Shown here: positions 1 to 64,000 of the stretch, piece after piece
Numbering within the stretch: the stretch's first letter is position 1
Layout of the letters: every line of letters starts with the position of its first letter
Assembly: GCA_026874595.1 (NCBI GenBank)
Contig: CM049320.1
Location: 23,755,714-23,819,713 of the forward strand
DNA: 64,000 nucleotides
Source of the DNA: Sipunculus nudus
Taxonomy: Eukaryota; Annelida; Sipuncula; Golfingiida; Sipunculidae
Direction: 5' to 3'
Translations under genes and position numbers: made by a program
Notes under the pieces: generated by a model
Seen by the model: the letters and a program-made list of their open reading frames with translations, nothing else
Database searches by the model: none
What the model was told of the DNA's origin: nothing

Positions 1-268
1 CTAATATATAGATCTAGCCCATCCATCGGGAATAGTGAAGTGAAATCCTTGTACATTTTCAATATGTCATCCCCTATATTGGCAATAAAAGGCAACTTGT
101 TACTGACGGTCTTGTTTGTGCAGCTTAATGAAAATAGAGTAGTTTTTCGCTGCTGTTTGAACAGTTTCCAATCGTCAGTAGCAAGTTTAACCGTATCCAA
201 GTTATTCGGACGGGGTGGTTTGAAACCATGTACAGGGATTTCGAGTTCAGAGCACCAATTTGACTCAT
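1..268 (-). pseudogene. Gag-like fragment of an LTR retrotransposon, cut by the window edge
   Basis: Read leftwards from about 268, the minus strand carries a short coding remnant. One frame (about 245 to 1) stays open to the edge and holds PPRPNNLDT, then DDWKLFKQQ, then GDDILKMY. That order (a proline-rich start, a W-x-x-F-K-Q-Q motif, then a GxDxLxxY-type motif) resembles the N-terminal Gag region of Ty3-like elements common in invertebrates. The likely start, MSQIGAL at 266-268, lies in a different frame, so at least one frameshift separates them near 235-245. No LTR, protease or RT can be seen because the window ends. A hydrophobic Leu-rich stretch at 298-364 precedes it but is probably chance. 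The family assignment is from memory of motif style, not from a search. Confidence 0.4.
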
Positions 269-364
269 GATGTCGCTGTTACCAGTGAACGCGGGATCAA
301 GGCATATGCATATGAGGAGCAGAAGCAACAATCTGCGGGCATGGAGAGGACGGTCTAGGCACAT

Positions 365-3300
365 GGGGTTGTTTATCTCATAGAACCATTCATAGGTCGC
401 TTCTGTTTTGATATTTATTATCTTTTGATCATTTATGTGTACTTATTTACTAATCCGGCAATTTTTGGCAGTTTTATTAAAATCTGTTCTTGGTCCAATA
501 GCTCTGATTGTGCATTTTCTAATTTAGACTTTAAGCTTTTAGTCAAATACGCAGCAAAGGCTTACTTGTATTTATCAGTGAGGTTATTTTTCCACCTCGA
601 TTTTACAGTGAGTGTATTTTTCTCTCTTTTTTTCCACTGATATCAGATATGTCACTCACAGTTTTTCTGCTGGCATTACTTAAGGATTAACAATCTGAGT
701 TTGCCATTGACAGTGTGATGCATACTGGACACTGTATATCAGATAAACAATTGTCTTGGTTTTTAATTTAAACCTCTGATTTTGGGAAATAAACATGTAT
801 GGTGATGTTATAATATAGTGAACTAGAAAAGCACTCAGTGAACTATTTTGCATAACATAAAATTAAAGAATTTAAGGATCAGCATTAAGTCAAATAGGCG
901 CTTTTTATTATATGAAACATTAAACTGTGAAAAATTATGAATTGAGACATCATATAATATTTCAAAATATATTGTCAGATTTGCAACTATTTCTACGGCT
1001 TCGCAACTCAGCCAAGTACGGAAAATGGCATTATATAAATCGGCAGTTATCAATTCTGAAATTAGGATAACTGAACTAAGGATTGCCATTGCATTCACGT
1101 TTTGCTATATACTTTTGATATTATCATGTTATTGTTCTACCATTGACAGGGGAACCTGCCTGCCGTGTTCCAGGACTCAGTAGCTGGTACATCTTAGAGA
1201 TGAGAGAAGTATTCAGTGGAAAAGCAGCTATCAAACATGTGGCTGAGCTAATGACAGAGGCGTGTCACGTATCTGAATAAATGTGCAATGATATAACCAA
1301 TTAGGATAATCATCACTTTTAAGAGAAGTTTAATTTTCGAGACTATATAAAAACTATAAATTTATAGATATTAAGATAGTAAACAATATCAGATTAAACT
1401 ACAATGATTCATTTCAAATCTGACATGAATGTAACGGGTAGACACATTTCTATCAAATACCCAGCAGAAATGATATGCCAAATAGTCTGATTTTAGGTAC
1501 GCAAAAATGTATCCAAGAAATACGGTCATGCGGAAGAAATAATCCAAACTCCAGAGGCAATTAATGGACTAGAAAAGACGTTTTATCTTTTCCCTGGCAT
1601 TGAGTAGACATAAGAATAAAAATATGTGAAGCCGCTATATTTGCCATATCCGGTATATTTGGCAAATAACATTGAAACTCATTCCAAGGAAATCGAGGAA
1701 TGTTTTGTGAATTCAGGTTACACAAGCATGTATGAATGTGAAGGGATTCACTTGTCCATTTCGTGAATGTTGCTACTTTACCCTGGCAAACGCACGATTG
1801 CTATATATTCATTAATATATTAAGTTGATTTTGGAAGTTAATTAACATATACTTGACGGTGAAGTGTGAGACATAATTATTCACCGATGAATTAATATAA
1901 GGTTACTTTGGTTACTTTTATGATTGCATGAAATCTTTTGATAACATACATCCTGTGCAAATAACGTGCAAAGTGAATGGCAAAAGCAGTACAGTGCAGT
2001 ATACAATGGGGCATTTACGAAACTTAGCCGTGTGTATATCATTCACATTTTATAATATACTCTGCACATACATATGTTTTGGTTAAAAGGAGTGTGTTGT
2101 GGTTAGAATTTGCCTAATTGCATAACAGACAAACCTGCTAGAAATTTAGCAATTAAGGAAGCCAAAATTATTCAATACATTTAAGACTAACATTTGTTTA
2201 CAATATGTACACAAGATAATATCTCACCAGACCGGTAACTATAATTTATGCTTAATCGAGGGTCACGATTAAAAGGATATAAATTGAATTAGTGTATCAA
2301 TTTTATATCATATGCCTGCTTTGGAATCTGGTTTCCTGCTTAGTGCTGTAACATTTATGATAAGATAAACGTGAGAGGCCAATTTAACCCTGCTTTAGTC
2401 TGCTTTTGGAGGCGGTGTCAGGGGTGTAGTCATTTTCCATAGATAACTACAAGACGGCTCTCCCGGCCTGGATAAGCAAATAACCCAGTTCTGCCTTATA
2501 TCCACTACACTCTAGACATTTTTGGTAATCAGATTAGCCTGAACCTCTATATATATACATTTAAATACAGTTGTCAGTCATTAATACCTTATATTTTGTG
2601 CTACTCCTTGACAATCACTCTACCACCCCAGCTCTGTTTTTCTTGAAACATTCCTCAAAGACGACTTTAAAACTCGCGCTCAGAACCATGACTGATCCTT
2701 CCAAGTTAAAAAAACTCTTTTGACTATTCTAATATAGTGGATGCCATTTTCAGTGAAATGAAAATATTTCAGACTGAAACTAATTTACAGATGCCATAAC
2801 CTTGAGACAGACATCGTAGTGCCATGCACGTCACATGTCACATGGATACCCCAGGTCTGATATTTCATATTTTAATATTTACATTACTATTTATAGTATA
2901 TACACATTTTTTTCGTATGCTTTTCGTAAGCATGTTTTATAAGCACAAAAGAGATAAGTTATATATTCATAGCTCTCCGTCATGATTTTAATGCTCTGAA
3001 TCGCATGTAGTTTTTTTTTTGTGTTGAACCTTAGAAAATCCGGTTTCATGAACATACGAATCATACATTGTCATATTGAAGATATACTTGGCTGGTTTAG
3101 TGCGTATCTGTATTCTGACGTTGTTTAGAGTTTGCAGTCTCTCATTGCTTTCCAGGTCAGAAATTATTTCAATGATCTAGAAACTAACTATTAGAGGTTT
3201 TTAATATTACTAAACATTTAGTTTGTTAAAGACAGCACTGATCGGTTGCATATCATTAATTGTTCACCTTTTTATTGATTTGCAATATACCGTTTTCGTT

Positions 3301-4350
3301 GAGACACACACTAAGAAATCAGGATGTTTGTGCTATATGTGAATTACAGAATATATCTGAAGACACTTTTTTAAGATTGTTACTGTGTACTTGGTGGAAT
3401 ACGATTCTTTCCAAATATAATTCAAATTCCTGTACAAAAATATTCTTCAAGCTATAGTTGAACAAATGTCGATAAAACGGGTTTTTATATGTCATATTTC
3501 TCTTAGGTAAGATAACTTTTTTTTGCTTCAATGTGTATTACTCAACTGTTTCAATAAATATCGGGGTCCCCCAACGCTTGACCGTCTTTTTATACCTTGA
3601 ATGAAGGTAATTCCTCACCAGTCGCGGATTCAGGAGGTAGCTGTCGTAACCCATGTATAGGTAAGTAGGATAAGTCACAAAGTCTGAAAGGCTAGAAACA
3701 TTAATTTTACTTCAAGTACATCGTGACAGAGTGCCAACTCCTGCTCATGCTTAGGACAAGTTTGCCTCTACATCTGTACGACGGCTGCCTTTTGTGAGTT
3801 AACTCTTAACATTTTCACTGAAGTTTCACATTAGATGAGATGACATTAATTATCATAATCATACAGGTATTTTCATAACTGTGTCGATCACTGTTTACTT
3901 TGATAACATGTCTAAACTACTATTTAAATATTAAGGTCCACAGCCGATAAAAGAGTTTTACCATAACTTCAAAGCATTCTTGGAAATTTTTAAATGGGTT
4001 GCAAAATTCAAGGGAAACATACAGGACGTTAAAAAAAAAAAGCATTACTACATTTGTGCATGCACACAATATAATTAAACGGGAACGGTTTATTGATATT
4101 CAAAAATATATTTCTAATTATTTTTAGTAAGTTCGTTCCCGGTGTATAGTGAAACGTATAATTGAAAGCTTATAAATATTACATTGTTATACGTTTCATG
4201 AGTAAAATGAAAGATTGTACAACAACGCAAAGATTTCATTCTGAGCTACAAAGTTCTTCCCACTAACCCCACTCTGCCTTCCTCATCCCAAGTTTTCATA
4301 CCTGTTGTATGCAAGCAACACTGCGACATATAAGCTATCCCCTCTCCCCC
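365..4350. other. AT-rich non-coding DNA, nothing recognised
   Basis: No open frame above about 90 codons, no repeat family and no RNA gene could be recognised. Short A/T homopolymers are scattered through it. All frames are dense in stops. Confidence 0.5.
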
Positions 4351-4360
4351 CTCCCTCCCA

Positions 4361-4403
4361 CCCCCCCCCCCCCCCCCATTAAAAAAATCCAGGATCCGCC
4401 ACT
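4361..4403. repeat. C17 homopolymer with adjoining repeat end
   Basis: Seventeen consecutive C residues (4361-4377) are followed by AAAAAAATCCAGGATCCGCC (4382-4401). A similar CCTGGATCCGC or GGATCCGCC string lies beside C/G runs near 20120 and 21570, so this looks like the terminus of a small dispersed repeat. Confidence 0.45.
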
Positions 4404-6640
4404 GTTCTGTATAAATTTGTTTTGGATTGTTGATGTGCGGCGTATGCAATAAATTATGGTTTAGTTACCTCGTAATAGCAAAATATATTTTAATCGAAGG
4501 TACTTTTGGTAGGAATATACAAGTAAGGCCATTTTCTTGTGTGTCCGATGAAGAATCAGTAATAGCATATCACAGAATGTTTGATTAAATACTGGGCATC
4601 AACACTTGGCTTCATATACATCCACATTTAGGAGTCATGTGATAACAGACAATATTTGACATGCCTCTGTATCTTGACAGATTTCCACACCTGTAGACGC
4701 GAGTCTCACGGAATTTCCGTTGGAATGAAATGCAGGAGAAATTTCCGATACAACAATGAAATATTAAATTTTCATTCATATCAGTTTTGAAATTAGGCCC
4801 TAACTTAACTGACCAGAAAATTGCAAAGGTGACTGGAATCATTATTGGGCAAGGACAAACCTATCCCAGAACCATCAGAAGGATCACTGACATCAAAGGC
4901 TGGTAGCGTTCCAGTATTAAATTTATAATACTATTATTAATTCAATACACCGACGCTAGATGGCAGCATGGTCGAGTTATCCAACTTCGATACAGATATC
5001 ATCAGAAAAAAATGCCATGAACAATAAATGGATGATATGCTTTGTGTAACATGAAGAGTAAAACGTGTAAAACTGTAATTTAATATCTTTTAAAGACCCT
5101 GTCCACATGGTAATTTCTTTACCTTTTCCATTAAATAAAACCTTCGGTAGAAAGACAAGCCCTGCCCTCGGTTCAATAGTTAGTTTATATTCAGTTGATG
5201 CAAACAGAAATTTCCTAATTAAGAATATATATCGTCTAAAACCTTAAAAATTTTTTATTTTTTAGGAAACTCACGAGCTAATAAGTCATTCTGATATCCT
5301 CCATGACGCATTATATATCTTGCTGACAAAGTTCATCGTCAGGAAATATGGCATTTTATATCAAATGTAAACAAAAACACATTTTTAGACTTCCTGAGAG
5401 AGCCAACTCATGTTACCCACCGAGCGAGCGAAGTAGGATAGCTGATAAAAGGGTCCATAGAACTACAAGATCTCAAACGATTACAACTATAAATTAATAT
5501 TAGATAATAATAATTCATTATTTTTTTGCCAAACGGTAACGCATTGTTTATTTATTACAATAAAGATAAATCATAAACAATGTCATCTTTAGGGCATAAT
5601 AATATCAGAAGTATCAGCCCTAGTGAATATATTTTTTTTAAAGTTTTTTTTATAAAAATTTAAATTGACATGTTTATCATTTAAACAGCATTGGTAGGCC
5701 TGATGCAGATTATACCAGTGTTTTACAATATGATTTGAGATAAATAAAGGCCAATTTCATATAAAATAATTCCTCTTAAAAGATATTTAATGTTCACCAT
5801 ATTTTAATAAAAAAAAAATGGTCAGCTGCTTCGAAGAGATTTCCCCTATATTAATGCAAAACACAGTCAACAATGTAATACAATGTTATTGAAACATTAC
5901 AGCTTTTAAATAAATGATTATGAGAATCTGTTCATGTACATTTAAACATGGGAAGAGCTGTTAACATTATTCCTAAATCTCCACAGAAATAATTCTACGT
6001 CTTCACTAAAATGCAGAAACTTGAGATAGCAATGCCCTTTTACCGTAGGGGAGTAACATTATTAGGACCAGCTAGTCCTAAGTAGCGTCCTTCATTGGGA
6101 GTTCAGGGGGGGAGGGCTATGTGGGTCGATATTATTATACTATTTGCTGTCAAGTTCGACTTTTAAATTTCCTCTGACTGGATGATTCTATGAAAGAATT
6201 AAACCAAAAGGTAGGAAAACAAGATACAGTAAGACGTGTTACTGTTAAGAAGAAAGAGAAATTGGACATAGTGGAAACGGTGTTGAAAATGTAGAGGACC
6301 GCTGCATGGGTGGCTTGCTCCAGAAGCAGACCTGTTAAAATGCTGTGAACGTGCTCATGGACACATTAATGGCATATGTGCAAGCAGCCTCAGTCACACT
6401 TAACCTGTGGCCGTCCTCTTTGATGAGTAATGCAGAGCTGGTTCGTCCTCGAACAGGAAAACAACAGCCTCAGTGTCACAGTTAGAAAGCGGATATACTT
6501 TGTGTAAAAGAAATCCAATACGTCATGTTTCAATTGATCCTCAGTGGTTTCTAACCAGAAACATGATGATATCATTTCAATCATTCAGGGGTACGCAAGT
6601 GTTCATACAATCCCATACTTGTGACAGGATTTCCGCCATG
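4404..6640. other. AT-rich non-coding DNA with one CTCF-like core
   Basis: No gene recognised. GCTAGATGGCAGC at 4955-4967 resembles the metazoan CTCF core. The rest is A/T-rich with many stops in all frames. Confidence 0.4.
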
Positions 6641-6646
6641 TTCAGA

Positions 6647-6674
6647 TGACGTCATCGTCAAAATATTGACGTCA
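6647..6674. promoter_or_regulatory. Two perfect CRE palindromes 20 bp apart
   Basis: TGACGTCA occurs at 6647-6654 and again at 6667-6674, 20 bp start to start, about two helical turns. TGACGTCA is the consensus CREB/ATF site. No coding exon is recognised next to it, so its target is unknown. Confidence 0.4.
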
Positions 6675-6699
6675 CGACGAAGCTGCAGCGGTCACGGAT

Positions 6700-7250
6700 T
6701 TTAAAGGTTGAAAGAGGTTACTGAAACCTATATCTTCAGGGAAATAAGAGAAAATTGATAAGTGTGCATATGTGAAATTTACGTAAACACGAAAAAACGA
6801 AGCACTACATATCATGACGTAATTTTCTCAAGAACTTGAAAACTTTTTGCATTACAATATATGAATACCTGTATTGTATTTCTCATACCATTAATTTTAA
6901 GGTCTATGACCCTGAAAATACATGTTTACATACAAGAAAAAGTTGTGTATCCGGGTCCCTAAGAAAGTTTGTTCGTTGCGCTCATCCTTTTTACATTAAC
7001 CCTGTCAGTGGAACTTCTGCAAGTGAAAATAATTATTTTTCGTAAGTTATTTGAGTAACACATTCCATGCTAGGTTGTCCTAACCGAGGATATTGGGCTT
7101 CTAATTGTTTGTTGTGACTAAATGTTAACTTAATTCATTTTTAATGTATTGTAAAACTAGTTATAATGACCATTGCAAAGCACCCTCCATGGCTCGGACG
7201 GTAGCTTTCGGTAGTCTTAAGCAGTGGAAACCCCAAAAAATATATTTATA

Positions 7251-7252
<2 letters not shown>
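6700..7252. other. Non-coding DNA, nothing recognised
   Basis: Only short open frames without family resemblance are present. Confidence 0.4.

Positions 7253-7297
<45 letters not shown>
7253..7297. repeat. (TA)n microsatellite
   Basis: A TA dinucleotide run of about 45 bases, continuing into degenerate ATATATGTATATATG to about 7325. Confidence 0.95.
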
Positions 7298-7305
<8 letters not shown>

Positions 7306-7713
7306 GTTAATATATATGTATATGATAGAAGAGGTAGTTAATAATAATTTCATACGTACACAGATATGTGCAAATAGCCATATATATTTATACCCCGTTT
7401 TCTATCACCGTTTATTATATCATTAAATTATTATGAAATAATTATTTGTAAATTCAGACATGGATTAATGTAAGGTTTAGCTAGAACGAGTATGATGCAT
7501 AACTTCCAACCATTGTCATTTGTCAGATGCACGTGTTTATGTTTTAGTTTATACAGCGGTAACAAGGTGTATATCTGTGGTTAAGCGGTATGATGAGGGA
7601 ATAATAGCCAGATTAGAGTAATTGCAATTGTGCCTGTGTGAATAGTCTGGGCCGCCTAGATAATGCATGTGCCAGTGAATCTGAGCAACTATAGATGGTG
7701 TCATCCCAAATGA

Positions 7714-7797
7714 ACGGGTCCATAATAGACGGATCGGATTTTGTCAAATCCATCTGGTGGACGGGTCCCAGTTCGACGGATCGAAGTTGGACGGGTC
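7714..7797. repeat. Five ACGGRTC motifs at about 15-bp spacing
   Basis: ACGGGTC or ACGGATC starts at 7714, 7729, 7761, 7776 and 7791, giving spacings of 15, 32, 15 and 15. The block is in otherwise featureless DNA (7300-8590 has no recognised gene). Confidence 0.6.
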
Positions 7798-8589
7798 CAA
7801 GTGAGTCGCTTTACCAATAGTCAGGGGGCAAATCCTGGGATTGTAAACCCTGATCACACCTCAGAGTAGAATTTGCCAACCTAAGTATTATTATTTTTGG
7901 AAATTATAACAACTGTACTAGACAGGTTGTCATCTCCGAAAATTATTTTTTAGTCATTTTTGAGACGTAAGGAAAAAACAAGTAAAATCCTCATTTCATC
8001 AAAAGTACTTGACACTTAATTTCACATAGGCATTAACAACTGCATCTTTCTTTGTCAGCTACATGTATAAACTGTTGTTAAGGTTTTAAATAGATTAGCC
8101 ACTAACCTGAATATACTATAATATTTTGAGTTGGTATTTTATTATGTAGTTAGAGCTACTGAGGAGTCTAAGCTTTTGATACACATCCTGCCTTGCAAAC
8201 TTTGCACGCATATATTTTGCATATGGTTTTTACAATTGTGCAATTGCCTTCTTCACTTAATCATAGTTGCTAATAACTATTGGTTCACTAATTTCACTAG
8301 TTTTTCTGGAATAAAATCAATATTTCATTTTTGGCCTATCCATTTCACTTGCCTGATTAGTAGTAATATATAAATAGCTTTTGGACAAATGTAAATTTGC
8401 GTTTTTATAGTTTTGTACTTGGTGGCTCGCGACTTATCAGAAATATTAAAAAAAGAATGAAGAAGCGTTTAGAAGGGACTAAAGTGTCTTCCTCGTCTTA
8501 AGGGCAGGTATCTGACATCAAATTTCGTTTACAGAGAAGCTCATTGCCTCCTATTATATGGAAAAAAAATGCATGTTTCGTCAAGACAT

Positions 8590-10531
8590 AAAGTCAGGGG
8601 AAAAGCTGCATAGACAATGGGCTTGTCCAACAACATTCTTCAACTAGCTCAGCTTGATGCAGTTTTGCGGAACAGATTTGCAGGTGTCAGTGACCTTATA
8701 GCTTCAGAAGGTAAATGTCACCTGACTTGCTACAGTCTTTTCCTGAGAAAACAAAAACACAGCTCACTAAAATCCAGCATAGATGACCAACAGAACTTGG
8801 TTGCAAAATGTAGCTGATGAACGTGGAACAGGACTTGCAAGGGGAGGAATATATACCTTGAAAGATGTATGTGACCGACTTTAATATAGACCCAGGCTTA
8901 TACAGGGGGCAGCACTTCAAAGCCAAAGTAGAACAAGTGAACCATGGGTCATGGTTCACCAAGACCCGTAAGCACATTAAATTTAAAAAACAAGCAATCC
9001 AGCTCTCCTGAGTAATCTGGTAATTCCTAAGGAAACTTGTAATTTGTATAACCTTGTTACAATATTTCTGGGGTGCACAAACACCCCCGTAACTTGGAGA
9101 TTAGGTCACAGTGACCTAATTTCAGGTTTCTGAGAACTTTTATGGAATTCTCAGGATGCAAAAGGTCATGAATCTAGCCATAACGGGTTCGGGGCAAAAT
9201 AGTGATACCAGACACGACTGAACATTTGCTGGTTCAAACCAGTCTTCAACAACTGAATGAAACAATTTTTTTTTACCAAAAAGCACACCATGGTTCAGGA
9301 CACTGGATGAATTTACAGTTGAAAATCTAACACCATCGATTTGAGTTAGGGTAAAAAGTACAAGTACATGTGTTTGGAAAGATATAAAAAATATCGATGG
9401 CACCACAAGTCCTCAGGATCTGACAAAACTATAGTCATGACCAATAATCATATACTTTAGTATGATGTTCAGGACACTAGATGAAACCACAGTTGACAAA
9501 CTGTTACAGTTACTGTCATGGACTCTCTCAAAGTTAGAAGTTACAAGTTAAAAGATTCTAGGTCTAACGGTTATGACTCTAATGCCCTGCTTTGGTATCA
9601 AATATTCAATTATCCAGGGGGGGGGGGCACTTATTAGCAACACAGCTTGGAGAATGTGGGTAACAGAGACCTAATTTCAGGTTTCCAAGGAGATTTTTCA
9701 TGGACCTCCCTCGATGTCAAGTTGAAAGATTCCAGGTCCAGCAGTTACGATTTGTGCCTAGTAGACAGACGGACAGACAAACAGACAGCTAGGCAGACGG
9801 ACGGACGCCGGACAAAGAGTGATCGCTTTAGCTCAAATGACTTTCAGTCAGCTGAGCTAAAAACTGCTACCAGGGAAAGCCGCCTTTGTAAGACCATTAA
9901 GCCAAACAGAACCATTCTTAATATATCCACATTTATATTATATATATTAACATTTCCACCACCCTCCAATATCTAAGGAAAAGCATGGATGACGTTCAAG
10001 AAATGCAGGCCCAGAGTCCTGGAATGACGAAGGGAAAGACGTCTGCAAGGAAAATGTTCCAAAATGTCCTCAACTTCTTCACCAGCAAGATCAAGACATG
10101 GTACCAAGCCAAGCAACCATTGCCTCTGTTGAACAATTTGTTTGAAGACTGTTTGACATTCCATCCAGGCTATTCGCTGCACCAAATTCAGGAAACTTAA
10201 GACCATGCAATATTGATTCATTGCCACCAACACAAGATGCCTTATTACTCCATATCAAATGGGGAAATTATCAAACATTATTATGAAAACAGTTCCTTGA
10301 AACACAGCCACCTTTGGTAGGCACATGGTTTATGGGACACTTCTACCTGAACTTCTCATCAAAGAACCTGTGCAGGTCATTTGCTTTGCACTGACAGTTG
10401 AGAGGAAGGCACACAATTCAGAACATTGTCCCTGCCGTAGGAGGGACATATACTGTATAGGTGGTTATGGTTGTGCTCGTGCAACATGGTGCAGGAACTC
10501 ATTAACTGATGATAAAGATGACCAGAATTAG
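8590..10531 (+). pseudogene. Broken transposon-associated Cys-rich protein gene, interrupted by an insertion
   Basis: Several short stretches line up, in order, with an unnamed protein type I associate with invertebrate mobile elements. From 8617 one frame reads DLIASEGKCHLTCY (about 8692-8733). A second frame then reads GLARGGIYTLKDVCDRL (8831-8881) before a stop. After a gap come LPPTQDALLLHIKWGNYQ (10221-10274), ended by a TGA, and a C-terminal cysteine-rich segment containing EHCPCRRRD (about 10373-10528). Frameshifts and stops separate these parts, so it is not functional. The middle (about 9040-9860) is a different repeat element ending in a hairpin, which appears to have inserted and split the gene. 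The family recognition is from memory and order of motifs. A search of the joined fragments would be decisive. Confidence 0.45.
9040..9865. mobile_element. Non-autonomous repeat element ending in a hairpin
   Basis: Two related blocks, about 9085-9140 (GACCTAATTTCAGGTTTC) and 9650-9700, suggest internal tandem units. The right end has a (GACG/GACA)-rich stretch (9762-9810), then a stem: TAGCTCAAATGACT (9829-9842), loop TTC, AGTCAGCTGAGCTA (9846-9859), 12 of 14 pairs, then AAAAAC. The same terminus occurs in reverse orientation at 46046. A G11 run is at 9617-9627. The left boundary is uncertain. Confidence 0.55.
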
Positions 10532-12002
10532 GACTACTTACAACATGGGATATTGTTAGCTTGAGAGCTTTAAGTGATTTCCCTAGGACATGTATGTGTA
10601 TTACTTAGGGTTAATGGGATATTGACCATGTTTAACTCTCTCCAGACAAAACTTGAAACAGCAAATGTAACGGTTATATACACATCTTTATTTCAATCCT
10701 TCACTCTTTGGTGTGGCATGAACATTAGTTTGTAGTAAATTTCACACAAATGCGTTTAGTGTTTGATATTTATTTGCCTCTTATGTAAAACCTGACTTTC
10801 GTTCGATTATCAAAAGCGTCAATAAAAAATCATATAAGGCATATTTAAAAATGACAACCATCCTATTTCTATCCCAAAGGAATCCATTTAACCAGATATC
10901 ATGGTTGGCAGCTTCTACTCTGAGATGTGCACACGATGTTTTCTGGAGCCCATACTCAGATTTTGCCATCTGACTACAACAAATGATAAATGCTGCCACC
11001 AAGTTGAAGAGAAATAAGTATCTGAGAGGTACGTCCATTAATATATACGTTTAATGCAGCATATGAATTATGATTATTCGAGTAATTTTAACAACCGAAC
11101 GCGACGGACGATCAGGCATCACAAAAAGCTAATAATCTAATAGGATCATTTTCGTAAAGTAATGTTTCCCATTTCATCCTTTTATTTATCATTTGTGTAT
11201 ATGAGTCCACGTGAAACCGATCAAAGCAATAACCCAATAGCGGGTTCCCGGAAGGGGGGGGGGGTTCCTGGGGATCTTTTAACTTCTGCCTCTGTGTATA
11301 CGGATCCATGTGAAACCGATAAAATTAAAAACTCGACTAGGAATTTAAAATGCATACAATTTTGAGAGTCCCAACTCCCAAATATAACGGTGTGATTATA
11401 CAATAAATTCAATAATCTTGACGTCATCGATTCAGGGGTGTAGTTAAGCCAAGGGAGTGACGTAATCGACGCAGATGGCCCTGAATTTCCATGATCATTG
11501 ATGGTAAAGGTATCTTAGATTCCAAACATTAAATATCTTCGTCTGAAAATTATGGAAGGAACACATCTTTTATGTGTTGTCCCAATTTAGACGTATTTAA
11601 GCTAGAAAGAGATCCCCGAAACAATATTTCTGAATTTGTAAAGAGATAACTAATTAACTGGACTTAAACAATCATGCATTCCACATAAATGAAAACTTGC
11701 TTAAATAATTGTAATATATAAATAATTGTAATAATATAAATAATTAATAAATCGACAATTTTACACCGATCAATATTTATAATTAACGCTGTGTCAACTG
11801 TTAACCATGTTTGAATATTACAAACATTACAACCAAATTCAAGTTCTGGAATGATCCTTGGAAGAAATTTAAAATTTGTTTGCATTTCAATCTCAACTGA
11901 TATACACACGATGTACGAGTGTATATATAAGAATATAACAATGTATTTGAAGACGTCAAACTAATTCTGAGGTAAAGGCACAAATATATTTTATTATATG
12001 TA
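10532..12002. other. Non-coding DNA, nothing recognised
   Basis: No supported gene. A G11 run lies at 11254-11264. Between 11162 and 11310 the phrase ATGAGTCCACGTGAAACCGA recurs in diverged form (GGATCCATGTGAAACCGA), a possible two-unit tandem of about 95 bp. Confidence 0.4.
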
Positions 12003-12645
12003 AGACTGTAGGTGGCGCCACCTGTCTTGTATATGAGAATGCTGTCCAAGATGAATGGATTTGCAAAATTTCAGGCCGTTACATTGAATGACCCATGATA
12101 TATGTGTCATTTAATCAAAAGCAGACCTACATGCAGATGGACGCAGGATGAAATTGATTGTAGGTGGTGCCCCAGTCTTGTCTATCAGCTAAACTATTCA
12201 GAGATCTTAATTGGACATGCAAATTTCAAAGCGAATACATTATGCCTGAATGTATTCTACACATACGTAATTGTAGGTGGCGACCCCAGTCTTATGTACA
12301 AGAAACCTACTCAAGATTTATCTGCATGCACAAGTTTATATTTCAGGCCGATACACCCAACCACTCCTAAGAATAGGGTACCAATGTATTCTACGGAAAC
12401 GGAACGGCAGATGGCGCCAAAACTATCCAAGATGGATAAACGTCCAAAATTTCAGGCCGATAGTTTGAACCACCCTTGAGATTTGAGTGATTTCAAACCT
12501 AAGATGGAAGTCTCCAGCATCTATGGACATGCACCATTTCATCCCAATACATTGAACCACTCTTGAGATTTGGGCTATTGACACTGAAACAAGATGCACA
12601 GATGGACACCACGACAAAAGATGTGTAGGTGGCGCCACTAATCAT
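12003..12645. repeat. Diverged tandem array with GGTGGCGCCACC-type units
   Basis: Units of roughly 110-220 bp each start near TAGGTGGCGCCAC (about 12009, 12161, 12272, 12411 diverged, 12626). They share ATTTCAGGCCGATAC and CCACTCTTGAGATTTG further in. The perfect 12-base palindrome GGTGGCGCCACC is at 12011-12022. Short overlapping open frames here are by-products of the repeat. Confidence 0.65.
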
Positions 12646-12769
12646 TGTTAGGCATCAGTTCACATGTTACCCGATAATGATGCCGGGTTTCCGAAAGATC
12701 GGCCAAGGACTCTCCGGAGTTTTCCGGAAACGAATGCGGCGGCGGTTGCGGAACTCGACAGAAAACATA

Positions 12770-12875
12770 GCATTCGACGCTCGCCTTTGTTTTTAAAACA
12801 CGTATTGTCTGACCGGGAATTGAACCAACATCCTTTCGGTCAAAAGTCCACGTCCCCACGCTCCATGTGCAGATA
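12770..12875 (-). mobile_element. tRNA-like SINE fragment
   Basis: On the minus strand GGTTCAATTCC (12816-12826) matches an RNA polymerase III B box, preceded by a tRNA-like arm containing GGACTTTTGACC. No full cloverleaf can be closed, so this is a SINE head rather than a tRNA gene. Just downstream on +, CGTCCCCACGCT plus a CATRTGCAGATAATTAA block occurs twice (about 12850-12880 and 12932-12970). Confidence 0.45.
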
Positions 12876-12974
12876 ATTAAAAGTTTAATATGCTTTCTTT
12901 GTTATCACAAGCCGAGGGCCCTAAACATTACGTCCCCACGCTTTAAAAAGCTCCATATGCAGATAATTAAGAAA

Positions 12975-13929
12975 ATATCCTGTCTCTGTTATCCCATGTC
13001 ATGATAAATAAATAATTATTTGCTATAAATATATTTATGTATTTGTCCGATATTCAGACGGGATGATAAACGGAAGCGTGGATAGGTCACAGTGGATAAC
13101 AGGACAGGAGCAATTTCGATTTTCCCATTTTTATTGCCTGGAACTATGTCTTGGTTAACCACCATATTGATCGGAACACGAAAGTAACCGAGACACACCT
13201 AATAAATCCTGTATTTCAGGAATCAGTTAATCTACAAAACGAGTGTACTTTCTCTTTTATATTTGCATTTGAAATGAAAATAACAATGTGGTTTTCAAGC
13301 AGAAATCTGTGTCAGTAAACCTCGTCTTCATCCGTAATCCCTATGCACCGTACATTAATCATATCTCTATGAGCTGTTTATTTTACCAAGTACGTTTTCT
13401 TACAGAATTTATGTTTAGTATATATATACTTCACAAATGCTGCAAATAAATTTAACTATTTTCAACTGGAAAAAATAAAAGTCTTGTTTGACAAAGAATA
13501 AAATAGATAAATGTTTTTATTTGAGCTAGATTGATGATTAAATGGCTTTAAGCATGTTAGTCTATATAATTAGTACAAATTAAAGGTAAAGTAGCGAAAG
13601 GTGACCCCCCCCCCCCCCACCCCGCCGCCCCCCATTATTCAATTTTGATGTATGGGAAGTAGAAAAATAAAGATTGATATATAAAAAAAATTAGCTGGAT
13701 TTTGCATCATGAAGCTGTCTAAACTACCGAAGATGGCTCCATTAGAGCCTTAATGTTCAAAGTAAAAATTTACAATATGAGATGCGGGAAACCCCTCCGA
13801 TACCCTCCCCCAATACACATCCCACCCCATATATTCTGAATCCTGTATCCAGTGGCGTCAATTTATCTTCAGTAGTTGGAGATGACTCGCAGACGTGTAA
13901 TGGTAAGCAAAATAAGGAGAACACATTTC
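12975..13929. other. Non-coding DNA with a C-rich run
   Basis: C14 at 13605-13618 followed by ACCCCGCCGCCCCCC. No gene recognised. Confidence 0.5.
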
Positions 13930-13930
13930 A

Positions 13931-13937
13931 AATATAT

Positions 13938-13991
<54 letters not shown>
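13931..13991. repeat. (TA)n microsatellite
   Basis: TA run broken once by AA near 13950. A shorter TA run lies at 14141-14161. Confidence 0.95.
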
Positions 13992-13993
<2 letters not shown>

Positions 13994-14161
13994 CAATAAA
14001 GTTTTTAAAAATAAGGAATCATGTTACCAGTATACGTTAATTCTAAACCAGGTTTAGATTTATAATATTTCATAGTAAACACAGATATTTAACTAAAGAT
14101 CAATTAACATAATTCTAATTATTAATATCTTTCATTTCTTATATATATATATATATATATA

Positions 14162-15938
14162 ATTCTCTAAATAGGAGGTAGGAGTCCGTAGGAGGTTAAC
14201 AGTGATTATCCCCCTGTACTGACGCCTCTGCCTGTATCAGTACAAGCCCCTTACTAAAATCCAGATTTAAAGAAAACAGACTGAGTTGCCTCATGTTTAG
14301 ATGCGTTCACATCGGAGACAAGCCACCCGGAACAGAACGGATGACCCCGAGCCTCCGTTTGGCGGGATAGCAGAGCAGACGACACCCAACAACCGGAAGT
14401 ACGGGGCTCTGTTCCGAGCAGCATCTGGCTCTCCCCAGGACAAGTAGGAAACAGACGTGTTATTGATTTATGGCTCTTTATGCGACTACCGACATACTGC
14501 AAAATATAAACCTTAGTGTCCGATACAAAATAAGCAACATTAAAAATTGAGTTGCCAGAATATATTTTAAGTAATTTTTTTAGAACTCCACAACCTTGTA
14601 ATCAAGGGTTCCACGTTATCATATAATGTAGCCTATATATAGGGCCCATCTATAAAACAACTGAAGGCAAAGGGCCCCAGGATCTTCAGAGGCAAGAGGC
14701 CTTCTATTTTTCAGTCTTATCCATTGCCAGTTGATCTCGAGTTTGGATATATATACTTTTGAATGAAAATATGACAAAATACATGATTATTACAGAAATT
14801 TTACAGGATGTTTGCAAATCATATACAAGAGCCAGTTATATGGTGTATATCCTTGAATTAAATTAATAACTCATATACATGAACGTCGGTTTTCATTCTG
14901 TGATGGGTATAAATCCAAAATTACAATTACACATTTTTCATTGATAGTTGCACAAATTAGGATCAATTGCATGTCAAAATAGTTGCGTGTTTCTACAGAC
15001 GCAAAATTGTTGATCAGTTTTCATGGGGGTGGGGGGGAATTAAGAGTTTGCGTGGATCCAGATTATCGTACAATTTAAACATTTAGACTGTCCTTATATC
15101 TGCTTCCAGGATTTCGTCTCTCTATAGGCTTAGTTAGAATTTGTTAAAAAAAATAAATTCTGAGTATCCTGCTCACAGTAAAAACCCAGCGCACACAAAA
15201 AAGTCCTGTTGAAATATGACCCATTAGGCAAAGGGAGAAATCTTCATCATGCTTCCGCCACGTGGAGATGTATTAAATTATTCTCATGGTCACTTGATTT
15301 GATAGTTAGTTGACTTGTTTGTTAGCAACTTTACGTAAAAAGCTATGAAAGGATTCTTTTTAAATCCAGTGGAGGGTTATAGTTACACCCGAGAAACAAA
15401 CATTTATATTTTGATGTCATCTGGATCATTTTAATATGTTTTAAAGGGACCCATTCACATATCAAGAATGTTAAATTTACTTGAAGTACATAGTTTCTTT
15501 CCATAAAATATTACACCTGCCAACAGTTTTTTTTTTGTGAAACCGTTTGCTTAATTTTTTAAATTAACTTGCACTGGCCGCCATCAGTCACTTCATAAAG
15601 CAAACATACAAAGACACTTCACAAATCAAGATTTTTTCAAGCATTCAACCGGTGTTTCTTCTGTGTTTCTTCTTTCATGTTTCTCCATGCACATGCACAA
15701 GGTCGCTCTTTTTTTGTAGTAAATAGGGACACGTGTACTGTGCATGCTCACACACCTAACCATAACAACGAATAAAACAGTTAAATTGGGGGCAGTATTG
15801 CTGATTCAATGTGAAGGAATTTTTTTGCATTTTCAGATTTCTTTATCCCGGCCGAGATCCATTTTTTTGTATTAGTGGTCTTTGTTCCACTACTCACCTG
15901 TGAATTGAATGAGTGAACTAATAAGATTTTGATTATGA
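14162..15938. other. Non-coding DNA, nothing firmly recognised
   Basis: An 82-codon minus-strand open frame at 14254-14502 reads like low-grade repeat-derived coding sequence (TCPGESQMLLGTEPRTSGCW), but I cannot name it. The remainder has no recognisable feature. Confidence 0.35.
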
Positions 15939-16820
15939 TCTTGGCGGAGGTATTCGTATGGGCTCAGGCTACCATTATTTTGCATTTATATAAGATAGGG
16001 TGACAGGTGTGCATTATTATGTGTTGCGAGTTCGATGTTTAACGTCTGCGTATGTTTCTGTGTCTTAGTGTGTATGTATGCGTGGGGAGTGTTGGTTTAT
16101 CCCCCTGCCCATGTCATTATGTACTTATTTGAAGTAAAACGATAAAGTTTATTTTATAGAATGCGGACAAGTTCTAAGACTTGATTTTTTTGGTCACATT
16201 TCAGAGCAATCTATGCAGTCAGTACTCACAATTTTTTTCTTGCATTTTAAATATATTTTGAAGTTAGCATTGAAGAAATGTTGAAAGACCTGATATATTA
16301 GAAAATTTCAATTGATAAAATACACAAAAACTTAGTATATATGGGGTCATAAAATACAACGGGTACTAATAAATGGGTGACAAATGCGTCGCCAACCTAC
16401 AGTTTAAAAAAGTATTCGGGGCGATGAAGGGTGTGGAAAGGGTATCTCACTCCCAAACAATTAGACTAATGTTTCGACATGCGAGTAACTTTCGTGCTCT
16501 TTTTTGTATAAGCCTGTTATTTTTCATTTCCGAGATTTTTAGGTCGAAAAAGGGTGAATTTCTTTGAAATTCTGTGGACAGATACGCCTTAAGAATGGAA
16601 AGAGCGACTTAAGCAACTATAGATTTGGTTAAAAGGCCATGCATGTGTACTTCTTAAAACACTTCATCTGGCACTGACACTTGGTAAAAGAATTTGGTAC
16701 TTTTAGAGAGGTGGTTCTTAGGGAAAGGAATGAACGATTTAAACAAGTTAAGAAGGTGCGCTGGATGAAAGCCTCTGGCTGCTCTGGCGGAGGTATATGC
16801 GCTCTGAGGGTGCTCTCTAG
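15939..16820 (+). mobile_element. Possible Helitron-like non-autonomous element
   Basis: The left end reads A|TCTTGGCGGAGGTAT (15939) and a sister phrase CTCTGGCGGAGGTAT is at about 16783. The right end reads GCGCTCTGAGGGTGC, then TCT, then CTAG (16817-16820) followed by TTT. A 5' TC, a 3' CTAG and a short imperfect palindrome just before it fit a Helitron-type end. Because the left phrase recurs near the right end, this could instead be two separate ends. Confidence 0.4.
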
Positions 16821-17370
16821 TTTGTAGACCTATATATTAGCCCACTTTAGAACAGGCTAAGTACAAAACATATATATCTTTACGAGCACATGGCGTGTAT
16901 ATGGCCGAGCAAAGGGCGTTATCCGCATGGTTCCCAAAGAGGAAGGAAGCGACTGAAATCTGGTATACAGATCTTGACCTCGGCATTCCAGAACATATTT
17001 ACCAACAGTTTTACCGCACGTAAACATTTTATTGCTACACGCGCCGTCATTGTTTGTGAACGTGTTCGGTTTCAAAAGTGGTATGACGACATTTGTATCT
17101 TGTTTGTTTCAGTTACTTATATATATCACGTAAAAAGAATTTAACAATGCCATCTATGTTTTTATAAAGCTTTGGGGTAAAACAAAATATGTTCCTAGTA
17201 ATATTACAATAGTAACTCCACCTAGTACATGACTGATTATGCCGAGGAGGCTATGTTTCTCCCGAATGTCGTCTGTTTGTTTGATGCCTTGATTTGATTG
17301 TCTCTCAGCAGGTTACACGAGACTGAAGGTGGCATTCCATATATATGTCGAGGCCCAGATTAGAATCTAG
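16821..17370. other. Non-coding DNA, two small open frames without known family
   Basis: Overlapping open frames of 84 codons (+, 16890-17144) and 72 codons (-, 16857-17075) exist. Neither shows a recognisable domain, signal peptide or splice context I can support. Confidence 0.35.
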
Positions 17371-17379
17371 TTATATTAA

Positions 17380-17640
17380 AGGATTCTGAACTGGGCTGGC
17401 CAAGTTTAAAATCAGTCCACCGCAGGGCTGTAATATTAACAGGCCGAAATTAGTCCAGACAAGATTTAAATCCTGCATGAACTCTTAACCACAGGATTGT
17501 AATCTGGACCGGCCCAGATCAAAAGTTAAATCTGGGCTGGCCAAGTTTAAACTGGTCTAGCCAAGATAAAAATTTTGATCTGGGCCGGTCCAGATCAAAA
17601 TTTTTATCTGGACTGGCCTAGTTTTAAATTGGACCAGATT
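17380..17640. repeat. Cluster of inverted repeats around CTGGRCYGGYCCAG
   Basis: A perfect 20-bp inverted repeat pairs 17564-17583 with 17590-17609 around the loop GCCGGT. Outside it the arms stay partly complementary (AAACTGGTCTAGCC against GGACTGGCCTAGTTT). Related imperfect palindromes such as ATCTGGACCGGCCCAGAT (about 17500-17517) and GGGCTGGCCAAGTTT (twice) repeat through the block. Confidence 0.75.
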
Positions 17641-17654
17641 CACCACTTAACTAA

Positions 17655-17870
17655 GACGACGACGACTACTACTACTACTAAGACTACTTATAGTATTACT
17701 ACTACTACTACTACTACTACTACTCGTACAACAATTATTACTACTAATAGTACTACCACTACTACTACTACTATTACTATTATTACAACTATTACTACTA
17801 CTACTACTACTAATAATAATAATAATAATGATAATTATTATTATTATTATTATTATCATTATTAGTGATG
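17655..17870. repeat. (ACT)n to (TTA)n trinucleotide microsatellite
   Basis: ACG/ACT/ATT triplets change into AAT and TTA triplets over about 215 bases. It yields poly-Thr/Asn/Tyr and poly-Ser/Ile open frames that are not genes. Confidence 0.95.
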
Positions 17871-17879
17871 TTAGTTTTT

Positions 17880-19539
17880 TGTACATACATGTATATTGAT
17901 ATAATAATGCATAGAAAAAGAGTAAGCTGATAAAATGTATATTTTTAGTTTATCACAAGTAAAACATGTAATTAAGTCAACTACATCTTCTTTTTCTTAA
18001 CCGCTCTCTGTGTAGTATATAAATATGTCTACATGCAACTGAATTGTCCACGTGACGGAGAACGTGGAGATATTAACCATATTAACCTGGTTATGAATAA
18101 TCATGATGATTCAGATGACTGCTGTTGATCCCAGTCATCCAGTGACAGCTGATAAACTGGAGTGGGTTTTTTTTTTTTTATCTTTACATGACGTGCACAT
18201 GGCATGGGTCCTAGTTGTATCCGTTTACGCTCTGGATGACACACTGGCACGTGGTGACCAAATGCAACCCCCCCCCCCCCACCCGGTCAGAATAAACATA
18301 TAAGTACGTAATACGGTAACTTGAATTTTACATTAAAATGAAATTAATGTTTTACAATGTTTTATAATTATTAAAATGGTTTTCTTAGTTTACTGTTTTT
18401 TATACTAAAAACACCATATAAAATGGAGAGCACTCACAGAGGGCAGCCCTTCGCCAACATCTGTGTCCGCTTATATAGGACAGTCTCAAAACTGAATCAA
18501 CCCATATTAAAACATTCCACATTAATTCACATCAACAACTATGTATAATATTTGAAGTGATAAAAGTTTGGGGCTGATCGCTTAGTTTTGGGACATGTTT
18601 CATATACGGAAAACCAACGAGAGAGAAAGCTAACAGAGAGGGTTGAGTTTGGATGAATCCTAATCAAGATTATCCGCATTTTACTTTTACCGGTCCGTCC
18701 CAAAATTATAGCTATTCTACGGTCACTCCTGGCCCATTCTTCAACAAAATTATATCGAAACTTATTCAAAAGATTCGAAAATATGGCTTGGACTCGCAAA
18801 CTAACTGCCAGTATTTAACATTTGTCATTTTTATCGCTTGGCTATGTGTACATTCATCTTTACTCGGTTACTATTGATATATAGTAAAAAAATCATGCTA
18901 TTCTCCTTAAAAAGGGCAATATTATAATAATAAGGATATTCTGTATGTCCTTACGCTATAACATATATATTTGTGAACAAGTGGATAATGTAGCACAGAA
19001 GAGCACGAAAATCGAAAAGATAAAATCTGGAGCGTCATACAATTTCTAAAGAAGATAAATCAAATTATTATGTAAAATTAATAAAGAATAAAACTTTAAT
19101 CTATAGTGCTTTTTATTCAGGAGAATGTCCAACAGGGAAATATATGAAAGATGTATAGATCAACAGATATCAAACTATAACCATGCTCATGCGGTAGAGA
19201 GTGGAGCAATTTACCATTTGTTCTATAGATACATACCTATCTTATATATATATAAAAAAAAAAGATAACAAATCCTTATCCTTATTGCATGATTATACAT
19301 ATAAACCGATTATATGTATGTATTTGAGATTTTATTTTTGAAGGAGGGTGATGGTTTTGTCATGGTGTAATTTGTGGATGAGGGATAATTGGGAGGGGGT
19401 TATATTTTCTTGTCCAATTAAGTTGTTTGCAGAGTAGTTGCACAGGATGGTTGTCAGAGAAGTTTGAGACTATCCCATTGTATTTTAAGATTTCATCACC
19501 CATTACTAAAATGTTCATTGGATGTCGGTCACGTGATAA

Positions 19540-19546
<7 letters not shown>
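17880..19546. other. Non-coding DNA with a C13 run
   Basis: C13 at 18268-18280. Open frames of 74-86 codons at 18539-18877 on both strands have no recognisable family. No gene supported. Confidence 0.4.

Positions 19547-19618
<72 letters not shown>
19547..19618. repeat. (TA)n microsatellite
   Basis: About 72 bases of uninterrupted TA. Confidence 0.95.
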
Positions 19619-19619
<1 letters not shown>

Positions 19620-19621
<2 letters not shown>

Positions 19622-20517
19622 CACCGAGGTCTCCAAAGCAGAGATGGCAAGGCGACACCATTACTTGTAATATCACATTGTGGGTTATGTTTTACTTTAA
19701 AAACTGACTCTCAGTCATCTCAGTACCAACTTATAAAGAGGTCAGCCAGTTCTCTTTATGTGAAAAGACCATTAATAAGAGGGGTGGTTTCAGGAACCAG
19801 GAACTATTAGTGCGAAAATATTTGACAACAACAAGTAATGCTAAATATGCCTACATCTGTTACATTTTTATTATACAATCATACAGATCCCATATTTCAC
19901 ATGGAGTACTGTCTATTTAGTTAATGCTAGAACCACCATTTCCCAATTATATGAACATGAAAAAAAAAAATTGTTACGAGGTAAAGAATAATTAATTAAA
20001 ATTTGAATAAATAAAAAACACCAGTAATTGCATATATGCACAATGCCGCTGTAATGGACTTTTTGATTGCAATTTAGAAACGAGTTATGATTATATAAAA
20101 TCATTAATACACATTGCTGCCCCCCCCCCCGGATCCGCCCCTGAGTATTAGGAGATATTCACCAGTAAACACAAGCATGAAGGAAAACCTGACGTTAAAC
20201 TCCGGCTCCGTCCATCCTCCCACTTCCTGAAATAAGAGACGAAGCTCCGTCACATTCACTTGATACAAAGCACAGATAACTTATATACACAAGGATTCCA
20301 GTTTACATAGGGATCTGATCACAGCAGAGTGTCTGTAGGAGGCCTGCATGGACACTTATGCTATTACTATTGAAAATTATAACTGGGTATCAACCCCTGC
20401 AGGCATGCAGGAACTACGCGTGCCGTCTTCAAGGATTCAATAGCGGCAGCCTAGAACTTTTCGTCTTTTCAACAGTGCGGATTGCTGAGAATACTGAACA
20501 TATTTATCTGAAGTGAG

Positions 20518-20520
<3 letters not shown>
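19620..20520. other. Non-coding DNA with a C11 run and a repeat end
   Basis: C11 at 20120-20130 is followed by GGATCCGCCCCTGA, similar to the end near 4390. No gene recognised. Confidence 0.4.
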
Positions 20521-20521
<1 letters not shown>

Positions 20522-20550
<29 letters not shown>

Positions 20551-20561
20551 TATATATATAT

Positions 20562-20613
<52 letters not shown>
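20522..20613. repeat. (AAT)n then (TA)n microsatellite
   Basis: About ten AAT triplets (20522-20550) run into TA repeats to 20613. Confidence 0.95.
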
Positions 20614-20617
<4 letters not shown>

Positions 20618-20619
<2 letters not shown>

Positions 20620-20776
20620 GTAAAACCTCGAAATTACGAACAACATCGAGATCCCGACAAAGTGGTCGTCTAAGCGAGGTCTTACATGAAGAGGGAAATA
20701 GAATCGGTACCCGTAAAGTGGTCGTTGTTTACAGGTGGTCGCTAAACCGAGATGGTCCGTAGGAGAGGGTTTACTG
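20618..20776 (+). mobile_element. MITE with CAGTAAAMCCTC terminal inverted repeats
   Basis: The left end CAGTAAAACCTC (20618-20629) is matched at the right by GAGGGTTTACTG (20765-20776), the reverse complement of CAGTAAACCCTC, 11 of 12 matching. The interior has repeated GTGGTCG motifs. The ends resemble pogo/Tigger-type elements. A TA duplication is not evident at the flanks. A fragment of the same family lies at 62791-62837. Confidence 0.6.
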
Positions 20777-20779
20777 AAT

Positions 20780-21023
20780 ATATAACTTTTAATGTTTTCG
20801 AATTATTATCAGGTGGTTTGAGTGGTAAAGGAAACTTTCGTGAATCAGAAATATTTGATGTCGCACACATGATGATGTTTGTTAATCGAATTTTTTTTTG
20901 TTAAATGGTTATTACAAATGGTTTTCATCACAATAGTTTTACTATAAGCATTCGATTTATATTCAGATGGCTTTTATATCTTACGGGACAAATTGTGAAA
21001 AGTAACCCACAAACATGGTCAAG
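20780..21023. other. Non-coding DNA, nothing recognised
   Basis: Short AT-rich spacer between the MITE and a microsatellite. Confidence 0.4.

Positions 21024-21111
<88 letters not shown>
21024..21111. repeat. (TA)n/(TG)n compound microsatellite
   Basis: TA run with a short GTGTGTGTG core in the middle (about 21064-21074). Confidence 0.95.
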
Positions 21112-21114
<3 letters not shown>

Positions 21115-21315
21115 TAGGACAAACATGTCACCTCGTTTTCCTTTTCCCTGTATGTTTACTTTACATGGTGAGTAGGCACCGGAAAATGAAGTTTTTTAGC
21201 TGACCTCCATAAATCATACGATACATGAGCGTAGACTGTACCCAATGATATTCCTGTCCACGACATATATATTGATTCTGCTAGCATTCAATCAGCGCAG
21301 CACTAAATGCATGGC

Positions 21316-21322
21316 CCATGCA

Positions 21323-21394
<72 letters not shown>

Positions 21395-21400
21395 TGCAAG
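21316..21400. repeat. (TA)n framed by CATGCATGCA / TGCATGCA
   Basis: CCATGCATGCA, then TA repeats (21326-21391), then TGCATGCAA. The whole block is a near-perfect palindrome of about 80 bases. Confidence 0.9.
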
Positions 21401-21595
21401 GGGTGGGGGGGGGGGGGGGGCTTGCCAGACCCCCTCCTTTTGAGCCGCAACCGCCTTTGGGTTTAAACCATTTTTTTGTCCAGCCTGAATCAATCTTTTT
21501 CTGGATCTAGGGTCCTTTATCAGGTTTCTTATAGGACTTCCTGGGTTTGACCCTTCCCTTTTTAAAATCCTGGATCCGCTTATGATTCGCCATGT
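21401..21595. mobile_element. Short repeat with G16 head and GGATCCGC tail
   Basis: GGGT then G16 (21405-21420) lead into CTTGCCAGACCCCC and, at about 21568-21580, CCTGGATCCGC. Poly-G to GGATCCGC organisation matches the ends near 4361 and 20120 and suggests one dispersed short element family. Confidence 0.4.
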
Positions 21596-21599
21596 GGGG

Positions 21600-22585
21600 T
21601 CTCTTTGGTGGAATGCTCGTAAAACGATGTTTGCATTAACTTATTTGGTCCATATTCAAAGGTTTATTCGTTCATAAGTGACTCTTATGTGAATATTCAT
21701 TGATGACTTTCCTAAATATTGATTATGTGTCGGATTCTCACCAAAATCTAATCAATTCTTAATTGTTCCATTAATGAAATGCCCTGAAACTTCCATGAAA
21801 TTCCGTTCTTGATTGCATGAGTCATGTTCTGTAAAAGCATACACACACACACGAACTTGGATGAACGCACATCCTCATGCATGATGACACATCATGCATG
21901 ATCTGATTTTTTCCCTTCTTCTTGAATTACTCTTAACCATGTTATCATCTATAAAAAATGTGAATTTAATGATTAATGTAAAGTCTGTAAGTGTCATACT
22001 CAAAAGAAGGCATAGCTTGTGACCGATAGTGGTTAGGTCACTTCTGCATAAACTAGGCCAAGCTTATCAAGAACTCAAGATACACAGTTTACTCAAGCCA
22101 TAGTTTACACTATTCATTTGAATTAAAAAGTTATTATTTCTTATTGATGAACTTAATTCTCAATTCGCTTTTTTGTGATCAGTTGGGTATAACAGATAAT
22201 AACATTTTCTGGAAAAAATGACCAGTTTATAAACTTTAGACGATACTTAGACATTAAAGGGTGCTCGCATAATAAGAGGTTAGACATACAGTTTTATAAT
22301 GGCCTATCTGGCAAAACCCCAAAAGAGTGCACCGAATAGATGCTAAGTAACCTAAAGACAGCAATGTTTCGGGCGCATATAAGTTGTTTACTCGACTAAA
22401 TATATGACCTCATCTTGCACATGTTGAACCAAGTGCGTGCCTCTCGTAGAAGAAAAATCGCAATAATGTATAGCTTTAATTTGAACGAGCTTTCCCATTA
22501 AGTGTAAAGATCGGTTGGTCGGTCGTTTCTATGTCAAATGAACCATCTGCGTGTTTTAATGCTTGCCGGAAACAGAGGATTAGTC
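21600..22585. other. Non-coding DNA, nothing recognised
   Basis: AT-rich sequence with no supported gene or repeat family. Confidence 0.4.
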
Positions 22586-22589
22586 CACA

Positions 22590-25287
22590 TGATCCATTCC
22601 TTTTTTGGTCGCGTAATACCTTCTCTTTTGTTTTCATGCAATATACCTTCTCTTTTGTCCACGCAATGCTTTATGTTGTGTCCACGCAATACCTACTTCT
22701 TTATTTGTCCAAGCAAAACCTCTTTTTTTCTTCCAAACAAAACGTTTCTTTTTGTCCAAACAAAACCTTCCTCTTTGTTCAACACAATACCTCGTCTTCT
22801 GTTTTTTTCTGTCCACGCAATACCTTCTCTTTTTGTTCAAGCAAAACCTTCTTCTTTGTTTGTCCAAGCAAAACCTTCACTAATTGAATGCAAAACCTTC
22901 TCTTTTTCGCTCCACGCAATACTTTCTCGTTCTTTTTCGTTTCACGCAATACCTTCTCTTTTTTGTCCAAATAAAACCGTCCAAGCAAAGCCATCTTCTT
23001 TGTTTGTCCAAGCAAAGCCATCTTCTTTGTTTGTTAAAACAAAACCTTCTTTGTTCGTCAAAACAAAACCTTTTTCTTTGTTTGTCCAAAGCAAAACCTT
23101 CTTCTTTGTTTGTCCAAGCAAAGCCATCTTCTTTGTTTGTCCAAGCAAAGCCATCTTCTTTGTTTGTCCAAGCAAAGCCATCTTCTTTGTTTGTCCAAGC
23201 AAAGCCATCTTCTTTGTTTTTTTAAACAAAACCTTCTTTGTTCGTCAAAACAAAACCTTTTTCTTTGTTCGTCAAAACAAAACCTTTTTCTTTGTTTGTC
23301 CAAAGCAAAACCTTTTTCTTTGTTTGTCCAAAGCAAAACCTTCTTCTTTGTTTGTCCAAGCAAGGCCATCTTCTTTGTTTGTCTAAGCAAAGCCATCTTC
23401 TTTGTTTGTCCAAGCAAGGCCATCTTCTTTGTTTGTCAAAACAAAACCTTCTTCTTTGTTCGTCAAAACAAAAACTTTTTCTTTGTTTGTCCAAAGCAAA
23501 ACCTTCTTCTTTGTTTGTCCAAGCAAGGCCATCTTCTTTGTTTGTCCAAGCAAAGCCATCTTCTTTGTTTGTCCAAGCAAAGCCATCTTCTTTGTTTGTC
23601 CAAGCAAAGCCATCTTCTTTGTTTGTTAAAACAAAACCTTCTTTGTTCGTCAAAACAAAACCTTTTTCTTTGTTTGTCCAAAGCAAAACCTTCTTCTTTG
23701 TTTATCCAAGCAAAGCCATCTTCTTTGTTTGTCCAAGCAAAGCCATCTTCTTTGTTTGTCCAAGCAAAGCCATCTTCTTTGTTTGTCCAAGCAAAGCCAT
23801 CTTCTTTGTTTTTTTAAACAAAACCTTCTTTGTTCGTCAAAACAAAACCTTTTTCTTTGTTCGTCAAAACAAAACCTTTTTCTTTGTTTGTCCAAAGCAA
23901 AACCTTTTTCTTTGTTTGTCCAAAGCAAAACCTTCTTCTTTGTTTGTCCAAGCAAGGCCATCTTCTTTGTTTGTCTAAGCAAAGCCATCTTCTTTGTTTG
24001 TCCAAGCAAAGCCATCTTCTTTGTTTGTTAAAACAAAACCTTCTTTGTTCGTCAAAACAAAACCTTTTTCTTTGTTTGTCCAAAGCAAAACCTTCTTCTT
24101 TGTTTGTCCAAAGCGAAACCTTCTTCTTTGTTTGTCCAAGCAAAGCCATCTTCTTTGTTTGTCCAAGCAAAGCCATCTTCTTTGTTTGTCCAAGCAAAGC
24201 CATCTTCTTTGTTTGTTAAAACAAAACCTTCTTTGTTCGTCAAAACAAAACCTTTTTCTTTGTTTGTCCAAAGCAAAACCTTCTTCTTTGTTTGTCCAAG
24301 CAAAGCCATCTTCTTTGTTTGTCCAAGCAAAGCCATCTTCTTTGTTTGTCCAAGCAAAGCCATCTTCTTTGTTTGTTAAAACAAAACCTTCTTTGTTCGT
24401 CAAAACAAAACCTTTTTCTTTGTTTGTCCAAAGCAAAACCTTCTTCTTTGTTTATCCATGTAAAACCTCCTTCTTTGTTTGTCCACGCAAACCTTTTTCT
24501 TTGTTTGTCCAAGCAAAACCTTCTTCTCTCTTTATCCAAGCAAAACTTTCTCCATTGTTTGTAAAAAACATCTTGTTGATTTGTCAATTCAAAACTTTCT
24601 TTTTTGTTTGTTCAAACAAAACCATTTTTCTGTTTGTCCAAGCAAAGCCTTATTCTTTGTTTGTCCAAACAAAACGTTTTTCTTTGTTCGTCCAAGCAGA
24701 ATCTTCTTCTTTGTTTGTCAAAGCAAAACCTTCTTTCTTGTTTGTCAAAACAAAACATTCTTCTTTGTTTGTCCAGGCAAAGCCTTCTTCTTTGTTGGTC
24801 CAAACAAAACCTTCTTTGTTGGTCTAAACAAAACTTTCTTCCTTGTTTCTCCACGCAAAACTTTCTCTTTTTTCCACGCAGTTACTCCTATTTTGTCCAC
24901 ACATTACCTTCTTTTTTGTTTAAGCAGAACCTTTTCGTTTTGTCCCCGCAAAACCTCTTTTTTGTCCAAACAAAACCTTTCTTTTTGTCCAAACAAAACC
25001 TTCCTCTTTGTTCAACACAATACCTCTTCTTTTTTTCTGTCCATGCAATACCTTCTCTTTTTGTTCAAGCAAAACCTTCTTCTTTGTTTGTCCAAGCAAA
25101 ACCTTCTCTAATTGCCCATGCAAAACCTTCTCTTTTTTGCTCCACGCAATACTTTCGTTTCGTTTCACGGATTTTGCGTAATACCTTCTCTTTTTTGTCC
25201 GTGCACTGTCGTCTCTTTTTATCCAAGCAAACCCTTCTTCTTTGTCCCTAGCAATAACTCTTTTTTCTGTCCGCGCAATACCTTCGC
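22590..25287. repeat. 2.7-kb minisatellite of 22-27-bp units, open in all six frames
   Basis: The core unit is 27 bp, from TTCTTTG through GTCCAAGCAAAG to CCATC, with 22-24-bp variants (TTCGTCAAAACAAAACC and CCACGCAATACC types). Because 27 is nine codons and the consensus has no stop in any frame, long open frames run on both strands (up to 282 codons on +). They encode nine-residue periods such as FFVCPSKAI (+) or MALLGQTKK (-). CTTTGTTT and AAGCAAAG inside each unit can form an 8-bp hairpin with one G-T wobble. The core (about 22980-24970) is homogenised and the edges are diverged. I see no sign that any frame is a gene. Confidence 0.9.
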
Positions 25288-25289
25288 TC

Positions 25290-26052
25290 AATTTATATGT
25301 ACATGCACAAGAAAACATGCATGTATACATACAAAGAAAAAATGAAATAAGCTGTATTACAGTCACATTTTTATAAAAAAAATCAAAACAACTCATTTGT
25401 AAATACGATCGATTATCATTAGTATTATTTAACTTTCACTTTTCATTACCCGATCCCAGTTCGATCGTTGTATAACAGACATATATAGGCCTCTAAATGT
25501 TTTCATAGAATGGTTATTGTATGTACGCTAAACTGAGTTACTTCCTTGATTTATTTTACTGTGGAATGTAGGATCACAAAAGGTATAATTTTAAATTAAA
25601 TATTTCTAAGTATACGTGCCTTGCAGGGGAAATGGTAGGCAATATTCGTCACGATTATAGGAACCTGCGAGCAGTTAAGAAAAATTTGAATCGCCGACGC
25701 ATAAGAGTTAATAAGAACACGTAGAAGGTCTGACCCATTAAAATCGGGACATTGCTTTATAGTTTGACATACTTACATGTTCCTGAATGCACTCTTATCA
25801 GACACCTGTATATATAAAATGGGCTTGCCTCATCTTTTTCACGTGTTTGAACGTACTTATAGCCTTATCGATAGCCATGCAATGTCATGCCACATTAATT
25901 CTGCAAAGATATTTAAGCCATTTCAAACAATGTGTGGGCAATATGATTTTGTCTCTTTTTAATTAAAACGCTTTGCTTGTATTTTATGACAGTAATTGCG
26001 ACATCTTGAACCAGAGGGGTTTTGAAAAAAAAGTGTACTGCATACAATAGGG

Positions 26053-26055
<3 letters not shown>
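25290..26055. other. Non-coding DNA, nothing recognised
   Basis: No supported gene. A 61-codon + frame at 25777-25962 has no recognisable feature. Confidence 0.4.

Positions 26056-26095
<40 letters not shown>
26056..26095. repeat. (TA)n microsatellite
   Basis: About 40 bases of TA preceded by GGGGGCA. Confidence 0.95.
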
Positions 26096-26098
<3 letters not shown>

Positions 26099-26099
26099 A

Positions 26100-27009
26100 G
26101 TTCCCCGGCCGATTAATATCGCATTTTATAGTCCATCATATATTGTGCCGGGGTTTACATATATAAGAAGTACCGCCTTTGAAATATGTATGACATAATG
26201 TAGGTAGGCCTAGGCCTACATACCCCGAGGAATTAAGCTTAATCATGCACACTGCCACCACCCAGCCTGTCTCACATATATAACTCCCTCTGCGCATTTC
26301 TATCTTTTAGAGACATATTGCAATATTTCAATATATAGCATATTCCAAAAGGATGGATTATTACGAAGGTGGTCGGTACATATAGGTTTAATGGAAATAT
26401 TTTTGACAGTGTCGGTCGCTACTATATTTATGACAATTGATATTATATAAAACATTTCATTGAAATTTTAAAGTATTGGCCTATACCCTACGTTTTTTAT
26501 ATTTTATTTTCATTACCTATAGGCCAATTCACTGGTATAGGCCTACCTATATATGTATGTTTTTATTTTTCTTTTAAAAGAAAGGGAGGAGCAACCATTA
26601 ACTCAAAAATCGTACCATGAATGATTGACCTGTTATCCAACCTATAGTTGACAGAAATAGAAAGTGAGCAGGGCATATTATAAATAACGCATATACAAGT
26701 TATTGACAAGTAGGCCCCATACGCGCATGTGTAGCATGATAAAGCATGCATATGCCTTAATTTATATATATTAAATTTGATCGAAAAGACCTGTGATTTT
26801 ATGCACTTTCATTGGCCTATATATATGTTATAATTAGAATGATATTTTATCATAATTCATTTGACCATTTGCACAAATACATAGGCCTATTTATCCGCAT
26901 TATTGACATTGGTACGGTATCCAATGTATCAGATCTATATTCTATATGCAATGCAAAAAAAATGTCAGAATCGGGCAAGTGTTGACATGAAAGTGCACCC
27001 AGTTCACTT
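26100..27009. other. AT-rich DNA with recurrent TAGGCCTA-type words
   Basis: TAGGCCTA or GGCCTAT words occur near 26206, 26213, 26482, 26521, 26540, 26813 and 26884, more than expected for such AT-rich sequence. No gene recognised. Confidence 0.4.
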
Positions 27010-27348
27010 TCACGACAAGTCATAATCAATCACCTTGACTCGCATATGTTGTGACTCGAGTCTGAATGGCTGTTTGGTGGTGTCGTCTGCGCTGACCCTG
27101 TGACCATATGGATTGTCACGTGGACTGTCACGTGACTCGCTTGGAAGCCAGACGATAAACACTGCGTGCTGAACAGGATGCGCGGACTTATCATAAACAT
27201 ATGGCACGGTATCAGATTTAACACTGCTAACAGATCTTACTGCGTGGACTAGACTCACACTGAGAACAATCCAAGGCAGCAACAGGTACTTATCTTTTTC
27301 TTTTATCTCCTTGTCCTCCATAGTTCTGAAGTCCGCAACACCTTCCAT
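27010..27348 (-). CDS. Candidate first exon of a minus-strand gene with a hydrophobic segment
   Basis: A 112-codon frame begins with ATG at 27346-27348 and a second in-frame ATG nine codons later. The charged start (EDKEIKEKDK) is followed by a hydrophobic stretch of about 20 residues (YLLLPWIVLSVSLVHAV, residues 21-37), then a polar region rich in Ser, Asp, His and Arg. This is the layout of a signal anchor or type II membrane protein. The frame could end by splicing at AAG|GTGATT (donor about 27028-27033 on the minus strand, after QHMRVK) or run to the TGA at 27010-27012. I do not recognise a family. Base composition here is less AT-rich than its surroundings, which favours coding use, but no second exon was found. 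It may be chance. Confidence 0.3.
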   Translation of the reverse strand: MEGVADFRTMEDKEIKEKDKYLLLPWIVLSVSLVHAVRSVSSVKSDTVPYVYDKSAHPVQHAVFIVWLPSESRDSPRDNPYGHRVSADDTTKQPFRLESQHMRVKVIDYDLS

Positions 27349-29198
27349 TATCGCTCAAATTGGCCTCCCTTGAAAGTTGAAAACTTTTCCCGAACAAGTA
27401 TAGAACTTACAAAACTCCGTTTCAACGGGTTTGATCTTGGATTTTGTAATGCAAGTGTAAAAAGAGCAGTAAATGTGACCACTATGTATTTTCTTTGCCG
27501 TTCTTAAAGACAATTAAATGTTAGCCCTTCCATGTTACAAGTCCGTCAAACGTCATAACAAAATTAACAGCGGGCAATATTACGCAAACGTGTATTTGTA
27601 ATGACATAATTGTGAACCAAGAGTGCTAATGAGTAATATCTTAGCCTTTAATAAAGCAGGAACATTTTTCTCTTACTAAGTTACTTATTGTAGACAATCA
27701 GAAGTGTAGTTCAACGTGGCCACCAGAACTGTCATAATATAGTCATATCCTGAATGAAGCAAATTGAATTCAGTTTCAGCTAATTTATTCAGTCTCCTTT
27801 TCCCATCAACCTAAAATAAGTTTGCTGCAGTCTTCCAGCGCTGACATATATAGTAAACAATACAAGCGCTGCAGCCTCTGGCGGGGAGAGTCTATACTAT
27901 CTAAGTTTGTACGGATCCGTACAGACCCTCAGACACGTATATGCCTTGTGAAGCGTGAGGACACCAAACAAACCCCACATATTATAATTGTTACAGATGC
28001 TTAGACTCCGTTGGGACCAAAACTTTTGCTGGATGATCAGCATTAATAAAGTATGGGCACTTACTCTGGATGAAGTCAGATATTGCATCGTCTCCGTCTG
28101 GCCGATGGCGCTTTCCGGTTGGAACAACCAATAGGAATTTAGCATCATTGACAACAAGCTATGTATGATGGGAAGGATGCTTATGAAAATATGGTCTATC
28201 CTAGTGCACGGCACTGGCATTCCTGGGAAAAGCCCCCCTGAATTCATCTTTTGCATAGATTGCCCACCTAATTTGCATGGGATTCCTTTTCCGGCGGTGT
28301 CCAGTTGGCATGCAACATCTGAACCCCGGCAGTTCAAAGGATAAAAAAACATTTACAGGCGCACATAAAAGTGATATATCAATTTAATTTGATACATAAA
28401 AAGTTTATTTCTATATATAAATACAAGATTGTTTCTCTATCGCACAACAAGCAGTGGTAATTCATGTTACAGGTCCTTCAGTGAACGGCAGGGTGAACTC
28501 TCACCGCCAGACGGTCGGACTCTGTATCACAGATAAATGGAGTCCGTACGTGGCGGACTAAAAATAAGTGTAATTTTGTCACCTCAAAACCTATGTTTGT
28601 ACAACCTTTCAGTGTGCCTGTCTCACTTTCCTTCAAACATTTAACCTCTGGTCATCTATTTTGGCATCAGATGTTCTAGGTATATTGTTTTTTTACACTA
28701 AAATTGTAAAGTTTGTAGATTGATTGGACTGCAAAAACTTGTTATGCATGTGTATATTATATGTTCAGCATTTTATTGACTTATGACATTTATTTATGAG
28801 TTGTCCTTATTTTATGATTTAAAACTGTGCTTACTGCTAGGTTTTCCACATTAAATTTGTCAGAACTGTTAAAAAATTGAACCTCTTGACTTAAGTTCTG
28901 CAAGATATGATACATCAGAATGTCAAAATGTGTTATATTACCACAATTTAAAAAAATGTCCCATTATAAAATTTTCTTTCATTAGTATTACCTGTTCCAG
29001 TTGTGCCAATGTCAGTCAAATTGAATGTTCTACAGTTTCATTCTATAATTAATCAAGCTACCCTCTTAAAGGTTATATTAGCTGTGCACGAAAAAGGAGG
29101 CTTACTTTTTCAGACTTCATTTGGTATTAGGAGACTTCCAGTAATTTGCTTGGTAATTGCATAATTAATTTAGTATTTAACCATACTGCACATGGATA
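27349..29198. other. Mostly non-coding DNA with one long unassigned minus-strand frame
   Basis: The longest non-repetitive open frame of the window (151 codons, minus, 27897-28352) lies here. It shows one hydrophobic stretch (IFISILPIIHSLLSMML) and six cysteines in its first 60 residues but no family I know. A 16-base perfect palindrome TGTACGGATCCGTACA sits at 27908-27923. From 28380 to 29198 the DNA is AT-rich and featureless. Confidence 0.25.
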
Positions 29199-32100
29199 AT
29201 TGTATCCGCCAAAACAGAGTTTTGCGGATACTATGTTTTCAGCCCGCCGCCACGGCGTAGGTGTATGGAGAACTCCTCCGTTACCGCTGGGCGGAATTTT
29301 TCGAAACCTGGGATTATGTTCGGGTCACATGTGGACTGCTGCGCCCCGATTTTGTTTTGACCTCTGACCTTTCCTCTGCGCTCTGCGTCCATTTGTGCGT
29401 CTGTTTCCACACATAAACCCACATATCTCGGGAACTGTTTGACCGATCAGGAAAATTTTTTGCACAAATTTAGCCCTTAGAGAGCTTTATAACATACAAA
29501 AATTGGTGGTGCCACCTGCAACATTGTTTGCACAGTGTCCATCTGTTCGTCTGCCTTGGGTTAAAATCACTCATATCCCTGCAGTGACTTGACTAATTCA
29601 CCTGAAATTCGGCATGTGTATACATCCTGGATAGCTTATCTGATTTTATGACAGGTGGCGCCACCTACATTCACGTTTATGCTGCAGACATCCAAGCTCA
29701 TATCTTGGGAACCGTTTGACCGATTGGGCCAAAATTTTGCATGTGTATAGATCTCACATAGCTCTTTATCATAAGCAAAACTGGTGGTGCCACCTGCAGC
29801 CATTTTTGCACAGCTCCCGTCTGTTTGTCTGCCATGGGATAAAATCACTCATATCTCGGCAGTGGTTTGACATATCTGCCTAAAATTTTGCAGGTTTATA
29901 CATACCCGACAGCTCTCTTGATTTTATGACAGGTGGCGCCATCTGCATTCTAGTTTATGCAGCAGACATCCAAGCTCATATCTTGGGAACCGTTTGACCG
30001 ATTAGGCCAAAGTTTTGCATGTGTATATTTCAGATATGGGGTAATAGTAATAAGTAATAGTAATAGTAATAGACTATTACAGCTTTTTCCATGTAATAGT
30101 AATAGTAATAGTAATAGACTCAAAAATTTGAGCTGTAATAGTAATAGTAATAGAAACAGAAGGCAAAGTAATAGAGTAATACATATTACTTTCTATTACT
30201 TCCTGTGAGCCCCTTGATCATGAAGCATATCAGCAAATAATGCTGAACAGACTCAGTTCTTGTCCAGTAACTGCCCAGGATGTGCCTATTGTTAAGGCAA
30301 GCATGGGCCAGCTGCCACATTGCTGGTGACCACTGGTGCTAATTACATAAGAGCACTGGACAGAGTAGGTCACAGCCAAATAAGTTACCTGGTACAATCT
30401 GACCTTTGATTAGTAAACCATGGATTAACAGAGGCATGTTTGATGTTAAGAGACAGATAAAAAGTGTATTATTGTTGTGACATGTACATCTTATCTCACA
30501 TTCATCAATCATTATGCATATTCTGAAATGTACCTAGTTTGTTTTCACAAGCCAGTTTGCATTTTAATCATACAGATTGCAATAACACACATTAAAGAAA
30601 ATATAATATGGAACCAGATACATTGCAGACCCAAAATGTTCATGATAAGGTTTTCACTACCCATAACGTACTGAAGCCTACAATGCTATAAAATCAGACC
30701 AGTACTACAATCACTTGAATAAAGTCATACTGCAGGCACATGTATTATCTAGTTAATTTATATACATATTCTTTTAAAAATATTCTTTTAATACTTGTCT
30801 GTTATTTCATAGTACCAATTTTGCAGACCTTCATTCAGTATCTAAAATTATGTTAATTTATATTTTTAAAATTAAATGAACAATTTTTTTTCATGATATT
30901 AATTTATTTGATTATATTATATGAGAATATAAGTGACTGTTAATATATTATTATTTAATATCTGAAATTTTGATATCGAATAATTAGATCCTGTTATGTA
31001 CAAAATTTAAAGTACAAGATTGTTTAATACCAAATTTATTGTGAAAGTGATTTAAATAATATTTTATTTGTTTTGTAAAATTGATGTAAATTTAAATCAC
31101 TCTCCTTATTCCTAAATTATCCTATGCTTGTTTTGCTGCAATGAAGAAGGGCATGCCTGATGAATAAAAGCCATGCATGCTACCATTATTGTAAAGTTTA
31201 CCACCTCTCTGTTCACTCTCAAGATGTATTATGTGATGGAATAAAACATGGCATCACATCCAAATGAACATATACACCCGAGAAGATGGGGTACTTTTGT
31301 CTCCAGTTTGGTTCTGTCCAGAATCTTGACGTAAACAGTATTTTTATTGGATATATTTATAAGGATTGGGAAACAGGACACAGCCCTACATAAATTCCAC
31401 TCCTGATACATACATAAAGGACTGAATTGTCAGCTTTGATACTAAATAATAATATGCAATAATCATGAATAATTCCTCTGGAGACAATCTTCAGTCACAC
31501 TGAAAATCTTTATTTACTGACTATGAGAACGAAGGATTAAATCTAAACGGAAGTATGTACTACAAAATAATAATTTATGTGAAATATATATGAAAATAAT
31601 ATAAAATGTACAAATATGCATATAATTATAAATCAATATTTTACATATGCCGGGGCCTTTACAATGGGTTGCTTTAAATTACATGTATTAAAGAGTTCAT
31701 ACAATTATCTTATAATTTCGACTTGAAACACCCAAATAATGATCATTGAGGTTTCAAAATATTAAAAAAAAACAGAATTAAAGAAGCAGAAATAATTAAG
31801 AACTCCAGTATCATTAGGTTTCTTGTAAATGACAGACACAGTATAAGAAAATTGTGTAGGTAACTGGATGATATAGTTGCTTTTAATATTATTTAAACAT
31901 GTGATTGTAGTTCATAGCACTCATGGCTACGCAAGGTCTAGAATCCTACCATCAGTTTAGGTACATGTAATAGTAATAGTAATAGTAATAGATACCCCAG
32001 TAATAGTAATAGTAATAGTAATAGAAGATAAAATGTGGTAATAGTAATAGTAATAGTAATATCAGAAATTGAAAGTAATAGTAATAGTAATAGAACAACT

Positions 32101-32440
32101 GTAATAGACCCCATGTCTGATATTTCTCACATAGATCTTTATCATACACAACACTGGTGGCGCCACCTGCAACTGTTTTTGCTCAGCGTCCATCTGTTTG
32201 TCTGCCATGGGCTAAAATCACTCATATGCATGTAGTGGTTTGACTTATCTGCCTTAAATTTTGCATATGTATACAACTTGGACGGCTTTCTTGATTTTGT
32301 GGTGGGGGGGGGGCAACCTACATACACAATTTGGCTGCAGACAACCATGCTAATATGCAACACTTGACTCTATTTCCCCTTGCCACTCAATCTATGCCTC
32401 ACTTCACCCGTTCCACTCTGATCTAGGCGGATACACGTAG
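29199..32440 (+). mobile_element. Helentron-like element with tandem core, split by a later insertion
   Basis: The 5' end carries GTATCCGCC at 29202-29210 inside a hairpin: TATCCGC (29203-29209), one bulged C, AAAAC, loop AGA, GTTTTG, CGGATA (to 29230). CTATGTTTTCA follows, as in the elements at 35632 and 47212. The core is an array of about 275-bp units (TATCTYGGGAACYGTTTGACCGAT near 29428, 29703 and 29979), each with two half-units, carrying GGTGGCGCCACC. The array resumes after a 2,089-bp insertion and ends near 32370. GGCGGATAC at 32426-32434 is the exact inverted match of the 5' GTATCCGCC. No Rep/helicase frame is present, so the element is non-autonomous. Confidence 0.6.
30031..32119. 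mobile_element. TIR transposon with 6-bp target duplication and TAATAG subterminal arrays
   Basis: The element starts CAGATATGGGGT (30031-30042) and ends ACCCCATGTCTG (32108-32119), a 12-bp terminal inverted repeat with one mismatch. ATATTT flanks both sides (30025-30030 and 32120-32125) as a target-site duplication. Just inside each end are clusters of the hexamer TAATAG in the same orientation (about 30041-30180 and 31967-32108), split into groups of two to four by short spacers. The interior (30200-31960) has no transposase-like frame, so it is non-autonomous. The 6-bp duplication does not fit the usual 8-bp hAT or TA mariner rule, so I leave the superfamily open. Confidence 0.75.
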
Positions 32441-33193
32441 TCGCTTGTCCACTTCCCATATTCTAGCTTATATGTTGTAACCATACTATAATGAGCTCTT
32501 TATCATGGTGCATATAAATCTCATGAATAATCACTTGGTCAACAATTACATCATTCTCCTCCAACTGAGCTGTCAGCAGTGATCATGCATTACAGAAATT
32601 TCAGTACCAGTACTGGATTCATATACATGCAGCACCTGCCTATAAACAGCAGTTATCCGTTACACTAACTGGTTTATTCATAAAGAGCTGTGTGATACCA
32701 TAAGTATTAGCAACCCAGAATTTGTTTAACATCTGAATGAAGAAAAATTCATAAATGTTGTTCAAGTTATTCTAAAGGAATTTGAAACAATGCTTTTAAA
32801 ATTATATGTGATATATGGAACATTCACACTAGCATATTGTTTAGATAAAGAAGGCATATCTGGTTCCATATTATAATTAAAATTTTCTTGTGTATATGAA
32901 ATTTCAATGTGCATTGTTAACTTGTTTACTTTAGTATTTGGTGTCATATAAGTCCAGGAGGGCTGGATAAACATCAGAGTATGTATATTGAATGGTGATT
33001 GTAAAACATGATCTACATGTCACGATAATGATAAACTATCTATAGCTGTCTATCTACTCATACAAAGTGAAAGGTAGTTTTCCCAATATTAGTGGGCTTT
33101 AGTTTCAAAATGTTGTCAACTGGGAGACTTGATATGTACTGAATACATCTCAGATTGTTGTCCATCCTGTTAATTATTTGTTAATTATGTCTT
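32441..33193. other. Non-coding DNA, nothing recognised
   Basis: No supported gene. It ends at a C20 run. Confidence 0.4.
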
Positions 33194-33213
33194 CCCCCCC
33201 CCCCCCCCCCCCC
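33194..33213. repeat. C20 homopolymer
   Basis: Twenty consecutive C residues, the longest such run in the window. Confidence 0.95.
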
Positions 33214-33239
33214 ACTGGTGCTGTTGTCATCAGTAGTGG

Positions 33240-33850
33240 TCTGTAGGATATATTGTGAACCCTTTACTTTTGAAGGCCTGCATATTTTCCTAAAAAGTTT
33301 GACACTCTGATTGTTCCTACCAAAATCTTAGACCAGTTAAAAACAGGGACCTTGACCTCCATCTTTAAGGTCAAATCTGCCAGAATGTAAAATTTTGGTG
33401 AACCCCATAACTTTTGAAAGGTTGTATATTTTTTTTCATAAAATTTGCTACACAAATTGTTCCTACCCAGTTCTTGGGTAAGTTCATAAACCTTTGACCT
33501 TGACAACAATCTTTAAGGTCAGATCAGAAGAATCATAGTTTTTATCTTGTTATCGATATAACTTTTGAACGGCTGTATATTTTCTGTTCTTAAATTTGAA
33601 ACACTCATTGCTCCTACTTAAATCTTGGAAGAGTTAGAAATCTAGTAACGTTGACCTTGATCTTCAAGATCAAATTTATGCAAATTTAGGGTTATTGTGA
33701 CCCTAATAACTTTGAAAGTACTGAAGATTTTTTATTCAAATTTGACACACAAATTCTTTATGCCAAAATCTTATCAGAATGGAAAAGCGGTAACCTTGAC
33801 CTTCAAGGTCAAATTTGCTGAAATCTAGAATCATTGTTTTGAGATAGTTC
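33240..33850. repeat. Tandem array, about 145-bp units with AAGGTCA
   Basis: Four diverged units share TAACTTTTGAA-GG-TGTATATTTT and ACCTTGACCTTCAAGGTCAA. The AAGGTCA or AAGATCA anchor lies at about 33367, 33515, 33665 and 33805 (spacing 148, 150, 140). Each unit also has the inverse TGACCTT, so the motif forms a local palindrome. Confidence 0.75.
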
Positions 33851-33859
33851 ATGTTTTAC

Positions 33860-35630
33860 CCAATATGTTTTTGGATGGCCCATAGGGGTGAGACATCTGT
33901 TTTTGCGCTACAGCAACAAAGCCTTTCTGGTTCTTTTTGAAATTAAAATAAGGTTTACACCCTAAAGGTAAACTAAAATTTTCAGTACTTAAAGACATGT
34001 CCATCATCTGGCAGTAATATGGTGTCATGGACAATAGGGTAAGAGCCGGGTACCTGGACTTTTACATAGGTACGCAATTCTGAGCACCTGTACTTGTACT
34101 TGGATATCTGATTATACGGTTGCAGTTCACTGTGCCTGTATTTGCTATAATTAATGTTCTCTAAGTACATTTGTGATACAAAAAATGGGCTTGCTGATTT
34201 CCATATATAGAATAAATGCATGCATGCTATTATTATTAGTTCAAATATCCCTGTTCAAACTGAACTAAGATTAGCTCTTGGACCTGTTCTGAGGTACTCT
34301 ACAGAAATCCTTTTCCTGTACCTGACCTCTCACAAGTGCATTACCCATACCTGTACATGGCTCTAAATTAATCAGGGTGAACAAAGGTGTTCACTAAAAA
34401 TTTGAAAGCTTGCATAAAATACACTTCTAAGCCAGCTATTGACTTGCCTTTTCTGAAGAATATATGTGATTTCTGGCTAAATCTGCATAAAGTTAATGAA
34501 CTGCAGGTAATTTCTGTCAAGACAAGTTGTTATCACGCCTCCCTGATGGATGTATGAGCTTGTGTATATGATCTACAAACTGTTGGTAAACACAGTACAT
34601 GCACCATGCAGTCTTGACAAACAGAAAAAAAACATGTGATCTAAGGTGGTAGGTTGCATGTGTGTGTAAGTTGAAAGGTTGTTAGTTGCAAAATGCTCTT
34701 TGTGATATTCTAGTTCATCTGACTGGTATGGTGGGATTGGCTTTTTCAAGCTCATTTTTATCAAAGGTTGAGTTCGATGCAAACGATCCAGTGATCAGTC
34801 TTGCAGTTCTGTAAATGATAATAATTTACATGAATTTAGGCTTTATAGTCAGTGAGGAAATGTGTGCTTTTATAAAAATAATGCAAGTAAATAGGAGAAA
34901 AGGCTGCATTTACTAAAAAAATTAATACTTGAGTGACATTATAGACATGTAAGCTATTTAAAAAAAAATAGAATTATATGACATTATTAGTCTAGATGTA
35001 GGTCCAAATATTATTTGGTTTATGATGTACCCATCTATATATGGTCCGAAAATTCATACATATAAACAACCAATTATTTCCAATGATTGGTGGGTAGAGG
35101 TCAACCAATTTTTACTGATGACCATTCATGAAATAACTTGTAACCCATTACCAAAACTAATACATTGCTTAACATTTAGCAGAAAGCAAATTGGCTATCT
35201 GCCCCATGAAAAACAAAAATATATATGGTCACCATTTCATTATTTCTGAAGTATGAAAGCATGGCAGACATAATTAACCTGAGCTCTGGTACTGTATTAC
35301 ATCATGTATCTTATCACAAGTGAAGTACAGAGATAGATACATATCATGTATCATATCATGAGGTAGCATTATCACATCCCAGCTGATAGGCTTAGTTGAT
35401 TAGATAGTGATGGAGCATATGTTGTAATATCATCATTTTATTCCTGGTGTTACATAATTTATAAATCTTTGTTATGAGAGCTGTAGGTTCACCTGTAATT
35501 CCTGTAGTTTTATTCAATTGTGTAGATACATAAAATTGAAGATTTTAAGAACGATTTTAGCTGACCAAATGAATAACATGTTTAATTTAAATTTTTTCAA
35601 TTTAAATTTTAATAATAATTTTATAACAGC
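33860..35630. other. Non-coding DNA, nothing firmly recognised
   Basis: GTACCTGTAC-like words recur at 34045-34370 (for example CACCTGTACTTGTACTTGG), perhaps an old repeat. No gene recognised. Confidence 0.4.
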
Positions 35631-35631
35631 A

Positions 35632-37480
35632 TTATTGTATCCCCAGACAAAGTCGGGGGATACTATGTTTTCATACCGGTCCCGCCGCAGCCGCATATAA
35701 ATCTTGTTGGCACAATAACCAAAAAAAATATTTCACGGAACTTTACCAAACTTGGTATATGCATAGATATGGGTAAGAGGACAATGCCTAATTAAAATGA
35801 GGTCATGACCTTTACTAGGAGAGTGTCCTTGACCTTGAATAGGTCCAATTTTGGGGAAAATCACACAAATTCTTTAATATCTCAAGAAATCTTGCATGGA
35901 TTTATCCCAAAATCAACTTGATGGAAGATCATGGATAGATTTGTCATGTTCCAGAAACTGGTGGCGCCACCTATTATTCTTTACTTGTTTTCGTGCCGAT
36001 TAATACCCCCAAAATTGCCCCTTACAGCACTGTGAGCATTATAAGTCAAAAACTAATGGACAGATTTCTTTTATATTATGCATATACATAGGTATGGGTT
36101 ATGGGATGATGTTTATTTAAATTGGGGTCATGACCTTTCCTATGATAGTGGCCTTGACCTTGAATATTGCCATATATGGTGAAAATCACACCATATGGAT
36201 TTCAAACATGACTTATGTATGGCCCACCACTAAAGTAAGAACCCTATAGGTTCTAGGGTCATGAGGTCAAAGGTCAAGGTCACTGGACTGGCATCTTAAA
36301 AGATACTGTGGATGCATTTTAAGCCAAACTTTAATCCGAGGTCTTCCATCTTGAATATATAGCTCACTTGCCAATAGTGGATGATCCATATAAATTTTGG
36401 GGTCACAAGGTCAAAGGTCAAGGCCACAGGAGCTATCTGTCCAAAAATTAGTTTCTGGATGATAATTCCTGCTTTTATTGATGTATTGATTTCAAACTTG
36501 ACTTTTATATGTCCCATTGAAAAAGCAAGACTCCAATTGATTTTGGGGTCATGAGGTCAAAGGTCAAGGTCACAGGACACATCTTTAAAAAGATTGTGGA
36601 TGCATTTTCAGCCAAACATTTCATCTCAGATCTTTCATCTTGCACATATAGTTCACCTACCAAGAGAGGAAGAACCCTATCAATTTTGAGGTCACAAGGT
36701 CAAAGGTGAAGGTCACAGGAGCCATCTGTCCAAAAATTAGTTTCTTGATGATAATTCCTTCTTTTATTGATGTATGGATTTCAAACTTGACTTGTATTTG
36801 ACCCATTGGAAAAGCAAGACCTGAATTGATTTTGGAGTCATGAGGTCAAAAGTCAAGGTCACAGGAAACTTCTTTAAAAATATTGTGGATGCATTTTCAG
36901 CCAAACAATTCATCTCAGATCTTTCATCTTGCACATATAGTTCACCTGCCAAGAGTGGAAGACCCCTATCAATTTTGAGGTCACAAGGTCAAAGGTGAAG
37001 GTCACAGGAGCCATCTGTCCAAAAATTAGTTTCTGGATGATAATTCCTGCTTTTATTGATGTATGGATTTCAAACTTGTCTTGTATTATTTATTAGTTGT
37101 ATATGTCCCATTGGAAAAGCAAGACCAAAATTGATTTTGGGGTCATGAGGTCAAAGGTCAAGGTCACAGGACACATCTTTAAAAAGATGTGGATGCATTT
37201 TCAGCCAAACATTTCATCTCAGATCTTTCATCTTGCGCATATAGTTCTCCTGCCAAGAGAGGAAGAACACTATCAGTTTTGAGGTCACAAGGTCAAAGGT
37301 GAAGGTCACAGGAGCCATCTGTCCAAAAATTTGGTTCTGGATTATTATTCCTGCTTTATTGATGTATAGATTTCAAACTTGACTTGCATATGTTACATTG
37401 GAAAAGCAAGACCCAAATTGATTTTGGGGTCTTGAGGTCAAAGGTCAAGGTCACAGGACACATCTTCAAAAAGATCAAGG
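35632..37480 (+). mobile_element. Helentron-like element, copy A, lacking its own 3' end
   Basis: The 5' end reads ATTATTGTATCCCCAGACAA (35631-35650) and forms a hairpin, TATCCCC...GGGGATA (35638-35662). Through 36180 it matches copy B at 47212 nearly base for base, including GGTGGCGCCACC (35960-35971). From about 36180 come nine half-units of about 145 bp carrying AGGTCAAAGGTCA or AGGTCAAAGGTGA. After ATCAAGGTCACC (about 37475) it departs from copy B and runs straight into another Helitron-like element. No protein-coding frame exceeds about 70 codons. Confidence 0.7.
36264..37447 (+). promoter_or_regulatory. Five perfect DR1 nuclear-receptor motifs in copy A
   Basis: AGGTCAAAGGTCA, two AGGTCA half-sites with a one-base spacer, occurs exactly at 36264, 36408, 36554, 37148 and 37435. 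Four are followed at once by another AGGTCA, giving TCAAGGTCA, the extended half-site of ERR/SF-1-type receptors. Binding is a prediction from motif identity only. Confidence 0.5.
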
Positions 37481-37494
37481 TCACCTGGCTTGCT

Positions 37495-37821
37495 TCTGCC
37501 AGGAGGGTATTAATTCACCACTGTTTGTGTGTGTATTTGTGTGTATGTGTTTGTTAATAACGTTACTCATGCATTCATGAACAGAATCCCATGAAAATTT
37601 CAGGGCATTTCAGGAAGGGGCCAATGAAGAATCTATTAGCTTTTGGGGTAGATCTTGGTCATTATCCAGTTTCAGGAACATCATTAAGGAATATTCACAA
37701 TTTACAGTCATTTATGCATAATGAATCTGGGACTATTGGCTGAATAAATGAATGCGAAAGCTTTTTTTGGGAGCATCCTATATTGGTACCCCCATGCATT
37801 CTTTAGAATGCAGATTTCTAG
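37495..37821 (+). mobile_element. Small Helitron-like element, 327 bp, copy 1
   Basis: It begins TCTGCCAGGAGGGTAT and ends with a hairpin GCATTCTTTAGAATGC (37796-37811), a six-base spacer and CTAG (37818-37821), followed by TT. The body is homologous to 53378-53720 throughout (ATGAACRGAATCYCATGAAA, AATATT, TTAGAATGCAG). TC start, 3' palindrome and CTRR end are Helitron hallmarks. There is no coding capacity. Confidence 0.65.
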
Positions 37822-37829
37822 TTTAATTT

Positions 37830-38524
37830 ACTGCAATAGATGCTCACCATCCCTAGTGTATGATTATCTGGCAATAAGTGCCTGATTAAGTACCAGGATA
37901 AGAATATCTGAATTTCAGCTCTACTTTCAGTTTTCACGGACATTTTATTATAATATCAGAATCCAGTGATTATGCTATCGTTTTAAGTACATTATTACTG
38001 TACACGATCATTGCATGATATTGTTTGTTTTACATTGCTCTGTTGACCATAATGGTTATGTAATTACATGTATTATTGGCTCACTTATTCATGATTGGTG
38101 TAATTACCTCATATCAGTGTCTCTCGAATTTATGTATTTAAAATACCACTGAAATCATCTCATATCAACATCTGATTAAATTTCATTATGTAAAATATAA
38201 ACTATCACTGATGTAGAGAAACAAATCTACTTTGTTTTAAGCTGATTGAATACAGGTATATATGTCTGATATTAATGACTGATACTAGTGATATGGTTAA
38301 AAATCCCAGGATTTAATACTCTTTAGGTGCAACAAGGAGCAGTGGTGTCACACAATGTCAGGTTGTTGATTATAGTAACTGACTTAGTCTGATAAATATT
38401 TTACATAAACAATTTTAATATTTGTACACGGATAAATCTAGTTATAAATGTTGACATTAACAAGACCAGTTAAACCTAGATCTATACATTAAGATTAAAG
38501 CAACAGATATACATGTATATGTTG
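37830..38524. other. Non-coding DNA, nothing recognised
   Basis: AT-rich sequence without a supported gene or repeat. Confidence 0.4.
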
Positions 38525-38765
38525 AGTGAAGAATGAGAACCCGGGAACTGGTACTTCCCAGGAAAAATAAGAATTCTAATTCTTTCCAGGAAAAATGAGA
38601 ATCAAGAGATGATTTGAAATGATTCCTGTTCTTTCCTGGAAAATGAGAATTCCAGTCTGTCCAAGGATAATTGAGAAATCTCATATTTTCTGGGAGAGAC
38701 TGGAATTCAGTTTTGAGATTCAAACCTGGGAAAAATGAGAAGTCTCATTTATCCTTGGAAGAAAC
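38525..38765. repeat. Dispersed repeat with GAGAATTC / TTCCCGGGA words, copy 1
   Basis: Alternating GGAAAAATGAGAATTC and TTCTGGGAGAGACTGG blocks in both senses. The same block order occurs at 40548-40750 and, shorter, at 41158-41310. Internal inverse matches make it hairpin-rich. Confidence 0.6.
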
Positions 38766-39708
38766 TAGTCCAAACTAGTCCATACATGGACCTTCATGCC
38801 CTCTGACATGTTTCTGCTGGCAGGATGGACATTACTTGCCATGGGTTGAATGTAAATTGATTGTAGAACCTGTCAGAACAGATCTGTACTAAAGGTTCAA
38901 GGACCTCAGCTGAAATGAAATGCATTGATCAGTGTGAGCCACAGTATGTAATGTTTAAGCCAGGTGGAACATGAATAACATTTTTTCGGGCAAAGTCAGT
39001 CAGGCCATCTCCTGATTGACCGATGTTGATGCACGAATGATGCATGTGCTTTTTCAGTGTTAATAAATAAGTGTATTAAGTTTAGTCCACTTGTTTTAAC
39101 ACTCATTTACAGGAGTAAGTCAAAGGTTTCATGACAATCATTTTGGCAGGTTCCAGTTTATTTCATAGGGATGAAGCTATTTTCATGTTAATTCAACATG
39201 CTTTATAGGTGTTATAGATGTCAGAGGTACAGGGGTGATGGCAGGGTTATGGAAAGGGGAGGGTCAGACCCTGGAAGACTAACAAAAAACCTAACAAAAG
39301 GGCCATCTTTTCCTAGTGGCAGCTTTGAAACTGGATTCTCTCTGGATCTGCTACTTGGTTGGTTGGTTTAAAGCTTGCCTTTTGTCATAAAAATAATGTT
39401 TTCTTTACAATATAATCTTGCAAATGTGCATTCATGATGTTATGGTTGAAAGTACAGTACAGATAACAGTTAAATGTAAACCAAATGAGAAATAGTCCTT
39501 ACAAAAGTGACCAAAAATGTAGCTAAAGTAAAACTGACAGCAGGTTGTTATGAATACCACCCTGGAGCCTAGGGTCAGTTTAACATTAAGTCAATTAAGT
39601 CTGTCAATTTGTATAGTCATTTTGGTAATGTCAAAGAGATATAGATATGTGAATAACAAATTTAAGCCTTGTTTTTCACAACTTGACTGTTTGTTATTTA
39701 TGTTTCAG
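38766..39708. other. Upstream region of the + strand gene
   Basis: No coding exon recognised. At 39681-39708 a pyrimidine-rich stretch ending TTATGTTTCAG is a good splice acceptor, so a non-coding first exon may lie in or beyond this stretch. Confidence 0.35.
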
Positions 39709-40129
39709 GTGATATCATCAGATAGAAGTTTTTGCGGTGGATTACCAATCCCTTCATCAAGACTGACCTGGATCACCGGCCTAAATATTAGTATGATCTA
39801 ATACTTGATACATTGTGTTACAGGAGATAAGATCTGGAAGTACATAACACACAAAACTCATCGCAGCTAACAGATCAGCAAGAACATTGTGCCAAGAATA
39901 ATCAGAGGACATTGGTGGATTAACCAACACAGATGCAGTGATATTGCTTGAGTGAGCTGTCTACCTGTTTGTGTCAATTAAAATAAAAAAAAAGACGTCA
40001 GAGGCACTTATTTACAGCTGGATGATTATATAACAATCAGGATGATGGATAGAAACATGGTGCCACTGTTGGTGATCGTTTTCATGCTATTTTCCTCAGG
40101 AGTATCAGGACTCTTTTCTCAAATTTCAA
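39709..40129 (+). other. Probable 5' UTR plus coding exon of the secreted or membrane protein
   Basis: If the acceptor ending at 39708 is used, this exon holds about 330 bases of 5' UTR, then the start codon at 40042. A TAA in frame with that start lies at 39979-39981 with no ATG between, so the coding region cannot begin further upstream within the exon. Transcript data are needed to fix the 5' end. Confidence 0.4.
40042..40129 (+). CDS. First coding exon: signal peptide of an unknown secreted or membrane protein
   Basis: The exon encodes 29 residues plus one base. It begins ATGATGGAT. The n-region is MMDRNM, the hydrophobic core VPLLVIVFMLFSSG, and VSG|LF obeys the -3/-1 rule, so cleavage after residue 23 is likely. 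It ends TCA A|GTAAGT, a full consensus donor at 40130, leaving phase 1. The next exon I can find in phase is 23,136 bases downstream. An upstream in-frame stop at 39979-39981 supports the chosen start; either of the two adjacent ATGs may be used. A short signal-peptide exon followed by a very long first intron and phase-1 exons is typical of animal extracellular modular proteins. I do not recognise the gene. Confidence 0.7.
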
Positions 40130-40547
40130 GTAAGTATTTCCTGATTTTGGTATATTATTTGATGTGATGAATTAACTTTATTGCATACATCATGAACAAG
40201 TCATTATACATGCATATACAGTGGAACATGCCTGGAAGACTACCTGTATTAGAAACCACCTGTTTCTTGGCCATCCTTTAGTTAACTGAAGGTGTTCACA
40301 TTGGTTAGGACTGACCTGTCTGATAAGAATTTTCTGTAAAATGTAAAATAAAATTATGGCAATCATCTGACAGCAGAAATGAATTCCATATTTATAATGA
40401 GTTTAAAATTAAATATGACACAACAGATATATCATTGGGATATTTGATGGATGTCCTAAGCTGCCTATTTTTTTAAGGTCTAATTAATCAGATGACTTCA
40501 CAGTGGTATTAACAATGAGGCCATAAAGTGAGTAGTACTTATAAATC

Positions 40548-40750
40548 AGAAATTTGAATTCTCATTCTTCCTGGGAAAAATCAGAATCAAGAGATGGTAT
40601 AAAATTATTCCTGTTTTCCCCGGGAAAAAAATAAAAATTCCAGTCTCTCCCAGGATTGAGAATTCAAATTTTCCCGGGAGAGACTGGAAATCAGTTTTGA
40701 TATTTTTAATCTGTGAAAAATGAGAATTCTTATTTATTCTGGAAAGAACA
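40548..40750. repeat. GAGAATTC / TTCCCGGGA repeat, copy 2
   Basis: Homologous to 38525-38765: ATTCTCATTCTTCCTGGGAA, CAGTCTCTCCCAGG, TTTTCCCGGGAGAGACTGGA, then AATGAGAATTCTTATTTAT. It lies just inside the long intron. Confidence 0.6.
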
Positions 40751-41157
40751 GGAGTCATTTCATTGCAGCTTTTAAATCTTAATTTTACCCTTGTAAAACT
40801 TCTTTCCCACACCTTTCTTAATTCTGAACTTTATTATGCAAAGAAAATGAAGCTACCCACAAAATAATCCAATTCTGTTAATAAGTTCTATTGCAAGTTG
40901 GGGTAAGTATCAAATTATCAAATTCATTTTTTCTTTATTTTTTTTTTTTGCAGCAGTTTAATATTAAATTGCAAATTTTTACAGGTTCTTGTCACAGAAT
41001 AAAAATAATATTACATTCCATTTAAAAGACAAGGCATTGGTTACATCTGATGTTACAAACAATGTTATGATATACTGTCTAGGAGTTTACTTTTATTTTA
41101 CAAATCTTCTCTATCTACAAAATGATATTTTACAAGCAATTTAGTTCTGTTAAGTAT

Positions 41158-41310
41158 GAGAAAACCAGAATTCTTATTTCTCCCGAGAAAAATGAGAATC
41201 AATAAATAATACTAAATGATTTATACCAATTTTTTTACAGGAAGAATTGGAAATCTCATTCTTCCCGGGAAGATTCTGGATCTTCCCATATTCTTGTTCT
41301 TCCCTTGACA
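41158..41310. repeat. GAGAATTC / TTCCCGGGA repeat, copy 3
   Basis: A shorter copy with AATGAGAATCAATAAAT and the perfect 14-base palindrome TCTTCCCGGGAAGA (41260-41273). Confidence 0.5.
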
Positions 41311-41319
41311 TAAATAGAT

Positions 41320-43250
41320 TTATATTGTTTCTGTTAACTACCATTTCTATGATATTTGAAGGGTAATATATGGTGCAGTAAAAATGGATTATAAATTCAG
41401 TGTTTTGTGTGCACTTTTACAGGCTATTTATTATCTTTTCAAAAATCTTAAAACAGATACTGATAGATACAGATACTATATCCCGCAGATATCCATCTAA
41501 GGGGATATAGATGAATATCTGCGGGATATTTTGCAAACATCACGAAGACTATACCAGACATTTTACATCTGTTCTTATACAAGGAAGTAAGAATTTTTTA
41601 TTTTACAGTTTACTGAACCCTGCAAGAAGGGATGGTTATTTTTATGTTGACTGTGTGTGTGTGTGTCCTCGAGATATAGAACTGAAAAATGTGACATTTA
41701 TAAGTTTCAGGGCCGACTGTATATTTGTCAGATCAAAAGCAGGAACATCGTGACAACTTGCGTTTGGAGACTAGTTTTGTTTTAAATTGAAATCATAGAA
41801 TAATTTCGGGATTGACAGGATAGAACAGGTATTATTATATCAACAAATTATATATGTTTTTTTACTTACTATTATATAGGACAGTTTCCTGGAGGATATT
41901 TATATATATATAAAAATATATATAATGTTATTCTACTTACAGGCAAACAAATCAACAAACAGGCCCAACATAAAACATATATTTGTAGGCTCCTTTATCT
42001 AGTTTCAATGTTAAGCCAGAGTTTTTAAATATTTTGGTTTACGAACATTTTTGACAAAAGTGATATACCTGTGGAGGTAGGGAAAAAATATTGAAAAAAT
42101 GTGGAACAAACCTAGTTACAGGTCGTCCTGATGTATGTATCATACAGATGGGCAATAAATTTCATTTTTGCCCATCTAAACCTGTTAAATTTAACAAAAT
42201 ATTATAATCATCTTCCTGAGTTTTTCACATTCACGTGTGTTATTTCCAGAGATTCAAATGTCTTCAAAGGTATTTAAATAATTAGGACAAACAAAAAAAT
42301 GTAAATGGTTAAACTATTTGTGTGATTTCATACATGTCTGAAATAAAACTTAAGTTCCTGTCCCTGCCATGTAAACTGCCAATTTTATAAAGTATTACAA
42401 ATTAAAGATCAGACAAATACATTTAAAGATCTTGCAGTAATTTGAAATAATATTTTTTTGGTCAGAAATGTTAGGAGAAAACTAAATATTCACTTTTAGG
42501 ATGAAAGACTGCTGTTTGTATTGTTCAGTTGTGTTATGCTAATGAAAATAATGTCATTATGTGATTTGCAGTACTTAACACATATCTTGAGTTGTTTGAT
42601 TCATGGCCATTCCTTTTTGGGTGTTTCGCATGTTTGATAGTCCTTTGAATATCCAACAACTACTGATTAACTGAGCTTTGCATTAGATATAACATCAAAT
42701 ACTTGTCTACACTTTTCAGCTATTTTAAAAATATAAAAAGTATAAACATTTTTCACCTGCATTTTTGATCACGGCTGTTACGGTATGTGCTGTTCCCAGA
42801 TTAACAAACTGCCACTGACAGTCGGGTATTGCTTTATCATGCCTTTATGGCATGCATATGCATCAAAGCTTCCATCATGTCCTTTTGGAACAATGAAATG
42901 AATCCATTTAAGGTTTCTTCATTTAAAATGCCTGTCATTTTTGCTACTTTTTGTCTTGACAATGTGCAAGTACGCGCTTCACATAAACACGCGCCCTTAA
43001 GCCTACAGTTAGTCAGAAAATCTGCAGAAAGCCTGAGAATTCCCAAGTTTTCAAAGAATATCACAACCTTGTGCAGTATAATATTTGACCTGTTCAATCA
43101 TTATTAAGTTATAATATTTTTGAACAATAAACTTGTGAAAAAGTTTGTAATGATAAATATATAGCATCTGACTTTGAGAGTAACAATAAATCTTAAGAAG
43201 TAAACTTGTTTGTATATCCAGCAAGCTATAAAGAGTGGCAAGCTGGTAAA
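41320..43250. other. Intron sequence, nothing recognised
   Basis: AT-rich, with a short (GT)n at 41655-41666. GATATCCATCTAAGGGGATATAGATGAATATC near 41488-41519 is a local inverted repeat. No gene supported. Confidence 0.4.
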
Positions 43251-43257
43251 GCCACTA

Positions 43258-44649
43258 CCGTAAAATCTCCACTTAAAACCGCACTTCCGATTAAAACCGC
43301 ACCCAGACTTCGCCGAAATTCCAGGTGAGACATCGCGAGGGGCTCAAATACTAAGAACCCCCCTTTAAAACCGCACCAACTTTCGCTACGGAATGATTTG
43401 ACAAAAGACACAATCAAGCTATCATCTAGAAATGAACACTCGTAGGTTGCGACTCGGCCATTCCTGTCCACTTTTAAATTACTTGGGCAATTTATTTAAA
43501 CACATCATAACACTTTTTTGCAGGGTCACTCAAGCATGAAGTTTGGGAAGACGTAAGGGCTGGTGAACCTCTGCGTGTTTATACAGATTTTATATTCCGT
43601 GCCGTATTCTTGTTTGTTACTGATTTGTCATTATGTTTTGGAAAAAATATTCTGCTGATCCATTTCAAGTCACTGTATATTTTAATTCTAAAAATGTTTG
43701 ATGAAAATTCCATTTTCTGGAATTACTCGGAAGATTCAAATCATTTTCATACCGGTTACTTCGGTATTATCATCGTCACATCGTACGTTGACATCGCTCC
43801 ATGTCACAATTTGCTGGCGCGTTTGAAAACATCGCTGGTCAACTCAACTAAATATCAAAGTAATTGAAGTTACCTTGTCGAGATACGCACGTATAGGAAA
43901 CATGACGCTTGATAACGAATGATTTTAAGGTAAAATTAAAGTGGCCAGTCGGGGTAAGCAAGTTTTTTTTCCTGAAGAAAGTTTCCGTGTGGGGAGCCAT
44001 TTTGTCAAGGCAGTGTTCACGCAAGGCACGCTGGGACGAAATAGGTGGCTGTTCTGTTTACCACCCACCGCGTACAGCCATTCAAAAATTCTTGGCAGAA
44101 TACCGGGGCGTTTCAGCACATGGCGGCACTCAAACTTGATTTTAAAACGATCGTCTGCCATTGTGTGACTCCTTACGATGTCAGCTTTTTATTCATTTTA
44201 CGTTTTAAACAAATAATCATTGCTAAATAATGCCGCAAATGGGTTTAAAGTAGGCTTTATTTCAATTTTGCTTGAGCATGCCCAACAAAGTGGGCCGCTG
44301 TGTGTTACAGCAGGGTTGTTGTAAACGTATTATTTGGTGACAATTACCAAAATTTCATAACAAGTTATATAACACACGAAAACTATTCAGAAATATTAAA
44401 TTTATAAATAACAAATAATCGTAAATAATACATTTACACACGGCTCCCATGCATGCGAGACTGCTGCTAAGAACGGCCTTCGAAAGTTGCAATATTATCG
44501 CCCACTCGCCGGCCCCAAAGCGATGTCTGTCAGGAAGATATTCAGGAAACCCTTCTAGTATAAACCGCACAGTGCTTTCAGGAAATCAACCTGATTTCAA
44601 GATTTTGAATTTCTTGATAAAACCGCGGTTTTAAGTGGAGATTTTACGG
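43258..44649. mobile_element. Tc1/mariner-like (pogo/Tigger-style) non-autonomous element, 1,392 bp
   Basis: The two ends are perfect inverted repeats of 25 bp starting CCGTAAAATCTCCACTTAAA at 43258 and its complement ending at 44649. TA is duplicated on both sides (43256-43257 and 44650-44651). Subterminal AAAACCGCAC words recur near 43274, 43290 and 43366 and again at about 44564. Interior frames of up to 85 codons show no DDE transposase motif. The perfect ends suggest fairly recent activity. Confidence 0.8.
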
Positions 44650-44651
44650 TA

Positions 44652-46040
44652 TGCAACCAAACTAATTGTCTTTTCTAATTGACATATATGTGAAAACAAA
44701 TATGTTTAACCAAGTAAATATGACATAAATGCTGGTAAAGTTTGAAAATGTGCTGTAATGCAGAAAATGAGCTTTGAAAACTCTCCAAGAATTCTCAAGT
44801 TCCCTGCTGAATCTCTTGACTACTGGATGGCAAGTCCTTTGCATTTATGGCCTAAGAATATTCTATTGTGATTGGCTTAAACTCCCATCTGTCATTAAAA
44901 AAGTTACCTTTTTAGCCAATCAGAAGAATTAACTTTTAAGGCGATCTAATGTACACGGTCACAAAACATTTTATTTGTCAACAACCATTTTGGATACAGC
45001 AACGCAAGTCCAAATGCTAATTTTATTTTTTTTTCTGAAGTGAAGAAATCGGAGGTCTGTTGGTTTGTAAAACAAAAACTGATAAAAAACTGTGGCCTCA
45101 CCAGTAGACCATTCCACTTGCATAAAATTAAAATTGTGACAATATGACTTAATCAGGATTTATTGATTTTAATGGAATTGAATTCTTATGTTTTTGCATG
45201 TAATACCCCCAAGCCCTGCAGGTGTAAGCTGTCAGATTACACAAAACAATATAACTGAATCAGACCCTTAACTGTGGTCTGCATTGAATGTTCATATCCT
45301 ACACTTCCCTTGCCCATGTCTCATCCCTCCAAAAAGTATTGTGGAAGTTTCAGTTTTAGTGTGGTGTAATTTTACTTACAAGCAAACCAACAAACAGACA
45401 AATGCAGGTGATGACATAACCTCCATGCTTATAAGCTTGGTCAGGGTTTACACTGGGATTTGAAAATGGAGGGTCCTGCAAGTGAAATTTCCCTATGTTG
45501 ACATGTTACTCAATCTCCTCGCCAACTTAAAAGAGTTTATACTCGTGGAGTCCTGGACTCTTCCTGGTCCTGGGGATCACAAAATACCTGTGATGAAATC
45601 GGTGTGACTTCACCTGATCGAATATGTCGGTCCACAGTACACAGTACATTGGTTGTCACAAATGAGCCAGCAGAGGCGCTTCATTGACACTCCGTTATTG
45701 TTAATGATTTGTTTATCACATCAGAAGGTGACTGTTATGTCACTTTATGTGATGATTTTCTATTCTGTGTGTGCCTTCTCAACCTACTGATAACATTCTC
45801 ACCTTTTTTTTATGCTGGTTTTCTTTGACACTGATATATCAGGTTTTTTTATGACCCTGTTATCAGGCAAAACATTAAGTACTATCTGTTGGCTATGTCA
45901 ACTGAGCAGAAAATGGGTCGATGTACATGCTTATGTCATGTTTGCAGGGGGGGGGGGGAATTCATGCTTGATTTATATTGAAACCTTTACCTTGTAAGAT
46001 TATGAATGGGAAGCACGAAAATGTTCAACCTGTGTGTTCT
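44652..46040. other. Intron sequence with a G12 run
   Basis: G12 at 45947-45958. No gene or repeat family recognised otherwise. Confidence 0.4.
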
Positions 46041-46097
46041 ATTTTTAGCTCAGCTGACTATAAGTCATCTGAGCTATAGTCGTGGTCCATTGTCCGT

Positions 46098-46144
46098 CGT
46101 CCGTCCGTCTGTCCGTCCGTCCGTCCGTCCGTCCGTCCGTCCGT
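46098..46144. repeat. (TCCG)n microsatellite
   Basis: Tetranucleotide CCGT/TCCG repeat, interrupted once by CTGT, at the hairpin end of the element. Confidence 0.9.
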
Positions 46145-47211
46145 AGATGTGGCACGTTTTGAAACGGTAAGACCTAGGAATCCAAAATTGGGCATAATGT
46201 TAGATGTCCCCAAGATCTCCTACCAAGCCGAAAACTGGGTCTTTGCAACTTCGTTCCTTTGAGAAATTAAGGAAAAACCTCAATTTTTTATTAAAAACCT
46301 ATTTTCACACTTCAGGACTGCCTAATATCAAAACCACTCATCTGTTTTTCCTCATATTTACAATTAATATTCCTCTATATAGTTCCTATGTAAGTACCAG
46401 AAATTATGTCTGTATTATTTAATTTAAAAAAGTTATGGGCCCAAACATAATGCATTTTGTAAAAAATCAGGAAAGATATTTGATCACTTAACACAAAAAA
46501 TGTTAAAGCTATCGACCATTTTTCCAGTAATATAACTTTAATAAATCAAAATTAAATTGTATACCAAAACTTAGATGAAAATCTTTTAAATTTTCTAAAA
46601 TATTAATAAAAATAAAAAATTGGTACCTTAAATTTTGCCCAACTTTGACCATGGCACGTTTTTTTCCTGTAAGTACTGTGGATTTAATTTTCACAGCATG
46701 TTTTTGTTAGCATTTCAACTGTTAACACCAAAAATTTGAAACCAGTTGATCAAAAACTGTAGATTTTAATAAGTTTTCAAGCACCATGTAACATATTGTT
46801 TACATCAAGCTAGTGTTATGCAGTTTGCAAGAGCTCAGCTCCCCAGCTTCAGCTCTTAGTTCCTTAAATTCGGCATACAGTTAGATGTCTCCAAAATCCC
46901 CTACCATGCCAAGAATTTGGTCACTAGGACTTAATACCTTCGAGATATTAATGAAAAACTTCATTTTTCCATTAAAAACCCATTGTTACACTTCAAGACT
47001 GCCTAATATCAAAACCACTGATCTGACTTTAATCATAAATAATATACATATTTTTCATTCTCTATGCACATGCCAGAATGATGTCAGTATTGTGTCATTG
47101 TTTTAAGTTATGGGCCCAAACATAATGCACTTTGTAAAAAATCAAGAAATATATTTACTCCCTTAACAAGGGCATTGCTGAAGCTAGAGATTTTTTTGTC
47201 AGGGATGTAAC

Positions 47212-49779
47212 ATTATTGTATCCCCAGACAAAGTCGGGGGATACTATGTTTTCATACCGGTCCCGCCGCCGCCGCCGCCGCCACCGCATATGAATCTTGT
47301 TGGCGCGATAACCCAAAAAATATTTCACGGAACTTTACCAAACTTGGTATATGTATAGATATGGGCAAGAGGACGACGCCTATTTAAAATGAGGTCATGA
47401 CCTTTACTAGGAGAGTGTCCTTGACCTTGAATAGGTCCAGTTTTGGGGAAAATCCCACAAATTCTTTAATATCTCAAGAAATCTTGCATGGATTTATCCC
47501 AAAATCAAGTTGATGGAAGATCATGGATAGGGTTGTCATGTTACAGAAACTGGTGGCGCCACCTATTATTCTTTACTTGTTTTCGTGCCGATTAATACCC
47601 CCAAAATTGCCCCTTACAGCACTGTGAGCATTATAAGTCAAAAACTAATGGACAGATTTCTTTTATATTATGCATATACATAGGTATGGGTTATGGGATG
47701 ATGCTTATTTAAATTGGGGTCATGACCTTTCCTATGATAGTGGCCTTGACCTTGAATATTGCCATATATGGTGAAAATCACACACCTCTTATGATATCTC
47801 CAGTGTTGATAGCCATATGGATTTCAAACATGACTTATGTATGGCCCACCACTAAAGTAAGAACCCTATAGGTTCTAGGGTCATGAGGTCAAAGGTCAAG
47901 GTCACTGGACTGGCATTTTAAAAGATACTGTGGATGCATTTTAAGCCAAACTTTCATCCCAGGTCTTCCATCTTGAATATATAGCTCACTTGCCAATAAT
48001 GGATGATCCATATAAATTTTGGGGTCACAAGGTCAAAGGTCAAGGCCACAGGAGCTATCTGTCCAAAAATTAGTTTCTGGATGATAATTCCTGCTTTTAT
48101 TGATGTAATGATTTCAAAATTGACTTATATATGTCCCATTGAAAAAGCAAGACCCAAATTGATTTTGGGGTCATGAGGTCAAAGGTCAAGGTCACAGGAA
48201 ACCTCTTTAAAAAGATTGTGGATGCATTTTCAGCCAAACAATTCATCTCAGATCTTTCATCTTGCACATATAGTTCACCTGCCAAGAGTGGAAGACCCCT
48301 ATCAATTTTGAGGTCACAAAGTCAAAGGTGAAGGTCACAGGAGCCATATGTCCAAAAATTAGTTTCTGGATGATAATTCCTGCTTTTATTTATGTATGGA
48401 TTTCAAACTTGACTTATATATGTCCCATTGGAAAAGCAAGACCAAAATGGATTTTGGGGTCATGAGGTCAAAGGTCAAGGTCACAGGACACATCTTTAAA
48501 AAGATGTGGATGCATTTTCAGCCAAACATTTCATCTCAGACCTTTCATCTTGCACATATAAGTCATCTGCCAATAGAGGAAGACCCCTATCAATTTTGAG
48601 GTCACAAGGTCAAAGGTGAAGGTCACAGGAGCCATCTGTCCAAAAATTAGTTTCTGGATGATAATTCCTTCTTTTATTGATGTTTGGATTTCAAACTTGA
48701 CTTGTATTTGACCCATTGGAAAAGCAAGACCCAAATTGATTTTGGGGTCATGAGGTCAAAGGTCAAGGTCACATCTTTAAAAAGATGTGGATGCATTTTC
48801 AGCCAAACATTTCATCTCAGATCTTTCATCTTGCACATATAGTTCACCTGCCAAGAGAGGAAGAACCCTATCAATTTTGAGGTCACAAGGTCAAAGGTGA
48901 AGGTCACAGGAGCCATCTGTCCAAAAATTAGTTTCTGGATGATAATTCCATCTTTTACTGATGTATGGATTTCAAACTTGGCTTTGTTATTGACCCATTA
49001 GAAAAGCAAGACCCAAATTGATTTTGGGGTCATGAGGTCAAAGGTCAAGGTCACAGGAAACCTCTTTAAAAATATTGTGGATGCATTTTCAGCCAAACAA
49101 TTCATCTCAGAAGACCCCTATCAATTTTGAGGTCACAAGGTCAAAGATGAAGGTCACAGGAGCCATATGTCCAAAAATTAGTTTCTGGATGATAATTCCT
49201 GCTTTTATTTATGTATGGATTTCAAACTTGACTTGTATATGTCCCATTGGAAAAGTAAGACCAAAATTGATTTTGGGGTCATCAGGTCAAAGGTCAAGGT
49301 CACAGGACACATCTTTAAAAAGATGTGGATGCATGTTCAGCCAAACATTTCATCTCATATCTTTCATCTTGCACATATAGTTCTCCTGCCAAGAGAGGAA
49401 GAACACTAACAATTTTGAGGTCACAAGGTCAAAGGTGAAGGTCACAGGAGCCATCTGTCCAAAAATAAGTTTCTGGATGATAATTCCTGCTTTATTGATG
49501 TATAGATTTCAAACTTGACTTGCATATGTCCCATTGGAAAAGCAAGACCCAAATTGATTTTGGGGTTGTGAGATCAAAGGTCAAGGTCACAGGACACATC
49601 TTTAAAAAGATCAAGGTCACAGGACCAACATCTTCAACAAGATTGTGGATCGTTAGATAGAATAAACAATAAATATGCCAAGTGACAGTATATGCTGTTA
49701 AAAAGGGTCTGGTCTTGTAGGAGGGGGGCCTACTATGTCTGGGGATACTCTGGCACCTGCGGTGCCAAGAAATGTCTAG
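47212..49779 (+). mobile_element. Helentron-like element, copy B, full length
   Basis: The 5' end has GTATCCCCAGACAAAGT (47218-47234) and a hairpin TATCCCC...GGGGATA (47219-47243), then a (CCG)n patch. Near the 3' end ACTATGTCTGGGGATAC (49732-49748) is the inverted match of the 5' end (16 of 17). It is followed by a hairpin TGGCACC-TGC-GGTGCCA (49751-49767), eight bases, and CTAG (49776-49779) before TTT. The core (about 47820-49620) is a tandem array of about 145-bp half-units. Subterminal inverted repeats, a single 3' hairpin and insertion between T residues fit Helentron-type non-autonomous rolling-circle elements. No Rep/helicase is encoded. Confidence 0.75.
47886..49296 (+). promoter_or_regulatory. 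Seven perfect DR1 nuclear-receptor motifs in copy B
   Basis: AGGTCAAAGGTCA is exact at 47886, 48030, 48176, 48465, 48753, 49035 and 49284. Intervening half-units carry AGGTCAAAGGTGA. Spacing between neighbouring half-units is mostly 143-148 bp. These lie in the first intron of the + strand gene. Confidence 0.5.
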
Positions 49780-50039
49780 TTTAATCAAGATTCAATTGAA
49801 TACCCAAAATTAGTTCTGAATTTTTCAAATTTTATAAGTTATTAGTATAAATATAAAATTAGTACCTTAAATTTTGCCCAACTGTGACCATGGCACGTTT
49901 GTGTCCTGTGAGCACTGTTGATATAATTTTCATATCATGCACACATTAGGATTTCAGCTTTTTAGTTTAGAAAGCTGAAAGAAATTGGCCAAAAAGTGTA
50001 GCTTTTATTAATGTTTTTTATGAGACCCTGTCAGACTTT

Positions 50040-51332
50040 GGCTCTCTCCAGCCCCTCTTGAGTCACCTATATGTTGACCTTGTTGACCTTTCATCAAATT
50101 ATGCACGCTTGAGGCGAGGCATACAGGAATCCAGGCAGCTTATGGCCAGCCACAGTTGATCCAGGTGTCCAACCCAACTCATCTAGTAGTTTTAACCAAC
50201 AACATAACAATAAACAATAAATTAATAAATTTTTATTGGTTTTTAATAACAAATTAAAGAAAAATAGAAAAGGAATTTGTTAGTTTATAATAACAGGAAA
50301 TTAACTTGCAGTTACTGATGATATAAGAATCTTGTATCGATGGGCACATATTCCAAATAACACCATGCAGTCACCTATGGCATTTTTCAGTTCAATTTTA
50401 ATGATAAAGAAGTAAATCATATTATTCATTACTAATCATTAGGGATCATATGAAGGAAATTAATGATAGACAAAGATGCAGTTGATAATATTAATCTAGA
50501 TTCCTACTGTGTCTAGTGTGTACATTGATGTGAAATTAGTCCAAAATGAATTTTTTACCATTTATTTTTTAATATAAATAAAAGCCATAAAACCAGGTAC
50601 TTATGATCATTATTTAAATGTGTGAATTTTGTATATTCTGGATTCTCAGCATCATTGGTTGGTGAAACTGAATAAATACCAGACATGGTGCGAATACTTT
50701 GTAATTGTATTTAAATACGAATATGATTATGTACTCCATTATAAAATTTCTTGCATAAAGAATAGGAATTCAGGTAAAAATGAAAGTATATGAATACTCG
50801 TGCAAATACTTTCAAAATGTATTCATGAATGCATTCATGAATATATTCTTTAATATTATTTTAATAATCATATCAGTTATATTTAAAAAAATCATATGAT
50901 TCTCTTATTATTTTTTATAAAAATTATATTTGGGACAATATTTGAAATTTGTTTTAATAAATAGTTAAACTCTTATATTATATGTTCTGCTTATAAGTTA
51001 TATGGCCAAGTCAAAATCTGTGTGACAATAGTACTCCATTTGTTAATAAAATAAATGAAATCAATCCTCTTCCCTGTCTCCAAAGGTACTATCAAAATCA
51101 TACATAAGCAAAATCATACATAAGTTAAACAACAACAACTTATAATACAGCTTATATTTATTACCACACAAAACCAGCATGTGCCTCATTTCTAAATAAT
51201 ATTTTTTTATCATATATAAGAGCTGAGCGTCGTGACCCATAGGTCCCTTGTTTTTTGTTCATTATGGTAAATGCCCCTTCCTCTTAATGTGGTTATAAAT
51301 CATACATACATACATGTATATAGTATGCCTGT
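50040..51332. other. Intron sequence, nothing recognised
   Basis: Very AT-rich; no gene or repeat family recognised. Confidence 0.4.
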
Positions 51333-51719
51333 GTGATGCAATACAAATTCCTCAAAGTTCTAACAATTCACTCATTAAAAACTCCTGCATTCATCATATA
51401 TTATAACTTTTTCAATTCAAAGCCAGTGTCACATATCCAACAGCCTCCGGCCGAATTTGTGGATTGCCAGAAAGTTGCCAAATTTCAAGCCCACCAGGGT
51501 GTTCGAGCGAATTTGCTTAAAATCTACCATGTCACATATTGGAAATTGCTGAATTGGGAACAGGCTTCAGCTCCCTGCAGACATCGGCCATCCCCTAAAA
51601 ATTGCAGGGGAGCATGCAGTGATCGCGCAAAAACCAGCCGTATTCCTGCCAAAAATGCCTTTTTTGAGCTTGCAGAGAAGTTGGACAGGCTATGTTTTGG
51701 ATATGTGAAGGCTCCTTAA
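51333..51719 (+). other. Unassigned 128-codon open frame in the long intron
   Basis: The frame contains VDCQKVAKFQAHQGVRANLL and ends FELAEKLDRLCFGYVKAP before TAA. The stretch from about 51425 to 51715 is less AT-rich than its flanks and looks like coding-derived sequence, perhaps from a mobile element. No consensus splice sites in a phase compatible with the flanking exons are evident, and I recognise no domain. I do not call it a gene. Confidence 0.2.
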
Positions 51720-53377
51720 CCACTGCTTGCTATAGCAGGTGTTGCTGGGTTTTGTTACCAGTTTGTTGGCCCAGGGCCAAGAATATTCAGACCAATGAGA
51801 GCAGAGAAGTGCATCACAGTTTTCCATGTTTCCCCCACTCTCATCTACATGCATTAATCATTAATGTGTGGGAGGTATTTCATGGAAACTTGAACCAGTT
51901 TTACTATTTCAGGTATTTGTAGTTCTATATTTTGGTATCATATCAGCCATCTGACCATTCACTTATCATGTCAGTTCACCTGCATCAAACATTATATATC
52001 AGTGGGAAAATACATTTATAAGTAAATGGTACTAGGTGTACTTGATTACTGAAGTGATGTTATATATCCCTTCACATTGTCAACAACCTCCTCATAAAAA
52101 TGCTACACGGATGTGCCCAGTTATCTGGATACATTATCTGTTTTGATTTAATCTGGTCTATGACTATCAGTAAGCATACTGTATAAGAACAATGATATCT
52201 TATAAGGATGCTTGAATAAACACATGTAACCTTTTGTTGTCTGCATCCTCACATTGTCTGTTAGCTTGCTCTTCATCACTTGAAAAGTATCAACTAACAA
52301 GTACTTATGTTAATTATATTACACCATTTTCTAAATTTCTAACACATACATGTACATTCATACATTTGTACACCAGGATTTGGTTCAAAGTCTAATACAA
52401 ATTGTACAATCATGTATTCAGATAAAAATGCAGATCTGAATCTTTTTGAGCTCTATCAAATAGATCAAATGCTTTCAGAACTGAATAAATATGCAGTAAA
52501 AAATCAGATGTTTTCACACTCAAAAGCAAATGCACTGCAGGGGTTTGCATTTAAATGCAGAAATAAATGTTATATTTTCAAATGAAAATTTCTGTTTGCT
52601 TTTGAACTAAAGTCTGTTGTACACACATACACATGTATCCAAAGAAGCATACAGTATATGCAGCCCCAGCCATATCCCTGGTAAACAATCTGGCAAATAT
52701 ATTTATATGTGCAGTATAAATTTATATAGAGGCTCACACTCTGAAAATGTAGTCCCCATATTCTGGCATAAGCAGTCCTAAACGTAAAGCCTATTGATGG
52801 CCTATTTTGTAACTAAATAACAACCGACCTGGAACAAGTTGCCACTTCTGTGATAGGGGTGTTATTATAAGCTCCTGATTGAGCTGAGGGCAGTGGGTCA
52901 ACCATGCAAAATAGTTTAGTGATGAAAGCACCAGAGAAAATAACCCCTTGCATCAGCTGGCATAATATTGTATTATAGGGCAATCTACCCTTACTGGAAA
53001 TTTTAGATCATAACCAAAGACCCTGCTGGCAATTTCAGTTGGTTTTGTCATTTAAATGCATGAAATTTGTATTAAATTATTCTCGAGGAGTATGATCTGC
53101 GATTATCCTGCAGTTATCTGAAAATTTGAACAGTTTTACAGTTAGGAGCAGTTTGGACATATAGTAATTTGTTATAATTCTCATGGTGAATGCTAAATTC
53201 GGAAGGGTGCATTTTAACAATCAGAGGTCTGTGGTTAGCATTTTGCTAATTTGCCTGTGTGAAAACCCACCACAAACTGAGGTTTGAAGTCAACAAATTA
53301 GTCCTGTCACAGTGTCGGTCAGAATGAACTGCACTAAAGTTGTCAGTGTACTAGAGCTAGGTTATGCCTTTTTTGTT
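51720..53377. other. Intron sequence, nothing recognised
   Basis: No supported gene or named repeat. Confidence 0.4.
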
Positions 53378-53720
53378 TCTGCGAGGAGGGTATGTGTTCA
53401 CCCCATTCGTGTGTGTGTTTGTTCACAAGTTAACTCGGCATCATGAACGGAATCTCATGAAATATTCAGGGCATTTTTGGAATGAGCCAGTGAAGATTCA
53501 ATTGGATTTTGGTATGGGTCCAGCACCTGATCTGGATTCGGGAATGTAATCAAGGAATATTTACCAAATATACAATTACTTAAGCATGGATGAACCTAGT
53601 AATATGGGCTGAAAAAGTTTTTGAGAAAACATGGACAAACATGGTTTGAGAGCATTCCTCTGTAGGGACCCCCCCCCCTATATGTCGGAGGCTTGCATTC
53701 CTTAGAATGCAGGTTACTAG
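53378..53720 (+). mobile_element. Small Helitron-like element, 343 bp, copy 2
   Basis: Same family as 37495-37821: start TCTGCGAGGAGGGTATGTG, 3' hairpin GCATTCCTTAGAATGC (53695-53710), six bases, CTAG (53717-53720), then TT. A C10 run is at 53669-53678. Confidence 0.65.
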
Positions 53721-54059
53721 TTCTTTGCTGTTAAATATTAGCTCAGTTGACCTTTTCCTAAGGGTAGGATTATTTATGTTTTACGATAATCATGATATCT
53801 GACAGCTGCCAATAGCCATATATAATTAATTTGAATTTTCCTGACTATTGTAATATCATGAATTACATTTTGTTACACAAACATGCCTTGTTAGTTGTTA
53901 CTAGTTTTAGGATTCTTTGCTGTAGAGAACGACATCAACAGGGTGACAAGTGCTGGAGTTCCAGCAGGATAGAAAAATCACAGTGTATCGCAATAAATTT
54001 TATTTCCCTATCACCATGATAAAAAAACTGATAGTGATATGGTCCAAAACCTGCTTATC
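53721..54059. other. Intron sequence, nothing recognised
   Basis: No gene supported. Confidence 0.4.
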
Positions 54060-54071
54060 CTTAAAAACTGT

Positions 54072-54134
54072 TGGTGAAATCTCTGTAAAATTAATGAAAT
54101 TTCTGTAAAATTAATGAAATCTCTGTAAAATTGC
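54072..54134. repeat. Three 21-bp tandem copies
   Basis: GAAATYTCTGTAAAATTAAT occurs three times in a row, the last copy diverging after AAAATT. Confidence 0.85.
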
Positions 54135-54139
54135 ATAGA

Positions 54140-55087
54140 CTTATTAAAGTTAATCAATTACAGCACAGATTGGTATGGAATGAGGTGCTAATATAATTAA
54201 GTAAGTGACAGAGGAACATGATGTAATATCTATGTGGTTAACGACAACAAGATATCAATTTCAGTAGAGTTTCCAGTTGCAGATTTTCACCAGGGTGACT
54301 TAAGTGACAATTAATATCACACTTTGGTCAAACCACAGAATTCTTTTCGAGATCTGTGTAGTTGAGTTCTGTATAGAAATGTGCCCATGCAAAGCTTTGT
54401 CACAGATAAACTGAGGTCTGAGGAGTGGCTGCCATTAAAAGTACAGATGTTGAATCGCTGGCCCAGCCGGGTGACACCAGCTGTTTCCAGTTGTCAGAGA
54501 CAGGTTACTTTTTTTTCAGGCCTCACCAGCCACTGTAATGCACATTCACAGCTCAGATGCTTAGATCAGAGGGTGTACCACAAGATATCTCCCCTGTCAA
54601 AATAACCCCCCCCCCCCCACAGCCTCCATACCTGCTATTCCACTGGTGACAATTTACCTTTTTGTCAAATTGACCGCGTGCTCTGTTTCTTGCATGAAAC
54701 TGAGGAGGAAAAATTCCCTGCCATACCCTAAATATTACGGGATGAAATATCTTGTAGATTATTTGTATTTTATACTGCACTAGGTATAATGTAAAGCACC
54801 TAAGAGCATGTTATAATGGATTGTTTTCTCTTTAAAATTTTAATGATTATAATAATAATGATAATAATTATTATAATAATGTAATGATTATAATAATGTT
54901 GTAATTATATGTGTTATAAATATATTACTGAAGGAAAAAAAATATGGCCAACCTCTCCCCATGTGGTAATAATTCCCTGTCATGAAAGTGGATACTAGAT
55001 AAGGCAGCTTGGATTTATTCACCAAGCTAATTCTACTTCTATGGGGGGGGGGGGGGGGGGGTTGACAGGGGAAGTTTGCCCATACTG

Positions 55088-55091
<4 letters not shown>
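54140..55091. other. Intron sequence with C13 and G19 runs
   Basis: C13 at 54606-54618 and G19 at 55043-55061. An ATAATAATGATAATAATTATTAT block lies near 54845-54890. No gene supported. Confidence 0.5.

Positions 55092-55118
<27 letters not shown>
55092..55118. repeat. (TA)n microsatellite
   Basis: Short TA run of about 27 bases. Confidence 0.9.
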
Positions 55119-55525
55119 CACTGTTTTCAGTATCTATACATGTGTAGTAGTGTTGTTTTCACACAGCCTGGATGTCATTTGGCTGGGTTGTTATTGTTTG
55201 CCCATTGTGGCACTGGTAGTATGTAAATTTAAACTATTAATCATAGAAAATATCAGGTGGTAGCAAACAGCACATGATACAGTGTTGAGACACATTGCCT
55301 GATTTGGTTTTGATTATATCAGGGTTCCCACATACTTGAAAATCCTTAAAATTGTTCTAAGATATTTTCAAGTCCTTGAGATTGCTTGAATTTAGCTGAT
55401 TTTGATCAGTTTCCCTGAAATTGAAAAAGACCTAGAATTTCCCTGTGATAGCTAGCCATGGCAGACTAAGATGAACCAATAACATGACAACAAAGATCTT
55501 ATTAATTTGGAAATTGCACTTAGAG

Positions 55526-55606
55526 CCTGGAGCTGTGTTAGGCAAAAAGAAGGCTGACTTTAGTAGTACGCTCTGTTGGGCAAAAAGACGGCTGACTTTA
55601 GTAGAA
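55526..55606. repeat. Two 40-bp tandem copies
   Basis: TGTTRGGCAAAAAGAMGGCTGACTTTAGTAG occurs at about 55532 and 55575. Confidence 0.75.
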
Positions 55607-55609
55607 AGC

Positions 55610-57985
55610 CGAGTTTCTTGGCTCTACTCTGCTTGGAAAAATGTTGGCTGGCTTAAACTGAACTGAATGCCTATTCATTTGATGATATTACAAATTACCA
55701 GTTTTATTTAAATAAGATATCTATATTACATGTGACCCCTGTATTTTTAGGGATGTTAGGCTTCGACTTTGTCAGTCAGCATCAAAATCAACAAAAGTAA
55801 CGTTGTATCAGTCTGTATATATTTCGAAATTTTTAATTGTAAAAGATTTATTTTTTGTAAAAGATTCATCTTTTTGTATTAATTTTTTTCTCAAGCTAAA
55901 CGGAGCTGCACAAAATTGGCTCACTTCCGCCTAAAGAAATATTTGCTGTGCCTCCTGATGAACTTGGCTCTGCTTGATCTTAACTCGGCTGGCGGTGGCG
56001 TTGAATGATGGCGTGCTCTAACTAGACTTATACAAGAGAAGGATGAAAAAAACCTGTAGAAGCATCAAAACAACCTGAGGGAAGGGGGGGGGGGGTGCTA
56101 GGGAAGCTGTCCAAAAAACTTGAAAATACAAATTTATGACTTTATGTTTATGAAAAAAACTTTGTTCAAAATACCTTGAAAATTAAATTAAAAAGTGGGA
56201 AACCTGATATTGCCACTATCACAGTATATTCTTTAAGTGTCATTGGATTTATAGGTTAATAAATACTATGAGTGAATAAAGCAACATATACATTTGATGT
56301 ATTTACTAAATTATGAAACAAGCCACAATTCGACAAGCATAGTTGTTCAAATGAATTAAGTATGACTGTTAATATTTACATATATGTACAGTATTCATGT
56401 AAACTTGTATTTGTAATATCTTGTAAAATACTGTCTTTTGAAATTGTGTGTGTGAGATCTTCTATTCTCTTTTAATTTGGGACATTTTGTTCTGTGCTTT
56501 TCAATCTTCTGTTTACTAATCATGAATATATATCTAAGACTCAGTATATGCCTAATACTTGACTGGTGCAGCTAACTTTGAGTTGTGAAGCTAGTCATCA
56601 AAAACTGCACAGCAAAGGGCCATGTATCCTTTTACAATTGTATTGCCAAAAATGATTAACATAAGGCTGGAAATGTTGAATTAACACAAAAAAATACCTT
56701 TGAATGTACAAATTCCATCTCTGTGGTAATTTCTGCCATTTATGACACTTTGTATGACTTTGCTGTCAATGAAATAATTCATCGGAAACATGGTCAGAAT
56801 ATAAAAAAAAAACTTCAGGGATATTATGAACATATATACCAGTATATTTTATGCCGGTTCAGAATATCTGAAACTTTAGTCTGTTTCAGATAATTATTAT
56901 TATAATCCATGTGTGTCTGCATTGAACCTACTGACCCATTGGTTGTTAAACACATATTGGTGTATGTAAACCACAGAGGACTTCCTGGCTGAAACCTAAA
57001 TCGAAGCAAATGCCTTTTAACCACATAAAACTATATAGATTTTCATTGGGGAAATTGGCAGTATAATTTTTTACAGAGAGCAGTTATTTTAGGTCTCTTG
57101 GGAGTTCCAGAATATAGCATACTTCTGTTGAAAGACTATTTTTCCATTAATCTAAACCAAACTCTCACATTTGTATTTTATCATGTTACATAAAATCACA
57201 TTTCTTTTTGAGATAATTTGCTCTGTGACATTTTGGTCACATATAACAATTCTGTAACTTGAGTAGTTTAATTGACCAGTTGTTTAAAACAAGTCCATAA
57301 CATTTGATTGAATACTATATTTAACTTATAATGACATGGTTGGAGTTTCAGCTTATATCCTGATCAGCTGTGTATCTCAGTATCTTTAATGTCCAGTGAC
57401 ACTATATTATATACTGAATGTTTTCATTTTAAAATAATCATATATTCTTTGGTGCCTTTAGGATATCAACTGTTAGCCATAGGGCCAGGTATAAATACCT
57501 ATAATCCAGAAGTCATTTATAACTTGAAGTTAACTCGAATTTCTGAGCCCCAGCAAAGGCAGCCCCAATACCATGCAATGAAATTCACCCTAAGCTCGGA
57601 TGAACACGGCACCCCATTTCACAAAGATAAGAATAATTTTACAAAAAACATGTTATGATGATGAAGATGATCTTCACAGTTACATAGATTAAGTATTATT
57701 CCTCTGGTATTAACCTCCTAATTAACTTTCCACAAATTTCATCAAGATTTGTTCATTACCCCTTTGAGAAAAGTTGGTGACTGACAAACTTGTCAAATTA
57801 AAAAAAAAAAAAAAAAAATGAGGATTAAACATTTAAGTCTTGTAGCAGAGATGTGTGTTTACAACAGTTATATTTTTCAGCTGCTGTGTGCAGGGCATAA
57901 CATTAACGGTTATATAACCACTTGCCCAGGGAACTAAAATTTCCGGAAAAAATTGGCAGGGCAACAAAAACTCATCTCTTATCTG
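55610..57985. other. Intron sequence with a G12 run and no supported exon
   Basis: G12 at 56084-56095. An 89-codon frame at 57389-57658 has no recognisable domain. Confidence 0.4.
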
Positions 57986-58248
57986 TAGGGCTGAAATGTG
58001 TACAAAATTCTGGCCTCAAGTACCCGATAGGCGTTACCTGACTCAGACGCGAGTACTCGTTACCCTGGCCATGCTGTAATGATAAAACAGACATCTGTTT
58101 ACCCAATATGATAATTACACTGTCCATAAATTTGCAGTAATATTCAGATTTGCCTGTACATACACATGTTCTCGAGTCCAAATTTTGTACTCGACTACTC
58201 GGTAAGTACTACCTGGACTCCAGTACTCAAGTACTCCTTTCAGCCCTA
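57986..58248. mobile_element. hAT-like MITE, 263 bp
   Basis: Ends are TAGGGCTGAAA (57986-57996) and TTTCAGCCCTA (58238-58248), a perfect 11-bp inverted repeat. The interior is rich in AGTACTCGAGTAC-type words. The flanking octamers CTTATCTG and CTTACCTT agree at 6 of 8 positions, fitting an aged 8-bp hAT target duplication. Confidence 0.65.
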
Positions 58249-58249
58249 C

Positions 58250-61200
58250 TTACCTTAAAGGCCTGAATCTTAACTTAATCTTAAACAGCCATTTTGTTTC
58301 TTGGAGAAATTAGATCATATTGATATTTATACCTCTACCTGTACATCTTAAATTACTTATAATAAAGAGAAATAAAACTAAGAACTATAAAAAACTTGAA
58401 GAACAATCATTTAGAATATATTATGTGTTTGTGGCAACAATCAATTTTTTTTAGGGCAAATAAAATTTCATAAGGGGCAAGTAGAAGCAAGGTACTACTT
58501 GCTGAAAGTCAGTGTCAAGCCATGGTGTGTCAGACCATGCAGAGGTGTTGTGCAGCAGTTTAAGACATGTTTCCTTGTCCTTTTAAGACATGTTTCCTTG
58601 TCCAAAGTGAAAGTTATCTCTGTCATATCAATGTAAATATACACAAGCTGCACAGACATTATGACCTAAATACAGAGTCTTTAATGAACATTACAGGTGT
58701 TGCACTCCCACAAGTACCTTTTCTGTAGAAGGACATTAAAGTGTCCTTAAAATATTGTAGGAATTCCTAAGGCATCTAATCAGACCTTTGTTTGCGATCA
58801 CTTCAAGGTTATTGTACTTCTACTACATAAACAATTATCAGTGGGTTTACATGTATATAGTATAGCACTCTATACACGTGTATTCATCTATATATGATAT
58901 GTACATTTGTTGCAATTCTTCAGCCAATGGGTCAGTTATCTGATGATAATTAATGTATCGGCACATTTGATGTGCATTAATACTGTTGTTGGGAATCAGT
59001 GATAACTTCATGATTGATCATGACATCAGTAAAAATCAGTTGACCTTTACTGACCAATAATCAGAAGTAAGTTTTAATTACAAGTATGACATTTCTGGGC
59101 ATATTCAGACCTGTACATAGTCTAAACTGATATACAGGTCTATAAATCAATTAAATGTAATAATTCTATGACCTATATGTGTGTGTAGTAACCGTGGGTG
59201 TGAGGTTTTAAGTAAACACTAGACTTCAGAAATCTAGCATTTGTTCATGTGAATTAAATGAAAGCATTCATTTCCTCATAGTTATAAGTAGTGATATTTG
59301 TATCATTGTTACTGTTAGTAAGTTTGTTGGTCAGATGGTTGGTTTGTCAGGTACCAATTTAAGTACCGGTAGTCATGAACAGATGGTTATGAAATTTTGG
59401 GGATGGTTAGAGTATCACCAAAGGAAAATCCATTAAATTTTTAGGTAATTTTGATTCACAATTTTGTTTTATGGATTCTGAACCATTGGGAGATAATGTC
59501 AGTTCATTTTGGTTATCTCAGAGGAGGGCTAGATCCATTCATGGGTAAAAGGGCCATGACACGTTTTTTAGTAGAACACAGGGAAGTTTGATTACAATTC
59601 TGAGAAAGACCTAAATAAGTAGTAGGCTAAAATTACAAAAAAAAAAGGTTGAGTTGTCAGGCACTTTTTTTCACCAATTTCAGAAATATTTGTGGGAATG
59701 TGGATTTCCTTTACCATAAACTTTACCCTTTTATTATAAATTTTCAGTAAAAAATTCATATGATCAGGGTAGAACATGATAATTGTTTTGCTAAGCAGTT
59801 AAAAACCCATTATAACAAAACAAAATTTTTATTTCATTTTCATTTAAGAAATGTTAAGAAGAGAAGCTATAGTGCTCAAAATTGGTAAATTTCTACTGAA
59901 AATACAAATATTTTTTATGGGGGGGGGGGGGGGCAAAATTGATGCCCACTGTGGGTGACCAACCAACCTTTATTTGCCTAATAGCAAATTTACTAATGGC
60001 CTGGCAGGTCCAATCCAGGATGATTCATTAACACACTATGGTTTAATGTAAGGCTGAGTAAAGCAGAACACGGATTTCATGACCTTTGTGTTGACCTTTC
60101 AGTCATGTAACTTCCTGGTGCAGTGTATTGTGGTATCCCACAACCTGGAGAAACATGTGATTTCACCACAAAGGTCACAAACTTTAAATACATGGACCAC
60201 ATAAAAGGATACATACTGCAGGATTTACAACATAAAAGTTTTAAGCCACCCACATTGAACAGTTGTGCAGTTAATCCTGGGCCGACCTTATGAATGTTAA
60301 CTCTTGCATTATAAAAACATAAGACCATGGCTTTAAGTTTGCTAGATGGCGCTGACTATTATATTGAGGATGAAAGTAACCGCATGACAGTGGGTTAATT
60401 ATTTGTTATTTGAAAGTTTTTTTGCATCCCAAGTTTTCTGTTCATAAATTCTGTTAATAAATAAATTCTATTAATAAATTCTTATATTAAATTCTGTTAA
60501 TGAATTATGTTAATAAATTCTAGGGGAAAGGGGGATTTTAAAGCAATAAAGAATTTGGTCTGTAGGTTACTATATGTGTATTCATACAATACATAAAAGT
60601 AGTATTACATTTCAGAATTCAAGTCATTGTTCTTTGTTCAAATTGGTTTGGCCTTTGAGTATGTGATTAGAAATTAATGAATAATGAAGAACCCCTTAGA
60701 TTGGTTTGACTGGGTTGAAATTAGCCAATGAGATGCTAGTTAAATGATTCTGACCAATTATTTTTCAACTAACGTCTGCTGGACTGCCAGCTTCTATGAA
60801 ATGTTGGAGGTCGCTAGTTAAATCTCCGACTTTCTGTTTGATGGCATCAATACAGGGAAATCTTACAATACTGATACAATATTTCACTTTGAGAATTGTT
60901 GCAGCCTTAGAGATAATAAGTTAGGATACACATGTGTATAAAAAAAAAATTTGTTTAAGCTAATAACTGCGTGTAAAGTTGGACTCACAGAGTGGAGGTG
61001 ATATGTTTTGTAATGGAATTATGTTTGATCATTCCAGTAGATTTGTTCTTTTTAATTCCATTCTTTGTATTTTATTCATTTATAAAAATGTGTCAACTTA
61101 TTTGTTCGCATCATTTTTGATAATAGACTAAATTAAAAAAAATAAAATTGTGCCATTTGTGCCATCAGAATCATGAAATGCAGGCATCTGTGACCTCCTT

Positions 61201-61852
61201 TTTGCATAAACTTGATTTGATATAAACAATTTGCTTCATAAAATTCAGCATAGTACCTGTATGTAAAGATGATTTGAGAGAGTTTCACAATGATTCAGTT
61301 GCACTGTTTGAACTTCTAAATCCCCCAGCTGTTCCTGTATCCATTACTTAAGCAATATATTGAGTAAACTTGCGTGCAAGTATGTGTTACATGCACATTA
61401 ACTTTTTTCAGGAAGTTACTAAGAAAAAACTTGAGATACTGACAACACTTGGACCTGACACAAGGAGTTCATGTAATGCATACCTTTCCCTCTATCTGGT
61501 GAAGTGTCACCCTTGAGATATAGATATATTAAACTTTGCCCTGGTTTGAAAATTGTTGAACTGTTCCATACCAGTCTCATATTTTCTCTGTTTTCACCTG
61601 GAAAACACTTTAAAATATATTATAAGGAATGTTAATTTTACACTATTTTTCAGGTTTATACATTGCCTGAATTTAGTAATTTTTTCCCTGTGTTCTGCTT
61701 TATTTTGAGTCCCAAGCATGACAGGTTTGCAACAAAGGCAACCATACTTTGATGCAGACATATGTAGTTATTTGAGTAAGACAAATAGGGTATTTATGTT
61801 AAACTTCAGTTATCAGCAGGTAATGTTTAACAGTCAGTAATATAGTATAGTA
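58250..61852. other. Intron sequence, nothing firmly recognised
   Basis: A 23-bp direct duplication (TTTTAAGACATGTTTCCTTG...) lies at about 58558-58602. G15 is at 59919-59933. A CTCF-like core GCTAGATGGCGCT is at 60341-60353. No gene supported. Confidence 0.45.
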
Positions 61853-62280
61853 TAGGGTTGGGATGATATCACTTTTCTATATCATAATAATGAAATAGAA
61901 TTTATTGCAATATATCATGGTATCGTAATACAAGTATCTGACAAGAGTACTCCAGCCTTTGTCACGATATCAGATTATCACAGATGTCAGTGCTGTCTGC
62001 CATGTCCGACTTCTTACAAGCGATCAAATCGCCAGTTTTCAGAGAATGTGATTCTGTCAGTTTGTCCTCCACAGTCATTTTGAACATACCCATATTAAAA
62101 TAAATGTTATACTTGAAAATATATGATTTTCTGAACACATATAGAAAGACCCTGGTGATGTCATAATCTTTTTGTATTAAGCATATCATGATATCACAAT
62201 AACAGGGAAATTAACGATACAATTATCGCAGCTGTCAGATATTGTGATAATCCCAGATATCGATTATTGTCCTAACCCTA
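61853..62280. mobile_element. hAT-like MITE, 428 bp
   Basis: Left end TAGGGTTGGGATGATATC (61853), right end ...CCTAACCCTA (62271-62280), giving inverted TAGGGTTRGG termini. Flanking octamers GTATAGTA and TTATAGTT agree at 6 of 8. The interior has several GATATC / ATATCATG words in both senses. Confidence 0.65.
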
Positions 62281-62790
62281 TTATAGTTATGTCTGAGTTT
62301 GGTCATGAAAATACAACTCATAGGGTCCTGATAGGGACTACACTCCTCACACCGCAGTAACATAAGTTCTGCAGTCGTCCTAGATCTCCTTTTTGTTTCA
62401 ACTGCTGATTAGTATAGCAAGGTTCCCTGGGTTACACCACCAGGGAGAGCACAGAGCAAAGAATTGCAATCAAACCAATGGGAGGGTGGTATCGCATTGT
62501 GCATCCAGCTCCATATTTTAAATGTGTATCACCTGCTCTTGTTGATCTGATTGCACAGAATCTGGCACAGGTCCAAGAACTAGACCAACGAGAGCAGTTG
62601 TCCCGTTGTAGTCAGACCAAGGTGTGAAGTCAGAAGGTGTCATGTGCATGTTTCAGATGTAAACAATATCTGGGTTAATGCAGTGTGGTTATGGTGATTT
62701 GACACAATTCAGAGTGTATTAAAGCAAAAAAATCTGGTCTGATATAAATAGCAAAAAAGAATTAGAACTGTGTAAAAGTTGTTATTTTGA

Positions 62791-62837
62791 GGTGGTCACT
62801 AAAACCGAGGTCACTGTCGTTAGGCAAGGTTTGACTG
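62791..62837. mobile_element. Fragment of the CAGTAAAMCCTC MITE family
   Basis: GGTGGTCACTAAAACCGAGGTC...AAGGTTTGACTG matches the right half of the MITE at 20618-20776. Confidence 0.5.
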
Positions 62838-62854
62838 TTGTAATAAAGCAGAGC

Positions 62855-63181
62855 TCAACATAAATGGTTACCCGCTTACCTGGTGCTTGTAAAAGATTTA
62901 GAAAAAAGTGGTAGGGTAAACAAAAGTAGCTTCTTGCCTTGTGTTTCAATAAAATTCCCAAAATGTTTTGTGATTCAAACTGACCAATAATATGTCTTTG
63001 TCCTGAATTATATATAGTAAATAACCTGTTAATTAACTAAAAACAGTAATGTTGAGCACACAAGTTTAGCAGCCTGGCCACAGTTACTGATTTTTGTAGG
63101 GTGTCCAAATTTGTGTAGGGCAGGTTTAAGCTAGATGATATTTACCCAAGGGGCAAGCATTTAAAAAAGTTAAATGTTGAG
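62855..63181. mobile_element. Possible TIR element with CTCAACAT ends
   Basis: CTCAACATAAATGG (62855) is opposed by AAATGTTGAG (63172-63181). Interior phrases TTACCYRC and GGGGCAAG recur near 57900-57960 and 58470, suggesting an older relative there. No clear target duplication. Confidence 0.35.
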
Positions 63182-63265
63182 TCCTGTAAAGATGGTAGTG
63201 CTAATTATCAGTACGTCCAGGATATCACCTGGCATTGTTCTAACATCTGCTGTTTTTCTTTTCAG

Positions 63266-63322
63266 TGACAACTGCAGCCCCTAGCAGCAATGGCTCAATG
63301 TTTTTAAATGATACATCATACA
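63266..63322 (+). CDS. Second coding exon: Thr/Ser/Pro-rich, N-glycosylatable segment
   Basis: The exon is 57 bases, phase 1 at both ends. The acceptor is CTGTTTTTCTTTTCAG ending at 63265 and the donor is A|GTAAGT at 63323. Joined to the single base left by the first exon it gives ATG, then TTAAPSSNGSMFLNDTSY, with no stop. NGS and NDT are N-glycosylation sequons and TTAAPSS is a likely O-glycosylated stretch, fitting the mature N-terminus of a secreted or membrane protein. It must join a further exon beyond the window. The match of phase, two consensus splice sites and composition makes this hard to explain by chance, but it is unproven without transcript data. Confidence 0.65.
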
Positions 63323-63479
63323 GTAAGTGCTCCATATTTAAGATTCGTCATGTCATTTTGAATATTAAATTCATGCAGGGTTTTATTTTAGGAGATTAAC
63401 ATTGACCAAGTTGGCAATTGAATATAGAAATGCTACATTTACTACAGGAAACAAAGTTGTTGTTTAACCCTATTTTGTT

Positions 63480-63890
63480 GCCTGTTATGATTGAGTTCTA
63501 AGGGACTTGCCTTTGGGGGTGCCATGCTTTCCATCTTGCCTTTTTCACATGCATTTTCCCAAGAACCTTTCACGATATTGCTGTGAAAATTTTACTGAAG
63601 ATTGAAACCTGTGGAAGGATGTGTATTGTTGAATTTCAGACCTGTCTGAATTTCAGACCCATCAGAAATACAGTATGGCTACCAGGCAGTGATCTTGAAG
63701 TTCTTTTATATACATCATTTCAAGAACTGTTCAAGTAATTGCCATGAAAATTTTACCAAAGATTGACACTCATGAGAAGATGTCTTCTACGGAAATCAGA
63801 CCCAGCCAATTCCAGTATCACCACAAGATGGTTAATTTTAGGAACTGGGTGTCACAGGGTCCTAACAGTTGACCTTTAGGATCCCAATCA
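63480..63890. repeat. Two to three diverged tandem units of about 160 bp
   Basis: ATTGCYRTGAAAATTTTACY is found near 63578 and again near 63738, each followed by AAGATTGA and, about 60 bases on, CAGACCCA. It lies in the intron after the second exon. Confidence 0.55.
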
Positions 63891-64000
63891 TTTACAATTT
63901 AAAATTAAACCACATTTTCAGTTGGTAATGGACCAGTTATTTTGAATGGAAAGAAACAATATTAATATCCATGGACAGTTTATGGATAATTAATAGCCCT

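Follow-up and report, generated by a model that had tools for sequence, protein, structure and literature searches.

Group A SRCR domains are encoded by two or more exons and contain six cysteines per domain. M130/CD163 carries SRCR domains in its ectodomain, followed by a single transmembrane helix and a short tail. Mutually exclusive exons are known from the insect gene Dscam. In invertebrates SRCR genes are many and show mixed architectures (PMC10855680). An excess of introns at phase 1 near the signal-peptide cleavage site is documented (PMC1626468), and signal peptides and the shuffling of 1-1 exons have been linked to long phase-1 introns (PMC7259759). A long first intron is ordinary in itself.

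Two segments of the DNA analysed here, separated by 23 kb, very probably open a gene of 16 exons on the plus strand of contig C15 (40042 to 108400) as its coding exons 1 and 2; the gene is predicted to encode an SRCR type I membrane protein. The predicted protein resembles M130/CD163, whose chains are also the top PDB sequence matches to both of its SRCR domains, in having SRCR domains in the ectodomain and a single transmembrane helix with a short tail. Unlike M130/CD163, it contains only two SRCR domains, which alternate with a different domain, designated X, and are accompanied by a lectin-like module and a Pro/Thr stalk. In uniting SRCR with further domains the gene is similar to the expanded SRCR families of invertebrate animals, whereas each SRCR domain is encoded by two exons here, versus three in the expanded genes of sponges and one in those of sea urchins (PMC10855680).

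The window, i.e. the whole stretch of DNA that was analysed (64,000 nucleotides), covers positions 23755714-23819713 of C15 on the plus strand, in a genome of 1.43 Gb and 153 contigs that was searched as a whole. A further 200 kb of C15 past the window was added (264 kb in all), and the window numbering is continued beyond 64000. A sequence-only reading of the window had described a signal-peptide exon ending in A/GTAAGT at 40129/40130 and a 57-base exon with a defined acceptor and A/GTAAGT, and both descriptions are exact to the base. Coding exon 1 (40042..40129, plus strand, 88 bases) comprises the ATG and the putative signal peptide (MMDRNMVPLLVIVFMLFSSGVSG...) and has a phase-1 end at its GTAAGT donor, which on inspection lies in the context TTTCAA/GTAAGT; an in-frame TAA is present at 39979, with ATG 40042 20 codons downstream. 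Coding exon 2 (63266..63322, plus strand, 57 bases, phase 1-1) encodes a Ser/Thr-rich linker, and is bounded by the acceptor TTTTCTTTTCAG/, with a strong pyrimidine tract ahead of it, and the donor ATACA/GTAAGT. The joined exons form an open frame, MMDRNMVPLLVIVFMLFSSGVSGLFSQISMTTAAPSSNGSMFLNDTSY plus one base, in which the phase-1 ends, the stop-free join and the sequons NGS and NDT of exon 2 are all confirmed; the junction of exons 2 and 3 creates a third sequon, NIT. Intron 1 (40130..63265, plus strand) is a phase-1 intron of 23,136 bases that is rich in repeats. Intron 2 is also of phase 1, and runs from 63323 to 64000 within the window (plus strand) and on to 65513 in the continued numbering.

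Several repeats were observed in and around the first intron. Positions 50000-51256, inside intron 1, form the end of a young and abundant repeat: all 39 matches scored (of 12,505 candidates) in a DNA search with 50000-64000 are copies of it, with 92-100% identity. Two copies of one element, built of tandem units of 288-289 bases with flanks that are 96-98% identical, occur at 35630-37475, left of exon 1, and at 47211-49601, within intron 1. A tandem array at 22979-25107 consists of about 81 copies of a 27-base unit and has a strong bias for C and T on the plus strand.

The specificity of the two exons was evaluated with a rule set, requiring a signal-peptide-like start, a GTAAGT donor and phase 1, that was scored on both strands of the window. 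A single donor, that at 40129, passes on the plus strand, and none on the minus strand. In a set of 200 first-order Markov windows, 16 contain a first exon that passes, and 3 contain such an exon paired with an internal 1-1 exon; these are post hoc rates that serve as support only, because the rules were drawn up once the exons were known. Since a rule-passing pair does arise in random windows, and the scan covers many windows, the two segments might be chance open stretches bearing splice-like ends. The downstream gene is stronger evidence on this point than the chance statistics: an SRCR gene in matching phase starts 2.2 kb right of exon 2, and the chance reading, which we consider extremely improbable, was dropped. 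A codon-score scan of both strands of the window yielded five candidate exons, none of which is like this gene (0/5); the scan is insensitive, because exon 2 escaped it as well.

A different question is whether the gene begins with exactly these two exons. The SRCR gene could be real and yet use another first exon, or join exon 1 directly to exon 3, so that one of the segments would lie outside the mature transcript. When the donor requirement is relaxed, three first exons of phase 1 with a signal-peptide-like start are found before 65500, at 40129, 43782 and 55218, the latter two being weaker than the first. A second 1-1 exon that passes the same rules, 59282-59317, lies 3' of exon 1 and also leaves the frame open when placed between exons 1 and 3. 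In addition, the frame of the gene survives the omission of exon 2. Exon 2 is therefore the least secure link of the model, and its inclusion rests on its own splice sites and sequence. Two points speak against such alternatives, which we regard as unlikely: both strands of the window considered, exon 1 alone combines a signal-peptide-like start with a GTAAGT donor, and exon 2 has a strong pyrimidine tract, a GTAAGT donor and two sequons.

The exon 1 region has a partial counterpart elsewhere in the genome, which also bears on the possibility of another first exon. It matches C4:3127958-3128363 with 98% identity, and in a comparison with the 3.4-kb C4 locus window positions 38500-41235 align to C4:3127116-3129863 at 97%. 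Exon 1, with its 88 bases, and its GTAAGT donor are identical in the C4 copy, an observation of little weight given the shortness of the stretch and a divergence of 3%. No second copy of the exon 2 region was detected among 40 scored of 62 candidates genome-wide, at C4 or elsewhere, and exon 5 has no near-identical second match in the genome (47/47 scored). A second near-identical gene on C4 was accordingly dropped as an explanation. Since copies of exons 2 and 5 were undetected, the C4 sequence looks like a partial duplication; an assembly error is the alternative. The duplication of the exon 1 region, for which no copy of exon 2 was detected among the candidates scored, counts in favour of the alternatives in which one of the two segments is absent from the mature transcript; we continue to favour the arrangement in which exons 1 and 2 together open the gene on C15.

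Codon scores combined with splice sites revealed half of an SRCR domain at 66517 and the transmembrane exon at 107484; inspection, local tblastn and phase matching supplied the other exons. All lie on the plus strand. The first SRCR domain (SRCR1) starts in exon 3 (65514-65626) and continues in exon 4 (66517-66727); exon 5 (67578-68093) encodes a whole X domain (X1), and exon 6 (69768-69836) a linker. SRCR2 is encoded by exons 7 (71155-71298) and 8 (76747-76932), and the second X domain by exon 9 (77612-77784), a middle exon 10 in two candidate versions, b1 (81933-82101) and b2 (84751-84907), and exon 11 (87561-87755). The lectin-like module is formed by exons 12 (90526-90795) and 13 (91821-91949), and is followed by exon 14 (105490-105627), the transmembrane exon 15 (107484-107586) and the last exon, 16 (108328-108400), which ends in TAG. 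The complete frame runs from ATG 40042 to TAG 108400 through 16 exons, with 877 codons (b1) or 873 (b2), and contains 13 (b1) or 10 (b2) sequons. The predicted order is thus signal peptide, linker, SRCR, X, linker, SRCR, X, lectin-like module, Pro/Thr stalk, transmembrane helix and tail. The earlier proposals that the two segments are exons 1 and 2 of one gene extending rightward, and that it encodes an extracellular or membrane modular protein, are hereby supported at the level of the gene model: the exon at 65514 takes up the phase of exon 2, and the predicted frame remains open via SRCR as far as a transmembrane helix, beyond which it ends in a stop codon.

All 15 introns have GT and AG at their ends, with weak donors at several of them (gttaag, gtttgg, gttagc). 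Phase 1 is found in 12 of the 15 introns, phase 0 in two and phase 2 in one. Skipping of a single exon breaks the frame for five of the 14 inner exons (3, 4, 9, 10 and 15), while the remaining nine, exon 2 included, are dispensable for the frame.

The SRCR assignment is firm at the sequence level. Exons 3 and 4 match Pfam SRCR with E 2.9e-11, the second half of SRCR2 alone with 3.2e-14, and exons 1-13 joined with 4.7e-43 (146 bits) in two stretches; the two separate pieces score 44 and 53.5 bits against the Pfam cut-off of 26.1. Both SRCR1 and SRCR2 agree with group A in their division over two exons. SRCR2 contains six cysteines and SRCR1 four; the two that are absent from SRCR1 would presumably pair in one disulfide, following the standard numbering. 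In the PDB sequence search 37 distinct sequences are matched by SRCR2 and 15 by SRCR1. Most of the SRCR1 matches, M130 among them, are sums of many weak repeats, none of which passes singly for M130; a stretch that passes alone occurs only for neurotrypsin, Mac-2 binding protein and one complement factor I chain.

The X domain comprises about 170 residues and is encoded by exon 5, a single exon of 172 residues, and again by exons 9-11 together. Searches with X against the PDB sequences gave no matches up to E 10 with queries of three and of eight sequences. Nothing significant was found in Pfam, where LIN37 (0.021, for the exon 11 piece) remains under its cut-off and the best value with eight members is 0.11, or in NCBIfam (best 0.086), and the titles and abstract openings listed in literature searches contained nothing on such a domain. 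A whole-genome search with X1 gives 20 matches up to E 0.01, including X1 itself; the other 19 are distributed over C9 (13), C7 (2) and C4, C12, C14 and C16 (one each). These relatives show 27-39% identity, and one is interrupted by a stop. They occur partly in tight groups, on C9 near 12.3, 19.8 and 55.0 Mb; the C4 member lies at 48.3 Mb. A profile made from five X relatives, with X1 left out, finds X1 with E 1.4e-20, exon 11 with 5.5e-11 and b2 with 0.0075. With the same profile b1 reaches just 1.5, which is worse than a chance ORF on the minus strand (0.99), and exon 9 is not matched up to E 10; its link to X1 comes from comparing the two directly (E 1.7e-6).

The presence of the SRCR-X unit in two successive copies resembles a tandem duplication, and the model might in that case merge two adjacent genes with one SRCR and one X each. 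The frame, however, is open through the linker exon 6, the first unit having no stop after it, and the only transmembrane exon is located at the end. Furthermore, no signal-peptide exon for a second gene was seen, the stretch scanned being that before 65500. We therefore consider a merger of two genes very unlikely, and retain a single gene in which the SRCR and X domains alternate.

The candidate exons b1 and b2 are both located between exons 9 and 11, and each starts at phase 0 and ends at phase 1. The frame fits either one singly, whereas inclusion of both, or of neither, leads to a stop. In a two-sequence comparison b1 and b2 are identical in 17 of 59 aligned columns (E 0.009), and it is this similarity to b2, together with position and phase, on which the membership of b1 in X rests. 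A profile that includes the b1 and b2 sequences found no additional first or last part of X across the 264 kb. Mutually exclusive exons would be laid out in this way, and the pair, whose homology is weak, is a candidate splice switch. As in insect Dscam, two similar exons are flanked by a common upstream and a common downstream exon; in contrast to Dscam, just two candidate alternatives are present, which are highly divergent. The interesting, less ordinary parts of the gene are X and this pair of middle exons. Conceivably, the gene represents a class of receptors based on an undescribed extracellular domain X that alternates with SRCR, in which mutually exclusive exons exchange the central part of X in its second copy and thereby alter binding, a tentative proposal that we consider somewhat less likely than not.

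Inspection of the sequence shows the layout of a type I membrane receptor, with the signal peptide of exon 1, an outer region and the helix of exon 15. The single hydrophobic helix is followed by basic residues and then by the 24-residue tail RRRKMLKEDESRVRFMQLDQNDKM. Exons 12 and 13 resemble a C-type lectin by eye alone. Neither the Pfam matches up to E 5 nor the 12 PDB sequences matched up to E 10 include a lectin, and an assignment as C-type lectin, which would call for a match to a lectin profile or solved chain, was not adopted.

From these predictions we infer a receptor that is spliced, expressed and located at the surface. Transcription would begin left of 40042, and the 23-kb phase-1 first intron would be spliced out. 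The resulting mRNA would encode 877 residues, or 873 if the alternative version of exon 10 is used, and the signal peptide is expected to direct this type I membrane protein to the secretory pathway. Its ectodomain would face the outside, anchored by one transmembrane helix with the 24-residue tail. By analogy with SRCR receptors, binding of an extracellular ligand is most likely, with a possible role in immunity or adhesion, and the second X domain may come in two forms, depending on which of the two middle exons is used. Should microbes or self ligands be bound by X, the study of innate immunity in animals that lack antibodies would gain a recognition module. A reading of raw DNA without tools could thus locate a probable true gene start and the next exon 23 kb away, and its extension provides a complete receptor-like gene model in which a candidate splice switch lies inside X, a domain without significant matches in Pfam, NCBIfam or the PDB sequences.

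At the 3' end, 26 candidates that begin with basic residues lie within 92 kb, and exon 16 was chosen from them as the closest. It supersedes two more distant tail exons, at 118574 and at 151726, the latter of which sits, by eye, amid retroelement-like ORFs. Downstream of the TAG, an AATAAA is present at 109169. At 203257-203514, 95 kb beyond the stop codon, an exon candidate shows a weak match to Pfam ig (0.0046, below the cut-off), and is perhaps part of another gene.
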